Notes under the pieces: generated by a model | Databases searched by the model: none | The model's input: the letters and a program-made list of their open reading frames with translations, nothing else | What the model was told of the DNA's origin: nothing | Position numbers and translations under genes: made by a program | Assembly: GCA_013368375.1 (NCBI GenBank) | Contig: JAACJP010000007.1 | Span: 930,001-994,000, forward strand | Origin: Tricholomella constricta | Lineage: Eukaryota; Basidiomycota; Agaricomycetes; Agaricales; Lyophyllaceae | DNA: 64,000 bases | Reading direction: 5' to 3' | Shown: piece after piece, positions 1 through 64,000 of the stretch | Layout: each line of letters begins with the position of its first letter | How positions within the stretch are numbered: position 1 is the stretch's first letter

Positions 1-421
1 TAAAGTTCTATGTATCCCAAATAATGAATAGTTTGCCCCGCAGTACCCTTTTGCTATCCTTACCCTTTATTTTAATCGGGATTCTTTGCTTTGCAATCTA
101 GCATTAATAGCCGCGATCATACAAAACCCGTTTTCCATTCGCCCACGACAAGGGGCCGTTCCATGGGCGAACAGCATGCTTGAAATAGTGAACCAAAACC
201 GAGCAGAGACTTAAGGATGAATATGACTTTCTGCATTAGGCGCCGTATCCGCTACTGGTAGCATCTTTAGCAATATCGGATTCGTGATAAGATCTTTCGT
301 TTTCAGTGACTCTTGAGGTCAAACGCGCCTGTGGCGCGTACAATCTTGTCACGTGAAGGAAATATAGACTGTCCTCGCCATTTTGCTTGTTGAACTGGAC
401 CCTGTTGTCGACGTGTCGAAT
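1..421. other. upstream region without a recognised gene
   Basis: I see no supportable gene here. It probably holds the promoter of the BTB gene that starts at 422. Open frames on the minus strand across 236-895 overlap the spliced BTB exons and look like antisense shadows. Confidence 0.4.
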
Positions 422-2464
422 ATGGAGGATGGCCCGCGCAAGCTTCCAACATGGACTCCGAAAGTAGAGGAGGACCACGTGTCTGATAAGGAAAGTTCTG
501 GTGAGTTGTTCTCTTCTGTAAATGGCCAGGGGGGGGGCTAACTTTTCGCAGCTTCGGACATTGATGAACTGGGGTCCCAAGGAGCTTCAGCGGCAGAAAT
601 GGGCAACGCGCCTTCCAACTACGACAAAGCTCGGCTCTCTGGTATGTCTTTGAACTTGCCAGGTTTTGATACAGGACCTCATTAGTATTGGTAGCTGCCA
701 TTGATGCGATCTCGGATTCAGCAGCAACATCGCCCCAAAATTCTCCTTCTGAACCCAGGGACGCGCCTCCAGCAACACCACAGCCATTCCCCCTCTCTCC
801 TCCTCGACCGTCCCAACCTCTTGACACCTCAACCCTTTGCCATCCTTCACCTGAAGCTTCGAATCAATCAGACTCGGATCACTCATTGCCCGCATTGGAC
901 GAGATGTTTGCCCAGACCCAGCCTAATTACAGTCCATCCCAGTCCAGCGCTCATGAATCGAATAATTCATTCGATCGAAACAGTATGGATATTGACCCAG
1001 GCTCTGCTTCGACTCCCAAGCGCGAAATGAGCAGCCCGATTATACCCAGATCGCAGTCACCCAAACCTACCAGGAAGTTGAAATCGAAAACAAAAGATGT
1101 GGTATCGTATATCGAGATACTGTCGTCGACTGAGGATGAGCAGCCTTCTTCCGCAAAGATAGCAGGTTGAGTGGCTTGCTCTATCGTCTTTTCTCCAATC
1201 TCATCTTCGTCTCCAGTCAGGCCAAAGTCCACCCCCCGGAGTTCGCGTAGCTATCTTTCAACACCATCTCAGAATTCTAAACAAAAACGGACACGCTCCC
1301 CGATCACATCATTGTCTACCCTACACGCTTCCGATCCTCATCGCAGACCTCCCCGAAAACGCGCCAAGGTTGATGCATACACAAAATCACTCGAACACTG
1401 GCGCCTTGACGGCAGCGTCCTCATTCAAATCCAGGGTGTCCGCTTCAGGCTACATCAAAGCACCCTCATGCGTCACGGTGCTTGGTTCAAACATACTTTC
1501 AATCGTGAAGACGATCCCCCGGAACTTGACCCAAAATGTGTTGGTAATTTATCATTATACCATCTGTGTCCCGATGAAATGGGTCTTGATGCTCGGGATT
1601 TCGAGATACTCCTAGACACCATTGACAATGCCATGTAAGGCTCAATTTACTCCATTGATCAGCAACAACTCACTCTTCATTAATTTACACACCAGTGGGT
1701 ATGCCAGCGGTACTATTATGCCCGCCTTTTCAACCCTCGCCTCCCTTCTGCGCGCGTCTAGCGGCCTCGGCTTCACAGAATTCGAAAAATATGCTGTCTG
1801 CTGCCTCAAAGCTATGTGGTCCCCAGACCTCGCTGACCTCACACCCGAACCTATACCCCACGCAACAGAGACCGTTGTCCTCGCACGGAAATACGCCCAC
1901 TTTGACATCCTCAAGCGCCCACTGTACGAGCTCGTGCGCCTCGAAGACTTTGGCAGGTCAGATTTCAGGCGCGCACAGGCGAGGGGCGACCACAGCATGA
2001 CCTCTGCCCACCCCGGGCCACCGACACTCACAATGCTGGATATGGACGTGCTGATTCATGCGCGCGATCAGCTCACGATCGTCTGGACCGCAGCTTTGGC
2101 ATTCAAGAAGTACCCGCCTTGTGCAGCTCCCATCCCCGGTGTCAGTGCCGCTGCTGTCCATCCGCAGCCTACCGCACCAGCAGCAGCAGACGGCGGCGGC
2201 GGCGAAGATCCTGACACCCAAAACCCGAAAGCGTGCACGGGTGCGAGCCATTCGCTCGCCCGCGATGCGCACGACAGGATCATCGAGGCGACCAACTTAC
2301 CCAATCGATTTCGGAACGACCCGGTGTGTGGGCTGCTGGCATTGGCGGAGGCGCCGTGGGCGGAGGAGGGGTTCTGTGCGCAGTGTGTGCAGCAGAGGAG
2401 GCAGGTGTGGTTGGATGAGCGCGAGAGAGTATGGGGTGCGCTGGACGGCTGGTTCGGGCTTTGA
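422..2464 (+). CDS. BTB/POZ domain protein
   Basis: Spliced model of five exons: 422-500, 552-641, 695-1165, 1217-1634, 1696-2464 (608 aa). All introns are GT-AG, 51-61 nt, and every split codon closes in frame. Roughly the first 260 residues are low-complexity, rich in Ser and Pro with acidic patches, and probably disordered. A BTB/POZ fold follows from about residue 270, with the typical opening DGSVLIQIQGVRFRLHQSTL; it continues in the last exon through TEFEKYAVCCLKAMWSPDL and VVLARKYAHFDILKRPLYEL. Proteins of this layout form large families in Agaricomycetes; BTB domains mediate dimerisation and often link substrates to Cul3 ligases, but no partner domain is visible here. The start was chosen because exons 1 and 2 join the long exon in frame. 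Domain call is firm, cellular role unknown. Confidence 0.82.
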
Positions 2465-3690
2465 GATCGGGGATGTGAAATGAAAAGATGATAGAGGGCG
2501 GCTGGTCAGCGTGGCGTTTTTTTTTTCGAGGCGGGTTGTTGCGCAAAAACAAATTTGATTAGGTGACCGAGGCGGCCTTGCTAACGTGAATCACACATAT
2601 TGTTAGATAATTGGGAGTATATTGGATACACACATGATGTAAATAATGATAACTATGTTGATAGAGTGTCAGTACTCTTCCGTTTAGAGACGAGATGTTC
2701 AAGATTCACAGCTTTGTCGTAGACTTTTTTCTTGGGACCAACGTGAGGAATATGAATCAGCACAGAATCATGATCCCTCTGCATCGTCACAATAGCACAT
2801 CCCGTTGTTCGATGGACACCCAGCCTGGTCATAAACCATAAAGCGAAACCCAGGATACGAGAAACGTACAACCAGCGAATGAAGTTAGAGCTGCCCACGA
2901 CACGCCCTGGAGTCGTGTTGACTCCAGCAACTCCTGAGTTCTCCTGAGCCGAGGTCTTGGTTTACCGTGGTCACAGAACTTGAGTAGAGACTCAAGGGAC
3001 ACATCCGCGACGCTGAAATTACGAAATGCACGATTTTGATAAATTCAAGTCTGTCATCGTGTACAAAGTCCAGACAAGTTTTCGGTCCTCCGCGAGCAAG
3101 CAAGGAAACGTCAATCCTGGAGTTTGTGATCCTATGTATCATAATCCAGTAGGTGCGATATGACGTTACGGGTCCATTGAAAACTGGAATTCGATCTGTG
3201 AAACGAGAGAATGTACTTTTGCTGAAAGGGAGTACTCGAAGTCATCAGAGCCTATTCATATGATCAAGATTAGGCTGACACGCACCGGAGATGGCAGGGG
3301 CAACCGCAGCCGGCGTGAGAGCTGCGGCTGCCTTGACGGAAGCAATGACCGTATTGCGGTGGGGAGGATATCTTGCAAAAGCTGCTGTTGGAGGCGAATC
3401 CACGCCTGGGGAGCAACAGCTCCGTGATAGCGGAGAGTAAACACCGTCTTTGAGGACAGGTACGAGTAGTTTGATTTTCTGTTCATGCAACGAGCATCGT
3501 TCATCTCATACATGTCGGCGGCAAAGAAGCATGACAGTAAGCTGGCGAAGAACAGTCTCCTGGAAGCGCAGCCATCCTTAGCTTGGAGGTCATTTGAATG
3601 GCGCGCCATTAGCGGACGCTTCTGTGTGAATATCGAAGGCGCCTGGTGTGATCCATAAGGTTCCTCGAGTCACATCTAAACGAGGGGCTT
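2465..3690. other. region with weak minus-strand coding signal, unresolved
   Basis: Short minus-strand open stretches (2653-2898, 2885-3142, 3256-3609) have protein-like composition, including a possible membrane segment near 2830-2870 and a basic tail, LIHIPHVGPKKKVYDKAV. I could not join them into one spliced frame or recognise a family. This may be a small intron-rich gene or a remnant. Confidence 0.25.
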
Positions 3691-3929
3691 GAGATAATGC
3701 GATTGCAACAAGATGGCGTCAAAGCAAAAGACAGAAAGATAATGATGAGTCGGCCCGGTGAGAACGATCACGGTTTTGCTGGACATATTGGATGGACATG
3801 TCCAAATAAGCAAAACGAAAGCCCCCTAGCGAGGAGACATCTTACATGCAAGTCTGCCGTTTGCGAATGCCGATGTTTTAAGAAGCTTGAGAGATGTCTA
3901 ACAATTGACCGAAGAGATTGAAGAAGGAA

Positions 3930-5560
3930 GCTACAAGGGCGAGAAAAATCGTGCTTGGTTCTTGAGGGGCGGGAGATGGGCAGAGTCGGATACACACCCA
4001 TTCGACGACGAGTCCAATAATCATGCTTGAGCTACATCGCATCGTTCATGAGGTCATGAACAGAAGTGTCAGATACAAACTGGTCGGCGGAAGTTCAAAT
4101 CGCGCGGGGAGGCCGATTTGAATAAGAGTGGACACATATACCATAGAGACAAGCCATTTCACAGAAAGGCATCAAGGCCAAGCATAACCATTGAGAAGGA
4201 AGCCGCGTTGGCGAGGAAGATCGTGCTTGATGACTCTTGAGGCGTCGAGTGGGCAGGGTCAGATACACACCCACTCGACGGTGATGACCGTTCACGAGCC
4301 TTGATTCAGAGGAGTGGTCTCAAGTCCATGGAGAAGGAAGCCGCGTAGGCGAGGAAGATCGTGCTTGACGACGAGGGACGATGTCGAGTGGGCAGAGTCA
4401 GATACACACCCACTCGACGGTTGTTACAGTTCGCGAGTCTTGGTTCGGAGGAGTTGCCGCATCGAGACATTGCCGCAAGCCGTTAAGACCAACGATAATC
4501 ATCGAGAAGGAAACCGCGAAGATCGTGCTTGATGAGTGGGCAGAGTCAGATCGAAGGAGTGGCCACATGTGACATCGAAGACCAAGTGCCACAAAACGGC
4601 GCCGAGACCAGCAATGGTCATCGAGAAGGAAGCCGCGTTGGCGAGGAAGATCGTTCTTGATGACTCTTGAGGGACGACGTCGAGTGGGCAGAGTCAGATA
4701 CACACCCACTCGACGGTTAGGCCACATGTAACATCGAAGACCAAGTGCCACAAAACGGCGTCAAGACCAACAATGGCCATGGAGAAGGAAGCCGCGTTGG
4801 CGAAGAAGATCGTGCTTGATAACTCTTCTTGAGGGACGACGTCGAGTGCGCAGAGTCAGATACACACCCACTCGACGGTTAGGCCACATATAAGCATTAT
4901 CACAAAACGGCATTAAGCCAGACTAAGGATTACCATCGAGAAGGAAGCCGCATTAGCGAGGAAGATCATGCTTGATGCCTCTTGAGGGACGCGTCGAGTG
5001 GGCAGAGTCAGATACACACTCACTCGACGGTTAGGCCACATAACTTTAGAGACAATCAGTCCATTGAACAGCATCAAGACAAACGATGACCAGCCGGAAG
5101 GAAGCCACGTTGGCAAAGAAGATCGTGCTTGACAACTCTTGAGGGACGTGTCGAGCGGGCCGAGTCAGATACACACCCACTGGTCGGTCAGGTCATATGT
5201 AACGCTGAAGACCGTGCTTGATAGCCCTTGAGGGACGACGTCGAGTGGGCAGAGTCAGATACACACCCACTCGACGGTGATGATCGTTCGCGAGCCTTAA
5301 TATCGGAGGATCGCAGGAACAACATCCGGGGGGCAGAGTCAGATACACACCCATTGGCAGTTCGGTTATAGCTGAGGCTGACTCGAATAGGAGCGACCCT
5401 TTTCAGATAAAAAAACATGAAGTGCCACAGAACGGCGATACAATCGAGGGTCAACAAACACAGTTGTTTGAGGAGGATGATCGCCCTTGATGTCCTTGAA
5501 GGACGACGTTGACGGGAAGGGTCGATACACGTCCACTCGACAATGTGAGAAAGTGCGCGA
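3930..5560. repeat. degenerate tandem repeat, about 11 units, with conserved stem-loop
   Basis: The core CAGAGTCAGATACACACCCA and its variants recur at about 3981, 4254, 4393, 4541, 4689, 4851, 5003, 5160, 5250, 5334 and 5515, so most units are 84-162 bp. Full units also share a block beginning GAGAAGGAAGCCGCGTTGGC and the text GAGGGACGACGTCGAGTGGG. In the best units the core lies in the loop of a perfect 10 bp stem, GTCGAGTGGG / CCCACTCGAC, with a 16 nt loop. Some units are truncated (4541 lacks the right arm). Related but diverged sequence appears to extend to about 5740. The reverse strand of a unit can be read as a peptide (RVGVYLTLPTRR), so decay of an amplified exon is possible, but frames are broken and I do not call a gene. 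Confidence 0.85.
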
Positions 5561-6717
5561 GGAAAGTACGCGAAGTTCATCGTTCCACACCAAGCCTTGT
5601 GGGACCGGAAGAGAGCGAGATAGCAATCGATAATCCGAGAAATTTGCGTTCCCGGGAAGGCCTAAGGGGATCACAGATAAAAGGACATGCAGTGGCAGAA
5701 GCGCCCAGTGATGTGCCACACAACGGCGTCGACCAACAGCGGGCATGAGGCTCGATCTTGAGTGGCAGTCGCACGGAGAGTTTTGACAGTAACATGGAGT
5801 CAAAAGTAGAGAACACACATGAGGATCTCCCATAGGCGGGCACCATAACGCGAGCAGCAAACGGCGTGCACGCCTCATTCTCAACGCCACATTGAAGACT
5901 CTCACCATCAGTTTCATTTTTTGGACAGAAGAGCTTTTGAAGACCTGCAGAGTTACCGGAGAAAAGGAACCAGATGATAGCATGAAGGTGATGATGACAC
6001 GAGGAGTGGTGGGCGAAGAGCAAGGATGGGTGATCTTGAGGGGTCGCCCAAAGCGGAAAGCTATTTGGCTTTGTTTCGATCACACATCACGTGCTCTAGC
6101 CTTTGCGACCTCAAGCCTTGAACTTTGGTTTTTGTTTTCGGCGTTAGCATCCGACTTTATCGCGGTCCTCAGGCCCAGACGATGGCGATGCAATTCTGGT
6201 GAGTATTCTTGTTGTTTTCGCGCTATCCTGCCAAATCAGACTTTGTAGATATACGGCCTCCAAATACCCCCGTATCGATTTTTGAGTACATCCAACTTGA
6301 ATCGAAAGCCCTAGGCCTACTTTCAGACTCGTCACTCAAGGAAATATTAATCTCGCGAATTTCATGATGCGCGATCATTGGTCATAGCCCTGAAAGAAAC
6401 ATATGGGGCAGAGAGTCTCTTCGCTTTTCCTCCGTTTTCTTTTGCGACCGACAACTTGAACGAATCGATGTGTAGTCCTCCAGCATAAATTTGAAATGAA
6501 CAGGGGGACGACGCAGGCAAGGCACAGCGCGGCTTGGCCGGCACGATCGTAAGTTTTCCGTCCCGTTTTTTCGTAAAGTCGCGATCAGTGATCACCCACG
6601 CGGCTATCAGCTGTTAAATATTTTCGTCGCCACGTCTCGCGCGTTTCATCGTGACTTATCCTTTCTTTCTTTTCCCCACATCCTTTTCCCTCCTTTCGCG
6701 ACTTGGATCCGCATCCA
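5561..6717. other. gap before the desaturase gene, no convincing gene
   Basis: Two overlapping minus-strand open frames (5366-5983, 5577-6083) have no recognisable motif and run into the tandem repeat. The last few hundred bases before 6718 are pyrimidine-rich and probably contain the promoter and 5' leader of the desaturase gene. Confidence 0.35.
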
Positions 6718-8488
6718 ATGTCCCAAAAAGCCGACCGCCATGAGCAGACTCCTGTCGTTGTTCCCAATCTCTCTATGAAAGAGCTCCTCGATGTCATCCC
6801 GTACGTGAATGTCCTACAATTCGAAAGAAGAAACTGCTCTTACTCTGCCTGTAACCCTGCCAGCTCACACTGTTTCCAACGATCGGCTGTGAAATCCTTC
6901 GCCTATGCGTGCGCGCCTTTCAGACTTAAATTCGCGCTGCAATTAATCCTTCCCCTCCAGCTTCTGGGACTTGTTTGTCATCGCATGCATTTACAAAGCG
7001 ACACTCTACGCAGAAGCCGCTATCCCCTCATTACCATACCCCGCCTTTCACGGGTTTGCCTGGGTGGCGCTTTGGGCTTTTTATAGCTTCTGGGTCGGGC
7101 TCTTCGGCATGGGGTTATGGGTGGTTGCCCACGAATGTGGGCATCAAGCCTTCTCGGAATCCAAGCAACTGAACAATGCTGTCGGCTGGGTTCTTCATTC
7201 TGCGTTCGTCGAAAAGTTTCCTTCTTTGCTTTGTGACTCAATTTATTTTTTGTATTATCCAGACTTGGTGTTCCGTACCATGCCTGGAGAATCAGCCACG
7301 CAAAACACCACGCTGCGACGTGCCACATGTCGCAGGACCAGGTTTTTGTTCCTTGGACGCGCAAGGAAATGAAGGCGCCCGAGTTCAACCCCTCTGGCGA
7401 GGATATCTTGGGATCCACTGTCTCGCAAGAAATAAAACGCGAACTGTGGGAAGCTCTCGGGGACTCCCCAATCGGGGCGAGCTTGCAATGTGTAATTTAT
7501 CTCGTGCGTGAACTCCTATCTATGTATCTCGATTTTGACAACTTATTAACGGGTTGTACAGCTTGGAGGGCTGCCAATGTACCTCCTTTATAATACTGCT
7601 GGCCAACCTAGATACCCTAAAGGCACTAATCGTCAGTATTAATTCTTCACATCTGACTATAAACCACGCTGATCTCTGTTGTTTATCTAGACTTCAACCC
7701 TACATCGCTCATTTTCTCGCCCCATCAGCATGGGCAAATCGTCTGGTCTGACTTCGGAATTTTCCTCTGGCTTGCAGCCATCGTTGCAGGTTGCTTCCAC
7801 TGGTCATTCCCTGTCGTCTTCCGCGTCTACCTTGTCCCTTACCTCTGGTGCGTCATTCCCATCGGCCCTGGATGGCATCCATACTTACATGCACCCCTGC
7901 AGGGTCAACCATTGGCTTGTCCTGATTACGTTCCTGCAACACACCGACCCTTTGATCCCCCACTATCGCGCCGACATCTTCAACTTCCAGCGCGGCGCTC
8001 TTTCGACCTTGGATCGCAGCCTCTTGGGCGACCTGGGCCCCGTCATGGGCTGGATCGCAGCGCATGCGACCAACGGAATTTCTGAGACACACGTTCTTCA
8101 CCATGTCACCAGCAAAATTCCCCACTATCACGCGTAGGCCACTTTCTTTTCCTTTGCAGGCGAAGCCTAAATTGTGTAATCGAAACAGATGGGAAGCTGC
8201 CGCAGCTCTACGCAAGAAATTGGAAGGGCATGGAATTTATAGGCAAGGAGCGCCGGGAGGATGGAGGGAGGTGTACCGCGTAATGAGGGAATGCAAGGTC
8301 AATCCTTTCGCTGAAGTTGGCTGCTTGTTCTGTCCTGACAATTTTTTCTGTGTTGTATCGAACAGTTCGTCGAGGACGAGGGCTCTGTGGTTTTCTATAA
8401 AAATGCATATGGCGTCGCTGCAGCACGCCCGGTCTTCCAGGACAGCGCGGAGGATGGGAATGATTCTGGGGTCGAGTTCAACAAATAG
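6718..8488 (+). CDS. FAD2: delta-12 fatty acid desaturase
   Basis: Nine exons: 6718-6800, 6864-6908, 6961-7203, 7263-7503, 7562-7631, 7691-7847, 7903-8133, 8189-8297, 8366-8488, giving 433 aa, the usual length for fungal delta-12 desaturases. The three histidine boxes of membrane desaturases are all present: HECGH (about residue 100), HAKHH (about 136) and HVLHH (about 343). Hydrophobic segments lie in the expected places, for example WVALWAFYSFWVGLFGMGL before box 1 and FGIFLWLAAIVAGCFHW before box 3. The family sits in the ER membrane and converts oleoyl to linoleoyl chains, drawing electrons from cytochrome b5. The C-terminus FVEDEGSVVFYKNAYG is typical. The ATG at 6718 is the first in frame. 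No lesions seen. Bifunctional delta-12/delta-15 activity cannot be excluded from sequence. Confidence 0.95.
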
Positions 8489-8518
8489 ATATATAAGTCA
8501 GCATATTAATTACATGGG

Positions 8519-8536
8519 TATCTATCTATCTATCTC
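8519..8536. repeat. TATC microsatellite
   Basis: About four tandem TATC units lie directly downstream of the desaturase stop codon, probably in its 3' UTR. The following stretch to about 9100 has only short open frames (8579-8947, 8781-9017) that I do not recognise. Confidence 0.7.
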
Positions 8537-9302
8537 TTCATCACTGTCGAAGCCGCCTGTCTTTTCACTCGTTTCGGGTTGTGGGTCACCTGGGATCTAT
8601 CTTTTACTCCTCCAGTACAGCAGATATTTCGTCTTATCGTAATTCGTAGAAAACGCCAGGCTCCAGATACCAAATCCCTGGTGATACTCCTCAGACAAGA
8701 CGTCGAACTCTCAATACCTGTGTCAGACATCACGAAGGACGCGGTGAACGCAGCCCACTTTAAATCTGGCTTTCAAGTTAATGGACCCGTTTCGAGTTGG
8801 ATTCAAAACCATCGAAACTACGAGGCCGGCCTCAGAAGACCACACAGATGTCCAGAGCTTAGCGGAGGCAACGGAGGCGTTGAGCTCTATTATTACCGAG
8901 GGCCTGACAGTGGAGTATCAGGCCTGCCTGTCTCACGACCGGTATGACAGCTGTTTCTGGCTCCGTGGAAAGTCCAAATGGACAAAGTACATACTGGGCT
9001 ACAATGTCATACTTTGACCCAACAGCTACTTGCCTCTATCCATTCGCCTGTATTAATCTCCCTTTGAATGAACTTTTATATTTTCCATCCGGTGAGTGCA
9101 ATCAGGAATAAAGTATACATTATTTCCCAGGCGATCGCATGTAGGATGTGCGGAGGAGATCGATTATTCGAAGACAAGGATCAAGGGGGTCATGGTGACC
9201 AGGAGGATATCTTATTTTGATCTGTGATGGACGCAAGCAAACTTTGAGAGGCTCAGTGGTGCTTGTCTCGCTTTTTTCAATGAGCATGCCCTGAGAAGAA
9301 CC

Positions 9303-10006
9303 ATCAATATGCGGCAAATCCTGAGACGGGGGCCTACATACAGACCTTTGCGCCCTTGAGACGAAATTGAAACGCAGTCGGCCATGTATCTGGACTTGCA
9401 ATGCGGAAAACCTCCATGGTTGTTGACCTGGTTGTGGATCCACAACCATCCGTCATGTCCGAACCCTCGGAGGAGACTGAGGGAGGAACCTCAGGCTAAA
9501 GTCATCTCCAGAGAATAAAACAACACACTAATGTCATCTTCATCCAGAATGTCTTTGGCATCGAGGATGGGCCTGGGGACGGAATTGGACAAACCGAGTG
9601 CTGTACGTGCGGACCACTTGGTCATGGCCTACAGAAAGAAGTAAGCCAGTAAAAATCAATATGCGGCAAATCCTGAGACGGGGGCCTACATACAGACCTT
9701 TGCGCCCTGGAGACGAAATTGAAACGCAGTCGGCCATGTATCTGGACTTGCAATGCGGAAAACCTCCATGGTTGTTGACCTGGTTGTGGATCCACAACCA
9801 TCCGTCATGTCCGAACCCTCGGAGGAGACTGAGGGAGGAACCTCAGGCTAAAGTCATCTCCAGAGAATAAAACAACGCACTAATGTCATCTTCATCCAGA
9901 ATGTCTTTGGCATCGAGGATGGGCCCGGGGACGGAATTGGACAAACCGAGTGCTGTACGTGCGGACCACTTGGTCATGGCCTACAGAAAGAAGTAAGCCA
10001 GTAAAA
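9303..10006. repeat. 352 bp tandem duplication, two copies
   Basis: The block starting ATCAATATGCGGC at 9303 is repeated at 9655 with an exact 352 bp offset. I found only single-base differences, for example near 9356/9708 (T/G) and 9527/9879 (A/G). Each copy carries an RdRP intron end, two RdRP exon pieces and the intron between them, so the duplication doubled the conserved core of the relic. Confidence 0.95.
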
Positions 10007-10194
10007 AGAAATAGATGAGATGAAGCGGACTTGCTTGATTCAGATTTGCTGACGGAGGGTTGTTATCGACTGTCATCCGTTATAAGGTCGGCTACCGGAG
10101 ACTAGAGGGTTGTGGTTACAGATGCCGGGCGCTGCCAACTTATCTAAACAGGATCGCACAACCTACCCTGAGGAAATTTTTTTTGCCGCTGGCC

Positions 10195-10292
10195 CTCAAA
10201 TACGCAATATTGGGACAAGGATCTGGGCCACTGGGCCTCAAATACGCAATGTACCGACAGGAAAAAAGCCATTTTCGGACCCTCAAATACGC
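10195..10292. repeat. three copies of CTCAAATACGC in spacer
   Basis: The 11-mer CTCAAATACGC occurs at 10195, 10237 and 10282 (periods 42 and 45 bp) in the spacer that separates two halves of the RdRP relic. On the minus strand the copies read IAYLR three times. Origin unknown; it may be part of an inserted element or a decayed intron. Confidence 0.8.
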
Positions 10293-10879
10293 TATTTTTC
10301 CGACAAACATATATGGGAGCTTCCCGGGGCCTTGTGGTAGTCAATGAACTCCAGCAGCGACATGCCAGGGCATTGATTAGCCAGAACCTCGCCATCCACC
10401 ATTAATTCGTTTGTCCTGAACATGAAAACGTTCCCGTCCTTCGCGTAAAATGATCTGAAGACGTTACCCCATAGAACGAAGGGCTTGAGAAAAAAACTGT
10501 CGAGGCCGTTTTCCGGTATGTAAAGGACGGAACTCTAATGCGGAGGAAGTTCTTTGAGCAATATCGTCGTGCGAAGCGATAAGATGGCCCCAAAGTGCAT
10601 CGCTCCAGCACGACCTTGTATGAGCCTTTGATTCGATCCAATTTTCCCTTGAAGCCAACTTTCCCTCCATACCAGCCAGGGAACAACTGGAGCTGCTCCC
10701 AAGGTGACTATAATAAGAGAATTGGGTTGAAGATTTTTCAGCGAGGGAAATTGAGAGGTGCTTGAACTTCTAGGGTCAACGATAAACAGGTTACATTGAC
10801 ATGAATGTGGGCCCAGTATGTCGAAGATATATAGTAGTACATTTATTTTCTTCTACGTCATTACGAGGAGGTGAACGGC

Positions 10880-13800
10880 CTAAGCGCCGCTCCTGCCTGC
10901 GGCCTTGATAGTTCCTGCATTGGCAAGAGACGGTAGCTGCTTTTCGGGTGATGGTAGCGTGGGTGAAGGCAAAAATCCAGCTGCGACGAGCCACGCCAAA
11001 TACAAGCCCATAAGTGGATCCGACACCGTCGTGGCCAGTTCCCCAGTATGTTGTTTCAACAATGTCGCCGTATTGGTGTCGTCGAGCTCCGGTGCTTTCG
11101 TGCTCGTAGGGAGATCGTCGAGCACGAAGTGGAGCAGGGGGAATAGGGCATTGTCCTGGACCTCCATAACGTGTCTCTCGAGCTTCCTCCGCCAAACGAC
11201 GTATTCGCAGGGCTCGGTGGCGAAGCCGTATTGCTTCAGCGATGATAGCATACGGTTGAAGGTGGGGAGAGGTCGTGCGGTTATGTGGCAGACGGACATG
11301 GGGGCCTCAGAAAGAGGCGACACGGCGGCTAGCGAAGTGCACAGCGCGACGTGATCCACGGGCACCATATTGATGGTATTGTTCATATCCGGTACGAGTC
11401 CTAGCTGGATGCACCCCTTGACCAGGCGCCAGATGAAATCATCCGTGTTGGTAACTGTACATCCAACGACATCAGAAAGACCAGAGAAAGAACGTAACAG
11501 CACACCCACCTGCGGTGCGAGAATCGCCGACAACATATCCGGGTCGCACGATATGTCCCCGAAGGCCTCTCTTACCAGCTTCAAAGAGCAGCTTTTCAGA
11601 AACCCATTTGGTCTGACCATAGCCTGTCTTCAAAGTCAACGCGGCGCCTTCCAGATCGTCACTCTCAGGGACACCAGAATACTGAGACGTATTTGTCAGT
11701 GATTCTGAAAGTTGGACGTAGTGGTCGGTGTCGATCGCGGATGTCGAAGAAACAAATACGAGACTCTTCGGCTTGCCTGTGGAAGCAAGGTTGATCGCCG
11801 CAAGTGTAGCGAGTACATTTGCTGCACGGAGCTTCTCGTATGGGTATACCCAATGCACCTAAGCGCAAGTCAATGACGGTTCGAAGATGAAAGATATATG
11901 ATTATATGATCCTCACCAATGCACCGTTGTGGAGCACGACGTCGGCTTCACCTGCTATCCGGTTCCAGCCAGCCTCTCCCAGCCCAAACAGATCCAGGCT
12001 AAGATCACCTGTGACGACCTCCAATCTCCCTGAGGTGACCCAATCGTCGTTCCACACCCCACGGTCTGTAGATCCCTCTTTCAAACGACCCAAAGCTTTC
12101 TCGACCGTCGAAGCCCGAATAAGGCAAATCACTTTCTGTACTCTATCATTTCTCGAGAGGAGATCGTACAGAACGAAGGCACCCAAGAAACCAGTCGCCC
12201 CAGTGAGGAAAACTGTGACCGGATGTTGATTGAAGTCTGCGGGGAGCGAGGGGTACGAGCTTTGAAGCTGGGAAAGCAGATTGACGTAATCCTGTCCGTA
12301 TTCCACAGGAGCAACAGCCTTTTTGACCTCCGGTGCGCCAGGAATAATGGGGGCGCCGTGCGTCTCCAAACCGAGATCGGCGTTACGAAGAGTATCGACC
12401 GCTCGAACGAGACCCCCGATCGTTGGCTCGTCGAATACCAATCCTAGAGGAGCGTTGATGACGAACACCTTGCGGATTTCGAAGATGAGACGCGTTGCCA
12501 GGATAGAGTGGCCACCGAGATCGAAGAAGCTTTCGTCCGCAGGAATGGGCTGGGGGGCACTGGGTAGTATTGTCGCCCAGATGCTGCGCATCGTCTCTTC
12601 TGTTGAGGTACCCTTGTCAACCGAAGGCGCCGTCGTTGCAGCACTCGCGGTATCAGGGAAAGGAAGGGCAGGCTTGTCGATCTTGCCGTTTGGGTTCAGT
12701 GGCATACGTCTCAAAGGAACGAACACTGGTGTAATATCTTCAATCTTTATACGAATTGGAAGAGACAGGGAGCTCACGTGTTGGGACGCTGTAGCTCGGG
12801 AGCTTCGTCTTCAAGTGTTCCCTGATATCCTTAATGAGACGCCTGTACTTGCGAATACCGCGGGCTAGACCCTTGTCCTCTTCGTCCTCCGCAATGTCGC
12901 TGGCATAAGCTTCCAGGCCAGGTGTTTCGAGCGGCACGATATAGCTGACGAGGATTTTCTCCTCGTCCTTGTCTCTTCGCACCAGCGTCACATTCTCCCG
13001 GACAAGCGGGTGTTGGCTCAAATGAGTGTCGATCTCTCCAAGTTCGATTCTGAACCCACGGATCTTGACTTGATCGTCCGCCCGCCCAGTGCACTCGACG
13101 ATACCATCAGGCAAGTATCTGCCAAGATCTCCAGAACGATACATGCGATCCCGGATGCCTTTCCAGTAACGTGCTTCTGGGCCAGCAAGGTCATCGATGG
13201 GGTGCATGATGGTGTCCCTCCTTGGAGCCCCGTTGGCAGAAAACCAATTGCTCACAAACTTCTCTGCAGTGGCGTCGGTATCCAGATATCCCTCTGCCAG
13301 ACCACCAGAGCGGACGTAGATCTCGCCGACCTCTCCAACAGCACAGGGGATGTTCCTGTCGTTCCTGTTGACAACTAGCAGCTGAACATCGACCATTCCT
13401 TCTCCCGCAGGCATAATGTCCTTCTGAGTGGCCAAGAAGGTGGAATCCTCCGATACGGGAGGGATGGCGAAGTACGAAACGGCACGCTGGGTCTCTGTAG
13501 TTCCGTACATGTTGATGATGCGGACATTGACGGCGAGGGACTGAAGGCGGAGGCAGTCACGCTTCGTAAGCACATCTCCGACAAAGAACGCGTTGCGGAG
13601 GGAGGGAATTTGACGTGTGGCTTGAGCTGAGAGTAGCTGACCCATGGCGGGCGTCAGATGTGTTACAGAAACTTCGCTCGCAGCCATCCAGTCAGCAAGA
13701 CGCCCGGGCGTACCAATGTCATCGGCGGTGGGGACGTGAAGCTGAGCACCAAAGAAAAGAGGCGTGAAGACTGGATGTATGGGTTAGCGCCCCATCAGTA

Positions 13801-15411
13801 AACTGGGGCAAGAGTACTCACTGTCACGCTGAATAGGATCGTGGGCTATACCGCTCAGCATTGTAAACTTGGAGTTCTCGTCGAGACCGAAACGCTCCCC
13901 CATCCATGGGAAGAAGTGAGTCAAGCTGAAATGACGACCCCTGACGCCCTTGGGAATACCTGTGCTTCCGCTAGTGAAGGAAAGCGTGCCAACACTGTCG
14001 GGCCCGATGGTCACATTGGGATCCGTTTCCCCGAGCTGCGCGTGGGACTTGAGAACATCAATACAGCAATCGTCCAGTCCCCCAGCGATGCCACCACCAG
14101 GCAGGATCTCTAAGGCGGGAACCTCGACCTTGATCTTCAATTCGGTAGATAGGAATTCGCGAACTGGAGGGCTAATAGCGCCAGTACCTTTGAGGATCAC
14201 CAGTGCACGTGGTTGTGCTACCCGAAGGTAAACGATCTGTCGGGAAGCAGGATAAGCGGGGTCTGCAGAAGTCAGTAGGAACTTCAGAGAAAGAGAAAAT
14301 TTAACAACCAACCGATGACTGAGAATGTAGCACCGGCTTTGAGAACAGCCATGACCGCGACAACAAGGTCAACGCTGCGGTGAGCATAAATCATGACAAC
14401 GTCCTCCCTTTGAACACCCTCCTTTATGAGATGGTGGGAGAGGATATTTGATGCGCGCAGAATCTCGCCGTACGTGAAGGTGTGGATTTTCTGAGGATCG
14501 GAAAGCGATGCAGCGGGAAGGCTCTGCACGACACAAGGCCTGTCCGGCCACTGACGTGCATTGCGGGAGAAAACGTCCGTGATTGCTCCCTTCCATCCAC
14601 ACCAGTTCAGGTCAGCAGTAGGATCAGGAAGCTTCGCCCTTTGAGCAGGGGTCAAGAGTGGGACGGCGCCCACAGCTGCAAGGGGATTCGAGGAGACCTT
14701 GCGAAGCAGAACGGACAGCTGGTCGATGATGGAAGAGATCCTGCTGGAGGTGAATAAGAGGGAGTTGTATAGGATCCGTAAGGAGATCTGTGGGGCCAAT
14801 GAGGAACGGGTCGTCGTCGCCGGTGGACGAGTAACAAAGATGGTGAGATCGGAGGTCAAGCCTGTCGATCGAATGAAGTTATCTTGTGGCTCGTCCGTTT
14901 CATCGAAGAAGCGAACGCGGAAAAGAGGTGCCTCCAGGCCTTCATCTTTACCCTTGCTGAGGGCCTTGGTCAGGACTTCGAACGGGATCGCATCCAGCTC
15001 TGCCTCCCTTTCTATCTGCTGCACACGTCTAACGACAGCCCAGAACGGATCGGTGGGGTCTACGGATAGGCGAATGACCAGTGGATCGCGCTCAGTGGCA
15101 GAGGATGAGCCGATAACCACGTCTGTATCGCCGGTATACCGATGAAGGAGAACGGTGAATGCTGCCAACAAGAGATGGAATGCAGATGGTCGTTTGGCGT
15201 TGATTTTTTCTTCCTCTTCGTCGCTGTCCTCATTTTCGTTATAGAGGACAAGCTTGAGCAGACTTAGAGACGTTTGCTCAGAGAGTTGAGCGAGATGAGC
15301 TGCCTCGATGACCTTACTCGCTCCAGACGGCCTGGGGTAATCGGTGGGCAGAGATATCGAAGGGAGATTTTGCAATCTGGCCAGAACTCTGGCGAGACGT
15401 TCGTCCGCCAT
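10880..15411 (-). CDS. LYS2: L-2-aminoadipate reductase (alpha-aminoadipate reductase)
   Basis: Six exons on the minus strand, in transcript order: 15411-14313, 14262-13822, 13770-12778, 12725-11917, 11858-11510, 11454-10880; 1421 aa, matching Lys2 length. The enzyme reduces alpha-aminoadipate to its semialdehyde in fungal lysine synthesis, through adenylation, thioester transfer and NADPH reduction; it needs a phosphopantetheinyl transferase (Lys5). Visible order: condensation-like N-terminus; adenylation domain with [20 protein letters not shown] and [19 protein letters not shown]; carrier domain with DLGGHS, whose Ser (about residue 916) takes phosphopantetheine; reductase domain with [10 protein letters not shown] (about 1018) and [11 protein letters not shown]. 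An in-frame ATG at 15453 would add 14 residues; I prefer 15411 because [14 protein letters not shown] fits the family start. The frame is intact throughout. Confidence 0.95.
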
Positions 15412-15617
15412 GCCTAGTATTGAGTGGGTTATTTGATTGTCCAAAAAAGTCATTTTATATTCCTTTCATATTTTTTGTATGACTCAAATCTCGATCATCG
15501 AAAATAGCCGATGTAATTCCTCCCGGCCCGCGTTTACTCCATGTGTTAGTTGTAGTCTCAGTCTGCAGAATGGATTGTATTTGTGCGTGATATAAGATCC
15601 ACCATGGCACCATTCAT

Positions 15618-18001
15618 TCAATCACGGACCATCTGGTGGGAATGATAGCCAGACCTTATAACCCGAGCAGCCTCATGCCGGTCATAATCGACACGATGCT
15701 TGAAGAATCGGCCACAACAAGCGTAGACGGGGTGGCGCCGGACATGCGATAGATGATATCTCAGATCCGCCAGCGAGCTGAGGGGTATTTCACAATATCC
15801 ACATGTGAGATTGCTGACCATGTTGGCGGTAAACCAGTGCCTTTGGCACAACACATCTAATGGGTATGGGGATTAAACTTCCACCGCACGATACTTCGCA
15901 AGTGGCGACGCACCAGGGTCATCCATCCAGTTCAGAACATCACGATGTGCCCGACGAACTCGTGGTTGATATTGAGGTATGTGCACGGGCTGCGCATTGT
16001 TCGCAGGGCGGTTTCTCTCCCGTTCGCGTTGCTCCAGTAACATATCCTCATCCCACACTTCACACCGAGGGTTGTTTTTACATATCCCGTCTTCTGTGGT
16101 CGGGGCTGTAAGGAGCACCACGTATCAGCCACAAGCGCGCAGATATGATGTCAAATCGACTGACATCCGCATTTAAAGCAGAAGTGAAATCCGCATCGGC
16201 AGATCATATGGTTACAACCAGAGACAAGCTCAACAATAACCTGATGTGGTGATCGGCTCAAAAAGAACAGAGAAGAAACTTGTAAAGCGTACCGAGCAAT
16301 TGGGGCAACGCCGCCATTGTTCAGCCTAACGATTGAGATATGAGAAATGAACGATGACATTGGTTTCATTCTCACCTTTGCCAGATCCAAAACAAGGCGA
16401 TCCTCAGGGGACCTCTCGTCCAGCGGAAGGGCCTATGCTCGTTTAGCCTTGCGCCACCAGAAGACGGGTATCCGTCTTGCTAACCTGATACTCTTCGCAA
16501 GTAAGACCTAGAGAGTATGTTAGGCATGAAGGCAAGACAATTGATACATTTTTCGCACCTGTATGCCAACGCGTACGGCAGGGAACGCACATGATCTCCT
16601 GGCAGGACGGACAGGCAGCCTCAGGATCCTCGTCATCCTCGTCGGCCTCCACGAGCGACGAGCACTTTGGATTGGGGCAGAAGAGACGAGGAATGGTATC
16701 TAAAAGTCTCTGGTGGTGCTGATGTGTGGTGAGATTCAGTTTCTAAGGCCGAAGAATAAGACAATACAAGCTCACCCAGTCAACCATACCTCCCTTCTCG
16801 AGTACCCTCTGCGCAATCTCATCTTCGATTCCACCAGGCCATTCACCCAAAGGGCACTCTGGACATCTAATTGGGAAGACAACTGCGCTCGACTTGCCTG
16901 CGCCCGTTCCGTCCGGATCCAGCTTGTTCTGGATATAGGAAGTCATGCAGGAGATGCAATACGCATGATCTTGGGGGCATGGCAGACGTAACCCGTAGGG
17001 AAGTTTATTTGACGAGTTGGCGGAGAGGGTCGCACTTATGGGCGAATAAGTCATGATGAACGATTCCATGCAAATCCCACAGGTGGGATAAGGGATCTCA
17101 TCGAGGTCGAGTGAGGAAGAAGTATCGTCCTCTTTCGATATGGCTTGGTATTTCTTGGATATCAGACAGACAAACATGGGAGGGTGAAGAAAATACGCAC
17201 TCGAAGATTCATCTGTATCTCGTATGCCTTCATGATCCCATTCGTGTTGAGGAGATGATAGTTGACGACCCTTCCCTTTGGCATGATTATCAGTCCCGGA
17301 CAAAGTAGAGTTTATCTCCGCGTCTTCTGTTTTGACTGCAGCCCTGAGAATATAAGACGATTACAAGGCCAAAAATAACCACGTACTGGGAGGGTTCATG
17401 GCAAATGCCGGAGGACCTTTCAAGTCTTCCACTGCGGCGCTGGGATCAAATGTGGCTTCCATATCTCCCAGTGTACTTGTTCGAAGTGTCAATATTTCCG
17501 AAAAGATACGTGCTTTTCATTACCTTTCAGCATCCTCCACCAAATCAATATCCTCGCCTTCGTCATCAATAGCCTGTAATCGTCGCGCAAACTCAGCGTC
17601 CAAACCGATCTTCCTGTCGTGTCATTTCAAAACATGCCATGCATCATTTCTTGAGCGAACTCTGACCTTTCATTCGTAGCCAGTCTTTGTGCATATTGTC
17701 GATCGACGGTGTCCATGGTGGAAGTCTCGTTCTGGATAGATTGTGCATACGCAGCATCGTTGGCAACTCGAGAATCAAATAGATACATCTGAAATGCAAG
17801 GTCGGCATCGCTGTCTGGCGTTGTCGCTGCTGAGTCCGGATTCGAGCGTTTAATGCGGCCTTGAGCTGATGTGGCTGTGACAAGTTTATCAGCCTGCAGC
17901 TTCTCGGCTGGCTTCATCGACTCCAGTGAACGAAGGTCATTTTCTAAGAGTTCCGCGATGAGTTGCTCGCTCAAAAGATCATGGGCCACAGCTGCAGTCA
18001 T
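15618..18001 (-). CDS. RBR (RING-IBR-RING2) E3 ubiquitin ligase with C-terminal C2H2-like finger
   Basis: Twelve exons on the minus strand: 18001-17667, 17613-17524, 17475-17387, 17335-17201, 17143-16776, 16718-16559, 16507-16485, 16432-16376, 16325-16293, 16240-16165, 16105-15914, 15856-15618; 598 aa, in frame at all eleven junctions. RING1 opens with CGICMESF near residue 237 and continues through HAYCISCM. The IBR runs through CPSCQEIMCVPCRTRWHTGL. RING2 has VSGCNHMICRCGFHFCFKCG, whose first Cys after the loop region would be the thioester cysteine by family rule. The last exon adds CGYCEIPLSSLADLRYHL followed by a Cys/His cluster. Such ligases take ubiquitin from an E2 onto RING2 before substrate. 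The N-terminal 230 residues are acidic and helical. A different start upstream, at 18130, is possible. Substrate unknown. Confidence 0.9.
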
Positions 18002-18534
18002 GGCTGTTGAATAGAAGGAATGTCGAGAAACAATCGATAGGGTTTTACCGTCCAAGTCGTTTAGGGGCATCATGTCAAACGGTGTAATTACGTAAGCATA
18101 CGCAAACAACACCGACGCGTGCTTTTGCACATCGTACTATGCGACTAACGCGCTGGGCTCTTGGCTGGGTTGGTCCTGAATCGAAATTATCGATCCTTTC
18201 TGCATATCTAGGTCTTCTGCTGGGCACTCAGCGCTGAGCTTTGATTTTTCGTGCATTATCGCCCCGGCTCCGGTGGAAACGCCACGTTTCTCTTTCGCTC
18301 AGCCTGACACGTCTGAATTTCCTACTTACGGGGCTTCAAATGGCACTCGTTCTCTTATCTGATCTTTCTCGTGTTCTAGAGAGCTCACGGAGTCAGCTTT
18401 CATCCGATGTTACTGCGTCCCGACGCGAAGCCGCGGAGAACGGGCCGTCTCTCCGTCACTGATTGATCTCAAATACCCAACAAATACCTTAAGTTGAAGA
18501 CTCATCTTCTTACGCGCTCTCTATACCTCACACG

Positions 18535-20125
18535 ATGTCGACCACTATGGATGCAGTCCTTTACCATGCGGTAGTAGCAACTCTCCTGCTACGGATCCCA
18601 ACCTTTACTGATGTGTTCTTCACGCTCAGGCCCACCAGCTCGAAATCGTCAAAAGGGAAGTACCTCAGATAGCGGAAGACGAAGTTCTCCTCAAAGGTCA
18701 TTGCGATCATGGTCATGACATCAAGTATTCATCTTCTGGACAATAGTAACATGTTGCGGTGTTTGCGGCAGCGATCACCACTTGGCGGAGGTCAGTAATT
18801 ACGGCCACTCTTGTCATGACAAAACATTGTATATGCTGACATCGAGATCTCGACATTAGGGAGAATTTATTGGAAAATTCCCCGTACTGACTCATTGCCT
18901 GAAACGTGAAGGACTAAGCTGATTTGATTTATGCTCTAAGCTTGTACCAGGGCACGAGATAGTAGGCACGGTCGCCGCTGTCGGAAAATCAGTCATTAGC
19001 GGAGTCGTTGTCGGCGATCGTTGTGTCGTCGATCCAGTCGTTCTCGTGCGTGAACGCGGTCACTCATCGTGCCCCACATCTCACACCATGGCAGTGTGAA
19101 AATTGTTTTTTCTGCAGGCGTGGGCAGCATGTGTTGTGCGAAAACTTCAACGGCCTGGGGGTTACGCTTGCAGGTGGCTTCGCTGAATATGTTGCAGTGT
19201 GAGTGAGCAATTCCACACTGTAGATTCTAAATTTGACGTCACGACAGGCAATCAAAGAAAGTGTACAAGATCGACAATTTGACGGACGAAGAGGCTACGC
19301 TCGTGGAGCCAGCTGCGTGTGCAATCCACGGGCTTGATAAGCTCAACGCCCCAGTCGGTGTCGAGGTTCTCGTCCTCGGAGCAGGACCAACCGGTGAACT
19401 AACATATCAATGCAGCCCACGCATTTTCTAAACAGTCGATGAACAGGTCTTATCCTAGCCCAACTCTTGAAACTCAACGGCGCGTCCAGAGTGGTCATCG
19501 CTGCCAATAAAAGCATCAAGACCCGGGTCGCTCAAGAACTGGATTGCGGTGATGAATATATCGAACTAGACCGAGTAAAGCCGGAGCCTCAGTGGGAGCA
19601 ATTGAAGAGCTCAAATCCTTATGGCTTCGATGTTGTCGTAAGCACCTCCCAAGGTCGAATAATTCCAACAGTCCTTGTAACCAGAGACTTTTAGATAGAG
19701 GCTACGGGATCGGAGAAAATGGCCAACGACGCAATCCATCTCGTTCGCAGAGGTGGTACATTGATGATCTATGGCGTATATGCAAATAGCGATCTAGTCC
19801 ATTGGGCACCGTCGAAAATATTCGGTGATGAGATACGGGTGAGTACTGCGTATCTATCAAGAAAAAGGCCCTTCACTGATTTTGCTTTGACAGATAATCG
19901 GGTCGTTTGCGCAAACGCATTGCTTCCCTCGCGCCGTGGAATATTTGAACAGTGGCAAAATTCGGGTCAAGGGCATGGTGAGGTCTTCGTTTTTCAAACC
20001 TGTTCTTGTTCTTTGAAATCTGATCTTTCTGGTAGGTCACGGATACTTTTGCCATCAAAGACTACCAGAAGGCTCTTGATAAGATGAATAGCAAGGAGGC
20101 GGTGAAGGTCGCAGTGAAGCCATGA
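18535..20125 (+). CDS. zinc-dependent medium-chain dehydrogenase, D-arabinitol dehydrogenase-like
   Basis: Eleven exons: 18535-18570, 18630-18696, 18747-18790, 18860-18883, 18941-19045, 19095-19198, 19248-19393, 19447-19637, 19695-19838, 19894-19977, 20036-20125; 344 aa. Catalytic zinc ligands appear in CGVCGSDHH and GHEIVG. The structural zinc lobe is complete in [15 protein letters not shown]. The Rossmann fold shows [11 protein letters not shown]. The stretch [18 protein letters not shown] with NPYGFDVVV closely resembles fungal D-arabinitol dehydrogenases, which interconvert arabinitol and ribulose or xylulose. Substrate choice in this family cannot be settled from sequence. Exons 3 and 4 are only 44 and 24 nt. 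The gene diverges from the RBR ligase gene across 533 bp and converges on the NOL10 gene. Confidence 0.9.
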
Positions 20126-20306
20126 AGCGAGTGTATTCAGGGAGCTACCATACTCTTACAATGTTGCATTAAGCGATGCAACATCCCAAATCATATCAGT
20201 ACGGTCACGACTGCCTCGATTTGTAGAACTCGCGTATGACCCAGCAACCCCAAAACACCCTGATGGTTTTGACAGGCCGACAGCCACAGTAAATGAGATA
20301 CCAGAA

Positions 20307-22864
20307 TTACCCGTCCATCTTACGGAAAACATTTTTACTGCCGCTACGCACACCCTTCCTCCTCTGCGTCCGGCCCTTCCTATCGCTCTCACTGACCTGC
20401 ATCGAATCATCCCCTCCTCTTTCCAAACCCGCACCAAACGACTCGACACCAGGCCGTTTTGACTTCGCCGACTTCGGCGGCCCACCGCCCGACACCAACA
20501 TATCATCAGCATCGGCAGGTCCAGTCGACGGCACCCAGCTCATCTCCATACCACCCTCGGCGATGAAGCGTACGTCAGACGATGACTGCTTCTCGCCACC
20601 TCTCGCCGAGCTCGTCATGCGTCGCTGGCCGAAGGTGGCATTTTTGTCTGTACCGCGGGTGCCCTCCATTTGCGGGCGCATGGGCACGAGGTTGACGTTA
20701 GGCGTACGGCCAGCCATGCGGTTTCGCTCGCGGGTGCGAGTGTACGCTTCCTGGGCACGGATGTTCTTCTGACCTGGACGGGCGCGGGGATCGAATTTGC
20801 TAAGCTCTGGAATAAACGAATATTAGCAACAGCACGGGACAGAAATGGAGAACACCCACCTCCAGCATCGCTGCTGTCGCTATCACTACCGTTCTCATCC
20901 TCATCCTCGCTGTCGCTTCCGCCCAGCCCATCTGACGAGAACTTGTCGCTCTCCTCGTCCTCGTCCTCGACGGCTGTTTTGGGCCTCGCGCCGCTACGCT
21001 TCTGGGCGGCTGCGGAAGGATTCAATAGGGCAAACTCCCTGGTGTTTTCATCAATCGCGAATTCTGCACTTTCGAAGACCTTTGCAAATCGAGGATCGTC
21101 GAGGATGCTTGGCCGCTCCTTCTCCTCTCCCTCTTCCTCCTCCTCCCCTGCAGCTTCAACCATCTCCACATCCGCTTCTCCCCTCTCCGCCTTCCGTTGC
21201 CTCCTCCTTTCTTCCCTCTTCCTCGCCTTCTCCTCCTCCCGGAGGATTTTCTCAGCCAACGCCTTGTTGACTTTAACGCCGACCTCTTTCTTCGCGCGAA
21301 TACGCGTTTCGGCCATTTTCTCCATCTTCTCCTGGACCATCTTTTCGCGATGCTCGGCGTAGGCGAAGGGGTTGGCAATGAGCCGGGCGGCATCGTATAG
21401 CTTGAGCGAGATGAAGTATCCGTGCATGTACGGTTTGAGCGTAGGCGTGCCCACGAGGTGGTCCAAACCAAGTCTAAATGACGGAGTTAGTTTATGTCGA
21501 CGATCAGGGGGTTATGCCAAGAGACGTACTTTTTGAGCTCAGTCCGTTCGACGAATTTGTAATCTTCGTATATGGAACGGGTCGTTTGGTCTTCCATTTC
21601 CTCTGTGATGTTTTCCAAGAAGCTTGCCCACCGAGGTGCGGGACCGAGTTGGGGAATGTAGTAGGTTGCCATCTGAATACCCTCATTAGCGGTCATGAGA
21701 AGCCCGCTACCTGGAACGTGGTGGAGGTCGTTTAGGTCATTCGCCGGTGTGATGGATGCAAAATTTGTGGAAGGCTTTGGGGAATATTAGTATTTAAAGA
21801 GATGGAGTCGAAGGAGAGAAACAAACAGTATTGCGGTCCCAGACTTTGATGACCTTCTTGTCAGCACTGATAACCATCCCGTCTCCAGCCATCCTGCTAC
21901 CTCCTTCAATCCAGGCCACGTTTTTCACTGGTAGTCCGTAACCTTGATCCTTGGTAGCAAAGGGCCTGGCTGAACGGATGTCGTACAGTAAAATGTGGCC
22001 TGTCGAAGTTCCAACAGCGTAGGACAGCCCATCCGCCCGAGAAGATATGGCAGTAATCGACAAGCCTGCATCAGAAGCAGCTGCATTTACCTGCATTAAC
22101 CTGCCCTTCGGTAGCCGTAATGTACCAACACTCGACCGCGAGCGAGGATCCCAGAATTGCACGGTTCCGTGAGCTTCAAGGCCAAATGCCAAAAGTTGAT
22201 GTGCTGGGTTAACGTCTATTACATTGACACCAGGTATATCGTCAGAGCCGTCTTCGCTCTTAAGGGAGAGCGGAGTCATAAAACGCCCTTGATCGAGGTT
22301 GAGCCGGTAGATTTCATTTCCAGAAGCGCAGAAATAGGTATCGCATGAGGGGAAGTGGTAGGCAAGTGAACGGCCAAAACGCGGTATTCGAGTGCGATAG
22401 TGGAAGCCACCCTGCGTGTGTAGTTCAATAGTCCGGTCATTTTGTAGATGTATTGACTTTGTCCAGTCATCGGATAATGTCTAGAGAACGCCTAGATTGT
22501 TAAAATGACCAAAAACTATGGCATCACCCCAAAACAACTCACGTACAACAAAGTCAACGTTTTCAGCGTCTGTATGTCTCTCGAACTTTTGTGACAGCTG
22601 ATCCAGATCCCACACTCGCATCTGCGGTTTATAGGTTCCAGTGGCGATTACATGGTGTCCATCCCGTGTAGTTTTTATTCGGTTGCTGGCCTCAGGAAAT
22701 TCAAAACCCTGGATCAGCTCAATAGTGCCTTCTACATGCTCTCGGATAGCGCGTTTCCCTTTGCCTTTGGCAGCAGCACGTTTGCGAGTTAACCAGTCCG
22801 GTAAGGACGATGAAGAGCCGGCAGTTGCTCCGTTGACGGTGTAGACTTTTACGTCGTTTACCAT
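20307..22864 (-). CDS. ENP2: nucleolar protein 10 (ribosome biogenesis factor Enp2)
   Basis: Five exons on the minus strand: 22864-22547, 22480-21827, 21774-21530, 21473-20860, 20806-20307; 776 aa. The N-terminal half is a WD40 propeller typical of NOL10/Enp2: TGTYKPQMRVWDLDQLSQKF, then WTKSIHLQNDR, GNEIYRLNLDQGRF, VNVIDVNPAHQLLAFG and GHILLYDIRSARPF. The following NOL10 region contains GLDHLVGTPTLKPYMHGYF. The C-terminal third is charged and coiled-coil-like (EKILREEEKARKREERRRQ), then acidic and basic tracts with nuclear localisation character. The protein works in the nucleolus in early 18S rRNA processing and 40S assembly. Introns are 52-66 nt. Intact. Confidence 0.93.
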
Positions 22865-25104
22865 TTCACCAAGGAGAGGAGAGGAAAATTATGCTTATGT
22901 AAGCTCGAAGGGGGAAAATTATGGTCACGTTCTCGATCATCGCGTTTGACGTCATAACCGCCACCACCGTCAGTAAATCGGGAAGATTTCGGCAACGGGT
23001 TACAAGGGGAATACAAGTGGTATAATTTGATACAAGTCCCTCGATTTACCAGAACCTTTTACCACTTCTTGTAAGGCCCAGTATTCGATAAACAGCTAGG
23101 GTCTTTTTTTACAATTGGAGGCCGTTTGTACATAATCTTTTACCACGGCCGTAATTGTTACAATTATGGCCTGCCTTATACCAATTGTATGTCATTGCCC
23201 ATGGTTTAGATGTGAACTGAAAGCTCTCGACAATTCTTAGATAGATATGCAATGGGTAACCAAAATCCACATATTCATTATATACTACAACAGCTTGGTC
23301 TACAGTGCACCTGTATCGGACAAGGGAATGGAGTTTCGGACAAGAGAATGGAGTATAGACAGGGGAGGTTCGGGGCAATTGATGTAAGTATTAATGGATG
23401 CTGCGAGTTTTGTCAGAAAAGATAAATCACGCATGTAAGAATTCAGAAAGGCGTACATTTGGCAGATTGAGCGACGGAACGGGAACGGCAAGCCTGGGAA
23501 TGCACCATGTCGGTAGGGCGCACAGATCCTGTGTGAGAAAAACAAAAAAAAGGTCAAATTCTCGACAACATGAGTGCCCAAACACAGGTTCTTTGTGCCA
23601 ATAAGCTTGGTGCCCACAATTGGGACAATCACAGTTACAGATGTGATCACAAAGAAGCCTGACTGCGACAGAAGGCAGGAGCAGATGAGAGACACACATG
23701 AGTGGCAGCAGGAAGACGCCAGCGAACGAAAAGATGGGGGAATATTTCAACAGTTGTCAAGGGGTATTTCCGGAGCTGAGTTTCAACTGAGTTTCAACGA
23801 CTTTGTACAGTTTCAAGCACGCGCGGTCGCCAACGGTCGGCCAACGGTGTGCGGTTGCTCATGTGCGCTCATCATAATATTGCGCGAGCAAGAGATGAAT
23901 ACATTCTTAATCTAATCTATCTTTGAAGAGAAATATCATGTTCGGTTGAAGTTCCAAAGGTATGCAGCGACCGTGGCGGAGAAGCCGAAACCATTATACA
24001 AAAGGCAAATCTCTTGACATTGTTCTGCTCAATTGTAATTTTCAATAATGATTACCCCCCTTTTCAACTACTTACCATCCTCCACAATCATTCCATGATC
24101 CTGATAACACATTGTCGTTACTCAATAACCTGACCAAACAAGTGTAATTGCAACAACCACTTAGCCAACTTTTCCCGATTTACTGATGACGAGGCTTGCA
24201 TTGCACCTGGAATTTAGCATTAGTATTGTGCGTTGTATTTGAATTTGGGGTAAGGTAAGGTAACATTACACGGCACGGTCCCGCTTAGGAACGCCGGTTC
24301 CCAGGGGTATGGCGGGGGCCAAGCGGGGGCAAGGGACACCAAATGGTCATACAGCAAGCTCAGTTTTTGCAAAGAAAAATGGTTTATTGTTCAATGTTCA
24401 TCTCGTAGTGCGATAGTGTGGTCAGTGTGTGTTTTACGGTCCCAACAGGCGGGGTATTTTTTTGAGTGGTCCAACAGGGATGCTTCATGTCGTTTGTCGG
24501 GGTCAAAGGCGCTGTGCGGGTCCCTCGGTTGATTGAGTATGGTACTCTACGCAGGGCCTGTGGAGTTGGGAGATTGGAATTTTAATGTGGAGTTATAATC
24601 AGTGCTCGGCGGGTGGATTAGGTACGTGTATGATGTTCTGGTCAGGTAGGCTGGTGTGAGAGCAGGGGAGAGTTCCCGAGGGACTGTGTGCAGTTGGAGG
24701 TCGGAATCTCTTTATGCTTGTGTCTAGCCCGTGCCTCGACCTAGGACCACGACCACGACCACGACCTCATACTTGGCTTGATGGAAAGGCGGAACCGAGT
24801 TAGCGAATTGGATAGTGTTCTCGAAGGTTCAGCGCGCGCGCCAGAGCTGTAAATGTCGAGGAGACGAGCAAAGACGATATCTGGTGAGGATCCGTCAACA
24901 TAGAGAATTCTAGATCCACCAATGTTTCGCTCGCCGAAGCGATTGAGAGATTCAGAACTTGTGAGGAATGAGCTCAATCAGTCAAAGCCGAGCGCGTCAA
25001 TGCAATGGAAGGACGGGCTACGTCACAACCTGTGGAACGATCCCGTGACCTCTGAAATGTGGTCACAGCGCGCAACTTGTTCACATCGACGACACCATCT
25101 CGCC
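22865..25104. other. 2.2 kb gene-poor region
   Basis: No gene could be assembled. The stretch is AT-rich from about 22900 to 24250, with scattered repeats of TTACAATT-like text. A minus-strand open stretch at 23427-23750 has a Cys/His cluster (CDCPNCGHQAYWHKEPVFGH) that could be a decayed zinc-binding domain, but it has no context. A short GACCAC tandem lies at 24745-24765. From about 24920 the sequence leads into the ORC1 relic. Confidence 0.35.
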
Positions 25105-26440
25105 ATGTCCAAAGTCCTCCCACAGACCCCTCGAAGATCGAGGAGATTTCAACCGTTGGCAACGCCCTGAGTGAAGAGTGACCTCTACCGAGCTCGGATC
25201 GGAGAACCTGCATTCGACCGACGAATCCTCTTGGATCTACTTTATGACGAAAAGGAGAAATTGGGGGAAAGGGAAGATACAGAAGAGACGGAAACTGTGT
25301 TCTATCGATCCTTGGAGATGAAGAACCCATCCGTCAAGGCATTCAGATCCAAATGGAAGAAAAAACGGACCTATGGACCACACGGCGATCTCATTACCTA
25401 TAGCATCGGGGACACCGTTCTAGTCAAGACAGATAAGCTGCTATTACAACACAAGCCCCCCAGCATTGGCGTTATTCTTTCCATGTGGGAAATAAGGAGG
25501 ATGGTGTCGGAAGAGGAACGACAAGATGCGGGTGCGTGTCCACTGGTTTGTGCGACCGACGGAGCTGCCAGGAATACACGCAAAACGCGATCATGCGAAG
25601 GTCACTTGATCTCCTCATGCATCTCCACTCACTAAACTTACTCAATTACGTGCAGAATGAGATCTATTATACTCTGGACGGCAACCAGACCACCTTCACT
25701 GAAGGCCTCTTGGGTCATTGTCATGTTACGAGCATGCCACCTGCACGCTTGGAGATCAAGAGTGCTCAGGCCTGGTCAGTTTCTAAGAGCAAGAAGAGGG
25801 ATGGAGCTCTATTTGTCTATGACGGTGACGAGGACGAGGCTCAGGATTTCTATTGTCACCTTGCCATCGATTCAATGCGTGGACTCTACTCCAGCTTTAG
25901 ATGGGATCAGCATCGCCTCATGGCCAATGTTTCGATGACAGAGCCGCCGAAAGAGATCTACTCACAGTGGGGCAGCGGATCTATGTGGGATGTGGACGCA
26001 GCAAGAAAGGATGCGGTGTCTGCTCGCGAGGCTATTTCACGTCCCAAGAAACGCCAGAAGTTCGATACCATCGAGTCCGAATCCGAGGGCGAGTCCAGTG
26101 GCAATGCCACCGATGATGAGTTCCAGGCTGACGCCGACGACGATTTACCGCCCTCTGTTGACGGGAACGAGTCGGCCTCCTCAGCGCTCTTCTCCGTTGC
26201 ATCAGACTTCAACAATATTCCACAAACCCAATCTAAAAACAAGCGGAAACGCTCAACTGGCTCGAAATTCTCTCCGAAACGGGGATCAACAACTGTACTC
26301 CGCGAATACAGCGGTCGAAGACTATCGTGCACCCAACGCCACACTCGAAAGCGATCCTGAAACAGCGCGGTAGAGTAAAAGTCACCCCCTCTCGGAAACA
26401 GAAGTTCGCTGTCCGCCCACAGACGCTGAACTACGCCTCC
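25105..26440 (+). pseudogene. ORC1: ORC1 pseudogene, 5' part (N-terminus and BAH domain)
   Basis: The start MSKVLPQTPRRSRRFQPLAT and the following KSDLYRARIGEP fit the basidiomycete origin recognition complex subunit 1. The BAH domain is clear: GDLITYSIGDTVLVKTDKLL, PSIGVILSMWEIRR, VRVHWFVRPTELPG, NEIYYTLDG and LLGHCHVTS; in Orc1 this domain binds nucleosomes. A Ser/Lys-rich linker follows and ends in the tract KTIVHPTPHSKAILKQRGR. Lesions: an in-frame TGA at 25168-25170, a frame change near 25525 inside the BAH domain, another between about 26255 and 26300, and the Copia insertion directly after 26440. The remaining gene continues at 43772. Identity is firm; the gene cannot make Orc1. Confidence 0.88.
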
Positions 26441-26722
26441 TGTTGGCCTAGGTCCTGTATTCATCGCTTACGTTAGCATCTCCACGTGACTTCGATACTC
26501 TTCCACCGTTTGCTCGTCCACATCCTCAGTTGTCTGTTCCTTTCTATCACGACACTGAGGATGTGAGTGTATCTCTTCCACGTCTCTTTATTCTTTCCCT
26601 ACTTACTTATTACCTATAGCGATTACTTGTTAATCTCTTCTAGGTATCTCAATACAGTTGTCTGTTCCTTTCTATCACGACACTGAGGATCGATTACTTG
26701 TTAATCTCTTCTAGGGCCATCA
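26441..26722 (+). repeat. Copia 5' LTR
   Basis: 282 bp, TG...CA ends. It contains two internal direct repeats: TTGTCTGTTCCTTTCTATCA with the following CGACACTGAGGAT occurs twice, and CGATTACTTGTTAATCTCTT with CTAGG occurs twice. The 5' LTR should hold the promoter; CTTCTAGG sits at both repeat ends. Confidence 0.95.
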
Positions 26723-26734
26723 GGTTATGGGCCC
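26723..26734 (+). promoter_or_regulatory. Copia primer binding site, half-tRNA type
   Basis: GGTTATGGGCCC lies directly after the 5' LTR. It is complementary to the anticodon arm of eukaryotic initiator tRNA-Met (GGGCCCATAACC), the same internal half-tRNA site used by Drosophila copia, rather than to a tRNA 3' end. Confidence 0.75.
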
Positions 26735-26890
26735 CGGCCAGATTTGATCTCATTTTTCGTCTCCTCGTGTTCAACACTTCGGCAACTCTCCTGGATTACC
26801 CGGGATCACAGTTTTTTACCGCATATAGTCACCTTTTCCGGCGTGATCGACAAATTGCCTCCGTCTGATCGCCAAATTGCCTCCGTTTTG

Positions 26891-29800
26891 ATGGCAACTT
26901 CCCCGCATTCTGGCCAAGATCCTGTTCAACCGGATAATTCCACTGTCTTGTCGCCACCCTCGTCGAGCCTGCACGGACATTCGACCACTGGGACAACAAT
27001 CGTTCCGTTTCCACAGGGTGGACTCTCATTCCACCAGTCGTTCGACCTTCCTTCTGCTTCTGTCTCTTCACGTTACAATGTTCCGAACTCTTGGTCTCAA
27101 ACTCAGTTTCTCGCTTCTTCTTCTTCTCATTTCGATATGAACACTGCCCAGACTCAGATGCCATCTTTACCCGTTCCACATGCACTTTCTTCTGTCTCGA
27201 CTCCTACGCCTTACCTCAAACCAACCTCTTTTCCTACTGGTTACTTTCGCCCTGATCAATCACACCCTTTTTCTGCTCTTTCTGCTCCGGCGTCTTCGGG
27301 GGGTCTCTCCTACGCCTCTTCTACTCACTACCCTTTAGTTCACCATCCTTCCACTTTTTCTGCTCAGGCCGCTCCCGTCCCTTCTCCTTCCGTTCCCTCC
27401 ATTCATCCCTCTCTTCATCCGACCTCCCCACCCATTATTATGTCCAGACCGCCTTCTCATTCCATTTCGCCGCATGCACCTGTTCCACTTCATCCTATTC
27501 CCTTTGATAATTTAAACCGTATTATTTCACCTGTTATTCGTCATACACCTACACCCGAACCCCCTGCTCCACCTTATTTTCAACACAATTTATCACCTCG
27601 TCCTCTTTCCGCACGTTCTTTGCCTTCGCCTGTTTTGACTTTTTATTGTCCGCCTCAACCTCCTCCTTTTTATCCTCCTTCTCGCCCTGCTTCTCTTCCT
27701 CCTACTCCAGCACATACTCCTTTACATCCTTTTCTTCATGTTCGTCAGTTATCTTCCTTACCGAATACCCCACCTTCTCGCCCTCGTTCCTTGCATTCTC
27801 CCATTGTCCTACCTCCTCCGCATTTACCTCCCGTCGATCCTCCTCCTGTTCGCCAGCCTGCCCTTTCTACCTATTCTAAGCCTGATTTTCCGAGCTTGTC
27901 TAGTATACCTCTTCTTTCTTCTGCGAACGACTGGTCGAAATGGTACTCCTCGGTCATGCAGGTCATCGAAGCGACGGGCCTCTTCGATCACATTGTTGAC
28001 GTCTTGCCAACCAACTACTTGCTCGATCCCACAGCCTATCCTTCGTTTCCCCCGACGATTGACATCGCCAACTACTCGCAAGCCGACCTTGACCGTTACA
28101 AAACCTGGTGGGCTCAGGACGATATCGTTTCCTTCATTCTCGTCGGCAAGTTGGGTCCTATTCCTGCATCACTCATCCCCTCGAAACGTGATGCGTGGGG
28201 TAATCCGCAACGTATCGCTCGTGATGTCCTCCGGATTCTCCGGACCAAATACGGAGTCTACGACGCTACTTCTGCTGCAGCTGTTCGGGATTCGGTTCTT
28301 TCGAAGAAGGTTGTTGGCGGCGATGTCACGTCCTATGTGGATATGTGGAGAAAAGCTGTACTCCAGGTGGAAGGTTCCCATTGGGATTTCTCGTCTTATG
28401 AGAAGGTTCAGCGCTTCGCAGACGGTCTCCCCCGCACCTACGAATACGAACCTCTTCGCGTCCAGATACGTGAGGGATTCAATACCCATCCTCCTCATGG
28501 AATCATTAGTTTCTATGACGCTTCGCAAGCCGCTCTTAACATCGAATTAGCCTCCCGACGTCTTTCCAATTCCCACCCCGCTACCTCTCGTCGTTCTCAT
28601 CCCTCTCCTTCTACGTCCTCAACTACTGCACCTGTACCTCCTGCATCGTCGGACTCTACTCCCTCCTCAACTACGGCTACGCGTCCCCGCTGCTCCAATT
28701 GTGGTGCACTTGGTCATGTCGCTGGAAACTGCTGGGAGCCAGGTGGAGGGGATGTTGGGGGTCGTGATCGCTATCTTGCAGCTAATCCTACTCGTCCTCG
28801 AGCTCATGTCGCTACCGTTCCTGAATCGTCGCCACTCGATCCTATCATAGAAACTAGCGAGTCTTCCGAAATTGAATCGGCCTCTGTGCCCTCTTCCGCT
28901 TATTTGGATTCTGAGGCTTCCGATCCTCCTCCGTTGGACACTGCTTTCTATTTGGATTTCGCCAATGCCGCCGACCCTCATGTCCTCGCGTCTCTAGCTG
29001 ATCAGTATAATGTGATCCTCGACTCCGGTTGCACGGTCCACATTATCCGCGACCGTAAATTCTTCTGGACGTATGACACTTCTCTGGCCATTCCAGTCGG
29101 CACTGCCAATTGCGGTGTCCTCAAAACTCTCGCTCGCGGAGAAACTCGTTTTCGCGTCGAAATTGATGGGATTTACCAAATTTTTTGTCTGAAGGACTGC
29201 CTACATGCACCGGACGTTCCCATCAATCTACTCTCAGTCGGCTCAATGACGGAAAGAGATATGTGTCTAGTTTTCGAGAAGGACGTTACCTCCATTCACT
29301 TCCCGGATTCTCTCCCTCATCTTTCCGATCATACCATTAACGCCACTGTCGTTCGACGCCTTTCGTTTCTCCATCTGGACTTCGTCCTTCCTCCTGGAGC
29401 TTCGTCCGTTCCTCCTCCGGAATCCTTGATCTCTTTTCCTGCTGTCGAACTACAGGAATCCGATCTTCTTTTCCTTCGAGTCGATCCTTCTCCCAGCCTT
29501 TGGCATCGTCGCTTCGGCCATCTCGGTATTGACGCTACCCGGGCCGTCCTCACGAAGTCTTACGCTACTGGAGTGAAGTACGACGGTCCCTTCGTCGATT
29601 CACACTGCATTCCTTGCCTCATTGGAAAGCACCCTCAGCGCCCCTTTGATCACTTCGCTCATCGCGCTGAACGTGTCTGCGAGCTTTTACATATGGATAC
29701 ATGTGGACCGTTCCCTGTCCAAACCCCCCATGGAAAGACGTTCTTCCACACTATCCTTGATGACTACTCCAACTACGGGTCTACATCGCTCTTAGCGCAT

Positions 29801-31486
29801 AAGGACGACGCCGTTCCCCATTATTACTCTACTGAGGCATCTTGGGAGTTGAAGTCTGGCAACAAAGTCCTCGCTGTTCGCTCTGATGGCGCCGGTGAAT
29901 TCACTGGCGGCGATTTGAAGGCCCATTTCATATCTCGTGGCATCCAACATCAAGTTACCGCTCCCTATGCTCATTCTCAAAATGGGAAAGCTGAGCGTTA
30001 TATTCATACTCTTGAGGAAACCGCTCAAACTCTTCTCGCCGATTCTGGTCTTCCTCCAAGTTTTTTCGGCGACGCCGTTTTGACTGCTCAATACCTTCGA
30101 AATTGTTTGCCTACATCCACCCTCCCTCCCAACACTACTCCTTACTCGATTATGGAAAACTCCACTCCGGACTTGTCCCATCTTCGCGTATGGGGTTGCC
30201 AATGCTTTACCCTCATTCCTTCGGAAATCCGCACCAAAGGAGGCCCCAAACGTTTTGAAGGTATTTTCGTTGGATATGAGGAAAACCGGATTGGCTGGCG
30301 AGTTCGCGATCTTAATGGCAAATATCATTTTTCTCGAGATGTCGTTTTCAATGAAAATGTTCGTGGTTCTCTCCGCCACCAAAATCATACCTCGTCTCCT
30401 CCTGCCATCACGATCTCATCGTCGTCTCCTGAACTTTCCATGGAACCGAATTTGCCTGACGCTGGGCCCGTTCCTTCCCCACCTGATCCCCCTCGTCGAT
30501 CTACTCGTCCTATTGTCCGTACTCCTCAGGGTTCCGACTACGCTACCACTATCAAGGACAGAGATGACCGCCTTCATCGTCTTCGTACCGCTAGGGCTTC
30601 ACGCTCTGATTCCGCCCATCCTCAACAGTCTCTAGCCGCCATTGAAGACTTCGTTTCTCTTCTTTCTGCTCAGTCATTTACCCCGCCGGAAGACGACCTT
30701 GTGTCCCACGAGACTGAAGCTATCCTACTCTACCAATCCCTTGCCGCGAATCCTGATCCTATTCGTCGTCGTAACGCTCCCCGCTCTTTCAATCTTGACC
30801 TTCCTCCGGCAACTTACGAAGAAGCTCTTCTTCGACCCGATGTCGACATTTGGAAGGCTGCAATGCAGCGCGAATATGACAGTCTTCAGGATCTTGGCGT
30901 CTTTAAACCCACCATCCTTCCTCCTGGCCGCAAGGCGATCGGTTTACGTTGGGTCTTTGACTTCAAGTACAACCCCGATGGATCAATCATTCGTGGTAAA
31001 GAGAAAGCGCGCATAGTGGCACGAGGTTTTTCCCAACGTCCCGAAGATTATGGTACTACCTACGCTCCTGTCGCCAAACTCACCAGCATCCGTATCGTCC
31101 TTGCCTTCGCTGCTCTTCATAACCTCGAACTTCAAACTTTGGATGCGAAAACGGCTTTTCTCAATGCATTGCTTTCCCATATCATCTTCGTCAAACAGAT
31201 TCCCGGTTTTTCTGAAGCCAACCCCCATCTTGTCCTCCTCTGCATTCGCGCTTTATACGGTCTTAAACAATCATCCCACGAATGGTATTCGTTACTGCGT
31301 CGCGTTCTCGAAAGCATCGGCCTTATTCGTTGTGAGGTGGACCACGCCGTATTCTATGCACGCTTTTCATCGCCCCCCGATCCCTCTATTCCCATGCCCT
31401 CTGATGGCTCCGACCTCCTCATCATCATGCCCGTTCACGTCGATGACGGCCTCGTGGCGACAAATTCGGAACCTCTCTACTTGTAA
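26891..31486 (+). CDS. Copia gag-pol polyprotein, 5' part, interrupted in RT
   Basis: A single open frame from ATG 26891. The first 330 or so residues are very rich in Pro, Ser and His. A gag-like region follows (DWSKWYSSVMQVIEATGLFD near residue 345). A CCHC knuckle, CSNCGALGHVAGNC, is near 600. The protease motif is DSGCT at about 711. The integrase has a LWHRRFGHLG zinc region with CIPCLIGK near 870-920 and a catalytic core with MDTCGPF, SDGAGEF and NGKAERYIHTLEE. RT begins with the WVFDFKYNPDGSI region near 1350; its active-site motif is HVDD. The frame runs into the Gypsy LTR and stops at TAA 31484-31486. The rest of RT and RNase H resume at 42456. The polyprotein is dead in this copy only because of the insertion. 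Confidence 0.93.
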   Translation: MATSPHSGQDPVQPDNSTVLSPPSSSLHGHSTTGTTIVPFPQGGLSFHQSFDLPSASVSSRYNVPNSWSQTQFLASSSSHFDMNTAQTQMPSLPVPHALSSVSTPTPYLKPTSFPTGYFRPDQSHPFSALSAPASSGGLSYASSTHYPLVHHPSTFSAQAAPVPSPSVPSIHPSLHPTSPPIIMSRPPSHSISPHAPVPLHPIPFDNLNRIISPVIRHTPTPEPPAPPYFQHNLSPRPLSARSLPSPVLTFYCPPQPPPFYPPSRPASLPPTPAHTPLHPFLHVRQLSSLPNTPPSRPRSLHSPIVLPPPHLPPVDPPPVRQPALSTYSKPDFPSLSSIPLLSSANDWSKWYSSVMQVIEATGLFDHIVDVLPTNYLLDPTAYPSFPPTIDIANYSQADLDRYKTWWAQDDIVSFILVGKLGPIPASLIPSKRDAWGNPQRIARDVLRILRTKYGVYDATSAAAVRDSVLSKKVVGGDVTSYVDMWRKAVLQVEGSHWDFSSYEKVQRFADGLPRTYEYEPLRVQIREGFNTHPPHGIISFYDASQAALNIELASRRLSNSHPATSRRSHPSPSTSSTTAPVPPASSDSTPSSTTATRPRCSNCGALGHVAGNCWEPGGGDVGGRDRYLAANPTRPRAHVATVPESSPLDPIIETSESSEIESASVPSSAYLDSEASDPPPLDTAFYLDFANAADPHVLASLADQYNVILDSGCTVHIIRDRKFFWTYDTSLAIPVGTANCGVLKTLARGETRFRVEIDGIYQIFCLKDCLHAPDVPINLLSVGSMTERDMCLVFEKDVTSIHFPDSLPHLSDHTINATVVRRLSFLHLDFVLPPGASSVPPPESLISFPAVELQESDLLFLRVDPSPSLWHRRFGHLGIDATRAVLTKSYATGVKYDGPFVDSHCIPCLIGKHPQRPFDHFAHRAERVCELLHMDTCGPFPVQTPHGKTFFHTILDDYSNYGSTSLLAHKDDAVPHYYSTEASWELKSGNKVLAVRSDGAGEFTGGDLKAHFISRGIQHQVTAPYAHSQNGKAERYIHTLEETAQTLLADSGLPPSFFGDAVLTAQYLRNCLPTSTLPPNTTPYSIMENSTPDLSHLRVWGCQCFTLIPSEIRTKGGPKRFEGIFVGYEENRIGWRVRDLNGKYHFSRDVVFNENVRGSLRHQNHTSSPPAITISSSSPELSMEPNLPDAGPVPSPPDPPRRSTRPIVRTPQGSDYATTIKDRDDRLHRLRTARASRSDSAHPQQSLAAIEDFVSLLSAQSFTPPEDDLVSHETEAILLYQSLAANPDPIRRRNAPRSFNLDLPPATYEEALLRPDVDIWKAAMQREYDSLQDLGVFKPTILPPGRKAIGLRWVFDFKYNPDGSIIRGKEKARIVARGFSQRPEDYGTTYAPVAKLTSIRIVLAFAALHNLELQTLDAKTAFLNALLSHIIFVKQIPGFSEANPHLVLLCIRALYGLKQSSHEWYSLLRRVLESIGLIRCEVDHAVFYARFSSPPDPSIPMPSDGSDLLIIMPVHVDDGLVATNSEPLYL

Positions 31487-31701
31487 GGACGCCCACTATC
31501 TTATCTAATCTTGGTTATCTAATCATATCTTATCGAGACGATTACGCTATTGTTTGGCAACACCTTCTGGTGTTGCCTATTTAATTCATTACATTAATTA
31601 AGTATAAACAACCTTGTACACCTATACGTAGCAATCGACAGACTTGTCAAGCTTACGTCTAGTGTGAACAACAAGGTCCCAAATTCTGTAACCCCGTTAC
31701 A
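31482..31701 (+). repeat. Gypsy 5' LTR
   Basis: 220 bp, TGTAAGG...GTTACA. It contains the 9 bp hairpin GGCAACACC/GGTGTTGCC with loop TTCT (31556-31577). No clear tRNA-complementary primer site follows; the next bases are a T-run (31702-31708), so self-priming or an unfamiliar primer is possible. Confidence 0.95.
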
Positions 31702-31810
31702 TTTTTTTAAGCTACCTTGCTTTCTATTGCTGCGTACCCACGACGTTACGCAGACCCACATTCCATTTAGAACACCCATCATCAAAAAGAACCAACGAGA
31801 CCGAGACCCG

Positions 31811-34800
31811 ATGACAACAACTCCCACATCCGGAAAGAGCCGAACTCCGGTCCTCGAGGATGCGCTCACAGCGCATCCTCCATCACAACTTCCACTGCAA
31901 CCAGTGGAAGTCGGATCAGTCGCTGGTGGACAAAGTTCACCAGCGCAGAATACACTAGGAGTAGAATCGGAGGAACTTTGGCCAATAGCAAGCACCAATG
32001 TGCCTGGGAGCTTGGCCGACGAATTGGCCAGGTCACATCGACCTGGCCCCACGGCGGGAAGCAGATGGCCAGACAGCCGTCTGTCGAATAGAGCGTTCGG
32101 GGCGTCCACCCTGAGCATAATCAAGATGGAGTCGGACGAAGACGACTTGTCCGACCCCGAGGCTAATGAAGAAGAGGCCAGCGAAAGGGAACTGCTTGCG
32201 CTTCAAGTGAAGCAATTCTGGGACACCACCGATGTGGTTAGCGAGCATCGGCGAAGGCGACTGGAGGAACGAGCGGATAGGCTCGTTCTGCGATCTACCG
32301 GAGCACAATCCGTTGGAGAAATGGTCGCACAAGCATATGCCGACCGATACTTGGAAGCGCTGTCCGTAGTAGTTACGGAATACAGGAAGAAGTACCCTAA
32401 GGGAACTTCGAATTCAGCAGTCAGCTCGATCGCTGGGACGCCTGTACCTAAGAAAGCCTCGTTCAACAAAGGAAAAGGTCGTTGGGATGACCTCTTCACT
32501 CCTCAAGCAGTGGCTGCCGGATCGAACCAGCCTCTTGATGAGGCTGCCATGGCAGTATCGGCGCTGCATCAAGCGCGACAGTTAGGAGAATCTGACGACG
32601 ATTATCGTCGTCGGTCTGCGGCAGCGAAGCGCGAAAGAATGACTCGTGAAGAGCATCTTGCGCAACCACAGGGATCCAAATGGGCCCCTGTTAGTGAGTC
32701 TACGTTAGACCCACCCACGGAACGTAAGTATACAACCACGCAAGCAGCTGGCGACGAAAGCGCGCCAGCTATTCAAGTACCTATGGATGCGAAGGATGGC
32801 CGTGTTCCATTAGCGAAAGATTGGAACAACCGAGTCGCATATCAGCGTTTGAGAAACGCTGATTTATCACGGAGCAAGTTCACGAATTATGATGATCAAG
32901 GAGTCGTCTTCGAAGGACATATGCCCGTAGATGAGATGGCGAGGCAATGGGCCTCGCAAACTCAAGGTTCGGATGGTGGACTGGGAAATGGGGCCGTCGG
33001 AAAACATAATACGACGGCGACGGCTAACGGCCGTCAAGACATGCGGGTTCGTATAAATGAACCCACTTCACACGCTCAGCCTCGATTTCAAAGTCGAGGC
33101 TACTCAATGCCTGACCCGATTCGCAGGAGTCAATCAATTGCGGACGGAATATATGCTGCTGGAGAGCAGCATAAAACTAAGATGCACGAACGGTTGCATC
33201 AACTGATACACGAGCGACTGGCTGTACGCCTATCGCTCCCTGATGGTATGAAATCTCGCCGTGCGGACTCAAAGTCCGTAGGCACTTATAGTGGAAGCGC
33301 CAAGTTTGGCGAATTGGAAGAATGGCTAGCCAGCCTTGTCGTGATGCTAGCCGTGAGCCAGTTTGGAGGAGCAGAACGCGACCAAGAGCGCGTTCTGATA
33401 ACATCTGAGTTCCTTGATGGTGAAGCTCGGAAATGGTACAATCGCCATGTTATCCATGTGAACCGCGAAAAGCAGTCCTGGACGTTTGAAGACGTCATAC
33501 TAGGGCTGTACGATCGGTTCGTGCTGCCTTCAACCATGCAGGATGCTCGTAACGACTTTAACGCCGTTACCTATTCGGCGAGCAAAGGCATACAAGGTCT
33601 GTATGACGACCTTGTGGATCATGCCATGAACATGGCAGCAAGAACGGATGATTGGACGTTCCTGGAGAAATTTCTCAAAACACTTCCGCGCGATATGCGG
33701 AAGGCATTATTCGATGACGGGCTATCACCCGAAATCAATACAGCCCAAGAGTTCCTAGCGGTGGGCCTAGCACTTCAAGCCACCCAGAAAACGGCTGATT
33801 ACTTTGAGCGGACCATAACCGCTCAGCGAAGTCAACCGAGCCAAATGCGGAAACCAGATGGAGGGCGAGTAAACGCTCCACACAATACTTTCAACAGGCC
33901 TCGACGGGTGTATGGCGCAGTAAATGAAAAGCCATATGTCAAGCCAGCGTATCAGGATCAACCTGGACGTGGAGAGCAAAAGCCCCACGTCGAAAAACCA
34001 GCGATGAAGACAGGAGATCGTCCGCGTTACGATCAACCTAAAAACCACGATCATCACAACCATCCTCCGGGGGAAGTGTGCTTTAATTGTGGAAAACTAG
34101 GGCATTTTGCAAAAGATTGCAAACAGCCCAAGAAACAGCGAGCGTTCCTAAGGGCCGCACGTACAGCGGCACCTGACGCGGCAAGTGAGGCGGACGATGA
34201 AGACACGTCTCCTGAGGACCCGGACGGACGAGACAATGGACGCCCTGATACAGAGGCGGACAATGAAGACGAAGGCGATGAGTTCGTAGACATGGAGGTC
34301 TACGAAAATGAATACTATGCTCGGGACGATGAGACCGAGCGTATGTTTGCAATGACAGAAGTAATTGCGTCAGAAGAACGCAATGATAAACCACCAGTTC
34401 GCAAAGTTAAAGTGCGGACGGGGAGGGACAAAATTGCTCGTCCCGTAGTTCTGATAAAGGACAAGGAGTGCCTTGTCACCTACATTAACGTAGGTGGACA
34501 TGAGGCTTGGACCCTTTGGGATTCCGGGAGTACAACTACCGGACTTACGCCGTCATTCGCTCAAGTGGCCGATATTCGAGTATTTCCGCTGGAGGATCCA
34601 TTAATCCTCCAGCTCGGGACTAAAGGAAGTCGGGCCACAGTAAACTTTGGTACGACGGTGGAAGCCGCTCTGCCAGGGTTTAAAGGCAAGGTTTACATGG
34701 ACCTTGCTAACTTTGATCGATACGACGTGATTATAGGCACGCCGTTTATGCGCGCAAATAACGTCGTGCTGGACTTTAACCGTGACGAAGTGGTCGTCAA

Positions 34801-34891
34801 TGGAGTCGCTATACCAGCGACTAAGGTAAAAATGGAGGATACCGATGGCCGAGCTAGACGCCATCGGTCATTGGAGAAACGAAGAGAATGA
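31811..34891 (+). CDS. Gypsy gag-protease polyprotein (ORF1)
   Basis: 1026 residues from ATG 31811 to TGA 34889-34891. A charged N-terminal region of about 480 residues comes first. The retrotransposon gag domain spans roughly residues 495-660 (FGELEEWLASLVVMLAVSQF, LDGEARKWYNRHV, FLEKFLKTLPRDMRKALFDD). One CCHC zinc knuckle, CFNCGKLGHFAKDC, is near residue 756, followed by an acidic stretch. The aspartic protease has LWDSGSTTTGLTPSFAQ near residue 904 and the family's second conserved block DVIIGTPFMRANNVVLDF. The frame stays open past the stop into pol, see the UGA entry. An open frame extends upstream into the LTR without another good start. Confidence 0.92.
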   Translation: MTTTPTSGKSRTPVLEDALTAHPPSQLPLQPVEVGSVAGGQSSPAQNTLGVESEELWPIASTNVPGSLADELARSHRPGPTAGSRWPDSRLSNRAFGASTLSIIKMESDEDDLSDPEANEEEASERELLALQVKQFWDTTDVVSEHRRRRLEERADRLVLRSTGAQSVGEMVAQAYADRYLEALSVVVTEYRKKYPKGTSNSAVSSIAGTPVPKKASFNKGKGRWDDLFTPQAVAAGSNQPLDEAAMAVSALHQARQLGESDDDYRRRSAAAKRERMTREEHLAQPQGSKWAPVSESTLDPPTERKYTTTQAAGDESAPAIQVPMDAKDGRVPLAKDWNNRVAYQRLRNADLSRSKFTNYDDQGVVFEGHMPVDEMARQWASQTQGSDGGLGNGAVGKHNTTATANGRQDMRVRINEPTSHAQPRFQSRGYSMPDPIRRSQSIADGIYAAGEQHKTKMHERLHQLIHERLAVRLSLPDGMKSRRADSKSVGTYSGSAKFGELEEWLASLVVMLAVSQFGGAERDQERVLITSEFLDGEARKWYNRHVIHVNREKQSWTFEDVILGLYDRFVLPSTMQDARNDFNAVTYSASKGIQGLYDDLVDHAMNMAARTDDWTFLEKFLKTLPRDMRKALFDDGLSPEINTAQEFLAVGLALQATQKTADYFERTITAQRSQPSQMRKPDGGRVNAPHNTFNRPRRVYGAVNEKPYVKPAYQDQPGRGEQKPHVEKPAMKTGDRPRYDQPKNHDHHNHPPGEVCFNCGKLGHFAKDCKQPKKQRAFLRAARTAAPDAASEADDEDTSPEDPDGRDNGRPDTEADNEDEGDEFVDMEVYENEYYARDDETERMFAMTEVIASEERNDKPPVRKVKVRTGRDKIARPVVLIKDKECLVTYINVGGHEAWTLWDSGSTTTGLTPSFAQVADIRVFPLEDPLILQLGTKGSRATVNFGTTVEAALPGFKGKVYMDLANFDRYDVIIGTPFMRANNVVLDFNRDEVVVNGVAIPATKVKMEDTDGRARRHRSLEKRRE

Positions 34892-34897
34892 CTAAAA
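34889..34897 (+). promoter_or_regulatory. in-frame UGA-CUA between gag and pol, possible readthrough site
   Basis: ORF1 ends in TGA (34889-34891) followed by CTAAAA. The next 1299 codons, to 38791, are open in the same frame and encode pol, so one stop codon is all that separates Gag-PR from Pol. UGA followed by CUA is a known leaky stop context. It could be programmed readthrough, which would set the Gag to Gag-Pol ratio, or a point mutation of an arginine codon. Confidence 0.6.
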
Positions 34898-37800
34898 GTA
34901 ACAGTAGAAGATGACGATGATCCTGATAATGAGGGTAGGCCGATAAACAGCCTACCGAAGGATCATCCAGCACTTTTATTATCCGAGGAAGAGTTTCAAG
35001 AAACTCTTAAGGAGGGGGATAAGCCACCTCCGAAGAAGAGAAAACCCCAACGACGACAGCAGAAGGCACAAAACGAGCCTTCGAACGAACGAGCACAGGT
35101 TGACGAGCCATGCGAAGAACATCAGCGCGATAATGAAGCGCGTAAGACGAGCGGGGCCGACAAGGATACGGAATCAGAGCCGTATACGAATACGAGTAAT
35201 CGATCATTTTGGGATAGACCAAATCCACATCCACAATATGAGTGGATGTTCGACCCACGGATGCCGCAAGAATGGAACGCAGTAATAGCGTCAATGCGGG
35301 CTCACGAAGGAAGAAATGTAGGCACGCGAGGACAAGCGTACCGAAATCCACGGCCTGAGGAAGTATCGGAGCCAACGGAAATGAATTTTCCGGTGAATAT
35401 ACAACGGGCTAAACGGCCGTTGTATCGGTTACCAGTGAAGGATGAGAGTGACTTTGCTCTCGTAAAACTACGAGCTAGGTTTGATGTTAAACCTAGCAAT
35501 AAAGACACAGCGCACATTCGCGCTGCAAGAACGGTGAACAGAAAAGGTAAGGCACCCAATGGAGGCCTTACCGCGGAAGATTATCCACGACTTCGCCAGC
35601 AATGGCATGACGAATTCGAAGATATGGTGGGTGGTACGAAACAACAGCTACCACCCTGGCGGGAAGTCAATCACGAGATTACTCTCATCGATGATGAGAA
35701 ACAGTACCAGTACCACGCGCCGAGGTGCCCAATGTCCCTTCGCGAGGAATTCTACGCGAAGGTCAATCGGTATACGGATTCTAAATGGTGGGAGCCTCGT
35801 TCGGTGAAGCAAGCAGCGCCGCTGCTATGTATCCCGAAAAAAGACGGCTCCCTGAGAACACCCTTGGACGCACGCCAGCGTAACAATAACACGATCAAGG
35901 ACGTTACGCCCTTGCCAGACCAGGAAGTTATTCGCGAAGATGTCGCTAGGGGAAAAATACGGTCCAAAATTGACTTAACGGATGCGTATGAACAAGTACG
36001 CATCCTTGAAAAAGATGTACATAAAACCGCCTTCGCAACGATAGCGGGAACATACATCAGTAACATCATGCAAATCGGGGACTGTAATGCTCCCGCGACA
36101 TTTCAACGATTAATGACGTCCATCTTTCGGGACGTCATTGGGAAGTTCATGCATGTATACTTGGACGATATATTCATATTCTCGAACTCTATTGAGGAAC
36201 ATGAAGACCACTTGCGAGTTGTGTTCGAACGATTACGCGAACAATCGCTCTACCTTAAATGGAAGAAATGCGAATTGTATTCGGATCGCGTTGATTGCCT
36301 TGGTCATATTATTGACGACCAAGGAATTCACCCTGACGCCGACAAACTGGCACGGATCCGTGACTGGAGGATACCACGGAATTACAACGATATCCAACGA
36401 TTCGTTGGACTTGTTAACTATCTGGGACAGTTTCTCCCAGATATATCTGCATACACTGGTCCACTAATGGCGATGACCGAGAATGGGTCGCCATTTTATT
36501 GGAGACCAATTCATCAGCGATGCTTTGAAATGATAAAGCATATATGCTGCACAACGCCAATTATTCGGCCGATTCAACCGAAGACAGGCGAACCAATTTG
36601 GATTATCTGTGACGCCTCCAAGTCAGGCGTCGGTGCGATGTATGGACAAGGACCTACATGGATCCAAGCACAGCCGGCTGGATTCATGTCCAAAAAATTC
36701 ACTAATGCACAGCAGAATTATGCTGTGCATGAACTCGAGACCTTAGCTATTCTCGAAGCGTTACTTAAGTGGGAGGATAAACTTGTGGGCTATAAAATCC
36801 ACATCATTACCGACCATAAAGCCCTCGAATTCTTTAAGACCCAGGTGAATTTATCACCTAGGCAGCGTCGATGGATGGAATACATGTCGCGATTTAACTT
36901 CGACATAACCTATGTGAAAGGCGAACTGAACAAAGTCGCCGACTGTCTATCGCGATACTTCGAGAGCGATAACCATCAAGATCGTTACGACGTCCACGAC
37001 TTCGTAGCTGCTGATGCTAGAATCGATCCTACTGGTGAAGATCTACCAGTACCACGATACCATGAAATCGTGGAAAAAGTAGTTGAGATTCGAGCGATGA
37101 AAGACGTAGAAATACGTCGAAGCAAGCGTCTTCAAGAACGCCAGGAGGATCGAGATGTCGAGGCTCAGATAATGGAGGCTGCGGCACCAAGTACCGCATC
37201 CGGAACATCGTCACACCCTCAGAAAAGCATGAGTCCAACCGAACGGGAACGTACGGTCGGAGATATTGTCCTCGGGAGGGACACAGTTTCTCCTCCCCCA
37301 GACAAAACGGATGAAAAGATCCGTCACGACGTTATCCTTGGATACCCAAAGGATAAACTATTTTCAGTTATTCTCGCTAACCCCAGGGACTTTCGTACGT
37401 TCACCACGAAAGACAATCTCATTTGGACCACGAACGCTATAAATGATAGCGTTCTATGTATACCGCGAGAACCCGAGCTCATCACCACAATTATTGAGCA
37501 AGCCCATAAAACTATGGGCCATTTCAGTGCCGAACGGACTACTGAATATATTCGACGATGGTATTGGTGGCCATCACTAGCCACGACCGTGCGTACGTTT
37601 TGTAAAACGTGCGAGTACTGCCAGCAGATCAAGACGTCGAATCAAAAACCGTCAGGGAAACTACACTCCCTGCCAGTACCAACTAAGCCTTGGGATTCTA
37701 TCGGAATGGACTTTATCGGTCCATTTCCAGAATCAAAGGGATATAATTACCTATGGGTAGTAATTTGTCGTATGACGAGTATGGTGCATATGATACCCAT

Positions 37801-38791
37801 ACATACGACGATGACAGCAGCCCAATTATCATGGGTATACTTACGGGAGATCGTCAGGCTCCATGGCCTGCCAAGCTCGATCGTAAGCGATCGAGACTCT
37901 AAGTTTACTTCACGCTGGTGGCGCGAACTACATAAGTTATTAGGAGCTAAGCTCCTAATGTCGACATCTTTCCATCCTCAGACGGATGGACAAACGGAGC
38001 GAGCCAATCGTAGTATTGGCCAGATATTTCGTGCCGTTGTGAGGCATGACCAAAAGGATTGGGTAGATTGTATACCCATGGCTGAGTTCGCGATAAATGC
38101 GAGCGTATCGGCTACTACCAAGTTCGCTCCATTTGAGCTGAATAGTGGATACATGCCGTCCATGTTGAAAGAGATACGCTCAGACAGCGTAATACCGAAG
38201 GGAATTCGAGAGTATGTGGAACGCGCATTGCAGAATATAGCGGAGGCGCATGACGCTATAATCGAAGCGCGCGTATTTCAAACGCGCGAGGCAAACAGGC
38301 GCCGATCCGCTGGTCCAGAAATAAAGGGGGGAGACTTGGTGTATTTATCCACCAAGAACTTGAACCTCCCCAAGGGACGCGCCCGTAAATTGTGCCCGAA
38401 ATTCGTCGGGCCCTACAAAGTGCTGAAGGCCATGCCAGACACGTCGAACTATACGTTGGAATTACCTACGGCACTCATGGAGCGCCGGATACATCCAACA
38501 TTTCATATATCGATGTTGCGCCCATACTACGCAACGAATGATACAATGTTCCCTAATAGAACTCATCCGGAGCCCTACGATTTTGGGGCGCCGGATAATC
38601 ACAAATGGTTTGTAGAAGATATTTTGGGCCATAGATGGACCCAAAATAATACTGTGGAATATCAGGTTAGGTGGAGCCTGGGAGACACCACCTGGGAACC
38701 GCACACCAATTGTAACAAGTTAGCGGCACTGGATCGCTACTTGGAACTACAAGGGGTGAAGAGCGCGTCGAGATTACCGCGACGAACCTAG
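34892..38791 (+). CDS. Gypsy pol: reverse transcriptase, RNase H, integrase, chromodomain-like tail (ORF2)
   Basis: Open in the gag frame directly after the UGA; the first internal Met in a good context is at 35246. RT shows PLLCIPKKDGSLRTPLDAR, KIDLTDAYEQVRI and the active site YLDD at 36158. RNase H follows with ICDASKSGVGAMYGQ, ELETLAILEAL and ITDHKALEFF. The integrase zinc finger is HKTMGHFSAERTTEYI with CKTCEYCQQI; the catalytic core has MDFIGPFPE, VSDRDSKFTSRWWRELHKLL and DGQTERANRSI. The C-terminal WFVEDILGHR with VRWSLGDTTWEPHTN is a chromodomain-like module, as in chromoviruses, which can direct integration to chromatin marks. No break in the frame. Confidence 0.94.
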   Translation, partial: LKVTVEDDDDPDNEGRPINSLPKDHPALLLSEEEFQETLKEGDKPPPKKRKPQRRQQKAQNEPSNERAQVDEPCEEHQRDNEARKTSGADKDTESEPYTNTSNRSFWDRPNPHPQYEWMFDPRMPQEWNAVIASMRAHEGRNVGTRGQAYRNPRPEEVSEPTEMNFPVNIQRAKRPLYRLPVKDESDFALVKLRARFDVKPSNKDTAHIRAARTVNRKGKAPNGGLTAEDYPRLRQQWHDEFEDMVGGTKQQLPPWREVNHEITLIDDEKQYQYHAPRCPMSLREEFYAKVNRYTDSKWWEPRSVKQAAPLLCIPKKDGSLRTPLDARQRNNNTIKDVTPLPDQEVIREDVARGKIRSKIDLTDAYEQVRILEKDVHKTAFATIAGTYISNIMQIGDCNAPATFQRLMTSIFRDVIGKFMHVYLDDIFIFSNSIEEHEDHLRVVFERLREQSLYLKWKKCELYSDRVDCLGHIIDDQGIHPDADKLARIRDWRIPRNYNDIQRFVGLVNYLGQFLPDISAYTGPLMAMTENGSPFYWRPIHQRCFEMIKHICCTTPIIRPIQPKTGEPIWIICDASKSGVGAMYGQGPTWIQAQPAGFMSKKFTNAQQNYAVHELETLAILEALLKWEDKLVGYKIHIITDHKALEFFKTQVNLSPRQRRWMEYMSRFNFDITYVKGELNKVADCLSRYFESDNHQDRYDVHDFVAADARIDPTGEDLPVPRYHEIVEKVVEIRAMKDVEIRRSKRLQERQEDRDVEAQIMEAAAPSTASGTSSHPQKSMSPTERERTVGDIVLGRDTVSPPPDKTDEKIRHDVILGYPKDKLFSVILANPRDFRTFTTKDNLIWTTNAINDSVLCIPREPELITTIIEQAHKTMGHFSAERTTEYIRRWYWWPSLATTVRTFCKTCEYCQQIKTSNQKPSGKLHSLPVPTKPWDSIGMDFIGPFPESKGYNYLWVVICRMTSMVHMIPIHTTMTAAQLSWVYLREIVRLHGLPSSIVSDRDSKFTSRWWRELHKLLGAKLLMSTSFHPQTDGQTERANRSIGQIFRAVVRHDQKDWVDCIPMAEFAINASVSATTKFAPFELNSGYMPSMLKEIRSDSVIPKGIREYVERALQNIAEAHDAIIEARVFQTREANRRRSAGPEIKGGDLVYLSTKNLNLPKGRARKLCPKFVGPYKVLKAMPDTSNYTLELPTALMERRIHPTFHISMLRPYYATNDTMFPNRTHPEPYDFGAPDNHKWFVEDILGHRWTQNNTVEYQVRWSLGDTTWEPHTNCNKLAALDRYLELQGVKSASRLPRRT

Positions 38792-38919
38792 AATGTGGCG
38801 CGGTCATGTGACCACGGCGATCAAGAAAATTACATAACCATCAAAAGTTATGACAGAAGGTTAAATATGTTTGGCGCTAGACGCGCAACCGATTTTCAAC
38901 CCTCTCAACACAAACCAAC

Positions 38920-41874
38920 ATGTACCCCAGCCAAGTACCAACCTCCAGCAACGACGCGATTCGGGGCGGCGACAGCCGCACCGACCAGCAAAATTTGAAC
39001 CCGGGGCCGAGTTCAAGTGGGGAGGGAGTGCAGGGGCGCGCGGAAAATGCGCCCCTGCCCCCAACTTACATGGGCTCGCAGCCCCAATTATACCAATATT
39101 CTCCGGTTGGCCATATGAGCCAACCGCCCCATCAGGGGCAACAAACATTTCCGACGGTTGGCCATATGAGCCAACCGCACCACCAAGGGCAACAACCACC
39201 TATGGGTGGTTTTTACCCGCCAGGGCTGGCATTCCAACAGATGCCATCAATGGCGGGTTTCATGGGGTACCCGCAACCGACGTGGTACCCCCAAATGCCC
39301 ATGCAGCCTGTACCGCACAATACGCGGTACAACGAATCGGAGAAGATGGAGGTAGACGACCAAAGTCGTCTGCAAGCAAATGTCCCGCCGGCGCAAGTGG
39401 TGCGCGGCGAACCGGTGCGGCAACATGTTGCACCGAATGCAGACGACAAAGCGTCGTCGGCGTCGAGTTCGCGGAGGATGGCAGACGATCGTAGAGTATC
39501 GCCTGCGTCAAGTTCGAGGAGACCATTCGCAGACGATGGTCTCCTTTCTTCTCTCTTGGATCGATTGGAAGACGCGGGTATTCACCGCGAATTTTGTGAT
39601 TTCTTGGACGATGGAATGGCGCAGCTGGTTATAACCCAGCTGCTTGATGCATACGATGGAGTTTGCGCGGATTTGAGACGCGTGAAAGCGAGAGAAGCGG
39701 CCATGGCTGAGCAACTCAGCCTGGCAAGAAAACGGCCGGCAGTAGTATCGCCGGATCGCGGGGAGGGACCATCGTCCCGACCCATAAAAAGGCAGCAAAT
39801 GGAGGTGCGTCGAGAAGAACGCACCTCATACGAGCCGCGACGACAAGAGAGGAGCGAGCCCAGGCGTCCGGAACGACGCCTGGAACAGGAGAATCGGCGG
39901 TACAACCGCCACCCCGACCAGGAAGTGTGGCGTGACGAACGCCCACTTGATTATGGTTCTCAACGGGAAGAGCGCCGAGAGGATCAAGGGACGCGCGAAG
40001 TGCGCCCCTTACCTGCTCGAGAAATCGAGCGCACGGCGTCGACATCGTCGACATCAGCGGAAGCAAAGCCGCAAAACCTATCCGGAGCGTTACCGCCCCC
40101 GGGAGAAAGCCGGGTGCGGAACCCAGAACGAGGTTCTCAGAAGAAGGAACCTGTTGGCAAATATACTTTGCCAGCGCCAGCCCCTGCACCACCTAGTACG
40201 ATGGTGCAGCCCCCAACGCCGCCATCCAAAGGCAAACAGAAGGCATCGGATCCATATGCCGAGGCTATGGATGAATCGGACTGGGGCGAGTCGTCTGACG
40301 ACGACAAGCCTGTCAGCAAGAAGAAGGCTGCCGGGCAAAAGCAGCATCGCGAGAATATGGCTCGCAAAGCTGAGAAGGAGATGCCGGGGCGGATCCCTGA
40401 CGAGCTCGGGGTGGTCTTCATCAACGACCGCCACGAGAGGGACAACCGTTTTTGGGATATGCTAGTGCGGACGATATATGTATCGTCCGCCCAGAATCGT
40501 GCCTACGCACTAGGCACCGCAGCGCGAGTGTCCGAAAGCGAGTTGGGGACGGGACACAATTCTCGTCCCCCATCGGGACGGCTATATGCCGTCGCACCAC
40601 GCGGGTTCCCAATGAACCCTCGTGAAGTTGATCAGTTGTATGCACTGATCAACGATCGGCGCCCCGGCGTGACGGATGAAGAGCGGGCAGAGGCCTTTAT
40701 GCTCTTTAGGGAGTTCCGGCGAGTCTCCCTCTCGGTAGCGCCCCATTTGCGCGACCGATCCATGGCTCGAGCAGCCATGGATGAATTTAGAAGCGTCAAC
40801 CGACCGTTCGATACACGGTCACCCATTTGGCAGGCCGCGCCAATTAGGCGGCCTGGGAGGGCATTCGAATATAGGCCGGACAAGCCTACACGAGGCGCTG
40901 GCCTGCCTCAGCCAGGCCCCGACCATGCCCTCGATGTCGAGCACTGGTGCCGACATATGATTCACCATGGGCGTATTGGTTCAAAGAACCAATACGGAGG
41001 AATCGTCATGGACTACCGGTTCCGCGTACATAGGCGCGGAACTTGGGGATACTTGTTGGCGAATGTACTAGCGCCAACTACCCACAGCATGCGGTCATGG
41101 TTCATGCGACTTTTCGCGACCATTACTGCGCGGCCATACCTCTACGCAGAGGCTGTGGCTGCCTATAACGAGGCCAACCCAGATCGGCCTTTCACACCGA
41201 TCGAAGGCCCTGAGGTTACCATACCTCGCATCCAAGTGATCCCTCCGGAGGTGCGGATCACTGAACAAGGTGTCTTGCAACACCTTATCAACATTGGTAT
41301 TCCAGTAAGCTGGATACACCATAGCTACACTTATGGTCTACATTATTTGGACCATAACTACTCTAACTCAGGTCCCTATAAGGACCTGTTCCGCAATGTT
41401 GACGACGATCGAGTTCGTCGTCTAGATGAAATGGGTGTTCCGCCCGCCATCCCTGAGTGGGATGGGTGGTACCATCCCACCACCGACGACATCACGCGCA
41501 TCCAAACACTGATGCACGTGGAATTCCAGACCGAATCACTAGACTGTCTAGTGAGTTCGGAATGGATGTTTGTGGGTGAAGACCCACACTTCCGAGGACT
41601 CCGTGTTCGGGTGGGGGAATATCTCCCCCCAGGCCTGCATCACCCAGCTTCATCGGGATCGACGTCCATCAACGTCGAAATGGCGGACCCGGCGGCAGCT
41701 ATACCTGCCCCCGCGACACCCTCCACAGTTGTGGCAGCTCCAACTGGAGCTACCGAAACCCAAGTGGACCCCGTGTCGGCCCTTACAGGGCCTTTATCAC
41801 TGGCGGTGATTACCACCAGCCAGGGTCTGGTGGACAACAACACCACCGACCCCGACACAGTGATGGAGTCATAG
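38920..41874 (+). CDS. Gypsy ORF3, long protein of unknown function
   Basis: 984 codons from ATG 38920 to TAG 41872-41874, located where some Gypsy elements carry env, but I see no signal peptide, no membrane segment and no fusion-protein features. The N-terminal 130 residues are rich in Pro, Gln, Gly and Met with the repeated text VGHMSQP. The middle (about 140-520) is charged and disordered, rich in Arg and Glu (EVRREERTSYEPRRQERSEP). From about residue 520 the composition becomes globular: VVFINDRHERDNRFWDMLVR, HALDVEHWCRHMIHHGRIGS, RRGTWGYLLANVLAPTTHSM and VSWIHHSYTYGLHYLDHNYS. It ends in a low-complexity Ala/Thr/Pro tail. I do not recognise a family. The preserved frame in a young element suggests a function for the element. 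Confidence 0.85.
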   Translation: MYPSQVPTSSNDAIRGGDSRTDQQNLNPGPSSSGEGVQGRAENAPLPPTYMGSQPQLYQYSPVGHMSQPPHQGQQTFPTVGHMSQPHHQGQQPPMGGFYPPGLAFQQMPSMAGFMGYPQPTWYPQMPMQPVPHNTRYNESEKMEVDDQSRLQANVPPAQVVRGEPVRQHVAPNADDKASSASSSRRMADDRRVSPASSSRRPFADDGLLSSLLDRLEDAGIHREFCDFLDDGMAQLVITQLLDAYDGVCADLRRVKAREAAMAEQLSLARKRPAVVSPDRGEGPSSRPIKRQQMEVRREERTSYEPRRQERSEPRRPERRLEQENRRYNRHPDQEVWRDERPLDYGSQREERREDQGTREVRPLPAREIERTASTSSTSAEAKPQNLSGALPPPGESRVRNPERGSQKKEPVGKYTLPAPAPAPPSTMVQPPTPPSKGKQKASDPYAEAMDESDWGESSDDDKPVSKKKAAGQKQHRENMARKAEKEMPGRIPDELGVVFINDRHERDNRFWDMLVRTIYVSSAQNRAYALGTAARVSESELGTGHNSRPPSGRLYAVAPRGFPMNPREVDQLYALINDRRPGVTDEERAEAFMLFREFRRVSLSVAPHLRDRSMARAAMDEFRSVNRPFDTRSPIWQAAPIRRPGRAFEYRPDKPTRGAGLPQPGPDHALDVEHWCRHMIHHGRIGSKNQYGGIVMDYRFRVHRRGTWGYLLANVLAPTTHSMRSWFMRLFATITARPYLYAEAVAAYNEANPDRPFTPIEGPEVTIPRIQVIPPEVRITEQGVLQHLINIGIPVSWIHHSYTYGLHYLDHNYSNSGPYKDLFRNVDDDRVRRLDEMGVPPAIPEWDGWYHPTTDDITRIQTLMHVEFQTESLDCLVSSEWMFVGEDPHFRGLRVRVGEYLPPGLHHPASSGSTSINVEMADPAAAIPAPATPSTVVAAPTGATETQVDPVSALTGPLSLAVITTSQGLVDNNTTDPDTVMES

Positions 41875-42219
41875 GTCGGGGAGACAACTTAATCCCCCCG
41901 TCAACGAACCGACCTCGACACGTAGGGCGTACCGCCGGGCCGACCGCCATTGTCAGGTGCAGACCACCTGACTCCCGAGGAGCAATCCGCAGGTTGCGTA
42001 TTAACGCAACATTGGATGTCCTCACCACCATTCTTTGCCGCACGGCACTTTGAGGCCGTGCAGTGGCGCTAATGCATCCACTACTCGTTAAGTCAAGAAT
42101 ACGTATTATACCTACGTATTCTTGCATTATTTGATAGGTCTAGGTCGCCGGGACCTAGACCCTCCTTTTACTCTCTTTTTCTGCCCAACTCCCTGGTGAA
42201 GATCGCTACACGCGATCTT

Positions 42220-42228
42220 AAAGGGGGG
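42220..42228 (+). promoter_or_regulatory. Gypsy polypurine tract
   Basis: AAAGGGGGG, two bases before the 3' LTR; the expected primer site for plus-strand DNA synthesis. The preceding 41875-42219 is non-coding yet still filled with hairpins. Confidence 0.85.
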
Positions 42229-42230
42229 TA

Positions 42231-42450
42231 TGTAAGGACGCCCACTATCTTATCTAATCTTGGTTATCTAATCGTATCTTATCGAGACGATTACGCTATT
42301 GTTTGGCAACACCTTCTGGTGTTGCCTATTTAATTCATTACATTAATTAAGTATAAACAACCTTGTACACCTATACGTAGCAATCGACAGACTTGTCAAG
42401 CTTACGTCTAGTGTGAACAACAAGGTCCCAAATTCTGTAACCCCGTTACA
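42231..42450 (+). repeat. Gypsy 3' LTR
   Basis: 220 bp, one base different from the 5' LTR (G at 42274 against A at 31525). Followed by the target duplication CTACT at 42451-42455. Confidence 0.95.
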
Positions 42451-42455
42451 CTACT

Positions 42456-43435
42456 TTTGGGTTCTTGCTGAAATGAACCGTCATTTTACGGTCGTTGACC
42501 TTGGTGCTGCTTCCCTGTACCTTGGTATTCGTATAACTCGCGATCGTCCCAATCGCAAGATTTGGTTGTACCAGCGCCCCTTCGTCATCGATCTCCTCAC
42601 TCAATACAACCTTCTCGATGCCCATCTGTCGTCTCTTCCTCTCCGTCAGAAATTATCTTCGTCTCTTCCCATTCCTCCGAATTGTCTCCCCGACATTCCT
42701 GACTCTGACATCACTATTCATTTCCAACGTCTTGTCGGATCCATTCTCTACCTTTCCCTCTGCACTCGGCCTGACCTCGCTTTCACCGCTATGGCCCTTG
42801 GACAGTTTAACGCAAATCCCTCTCGTTGTCATCTTCTTGCCGCAAAATCCGTCCTCCGCTATCTCCTAGGAACAGCCGATCTTGCTCTAGAGTACAACTT
42901 CAGCCAGAAACCCGTTGGCTCCCCTCTTCACGCTCTCCTCCCCGGTAATTGCGGTATGATGGATGCAGATTGGGCCAGCGATGAAGATTCTCGCCGAAGT
43001 GTATCTGGCTATGCTTTCTTCATGTTCTCTAGTCTTGTTTCCTGGAGCGCAATTCGACAACGGACTGTCGCCCTTTCCTCGACGGAAGCGGAGTACATGG
43101 CCATCTCTCATTCCATGAAGGAAGCGATCCGAGTCTGGATTCGTCAATTTATGCGTTCCCTGTCCCTTCCCATTCCGGATCCTTTCCCCTTACTTTGCGA
43201 CAACCAAAGCGCTCTCGAAATTGCGAACTCTGACAGTACCTCCTCCCGATCCAAACACATCGACATTCGGTATCATTTTATCCGTGAACATCTTCGCTCT
43301 GGCACTTTTTCCACTACATGGGTTCCTACTACAGACATGACCGCCGATATTCTCACCAAACTCCTGCCTCTCCCTCTTCACCAAAAACACTGTCGCGCCC
43401 TTGGACTGGTCCCCTTACCCTCGATTTCGTCGTAG
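42456..43435 (+). CDS. Copia polyprotein, 3' part (end of RT and RNase H)
   Basis: Continuation of the Copia frame after the Gypsy insertion, from the base after the target duplication to TAG 43433-43435. It opens with the RT thumb region (FWVLAEMNRHFTVVDLG, YLGIRITRDR) and LYLSLCTRPDLAFTAMALG. RNase H has DADWASDEDSRRSVSGYAFF, LSSTEAEYMAIS, LCDNQSALEIA and HIDIRYHFIRE. No own start; not expected to be made alone. Intact in frame with the 5' part. Confidence 0.93.
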
Positions 43436-43489
43436 CTCTTTCTTTTCTTTCTTTCTTTTCTCGATTCAACTTCCGCGATGATGGGGTTG

Positions 43490-43771
43490 TGTTGGCCTAG
43501 GTCCTGTATTCATCGCTTACGTTAGCATCTCCACGTGACTTCGATACTCTTCCACCGTTTGCTCGTCCACATCCTCAGTTGTCTGTTCCTTTCTATCACG
43601 ACACTGAGGATGTGAGTGTATCTCTTCCACGTCTCTTTATTCTTTCCCTACTTACTTATTACCTATAGCGATTACTTGTTAATCTCTTCTAGGTATCTCA
43701 ATACAGTTGTCTGTTCCTTTCTATCACGACACTGAGGATCGATTACTTGTTAATCTCTTCTAGGGCCATCA
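43490..43771 (+). repeat. Copia 3' LTR
   Basis: 282 bp, apparently identical to the 5' LTR, preceded by a purine-rich GATGATGGGG tract and followed by the target duplication CCTCC. Confidence 0.95.
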
Positions 43772-45380
43772 CCTCCCATGACCTCTCACAGATCCGTGGC
43801 TTCGCGCCATGCACGTCTTGCATGTAGGGAGCCGACCCGACGCACTGCCATGTAGAGAATAGGAGTTTGAGAAGGTGTTGCGCTGCGTCGGGGAGTTGTT
43901 GGAGGAAGGAAGTGGAGGCTGTGTCTGTAAGTCCAATTTGCTCCACTGTTTACGGATTCGAACATGCGAGCTGAAGGATACGCCTCGCAGATTTATCAGG
44001 AGTCCCGGGGACCGGGAAACGGCGACTGTCCATGCTGTTGTCAGACAACTGGAACGGATGGCTGAAAATAATGTTTGTTTTTCTTCCATCACTTGGGACC
44101 AAGCTTACAGTTGATGTAGGAAACTCATCCATTCAAGTATGTCGAAATTAACGGCTTCAAGATCCCAGAGCCGCCTGCTGCATATAATTTGCTCCGGGAG
44201 GGTGTGTCCGGCCATGACGTGACCAAGCACGGCCACTTGCGCATCGGAGTCAAGGAGAGCCTCAAAGCCCTCACAAGGCATTTCAGTGGCAGCGGCGGAC
44301 GTGGTCCAGGGGGTCACGCTTGGTAAGCCCTGTCATTATATTCTAATCAGTCAATGCTGTTAATGCCTCCTTTGCAGTGTAGTGTTCATGAACGAGCTCG
44401 ATCAACTGGTGACCGCCAAGCAGGACGTGGTGTACATTTTTTTTAATTGGCCGACACCGGTGGGTAGCACGCTCGTGGTCATCGCTGTTGCAAACACTAT
44501 GGACCTCCCTGAACGAGTGATGAGTGGGCGCGTGCGGAGTCGCTTAGGTTGGTTCATTCTCTTTGTTCGACTTGCTTTGTCGTTGCTCATTCATTCATAT
44601 CGTGACAAAAATAAACGGATAATTCGGATAAATTTTCAGCCATATACCTCGTCGCAACTCCAGCAGATCATTCACGCGCGATTGCACAAGTGTCAAAGAC
44701 GGTCTGGAGGATGACGCACAGGAAGCTTTGAGTATAGATGCGATTAGGCTCGCTGCCATGAAGGTCAGCAGCATCAGCGGTGATGCGAGACGTGTATTGG
44801 ACATCTGCAGGTCAGATAGGCTTTGGTTTTATGCCTGTTCTTTGGTATTGACTGGCTGTCCCACAGGCGCACGGTCGAGCTGGTGCTACCGAAACGCCGT
44901 ACAGCACGCGCACCCGAGGTCAAGGAGGTTATCCAAGTGATGCAGAACAGCCCTACCGCAGCGTATCTCCGCGAGTGCAGCTTCCACGAGCGGATGATGC
45001 TCGCCTCCTTGATAAAATGCATTAAACGGGAAGGTGTAGATGAAATTAAGTAGGGCGAAGTCAGTAACCGCTTTTCAGCTTAACGATGGGCTAAATTATT
45101 AATTGAGATGAATTTCCTAGGCCCAACACCAGCACCTTATTTTATATGAATGTCCTCACGTCTCCGACGGACCCCTCGAGGAAACCGACGCCGAGCGAGC
45201 TTATGTTGGTTGTTGGACGCCTTGGTGGCATCCCGCGCGATGCTTGTGGAGGAAGGGGCTGCAGTTTTAAGAAAGCCGGAAGGGGAGCGAAAGGTCGTAC
45301 TCAATTTGGAGCCAAGTGAGGTAGAAAGGGTGTTGAGTGAGGTTGGGGGTTCGAGGTGGAAGAACGTGCTAAGTGCTTAC
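43772..45380 (+). pseudogene. ORC1: ORC1 pseudogene, 3' part (AAA+ and winged-helix region)
   Basis: Continuation of the gene broken at 26440. Matching blocks in order: DPWLRAMHVLHVGSRPDALP; VLRCVGELLEEGSGGCV; the Walker A text GVPGTGK; VHAVVRQLERMAEN; KYVEINGFKIPEPPAAYNLL; the Walker B region [15 protein letters not shown], where the family has Asp and this copy Asn; [49 protein letters not shown]; and VLNLEPSEVERVLSEVGGSR. Lesions: frame change near 43790, in-frame TAG at 43860-43862, one missing base in the Walker A codons near 44019, and frame changes near 44695 and 45205. Introns are still recognisable (for example 44325-44375). In a working gene this ATPase would load the Mcm2-7 helicase at origins. 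Confidence 0.9.
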
Positions 45381-46198
45381 ACTGCATCCGGATCGTCTGG
45401 GACATCTGCTGTATTTCGCATTGTTTTTCGTAGTTCATGTACATGTGCTATAACTGTACAGCTGGTGATCTGACGATGAGCACGAATAATTTCGCAGGAG
45501 TGTTCAATCAACTTACGACACTCATCGGAGACTTGGAAATCCGGGCATCCATGCGTCATGAGATTGTCGACTAGTATGCTCGAACGTTCTAATTACGCAT
45601 CACTGTATTCAGGATAGATAGTTGCTAAAAGTTGGCCGTTCAAACTTGAAGAAACCAGAGGCTCTGCTAGACGACTGTATGACTGTTATCACGGACAAGA
45701 ACGGCTCCGAACAATCAAAGGCTGGGTAACAGTTTCAAGAGTCGCAAGTCACTGGTGGATGCAGATCCGTGGCGTACGTGTCGTTACAGTTCAAGTTGTT
45801 GCCGTCAACGCCGCCGGGCCGCCGTTACCCTACACCGTCAAAAAACGATTATCCTAAGTTGATCCTAAGCCTGCGCAGAAGTGTTCAGCTACGTCCACCT
45901 TTGAGAGACCAACTCCATTTTGTTTTTCTCCTCCCCCTCCAGGGTTGGAATATAGCGCTGTCTGTAAGTCTACCGAGTCCCTCTCGAAGACACCTCTGAC
46001 CTTCCCTCCAAATTTCGTGAAGATCCCTTCCTTCGACTACTAGCGATGAGCAATAGGTGTGATAGTTTTTTGTGTGCGAGGACATAAATAGGATGCACAT
46101 AATGTAGGTTGGATGAACTATAGACTGGGCGCCTGCTCGTGATCCCTCATTCGGTAAGTTCAAGCTACATGTGTGAAGAAGATCTCCTCCGAAGCCGC
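45381..46198. other. gap, no gene seen
   Basis: Short open frames only, none with a recognisable motif or a convincing splice structure. Presumably the 3' flank of the ORC1 relic and the 3' UTR of the SURF4 gene. Confidence 0.35.
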
Positions 46199-47455
46199 CT
46201 AAAACGTCTTCTTCTTCTCGTCCACAGAAAGTCCTCCTACGAAAATGTGAGCGATATCCGACTTCCACATGGCTTGGCCACATACCAGGTCCCATGTTGA
46301 CCAGAAGGATAAGTCCGCCAACGATCGCTAGAGGTGCGTGAGATTATATGGAGCAGGAAGATACGACGGGACCAACAAAGTGTTTGGAAGAAATCATACC
46401 TATGAAGTCGATTAATGTTCAAGCTCAAGTCAAGAGAAGCTGTGGAACTTACTTGAGGAAATCACGCTGAGGGTGTGCAGAGTGCACGCTCCACCAGTTG
46501 TTGGCGAAGACATTGAAGATGCTCAATACAAGTACAAGGAAGGCAGCCGACCATTTCGCTTTGAAGCCAACGGCGACCATGACGCAGGCCGCAAGACCGA
46601 AGATAGAGACAAATACACGGGCGATGCTCCATTCACCCTGTAGGATGAAGCCGAGGAAAAGGAAGATCAAGAGAACACGCCCTGCAAGTAGGAAGCTTTG
46701 TAACTGATGCGTCAATTTCGCATTCTGTGAACAACGGCCAGAGTGACGCACTATTTTTTGCGATCTGTTTCGCTTATAGAAGGGAGGCCGGCGAAAAGCG
46801 CTTTTCTGGAGACCATCGAATCGCTGAACACCATGAAGAGACCACCGATGACGCTTAGGTTGCGAAGGAAGAAGTTTAGGTCGAAAATAAGTCCGTAGCC
46901 GAAGCCTTGGATAACAACAACGGCGAGCAGTCCAGCGACTGCGTATTCTGTGAAACGCTTGAGGATGACGGCTCCGGAACCGCTTAGCATGGTCTACAGA
47001 GGTACTTGGGTGAATAGCAGCTCCAGATAGATCGGAGGTAATAAAACTCACCACGACGTTGATGATGAGGAATAGATGAGAAAGTCCCCAAGGGAATTTT
47101 CTGTGTCTAGATGCAGAAAACAGTCAACCACCTGACGACGCCCGAGAGTAGAACTCGATTCCTACTGTTGTAAATACCAGATTTGATCACCCCACTGCGT
47201 CATAATCCGCAACGCGTCCTCCAAGAAAGTGACTACAATGAGAAAACGCCCAATGGCCGGCAAATGGGGTTTCAAAGGTTGCGAATAGATCTCGACGTTG
47301 TCCTCCACTTGCTGGCTGAAGGCCTTGAGTTTCTCGATGGGGTCGTCAGGGTTGGCGGCGCGGTAGCCGGTTGACGGCCGTGAATTCGAAAGACCATGAG
47401 GGTCTGCGTTGAAACTGTTTGGCTGAGGGCGAGCAATGCTGATGCGGGAGGACAT
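46199..47455 (-). CDS. ERV29: SURF4/Erv29-type ER cargo receptor
   Basis: Seven exons on the minus strand: 47455-47166, 47106-47052, 46993-46752, 46695-46453, 46399-46377, 46327-46286, 46236-46199; 310 aa, the family length. The sequence shows several membrane helices (AIGRFLIVVTFLEDALRIM, GRVLLIFLFLGFILQGEWS, VSIFGLAACVMVAVGF) and the family text HRKFPWGLSHLFLIINV. It ends in GLSVDEKKKTF, so the last four residues KKTF form a dilysine ER-retrieval signal. Erv29/SURF4 proteins cycle between ER and Golgi and load soluble secretory cargo into COPII vesicles. Exon 5 is only 23 nt. All junctions in frame, no lesions. Confidence 0.95.
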
Positions 47456-48186
47456 GGTGGTGGTGAGTTCAAGAGCGCTGGCGTGTCAGGTCGTCACGAC
47501 GTGGCGTTCGCTTACCTAATCATCCTCAAACCTGCACAGCCACTCATCAACCTTGCATTTGATGCCGAGCGTCAGCGCCGGTCTCCGTCCCGCCGCGATC
47601 GTCCCTCAGCTTTTGCAACCCCTTTGCAAAATGCGAGTAAGGTATGTAAAATGAAACCTCCCTCGATACAATCTGTGAGTGCTCATTCTGCTCACTTTCC
47701 AATATGCAATGCCTGCATTATAATGGAGTCGAGTCCGACGAAACGGAAAATACGCGATCACTGAACCTTGTGTTTCATCGGATGATCATACTGGCACTGC
47801 ATTCAGGTGACCCAAACCCGAATGTTCAATGAAAGGTCTAGTGTGGGCCACTCGTTATACCCAAGCAAACGGTGTCAATTTTTTTTTGCGTGAAGCATGT
47901 GGCTCTTGCCGTACGCGACGTCCACTTGATGATAGAAGGTAAAGAGAATTTCCGAGGCATCAAGCAATAGGCAGGTGATACATTCAAAGCGATGTTCATA
48001 CGGCTACAGAATTCATGTAAAATGGTAATACAACTCGGCAAGGATGCGAAGTAGAAGATACAAAGATAAGGGGCATGTGGGCTCATGGATGTCGTGTCCT
48101 CGGGATCATCTGGCGAATGAAGAGGTGGTGGCGTGAACGAAGAAAAAGAAGTAAGGATGTCAAAAAGCAGAAGCAAAAGTGAAGAT
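47456..48186. other. gap between SURF4 and F-box genes
   Basis: No gene supported. It should contain the SURF4 promoter on its left side and the 3' end of the F-box transcript on its right side. Confidence 0.35.
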
Positions 48187-49531
48187 TCACATATGTAAAA
48201 AAGATACTAGAATTGCACGGCTGGAAGCTTTCCACGCTGACAGGCGTGCAAGTAACCAGCTCCTGAGGTCGCCTCGCCCCTCTCCTAACCCGGAAACTTC
48301 GAATCGGACTGTTTTCAAGCGTAAAAACACTGGCTTCTCGAGTGTTGTACTCAAGGCAAGCCAGTCGACGAAGTCGAGATGGTATTCTTCACTGAGCCAT
48401 ATGTGGAAGCCGATTTCATCGAGTTGATGAGAGGAAATATTATCAAGGAACGGGACGAGCCAGCGCAATGGTGACGATTGGTTGAAATGGTAGCCGTGCT
48501 CGGGAGATGAAGGTGTGCGTGGAGGGAAGCAGTAGAGGGTGAGATTGTGAATATGTATGGTGTGAAGGTTTTCGTTATGAGAAAGGTCGATCATGTGCGC
48601 AAGACCTAACAATACCCATCAGCGCCAGAAAAATAAAATCTATCGGGTCGTGGCATGAAAACGTACTTCTCATGACATTGTTGTCATTGCTGTCCATCAG
48701 AAAACCAATCTCCAAGTGACGAAGGGAAGATCCAAGGACATGCAGCGCAGATCCAATAGCATGAAGTTCGTCTGGAGACACCTCCGGGATGGCAAGATAT
48801 CGGAGGGTCAAATTTGAAGTTTCCTGCCACCCTTTCAAGTCATTATCACCGAATAGCCAACATAGAATGGGCTTGACAGGCGACGACCGAATATGTAGTC
48901 TTGTCAGTTGTAAAGTGTGACTATGCAGATCTCTGCCCTCCAGCGCGACTGATGAGGAGGCCATAGAGAGTCCAGCGAAGTCCCAGGTTACGTTGTCGAA
49001 AGACAAGTCCTCCAACGCAACGAATCCGCCGATGAATGCGGAGAGTAAGGAGAAGGATGGGAATCGGAGATATTGGAGGCGCAGCGTGGTGACGTTGTGG
49101 AATAGTTTTCCATCCGCTTTTAATAAGACCCCCAGTGATCTTTCGCTGACAAAATCCCAGCTCCAGGTTTCGAACGCAAGCCCACGGACGCCATCAAGTC
49201 TGAGCAAAAGGGAGATGACCTTATCAAAGCTGTCCCTTTGTTCTGCCGACCATGCGCCTCCTATGGCGACGTTCTGGATGTAAGGCACAATATTCTTCAT
49301 TGCACTAGAGGATGACCACAGAAATTCGGCCAATCTGAGGGTGAGGTTGATATCGTAAAAGAGGTGATACCGGCAAGCTGGAAGCCAGGCTTTGCAGACA
49401 GTGCTACACGATAGTAGAGCTGGCCTAAAGGAGTGTAAATGGTCGATGATCGTGTCATGAATCTCTGGAGAGATGCGGTTGGTAAGATTTAGAGATAGTG
49501 GTGCCGTGCCGTGAAAGGTCATCAAAGGCAT
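48187..49531 (-). CDS. F-box domain protein
   Basis: Two exons on the minus strand, 49531-48667 and 48605-48187, joined in frame by a 61 nt intron; 427 aa. An F-box-like motif lies near residues 16-60 (NRISPEIHDTIIDHLHSF, LLSCSTVCKAWLPACRYHLF). The rest has the irregular leucine-rich composition usual in the large F-box families of Agaricomycetes (FVALEDLSFDNVTWDFAGLS, LHVLGSSLRHLEIGFL), probably a substrate-binding solenoid. Such proteins act as SCF ubiquitin-ligase adaptors through Skp1. Target unknown. It diverges from the MutY gene across 564 bp. Confidence 0.8.
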
Positions 49532-50095
49532 AGGGAGTTAGGACCTGAGGTGAAGGTCTAAAGCTCAACACAGCTGCCAAGTAGAAGTACAAGGGCAGAC
49601 AGGATATCGTCTTTAAAGCCAACTCGCATGCTAAAGAAGAATAAGTAACTGGCCAAGCGCTGATATTTTCCAAAAGTGACGAGGCGATGCGAGCTTGCCG
49701 CCATCCAGGTCCTTCATATTTAGACACGAGAAAGCCATGTAATTGGACAGCATAGTCTCAGTATGGAGGTCGTATCTGGTCTTCGCTGCGAACGGGTGAA
49801 GAATATCAAGCCAAAAACAAGACCAGCGGAGCATAAGCCTCCGATCCACATGGCAGCCACATGGCAGCCATGTGCCTTGTGTCTTTGACGGTTCCTGCTC
49901 CTTCTGCCTGAAGGGGACTGCATTTGCATAGCGCCAGCGCTTATCTTCAGTCCACCTCATGCCATAGAAATCACACAGAACTCTGGCCCGCCGACAACGC
50001 ACGCGCCGTGACTCCTATTGATTCGACTCACTGCCCCGCTGCGCTTCAAGGGACACCACGTCGCGTATTTTACTACCAAGCTGTGCATAGTGACG

Positions 50096-52241
50096 ATGGC
50101 TAAACGACAACGGGTCCTGAATTCCACCTCACGTATGACACGCGACAGCCATTCTATTACTGTCAGTCTCTCTAACGACGAAGATTCCGATGTTCAATCC
50201 CAAGCCTCAAGCTACTCACCGAAAAGGAAAGCGAAAAAGGCGAAAGTTAACCAGATACCCGAATCTGACGCGGTTGAATCTGTGCTACATCGTCAGCCCG
50301 CAGTGGAATGCAAGGGTGATGCACTCTCGCACTCTGCTTCTGGCCACGTAATCCACACACCTGGACCAATACGAATTGCACTGCTCCGATGGTATGCCGG
50401 CGTTCATACGTCTCGTGGTATGCCGTGGCGAAAACCTTATGATCCTCTCCAGGGTCCCGAGGAACGCGCTCAACGAGCTTATGAGGTAGTATTTTTAAAC
50501 CAAACACACCCTCAGGACCTGACATATGCCGTAGGTATGGGTTTCGGAGATCATGCTGCAACAAACGCAAGTTGCCACTGTGATTCCTTACTATACGCGC
50601 TGGATGGAGAAGTAAGTTCAAACGCTCCATTTCAATGTTAAGCCCGACTTCTGACCGTCTGAGAAAGATTCCCCACTATCCGTGACCTAGTAAGCGCATG
50701 CACACTACGCCTGAGCTTTGTGGAAAAAATAAGTCCGTTTTTAAGGCGGCAGCAAACGTCGACGAAGTCAATGCTCTGTGGAAAGGCCTCGGATATTATT
50801 CCAGGGCTAGTCGCCTCCTCGCAGGCGCCCAAAAGGCTGTCGCTCAATACAAGGGTAGACTTCCGGATAATGCGAAAGATATGGAGGCCAATATCCCTGG
50901 AATTGGTCGTTATAGCGCTGGCGCCATCTGTTCAATAGCCTACGGGGAGCATGTACCTGTCGTAGGTCAAGCCAACAAGTCATTTCATGTTCAATTATAC
51001 TAAACAAGGAAATGCTGTCAAACGACAGTTAGATGGAAATGTTCACCGACTGATGAGTCGGTTCCTCGCCCTTCATGCTCCTCCGAAGGCGAAAGCGACC
51101 CTTGATCTTCTATGGGCTGCTGCGGCTGCAATGGTTGCCAAAGGTTTTTTATAATGTTCGCCTCGGCTTGACGTCTGACTGATTGATATTTATGTCCAGG
51201 GCCAGAAAGCAATACGGCAGATACGTCTTCCCCCGAGTTCACACAATACCCCGGAGACATCAACCAGGCTTTGATTGAGCTCGGAAGCACTGTCTGCAAG
51301 GTTCGGGAACCGACATGTCAATCGTGTCCCCTTCGTCCATGGTGTGGGGCATATGAGGTCTCAAAATCCGGCCACAAGGTACGTCAGATTCCACCCTTTC
51401 ATACATACCGATTTGAATATTGTTCTGATCTTCGAACACCCAGCCGATTCCTGACATCGAGGACGCGTGCACAATTTGCGAGCCGCCACAAAGTACTGGG
51501 GTCACTGCCTATCCGATGAGAGTGGACCGCAAGAAACCGCGAGAAGAGTTGGATATCGTGAATGTGATTGAATGGTACCCGATGGGTAAACCCAAGGAGA
51601 GATGGTTTCTAATGATCCGGAGACCTGATGGGGGCAAGCTCATATTTTTTTCTCGTTGCAATACGCTTTACTGATTAAAACCCGGATTCAATGCTCTTGA
51701 CGTGAACAGGCCTTTTGGCAGGGCTATACGAGTTTCCCACGTCAAGTAACGTCGCCAAAACAACGTCGCGCACCGCTCAGGCTAAGATTCCCCATGCACT
51801 ACTGTCGCAACTCGTCGTACCTTCTGTGTTTCCACATGACGCGAAGAAGAGGACAGATACACCGCGCGAATCGATTGAAATCAGCTCCATTAAACCTGTC
51901 GGGGATGTCATCCACGTCTTTTCCCATATCAAGAAAACATACCGACCTCAATGGGTTGTTCTGCAGGGTGGAGAAACACCGCCAGCTTTGAAACCCAGTG
52001 GCGTCGAACCCTCGGCGAGTCCGGGTGTAATCGATGATGGCGAAGGTGGAATATCGACGTCGCTCCGGCCGATCAGTGCCATGTGGGTCCAATTGAAAGA
52101 GATCTCCAGTGTCAAGTACGTCGGATGTCCCTTGCTTCACGTTTTTGTTCTCATGATTTCCGCCACAGTATGGGAACAGGGGTCGTCAAAGTGTGGAATT
52201 CGACGAAGGCACTGTGGGAGAGGGAAATAGGTGGGAGTTAG
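50096..52241 (+). CDS. MUTY: adenine DNA glycosylase MutY
   Basis: Nine exons: 50096-50485, 50535-50611, 50668-50689, 50746-50965, 51033-51143, 51200-51378, 51444-51633, 51710-52115, 52169-52241; 555 aa. The enzyme removes adenine mispaired with 8-oxoguanine. Visible: a basic N-terminus with probable nuclear signals (KRKAKKAKV); the catalytic-Glu helix SEIMLQQTQV; the helix-hairpin-helix IPGIGRYSAGAI; the catalytic Asp in the segment PVV-DGNVHR, formed across an exon junction; the iron-sulfur cluster cysteines in VCKVREPTCQSCPLRPWC (C-x6-C-x2-C-x5-C); and a C-terminal NUDIX-like 8-oxoG recognition domain (RPDGGLLAGLYEFPTSS). The intron after 51633 uses a GC donor (GCAAGC), the only non-GT donor I found. 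Exon 3 is 22 nt. Confidence 0.94.
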
Positions 52242-53895
52242 TCAGAAAAGGTTTCTTGTAGCAGAGACTAAACAGAAAGTCTGATGCGACCTTGGTAGGG
52301 AGGTAACAGCACTTGGCAAATTCTATTTTCTTCCTTATGTTTTTTTTTCTTCGTTCCGGGCCGAATATATCAATCGATACCAGCAGGGTCCGATGCAGTC
52401 TGATCTTCGACGTCGGGTGTCGTATAGGTGCCCGTTCATCGTCAATTTCTTGTTTGGGATTCTGATATCGGTGATCAGCACGCCAGACCTAAATTGCCTC
52501 AAGGGAAAATTCCAGGCTCGTGAGCAAATCAGACTTGGGCATGGCGAAGCAACAGCAGATACATCACCAGAACAAAGCACCTCTAGAGGTCTGAGGGATG
52601 TAATGAGTCACACAGGCTAAAAATTTGAATGCGCGCATGGTTCCAAGCCGGCGCCAGATGGGCTACGTACTCACCATACATCGCAAACCGAAGAGCCAGG
52701 TTTATTCAATGTGGGTCCCTAAGCGACCTCGTGCTGTTATGTAGCGAGTCGCAGCATAGGGCGATCCAGTGACCACTCAGGCCACACGCAGAACATATCA
52801 AGCGTTATTGATCGCAACATCAAGCTCTAGTCGACGATCTTTCAGAGACTATGGTGGTGGTATCGAAGATCATTGGATTGGTTAGTACGTTGACGCTGCG
52901 AACGATCACGACAAGTACTGGTTTCGATTGCTTAGCCATTGAAAAGATACTTAATGACTTCGAAAGGCGTGTTAAAGGTTAGATATAACGTTAGATGCTC
53001 ATATTGAGATCTCATTGTACAACCCGGCTGTTGGATGGCTATCAGAGTACCCAGGAGCAGTCATTTCTTGGCTCACCAATCATAAAGAGTACTCCTAAAG
53101 ATTGCTTTTCAGGCCCACCCCTTACTACATAGTTAAATTTATTATGCACGTGAATTGCCTCGGATTTGGGAACCTTGGAAGACTGAAGGGGAGACTTGCC
53201 AGTTCGTCTCAGCAGTAAAGTGCAAGTCGACGAAGGCTACTACAATATATGAAAGAACAAATGTTAGTTCTGATAGAACTTGAAGAAATTAAGAACCTGT
53301 GGATGCAAAATCCCAATATCCAGTGTTTGCGTCCGGTTTGTGTCCAGGCCATCACGTATCCCGCTCGACTCCTGAAATCCGTGCTCTGTATGAGATCGCA
53401 TTCGCCATTTAACGCTCTCGTGTACCATGGGCAGCCGATCTTGAGGATTTTTGCCCACACTCGCGGCACAAGCATTTACTTTCCAAGCGCAAGGATCCTG
53501 CACCATCGCATTGGACGACTTCTAGGAAATGATGATTGACACTGTTGCAAAATTCCTCCAATGTAGAGCCGAGTGTTCTGTCCATCTCATTGTCGTTCAT
53601 CACCGAACTCCTGCGTTCCGCGGCAGCGATCGCCTCAGCCTCGTCTTCTTCAACATCTCGTCGTCGTCCTCTTCAGATCTATCTTAGCGAAAGTGTGCAA
53701 AAGGCTTTGCACCACGAGCGAAGGACGAGCTGCAAGACGCTGCTGATCCTATGGTTGGGCGTGATGAGCGAAGGGGCAACCCAAGCGGAGCTGTGCATTT
53801 CCAAGTGGCTTTGAGGAGAAAGCTGGTTGGACTGGGCAGACCGCCCGTACAAGGTGCTTGGAGAGGAGTTTCGTCGCCTGCTAGTCTCGCTATTC
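52242..53895. other. 1.65 kb gap, no resolved gene
   Basis: Short open frames on both strands only. A minus-strand stretch around 53409-53603 (LGSTLEEFCNSVNHHFLEV) looks protein-like and could be the far 3' end of the broken gene at 53896-54883, but I could not splice it. Confidence 0.3.
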
Positions 53896-54883
53896 TTATC
53901 TTCCCCTGATGAATTTTCCCGCACGAGAATCCACTTTCCCGGTTGCCTTTAACTCCTTCATTCGGTGATCCTCATCTACGCTGGTCATCGTGGTGAGTCC
54001 AAGGACTTGCAGGACCGGTGAAGATGTCGAATTAGTGATCCGTAAATGGTTGGGAACGCGGATAAACAGTGAGTTGTCGCTTGGCGTGTTGTGATTGACA
54101 CTCGTCGTTGTCGTCTCCTCAATTCCAGGACGTACACCCTCGCAATCCTCAGAAGGCATCAGGTCCGTCTTTAGTCGAAAAGCCTTGTCAACAAACGATA
54201 AAGCGTTCGCTTTCTTCAAACGAGGACGCACGGCCTTGCGAAGATGCCACCAACACAATTGGCGCTCGCTTCGGGACGCGCCATACGAGTTATCGAGATC
54301 TAGGCCATGTCCTTGTCTGAATCACGAAACAGTGTGCCAGCCCGTACAATGGCACAGAGTTTCCACGCCCATGCCTCTAGCCCCCGAGTGCGTTTATATG
54401 GCTCCACTGACAACGCCGTGGAGAGTAGGCCAAGTGGAATGGGGAATCCAGCATTGTCGTGGTCGACAATGACTTCATAGAGCTCGAAATCTTCGTGTTA
54501 TCTAAAAGTATTCGTCACTGAATGCCTGTTATATATTTTCATGGAACTCACATGTAGCATCGATCCCGATCTCGACCGTCCAGCAAATATCGGGACCTCC
54601 ACCTTAGTTGTTCGCAACCCTTCGGATAGCTGCAGATCGGGTACATCAACCGTCCCCGAATGCACTTCAAGAGCACCACGGTCATTACTTCTCCACTCGC
54701 CTCCAGTCTTACGCTCATCTCCGCCCATGCAGTGTAGCCTGTTTTTGACACAACGCCTGGGAAAGATAACTCGATGCGGCTGGCAAGTGTGCTTGGTGTC
54801 AACCAGTCGACATTCTCGCGAATGACGGCAGCAGCGTCTGGTAACAATGTTTCGACAACCGATAGTGTCACCCTTGAGTTCAT
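53896..54883 (-). pseudogene. unknown fungal gene, apparently broken
   Basis: Coding-like blocks on the minus strand change frame without usable splice sites. They start at ATG 54883 with MNSRVTLSVVETLLPDAAAV and WLTPSTLASRIELSFPGVV. Then, in another frame, come GTVDVPDLQLSEGLRTTKVE with VPIFAGRSRSGSM, then FELYEVIVDHDNAGFPIPLG and LEAWAWKLCAIVRAGTL, and finally FIRVPNHLRITNSTSSPVLQ with ELKATGKVDSRAGKFIRGR ending at 53896. The blocks look conserved in style but I do not recognise the family. The likely reading is one gene with at least one frameshift and one stop; an unusual splice pattern is the alternative. It would share a 208 bp divergent promoter with the DNAJC11-like gene. Confidence 0.5.
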
Positions 54884-55091
54884 GTTAGAGTATCGATGAT
54901 ACCCGGGCCAGGGAGGATGGAAGAATAGCTAAGTAGTTGACTGTCGGTGCGCGATCGCGTGTGCATGATGGTGTGAAACAAGCTGCCGACGTCGTGACAT
55001 CTTCGCCAAACGCAGTCTCAGCCTGTCACCGCACCACGCGTACGACACGAGCCTGACACGACACGTCGACAGGTGGTCGAGCACCAACGAC

Positions 55092-57467
55092 ATGGATGGC
55101 GGTCGTTCCGACGGTGTGCCTGCGGTGGAGAACGACTTTTATTAGTATGTGACCTGTTGCACCCTTTCTTATCCACTTCTAACCATCATTTCTACCTTCA
55201 AGCTCTGTACTGAACCTTACCAAAACCGCGACGCAGAGCGAGATCACCGAACGTTACCGCGCATTGTCCCTTATTTTTCACCCCGACAAGCAACAGGATG
55301 AAGAATACAAGAGCATCGCGACGAAGAAGTTTCTCGAGGTGCAGAAAGCCTATGAAGGTGAGATATCGATCCTGTTTACCACTGTCAGAGCATTCAATCA
55401 GATTTCACAGTTTTGTGTGATCCATTCTTGCGGTAAACACTCAGTCATAACCTCGACATTCCTCAATTGGCTGATACGAAGTGGTTAGGGAGATTTATGA
55501 TGTGCTAGGTTAGTACAATTTCCAAATGCATTCGAGCTCTTCATAATGGTCGTCATCCAGGGGAGGAAGGCTTAACCGTCGTTCAGTCATCGCAACTGCA
55601 GTCAATGCCTCGGGAAGAGGTGAGCAGCTGAATCAAGTCTATTTAAATTTTTCCAAACTTGTAATCTCCAGGCGAAAAAAATCTTGCTCCGAATAAAAGG
55701 CGACAAGGCGACGTCGGCTCTGCATGGGAAAGGCTTGTCAGGAGGATCCTTAATTTGCGGCATCGACGTCATATCGTTGTTCAGTCCATATTTAGGATCT
55801 GAAGACGATACCTGGATGGAACATATCCTTCACCGCCTTGAAGACGTCAAAATGCTGACGTTTGGATTACAACATATGGCCCAGGTTAGCCTCTCTGATC
55901 ACTCATGGTCTCGCACATGCGAGCAATGACTTGAAACTAGAAATCAATCAACGAACGGACCGAACTTTCTGTGAAAGCCAAAATGATGCATGAAAACAGA
56001 AAGCTCGCCAATACACTTGTTGGGACTGTGCGCCATCAGTTTTCACCAAGATTTTCGTCAGAGGTATCCCTTAACTTACGTTCCGAATTTTCTTCACGCT
56101 GATGCAAGCATTAGTTCAGTGTGGGGTTGATTCCTAAATTTATGCGCGTCTCTGGCACCTATAATATGACAGGCACCGTCATATCTGCGAATCTATCAAC
56201 GCCCTTCGCCTTGCGCAGCCCAGATCCTTCGTTGAAGTTTTCCGTATCACGGCAGTTATTCCGGAGACGTTTGGAAACTGCTTCTTTCGAAGTGGACGTC
56301 GGTAGACGGCCGCGTTTTGCATTCAACCTTGTGTTCCCGAAGGTTTTCGGTGTCGATTTTGCAGAGATAAGCGAGGAACCGAAAGATATTTCGGGACCTC
56401 CTTCAGCTTCGGGATTAAAAAATGGGACCACTCACACGCTAATTGGTTTCTCTTTCGATTCAATACTTCCTAAGCTACTTGCGGAATGGGGTTTAAATTT
56501 TTCGGAGCTCGCTCTGCAACTGAATTTGGCCTTAGAGTTTGGCCTCACTGGCTTGGCATGGGTCTGTACCGGAAAGTGGTCACCCAGTCCTACGACGAGT
56601 TTCAGTGCGGCTACTCATTTACACGCAGCTGGAGTCGTGCTCCAATTAAGGTCAATAAATTGTTTTCATCGTGTTTGGATGATCAATTGATGCCCTCATC
56701 TTATCAGCGCCTCATACCACGAGCAAGAACTATCGGTGCCTATCGTGCTTTCTACTGAGTACGATCCTGGTATCGCCTTGTGCACTACAGTCCTTCCTTC
56801 TACAGCTTTTGTATTGGGTTATCATTTCATCATCAAGCCCCGCCGTCGAAAACATCGCCTAGAGTGAGTTTCCGAGTCTCGTTCAATTCAGGATGCGCCA
56901 CTGACCAGACGTGTCAACCCTAATCTAAATAATCTTCTTTAATCTTTTGTAGTTCCATCTATGCCGCGCGGCGAAATTTAGAGGATGACATGGGCATATG
57001 GAGAGAGCGGGAAGCCATTAGCAATCTACTAAAAGACACTGCGAGAAAATCAAAAACTACGGAGGCACCCAAAGGCGGTGAGTTTGCTGGAGGTCTCTTC
57101 GATTTGATAACCTGCCTTATATCTCCATTCAGGTCTCGTCATCGTCGAAGCGACATGGGGTTCCATGGAGAAGGAGGACGGAGCTAGGGATCTCGTCATA
57201 GATGTCACGGTTCCCTTGCAGGCCTTGGTGCACACCTCTCAACTGTATATCCCTGCCGATCGACTCAAAGTGTGTATATGCTTTTCAAATATCTTATCAC
57301 TTCGTTCAAGCAGGAAATCATAGTCCGAAATTCGGGGCTTCAGCGACCCAGCACCATTTACTCGTAAAGCATTGTGTGTTCGCTACCTCTTCCGTGGTAA
57401 AACGCACTACGCAGAAATTTCGGAGGATTTGCCCGTAGTCTTGCCACTTGCAGGTGCGAAATCTTGA
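55092..57467 (+). CDS. DNAJC11-like J-domain protein
   Basis: Twelve exons: 55092-55144, 55203-55357, 55411-55432, 55489-55508, 55561-55619, 55672-55884, 55941-56063, 56115-56650, 56708-56863, 56953-57077, 57133-57269, 57324-57467; 580 aa, close to DNAJC11. The J domain is at the N-terminus (YSVLNLTKTATQSEITERYR, then the HPD tripeptide in LIFHPDKQ). It is followed by REIYDVLGEEGL and a long beta-rich region, then STAFVLGYHFIIKPRRRK and a C-terminal conserved domain (DUF3395) with VIDVTVPLQALVHTSQLYIP. Animal DNAJC11 sits at the mitochondrial membrane and contacts the MICOS/MIB complex that shapes cristae; the fungal role is inferred. Exons 3 and 4 are 22 and 20 nt. The 3' end is the least certain part. 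Confidence 0.88.
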
Positions 57468-59452
57468 CAAACTGACTGCAGCCCCGAAACTCACGCTTCT
57501 CGACATTCAAGAACATCTTAATGAGTAAGATCGTTCCCCGGCAACCAAATGTTCTCCCCCTTCCCAGACTACCACCTGGCAGTCCTCGAAAATCTTATCG
57601 CAATCATTTGCTTTTGGATAATTTGCTGTGAATGCACATGGAATGACCTGTCACAAAACATCTCGTTAATCCTAGCCGACAACAAACAGGTAAGTTTTTA
57701 GCCATTCAGTTCGAATGACACCCTCTTTTCTCTGCTTCCATCTCAATCAACACCACTACACCACAACTCGCCAATCTTTCGGCTAGAGACCCACGGGAAT
57801 TTTCATGTCGTTTTTGGAAGGCTTACGAGGCTCGGGTCAAACTCTTAAATTCACATGCATCCCTCCCGTCCAGCAGACTCTAGATCTACCAGTCACCCGA
57901 AATGTAAGATGCCGTGCGTTACTTCACCTAACCCACGCCTTTCATTCCCTGCGCTTACTGTGTAGACGTGGATGCCTTCAATGTATGCCTCTACCTATAG
58001 CCTTGGGAGTTTTCCCTGTGAAATTATACTAGTTACGAGAGAAGTTCAATGGTGCCCGACTACGTAACTGTACACTCTCACGCGTTGTACTCAATTTCGT
58101 CGCAGGTCCAATTTTACCCCTGTCAGCTTCCATGGGGTTTCAATGACCTTGTGTTTTTCCTTGCTGTCTTCCGAACTCCTAAAGATCCAAAATTCGCAAA
58201 TAAATTCTCGACGCGGAGAATTTATTCAAAATACGGGTATTTGGCTCGGCCTTTGTAATCCGGCAACATCATGTTCTGGTCGAATTACAACACCACCCCA
58301 ATCGATCCTGAGGGAGTCGACGCATGCGTGGACGGAATCTCCCCAGCACGATCCGAAGTCTCTTGGTCGTACGACGAGTGCAACTACCGAGTTTTCACAT
58401 CGCCAATGGGCCTTGATTGAAACTCACCCTGTTTTTTTTTGATTCTGTTGATCATGCTGACACCTGCATGCAAACACTTGCCCTGCCGGCTCATGGCGTT
58501 AAGTTTTCCTGGGCAAACCTAAAATTGGACTCAATTAGGCTCGGGGTAGTTCGATGCTCCATTTCCTTGGGCTAGATCTCAGGGACGGAGACTCCAGGCG
58601 GTATTCACCTGTGTTTACAAAAACGGAAACACATCTCAAATACCAAGTACACCCCGGATCAAGGATATCACGAGGAAACTCTCTTTCGTACTCAAGCTCT
58701 TTCACTCACATCCTTAGCATACTTCAAGTATGCGTGGTACACAAGCACGTCTCCTGATCGTTCGATGTTTGGGAGCTGATACCAAGCGTATCACACTACC
58801 GCGATCTTCCGAACTTCCTCGTGATGATGAAAAGCCCTGTCGCCTCACAGGCGAGCGAAGGTTCCACCATCCAAGCGTTTACGTGGCCGGTGGCTGACTT
58901 TGTATTCCTGTTTCGAAATCTAAATGGAATGAGAAGGTGAGAGTGCAATCTGACCATGTATATAGATCACCTGGCAATCAGCGAAGAGATGGGTTGCAGA
59001 AGAATTAGGACGAGGACGGGACATTCCTATATGTGATCATCGTCGCTGCTTCGGCATTAAAGGATTGGAATTTACAGTTCATTTACAGTTTTGCATGAGA
59101 TCGCTGATCTTAGATAGCCTCTGATGTAAAATTGAAGTCAGCGAATGTTCCGTATCTCGATGTTCTCAGGAACAGACAAATCTTTCACGCCTCGCTCCCT
59201 GCCACCATGGCATGAGAGCATCAATCACCGTGACGCTGGCGCTTCTGGTAAGGACTTATGGGCCGTGAGAACGTTCCATAATCGCTGTTACGTTGGAATC
59301 CCTACCCTTGGGGGTGGTTGCATGTGGTCAAATTCGTAATGCAAGCCATATCTAAACTCGAATAACATCCATTCGATTCGAAATCCGTTCCTTGGTTATC
59401 CCTGTATACCTGGCTCCCTCCGAGTCGACGTCTCTCTATATAGACTGCAGTG
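57468..59452. other. 2 kb region with unresolved coding-like stretches
   Basis: Several plus-strand open stretches look protein-like but could not be joined: 57550-57690 (VLENLIAIICFWIICCECTW), 58265-58420 (FWSNYNTTPIDPEGVDACVD) and 58450-58545 (LALPAHGVKFSWANLKLD). They may be exons of a short gene or remnants. From 58760 to 59452 I see nothing except the probable promoter of the WOPR gene. Confidence 0.3.
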
Positions 59453-60820
59453 ATGGCTGAGCCTACTCTTTTCCACACCCCTTGCTCAGTTCGCCCCCTC
59501 ACTAACATCATATCCATGCAAAAACCAACGCTCCAAAACGTTCGGATTCGCTCCGTTCGTGATGCCCTGCAGGTCTTTTATGGTGTTGCCACACAACGCC
59601 TACCTTTGATTACCCGCCGTCTAGACGCTGAAGAACGGAGGGCCATCGTTTCGGGGAATGTGTATGTCTGGTAAGTGGACGTCATCGTTGTTTTATTCGT
59701 AACGTTGACTCTGCTTTACCTAGGGAGGAGAGGGGAACAAACTCCGAGCCTACTGGGCTTGGGATGGAAAGATGGTAGGTCATCTCATCTGTATCGATGC
59801 GTGGCGCACAACAGCATTCCTTACGCGTTCGGTTGACCAGGACTGACGGGATGGGTTGGGGCCCAAGTCGTATGTGTGCTTTTGTTTAATTACTATGTCA
59901 ACCATGCTGAATGCGTGCGGCAGGTGTTCGAGACGTATGGAGTTAATTTCTCAGATATGTCGTCCGCTACTGATACGGTCGGTAACCCGGTCACTAGGAA
60001 TTTCTCTTCTATCATCAGAAGGAATCCAATTTCAGCGACGACCTCATAAATCCAATAACACCATGGGCCCAAATGATGCGGTTGGTGTTCATTCAGGTTA
60101 CGGATGCAGAGTTTAATTTATCGTCACCTTAGAAAACGGGAGCAATCTGTCTCTCATATGCCAGGATATTCCTCGATGCACCAGGAGCGCTTGGTCAAAC
60201 AAACGTACAGCGTTCATGTATCTCTTCCGACCGATTCCCCCCGAAGGCTCGACCGAAAGTGGCATTTGAGTAAGCGACTAATTCAACTTCAGGTTTCCTG
60301 TCACAGGTATTGACGTTCGGTAGCTGCTTACTTTAGCCAACAACGCCTGGATGAGTTGGATACCATTGACAGATTTCGAGGAGTCGGTGATGTTGCCGTC
60401 CCTGATGGTCTCTTCAGAAGTGCTCGAGCAGGGAAAATGCGGCGCGACCACCGGAAACCAAGCAGGAAAGCGCAACAGCCACCTGATCTTGCCATCCGCC
60501 CTGATAATTCCCACCTGAACCACGACGAAACATCATCTCCCACCTCTCAACGTCGAGAGTCATCGTCATTCAATCACCAAATATCCCTGTCGCCGCCTTT
60601 CTCCGCACACTCCAGGGATTCATCTCCATCTTCCGAATCCCCCAGCCCATCAAGCTCTGCATCTGCATACGATCAAGCAAAGCTCGTACCCCTGGAATAT
60701 CTTCAGAATATGTCAGGAGCTAGACGTAACCCAGTGGACGAACAGTTGTTGAGACGGTTCACATCGCAGGCGATACGCCCCGTCCACGTTTCTCCACGGC
60801 CGCCGTTCCGGCCATCGTGA
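59453..60820 (+). CDS. Gti1/Pac2 (WOPR) family transcription regulator
   Basis: Seven exons: 59453-59670, 59724-59774, 59841-59869, 59924-59934, 59998-60084, 60185-60269, 60324-60820; 325 aa. The WOPR domain fills residues 25-200: NVRIRSVRDALQVFYGVATQ, LPLITRRLDAEERRAIVSGN, VYVW-EERG, then TDGMGWGPSRVRDEFLFYHQ across several tiny exons, and the second half LVKQTYSVHVSLPTDSPRRL with RKWHLTAYFSQQRLDEL. The C-terminal 130 residues are Ser/Pro-rich and likely disordered. WOPR proteins (Wor1, Mit1, Gti1, Pac2) bind DNA and control morphological switching, conidiation or nutrient responses. Exon 4 has 11 nt. The donor of the intron after 60084 is ambiguous: an alternative GT 12 nt later keeps frame. 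ATG 59453 is preferred; MQKPTLQ at 59516 is another option. Confidence 0.88.
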
Positions 60821-62427
60821 CTCTTCGAACTGTTCTTTAAACTCTTTCTTGCATGGACTTACTTACTTGCTCATTGTACACGCACTGATTAGATATCTAT
60901 AAATGACATTGTACTAGGACTAAAGAACACACTAAAGAACGCTGGTTAGCTCGCTCTTATCTGATTATTATGGAATGAGTCAGTTGATAGTTGAGTACCG
61001 TCACTTTGCCTCAACATTTGCCGTGCGTATTGCCCTCCTACACAGAACGTGGCCTATTAATAGGCCGAGAAGGATTATTACTTAATCCGTACTCTTCACG
61101 ATCGTCGTTCAGTGCTTCCATGCGACCAACGCGGGCGCACAAGTATATTGCGTGGGATTATATTCTGTGTATGGTGGCCGGAGGCTGCCCGACGTTGCAA
61201 GGATAACTAAATCAAGATCACCCGTACTGTCCCGAGGTCTCTATAGGAAGATATCTGATGGTTCCGCCTTCTCGTACAACCGAGGATCAGTAGGTCTCCG
61301 CACTCGTCATTTTACTGTATGTGGGATTTTTGTAATACTTACATGGGACCTTGGGGTGCGAAACCAAACGGTCGGTTTCATCAAGACTTCGACACACATG
61401 GCTCAAAGGCCTAACTATGTGCGCTTCGCAGTGAAGCGGACTGTCTCCTAAGTATCACTGCTTATGCAGCATCAGCTTTATATAATGGGACTTTCTTTAG
61501 CTATACTAGTACTCCGTACCTTCTTGGGAGAGATCAAGCTTTTTAAAGCCCTGAGAAGGGGAATGGGCCACTGCAATGCCTTCTCTGGGCGTTCACCTTT
61601 TCTCCAACTGTTGAATATGTAGTTCATGGGAAAGCATCATTCACAGTCTGAAAGAATGGGTAATAGTACCTTGGTCCTGTCCGTTATGGAGACATTAGAT
61701 GCCCTGACGCGCAACCCACGAAGCTGATTCTTTCTTTCTAGACCTCCAACCACCAAAAAAATCCCAAAGTTTGGCTAGACGCCGTTGATGAGGTTGTGGG
61801 ATCCTGACGGTTCCTCAATCGAAACAGCCTAGGCTGCTGATTGTAAAACACATTAGGCCACATGTCCAGTTCGCTCGTAATGCCGCGACGAGAGGAATAA
61901 TCTTTAGATTGACTCTCCTAAACGGCCTTGGATGTCGCCCCTTCGCTCAGGGAGAAAGCAAGGCCAAGAGTATCTCACCACCGATTATGTACGCTGTGGC
62001 GGGCCGCGGAAAAGGTATTCCCTGCTGATACCAACCCCTACAAAAAGCCGAGGCAAGTTTCCCTGGCTCGCGCCATTATGTCGGAGTGAGGGATATTCAC
62101 AGTCTTGTGTACGTTTTTGGGGCTTCTTGTTTCTCGCCCAGATTCATGTAGAAAGCTCGCTGCAATGTCGGCCCATTGATTAGGGAGGGGGACAGGGACG
62201 GCGGTAATGAATTTCGTAGGGTTTGGCATTGGCAAGCACCTACGAGGTTTCGGTCCGGCGGTAAGTAAAGAAGTCAGCGACGACATGCAGTGATTCAGCA
62301 GGTACTTGAGGCACAAGAGTTAAGGAGACCAGTCTTGAAGCAGAAATCCAAGTTGATCAGGAAAGGACGACGTTGCACAGACGTTGCAACTGTTGAATGT
62401 TGAACGCGACGACAAGTTGCAGTGATT
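60821..62427. other. 1.6 kb gap, no gene seen
   Basis: Short open frames in several directions (60991-61206, 61152-61451, 61932-62183) carry no recognisable motif. I see no RNA gene or repeat I can support. The right end should hold the promoter of the RMD1-like gene. Confidence 0.35.
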
Positions 62428-64000
62428 ATGTCAGCCTTGTATGACGGCACTCGGATTCGTGCGCGACTTGACCAGAACACTCAAAGCTTCCGGTTCGAAA
62501 TGTCGAGAGCCCACGGAAATCCTCCAGAACCCAAAGCTCGGGGAGCAAATAGGTCTACTAAAGCCGCAGGAAAGCTCAAAGTTCTTCCCGAGCAGCCGGA
62601 AATTTCTTCCTTGCGCGGAGAGTCTCCAAAGGAGCGGGAGGAGAGCACCGGTGGAGATAGCGATGAAGGTGATGTGAGTGAGAGCGAGGATGAACCAGAA
62701 GATGTTGAGGTGTGTATCTCCATACCATATTCTGTTGTTGACACTCTAACACATGGACAGGTGTACAACCAAATATCACTAATTCCAGCGGGAACTGCGC
62801 GACGAGATGCTTTAAGGCTTACCAAGAAGAAGGCGAAGTCATTACCCAGAGTTACAGCATATGCAACTGCGGGGTACGTACTATTGCTCGGAGGATGATA
62901 GACGTCAGCTGAGATTTCTACAGTTCATACCGTATGGACGACTTGATGAAGTTCTTCAATGCGCGGAAAAATGCGTACCATACGAACCCAAAATTGATTG
63001 ACGAAGTCATATATACGCCATACGTTTACGATCCCCCCTCCGCTTTTAATGGCGCGTCAGTTGATCCCCACACCGCGACAGGGGATTTATTAGGCGTGCC
63101 AGAGCTAAGAGAAGAGGGCGAGAACGTGCATATCACGCCGAAAAAGAAAAAGAGCAAATTTGATATGACAGCTACAGAAGCTGAAATATTTCTATTTGAC
63201 TATGGTACTGTTGTCATATGGGGCATGACAGAGGGGCAGGAAAAACGATTCTTGTCGTCCATGTAGGTCCGTTACTCACGTCAAGTCCTGTCAATTAATA
63301 GCTTGCTTTTAGAAAACGTTTCGAAGTAGAAAAACTAGGTAGCCACGCTCAAATCCTTCACATTTATATTCTAACCTGCTTTTTTATTCAGCGCCCGAGG
63401 ACATAGAAATGGAAGATTTAAACTACTACTATGCCAATTACAGCAGGTACTGTTAACGCATATTTTTGATGCAGTTTCCTGACGAACAACGTTGCAGAAT
63501 ATACAACGACGTAATCACCCTTCGAAAAGGCTCAAGTTACATGTACGTCAGCCCCCGCCCCATGACTTAATTATCATCTGACCGTCATCGCAGGACAAAA
63601 CTTTCCTTGTCTCACGCACTGTCTCAATCAGTCAAGATATCTCTGGTCAGGTTCCGTTTCTTTCATTATATGTTCAGACCATTAACTTAAATCGAATCCA
63701 GTTCGAGGGCCTCATATCAACGACTATAGAGGAGACTAAAGACATACCGGAAGTTATCAGCGAAACGGGAGAGATAGGAATGCCTCACAAAGGTTCACAC
63801 ACACAAATTTGTTCAATGTCTGGATATTGATGATCGTTCCCAGAAATCATGCAGAACATCGGGCGGCTCTTCCTTCTTCGAACAAATATCAACTCTGTGG
63901 GCTCAGTACTGGATTCTCCGGTACGCCGACCTTGCGAATAATTTAGCTTCTTTGACTGACATGTCAATTTTTTGGTAGGAGGTCTTCTGGGTTCGTTTGA
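62428..64000 (+). CDS. RMD1/DUF155 family protein, 5' part, cut by window end
   Basis: Exons seen: 62428-62709, 62761-62873, 62924-63262, 63313-63338, 63392-63446, 63498-63542, 63594-63645, 63702-63792, 63844-63920, and 63979 onward, all in frame. The N-terminus is acidic and Ser-rich (EESTGGDSDEGDVSESEDE). The conserved DUF155 core has YNQISLIPAGTARRDALRL, EIFLFDYGTVVIWGMTEGQE, KRFEVEKLAPEDIEMEDLNY, SLSHALSQSVKISLFEGLIS and LFLLRTNINSVGSVLDSPEV, ending at FWVRL. The family (yeast Rmd1, Rmd8, Mrx10; human RMND1) is linked to meiotic division, vacuolar membranes or mitochondrial translation, and normally ends with a membrane anchor, which lies outside the window. The true start could be ATG 62500. 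Confidence 0.9.

What the first reader, a model, noticed from the sequence alone, without database searches (positions are those of the whole stretch)
31482..42450. A whole Gypsy retrotransposon built as a chain of short perfect hairpins
Seen directly: perfect inverted repeats with arms of mostly 6-12 nt and loops of mostly 2-11 nt follow each other through both LTRs, gag, pol, ORF3 and the non-coding tail. Examples: CGTATTGGTTC/GAACCAATACG at 40972-40996, CAAGAATACGTA/TACGTATTCTTG at 42094-42124, GAGGATGCGC/GCGCATCCTC at 31856-31880. By a rough chance estimate, a 9 bp perfect stem with a loop of ten or fewer should occur less than once in 11 kb; I verified well over ten. The pattern ignores the borders of codons, ORFs and LTRs, so it acts on nucleic acid, not protein. 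The surrounding Copia and host genes lack it by eye. Inference: either a mutational process peculiar to this element (hairpin-templated repair or template switching during reverse transcription) or selection for structured RNA or single-stranded DNA, for example in packaging, RNA stability or evasion of silencing. I know of no description of such an element.
Basis: partly seen in the sequence, partly recalled or inferred. Interest (0 to 1): 0.97.

Follow-up and report, generated by a model that had tools for sequence, protein, structure and literature searches.

The report
Retrotransposon packed with perfect hairpins
A fungal jumping gene and its relatives in the same genome carry many times more short, perfectly paired hairpins than chance along their protein-coding sequence, apparently kept by a weak pressure that acts while the element copies itself.

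Summary
The 10,969-bp Gypsy element holds 105 perfect stems (arm >=7, loop 3-12) against 5.2 in dinucleotide shuffles; its three ORFs hold 91 against 6.6 after codon shuffling, maximum 14 of 240. The enclosing Copia pol and the loci tested from unrelated Gypsy families show no excess.

The rule in this element is sharp: arms 5-10, loops almost all 3-12, no excess at loops 13-25, no consistent wobble preference. Two sister families in the same genome (pol 57.6% and 68% identical) share the excess, mostly at other positions, with third codon positions near saturation. The trait is therefore renewed.

Substitutions private to single copies ignore hairpins. Those shared by replicating copies lose hairpins about half as often as expected and gain them 1.7 times as often; the evidence is moderate.

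Template switching is not supported, and simulated selection for folding energy does not reproduce the pattern.

Best reading: weak selection for local perfect stem-loops in the single-stranded replication intermediate, resembling genome-scale ordered RNA structure of RNA viruses. Hairpin-templated correction during replication remains open.

The parts
31482..42450 (+). Ty3/Gypsy LTR retrotransposon carrying the hairpin array, inserted into the pol of a Copia element
   Evidence: LTR pair; domains; Copia RVT_2 profile stops at position 156 of 244; weak RVT_2 match, profile 187-242, resumes in frame after the element, E 0.009; hairpins start and stop with the element
31477..31481 (.). 5-bp target-site duplication CTACT, left copy
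42451..42455 (.). 5-bp target-site duplication CTACT, right copy
31482..31701 (+). 5' LTR, 220 bp, TG...CA
42231..42450 (+). 3' LTR, 220 bp
31598..34891 (+). gag-protease reading frame (stop to stop, 1097 codons) with CCHC zinc knuckle; the DSGSTTTG protease-like motif is a recalled reading
34889..34894 (+). TGA CTA stop context between gag-pro and pol, which share one frame; candidate stop-codon readthrough site (context recalled)
34892..38791 (+). pol: reverse transcriptase, RNase H, integrase, Tf2-1-type SH3; chromodomain match below its curated cut-off
38881..41874 (+). ORF3, 997 codons, no Pfam domain; two homologues found, both from Lyophyllum
42220..42228 (+). purine tract AAAGGGGGG before the 3' LTR, probable plus-strand primer (role recalled)
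31556..31577 (.). hairpin in 5' LTR, arm 9 loop 4 (same hairpin at 42305-42326 in 3' LTR)
31856..31880 (.). example hairpin in gag, arm 11 loop 3
34841..34868 (.). hairpin ending 20 nt upstream of the gag-pro stop, arm 9 loop 10
40972..40996 (.). example hairpin in ORF3, arm 11 loop 3
42094..42124 (.). longest perfect stem, arm 12 loop 7, in the 3' untranslated stretch

Best explanation
A clade of fungal (probably Agaricomycete) Gypsy retrotransposons in this genome carries an element-wide array of short, perfect stem-loops, renewed and kept by a weak, diffuse force of about one log unit per base pair that is seen only in replicating lineages. SHOWN: the array is real. It exists in both subfamilies and in the pol of two sister families, is absent from the unrelated elements tested, turns over by single substitutions, and is neutral in private changes of resident copies. 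INFERRED: the force is selection for local stem-loops in the single-stranded replication intermediate (genomic RNA or first-strand cDNA). Small autonomous hairpins of at most about one helical turn would keep the molecule compact, free of long duplexes, and less accessible to host small-RNA silencing or nucleases, or more easily packaged. [quoted passage not shown]
For: (1) 105 vs 5.2 hairpins; three ORFs 91 vs 6.6 in codon shuffles, max 14 of 240. (2) Second subfamily (89% nt): 82, 84 and 74 hairpins in three 9.9-kb loci. Sister families: 19 vs 1.3 and 10 vs 1.5 per 4.3 kb. Four loci of distant Gypsy families (33-39% aa): 0-1 vs 0.9-1.8. (3) Third positions are 34-38% identical between families, yet density is kept. 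Exact stem centres (arm >=6) shared: 4 of 16 with L052 (0.11 expected) and 2 of 33 with L051 (0.22 expected, but shifted controls reached 3). (4) Polarised substitutions without the two mosaic copies, arm >=6: shared by replicating copies n=134, loss 18 vs 31.8+-5.1, gain 10 vs 5.8+-2.2; synonymous n=89, loss 10 vs 22.4+-3.8, gain 6 vs 4.2; private n=367, loss 78 vs 87.9+-7.2, gain 14 vs 14.8. (5) Log-enrichment per added pair 1.06, 0.76, 0.72, 0.85, 0.79 from arm 5 to 10, then none. The gain and loss ratios give scaled coefficients of 1.2 and -1.05, similar in size. (6) Folding-energy excess over codon shuffles 23.9-25.9% (350-nt windows; Copia 2.7%). Published GORS values are about 15% for SARS-CoV-2 and 23.4% for the highest coronavirus (PMC7642675, passages read; other shuffles). 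That paper also reports unbranched sequential stem-loops, poor positional conservation, less variable paired sites and avoidance of paired runs over 14.
Against: Thermodynamic selection does not reproduce the pattern. Random sequences driven to a 28-32% energy excess gave 0-5 such hairpins per 2.4 kb against 23 in the element. Driven for local folding (span 26-32) they reached the density only at 118-185% excess, against about 40% in the element, and with 3-5 nt loops favoured. With RNA energies, GU-interrupted stems outnumbered AC ones 22 to 2 at similar density. Natural counts are 3:10 (element), 9:7, 8:8, 7:9 (second subfamily), 2:6 (L042), 7:2 (L051), 1:1 (L052); L051 alone does not differ from the RNA simulations (p=0.30). 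In L051 the loop limit is also softer: arm >=7, loops 13-40, 13 vs 4.8 (L052 8 vs 5.4). Lineage changes show no wobble preference (67 GU:71 AC against 40:51 private, p=0.50; counts, test). The selection signal is moderate. Fisher p for fewer losses than private: 0.018 (synonymous, arm>=6), 0.054 (all, arm>=6), 0.093 (all, arm>=7), 0.17 (synonymous, arm>=7); for more gains: 0.10 (all, arm>=6), 0.21 (synonymous, arm>=6), 0.044 (all, arm>=7), 0.47 (synonymous, arm>=7). No RNA, small-RNA or protein data exist here, and one genome only was examined.
Confidence: 0.5

Rival explanations
1. Replication-linked hairpin-templated correction: during reverse transcription or in hairpin-forming cDNA a mismatch in a stem is copied from the other arm, so perfect stems are written and kept by biased conversion without any benefit to the element.
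For: Near-strict Watson-Crick perfection and no consistent wobble preference on either strand; loop limit near 12 in this element; force seen only in replicating lineages; compensatory pairs exceed doubly broken ones (10 vs 3 of 759 pairs in L039).
Against: At pairs where both sides can change synonymously only 4 compensatory changes against 15 one-sided ones among 134 (arm >=7); by my rough estimate about 10 would be expected under unbiased correction, so this is weak. No multi-base clusters in arms, though single-mismatch correction would not make them. The unrelated Gypsy loci tested lack the pattern, so it would have to be specific to this clade's replication machinery.
Confidence: 0.25
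2. Classical template-switch mutations (quasi-palindrome to palindrome) created the hairpins in single multi-base events.
For: The mechanism makes perfect hairpins and is documented (PMC8794818, PMC8604942; passages read). One candidate place, 41235-41262, differs by several bases in both arms between subfamilies.
Against: Clusters of 3 or more changes within 8 nt inside one arm: el against L039 3 of 135 (6.5 expected, two of the three at one stem) and 0 of 135 in the reverse view (5.7 expected); L041 2 of 105 and 0 of 105 (5.1 and 4.6); L042 1 of 30 and 0 of 30 (1.4 and 1.1). Choosing stems perfect in one sequence lowers these expectations by perhaps half, but gives no excess either. Loops closer to their inverse: 1 of 52 changed. 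Protein not disturbed in pol.
Confidence: 0.07
3. Hairpins are dispersed protein-binding or packaging sites, for example for Gag or the arginine-rich ORF3.
For: Spread over the whole element at about 7-11 per kb in the ORFs, threshold-like rule, stem limit near one helical turn; loops A/T-rich (A 0.336 vs 0.289 outside).
Against: No strong shared loop motif: best 4-mers 2.6-fold in 27 of 170 loops, which the A/T bias of loops may explain. Positions mostly not conserved between families.
Confidence: 0.13
4. Neutral remnant of one hairpin-rich ancestor, now decaying.
For: Sharing between the two subfamilies (45 of 95 stems identical) is roughly what neutral decay would give once one allows that stems were chosen for being perfect in one sequence.
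Against: High density in sister families near third-position saturation, with mostly different positions; deficit of losses in polarised lineage changes.
Confidence: 0.05

Closest known systems
[quoted passage not shown]
   Same: Pervasive excess folding energy over codon-shuffled sequence through the ORFs; sequential unbranched short stem-loops; density conserved while positions turn over; long duplexes avoided (PMC7642675, passages read).
   Different: LTR retrotransposon of a fungus. Stems are perfect Watson-Crick with no consistent wobble preference, loops flat from 4 to 12 with a hard cut in this element, similar on both strands, and not reproduced by energy selection in silico.
Template-switch-made hairpins (quasi-palindrome correction)
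   Same: Perfect inverted repeats with short spacers.
   Different: No excess of multi-base events, 1 of 52 changed loops closer to its inverse, pol protein undisturbed.
Ty3/Gypsy (Metaviridae-type) LTR retrotransposons with Tf2-1-like SH3
   Same: LTRs, 5-bp TSD, CCHC Gag, RT-RNase H-integrase order, Tf2-1-like SH3.
   Different: Hairpin-filled coding sequence, an extra 997-codon ORF3, and a TGA CTA stop between gag-pro and pol in one frame.
Probed LTR-retrotransposon genomes Ty1 and Ty3
   Same: Short-range pairs dominate the structure shared between compartments in Ty1 (PMC9503155, passages read).
   Different: The passages shown to me do not mention such an array; for Ty3 (PMC11381356) my terms returned only reference-list lines. 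Neither genome was tested here.

Membership tests
GORS | Folding energy lower than codon-preserving shuffles across coding regions | tested here: met
   23.9%, 24.7%, 25.9% in gag-pro, pol, ORF3; Copia 2.7%; sister pol 24.1% and 20.0% (150-nt windows, plus strand)
GORS | Many sequential unbranched stem-loops whose positions turn over between relatives | tested here: met
GORS | Paired sites less variable in replicating lineages | tested here: met
   (polarised; moderate, Fisher p 0.018 to 0.17); the simpler comparisons are biased by choosing stems perfect in one sequence
GORS | Structure arises by general RNA folding stability, wobble pairs included | tested here: not met
   for the main family; sister L051 leans to GU, 7 vs 2, and has a softer loop limit
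GORS | Structure formed in the RNA in cells | not testable with these tools
   needs chemical probing
Template-switch hairpins | Multi-nucleotide changes in one arm templated by the other | tested here: not met
Template-switch hairpins | Spacer inversions | tested here: not met
   1 of 52 changed loops
Ty3/Gypsy LTR retrotransposon | LTR pair with TSD, Gag CCHC, RT-RNase H-integrase order | tested here: met
Ty3/Gypsy chromovirus | C-terminal chromodomain in integrase | tested here: inconclusive
   PF00385 at 21.3 bits, cut-off 25.1

The most novel reading that the evidence does not exclude
The force acts on DNA strands of the replication intermediate, not on RNA stability. In this clade first-strand cDNA is either kept as a string of one-helical-turn hairpins or is continually proofread into perfect hairpins by its own replication machinery. 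The nucleotide sequence of an 11-kb multi-gene element is thereby written by a Watson-Crick-only, loop-limited (about 3-12 nt) drive, independent of its proteins.
Probability: 0.3. Interest if true: 0.93.

Novelty: new variant of a known kind. Interest (0 to 1): 0.82.

Why it matters
If confirmed, mobile elements of a DNA genome carry ordered structure at least as dense as that reported for structured RNA viruses, kept in multicopy genomic DNA where selection and mutation can be told apart by comparing private with replicating-lineage changes. That makes an old question testable: what pervasive genome structure does, and whether it is made by selection or by a copying drive. The sharp arm and loop limits give a quantitative target for a mechanism.

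Tried and rejected
Chance, codon usage and composition were rejected with dinucleotide and codon shuffles. A protein-driven cause was rejected for pol: residues under arms are about as consensus-like as elsewhere. Codon-phase bias in pol was weak (22/22/17 for arm>=6). The script stopped with a division error after its arm>=6 rows and the two arm rows for arm>=7.

Fixed differences between subfamilies (arms 67 vs 87.1, loops 66 vs 38.4, gain 30 vs 16.1) and slower arms at fourfold sites first looked decisive. I no longer rest on them: stems were chosen as perfect in one sequence, which by itself can halve arm divergence. The two subfamilies also appear to recombine, and copies L042 and L046 are mosaics, so the polarised test was repeated without them (134 and 367 sites instead of the 289 and 571). 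The compensatory-change argument is likewise weaker than I first thought.

Relatives were sought in viral contigs (none confirmed) and genome contigs (none confirmed). Protein homologues (650 hits among 8000 scored candidates, 120 listed) come without DNA, so the trait could not be tested in other species. Sister families are represented by one 4.3-kb pol locus each. The energy simulations are few (four runs, four).

Literature: ten searches of an open-access library; I saw listings (in only part of the papers found) and none of the listed papers describes such an element by title or abstract start. One search found no paper. Subscription papers are mostly missing from that library and preprints are not held.
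Full report
CHECK OF THE OBSERVATION. In the element (31482-42450) there are 105 stems with arm >=7 and loop 3-12, where 100 dinucleotide shuffles give 5.2 (maximum 10); for arm >=9 it is 31 against 0.42. Codon-preserving shuffles give 2.1-2.4 per ORF against 30, 31 and 35, or 6.6 (maximum 14 of 240) against 91 for the three ORFs together. The Copia pol has 2 against 1.75, the right flank 12 against 12.6, and the left flank 29 against 16.5 with a maximum of 31 in 20 shuffles. The array begins and ends with the element.

THE ELEMENT. It is a Ty3/Gypsy LTR retrotransposon inserted into the pol of a Copia element: the Copia RVT_2 match stops at profile position 156 before it and a weak match to positions 187-242 resumes in frame after it (E 0.009). 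It has a 220-bp LTR pair, a CTACT target-site duplication, a gag-protease ORF with a CCHC knuckle, and a pol ORF with RT, RNase H, integrase and a Tf2-1-like SH3. A 997-codon ORF3 has no Pfam match; among 8000 scored candidates its two hits are from Lyophyllum atratum (62%) and L. shimeji (43%). A second subfamily is about 96-97% identical in pol and 83-84% in ORF3, and 89% at the DNA level.

THE RULE. The excess lies at loops 3-12 and arms >=5: ratios 1.5, 4.4, 12.6 and 21 for arms 5, 6, 7 and 8, and 1.0 for arms up to 4. Loops 0-2 add a few long stems (arm >=7: 9 against about 1.9). Loops 13-25 show no excess at any arm length, and loops 26-60 none except 12 against 3.5 at arm 8. In coding DNA the log-enrichment rises by 1.06, 0.76, 0.72, 0.85 and 0.79 per added pair from arm 5 to 10 and then stops. 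Two of 104 neighbouring stems overlap. Stems with one mismatch show no consistent preference for GU over AC: 3 against 10 in the element, 9 and 7 (L039), 8 and 8 (L040), 7 and 9 (L041), 2 and 6 (L042), 7 and 2 (L051), 1 and 1 (L052). In folded RNA the GU share falls by a similar amount on both strands (7.5% against about 10.7% shuffled on plus, 10.8% against about 14.4% on minus; six shuffles).

WHO HAS IT. Seven near-identical copies carry 30-32 stems per 3.6 kb (L005 is the window itself). Second-subfamily loci carry 82, 84 and 74 per 9.9 kb. Thirty loci of other Gypsy families carry 0-1 each, but they are mostly copies of few families. Two sister families found with a Phanerochaete protein and fetched over pol have 19 against 1.3 (L051, 57.6% aa) and 10 against 1.5 (L052, 68% aa); four distant Gypsy loci (33-39% aa) have 0-1 against 0.9-1.8. 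In the sisters the loop limit is softer: at loops 13-40 L051 has 13 against 4.8 and L052 8 against 5.4 (arm >=7). Third positions are 34-38% identical between the families, so the hairpins are unlikely to be a relic. Exact stem centres are shared by only 4 of 16 (L052; 0.11 expected) and 2 of 33 (L051; 0.22 expected, control maximum 3). Density is inherited; positions largely are not.

WHAT KEEPS IT. Copies were mapped to the element (19 rows). Private substitutions fall on arms as expected (96 of 580, 93.2 expected). Substitutions shared by two or more copies, polarised with the second subfamily and leaving out the mosaic copies L042 and L046, lose hairpins 18 times (31.8+-5.1 expected) and gain them 10 times (5.8+-2.2) among 134; among 367 private ones, loss is 78 (87.9+-7.2) and gain 14 (14.8) (arm >=6). 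For synonymous changes loss is 10 of 89 against 38 of 157 private (Fisher p=0.018 at arm >=6; 8 of 89 against 25 of 157, p=0.17, at arm >=7). Gains alone are mostly not significant against private ones (p 0.10 and 0.21 at arm >=6, 0.044 and 0.47 at arm >=7, all and synonymous). The loss and gain ratios correspond to scaled coefficients of -1.05 and 1.2, close to the 0.8 per pair from the enrichment. Selection and biased conversion would give the same numbers. An earlier, larger-looking signal from fixed subfamily differences is inflated by choosing stems perfect in one sequence, and I discount it.

MECHANISM. Template switching predicts multi-base changes and spacer inversions (PMC8604942, passages). 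Clusters inside arms number 3 and 0 of 135 against 6.5 and 5.7 expected, and 1 of 52 changed loops is closer to its inverse. One place, 41235-41262, remains a candidate single event. Conversion of single mismatches stays possible: 10 compensatory pairs against 3 doubly broken, but only 4 against 15 one-sided at pairs free on both sides. Selection for folding energy does not by itself make this pattern. Random sequences driven to a 28-32% energy excess held 0-5 such stems per 2.4 kb against 23 in the element. With a pairing-span limit, stems reached the density only at 118-185% local excess, where the element has about 40%. Loops of 3-5 nt were favoured, and for RNA energies there were 22 GU- against 2 AC-interrupted stems (element 3:10, p=4e-5; L039 9:7, p=0.018; L051 7:2, p=0.30); with DNA energies 0 against 1 (one run). 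The main family thus behaves as if exact Watson-Crick stems within a loop range were favoured, more like DNA strands or a recognising machine than RNA stability. Sister L051 leans towards the RNA-like form.

COMPARISON. The nearest known phenomenon is GORS: SARS-CoV-2 has about 15% energy excess (23.4% the highest coronavirus), several hundred stem-loops with poorly conserved positions, and frequent interruption of paired runs over 14 (PMC7642675, passages). GORS transcripts induce less interferon and PKR response (PMC3950689, abstract). Here the excess is 24-26% with 350-nt windows (the published values used other shuffles). What it works like: GORS. Whether it is a member: three features met (one of them with moderate statistics), the wobble-tolerant stability feature not met in the main family, in-cell structure untestable. 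None of the papers listed by ten searches describes such an element by title or abstract start.

VERDICT. A real, strong feature shared by a clade of elements in this genome and maintained there, with an agent not yet identified. Selection on local structure in the replication intermediate is most likely (0.5), hairpin-templated correction next (0.25).

Noticed in passing
34889-34894: gag-pro and pol share one frame and are separated by a single TGA followed by CTA, a context known (recalled) for stop-codon readthrough. The same TGACTA is in all five copies checked (L039, L040, L042, L043, L045) and directly before pol in sister family L051; the L052 stretch held does not show it.
   Followed up: partly
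38881-41874: ORF3 (997 codons) found two homologues, both Lyophyllum; it has an arginine/glutamate-rich middle and a conserved C-terminal half.
   Followed up: partly
element coordinates about 5000-7000 (window about 36480-38480), between subfamilies: In the copies tabulated, informative differences between the two subfamilies number 0-8 per kb in this part of pol but about 109-178 per kb in ORF3, so they appear to have exchanged sequence recently; L042 and L046 are mosaics.
   Followed up: partly
9429-9448 and 9781-9800: The same 20-bp perfect palindrome TGGTTGTGGATCCACAACCA occurs twice, 352 bp apart.
   Followed up: no
31702-31720: No TGG-type tRNA primer site follows the 5' LTR (it reads TTTTTTTAAGC...), so the primer of reverse transcription is unclear.
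   Followed up: no
loops of the hairpins: Loops diverge faster than sequence outside hairpins between subfamilies (66 of 669 vs 439 of 7538 sites); a real excess or a sign that much of the rest is also constrained.
   Followed up: partly
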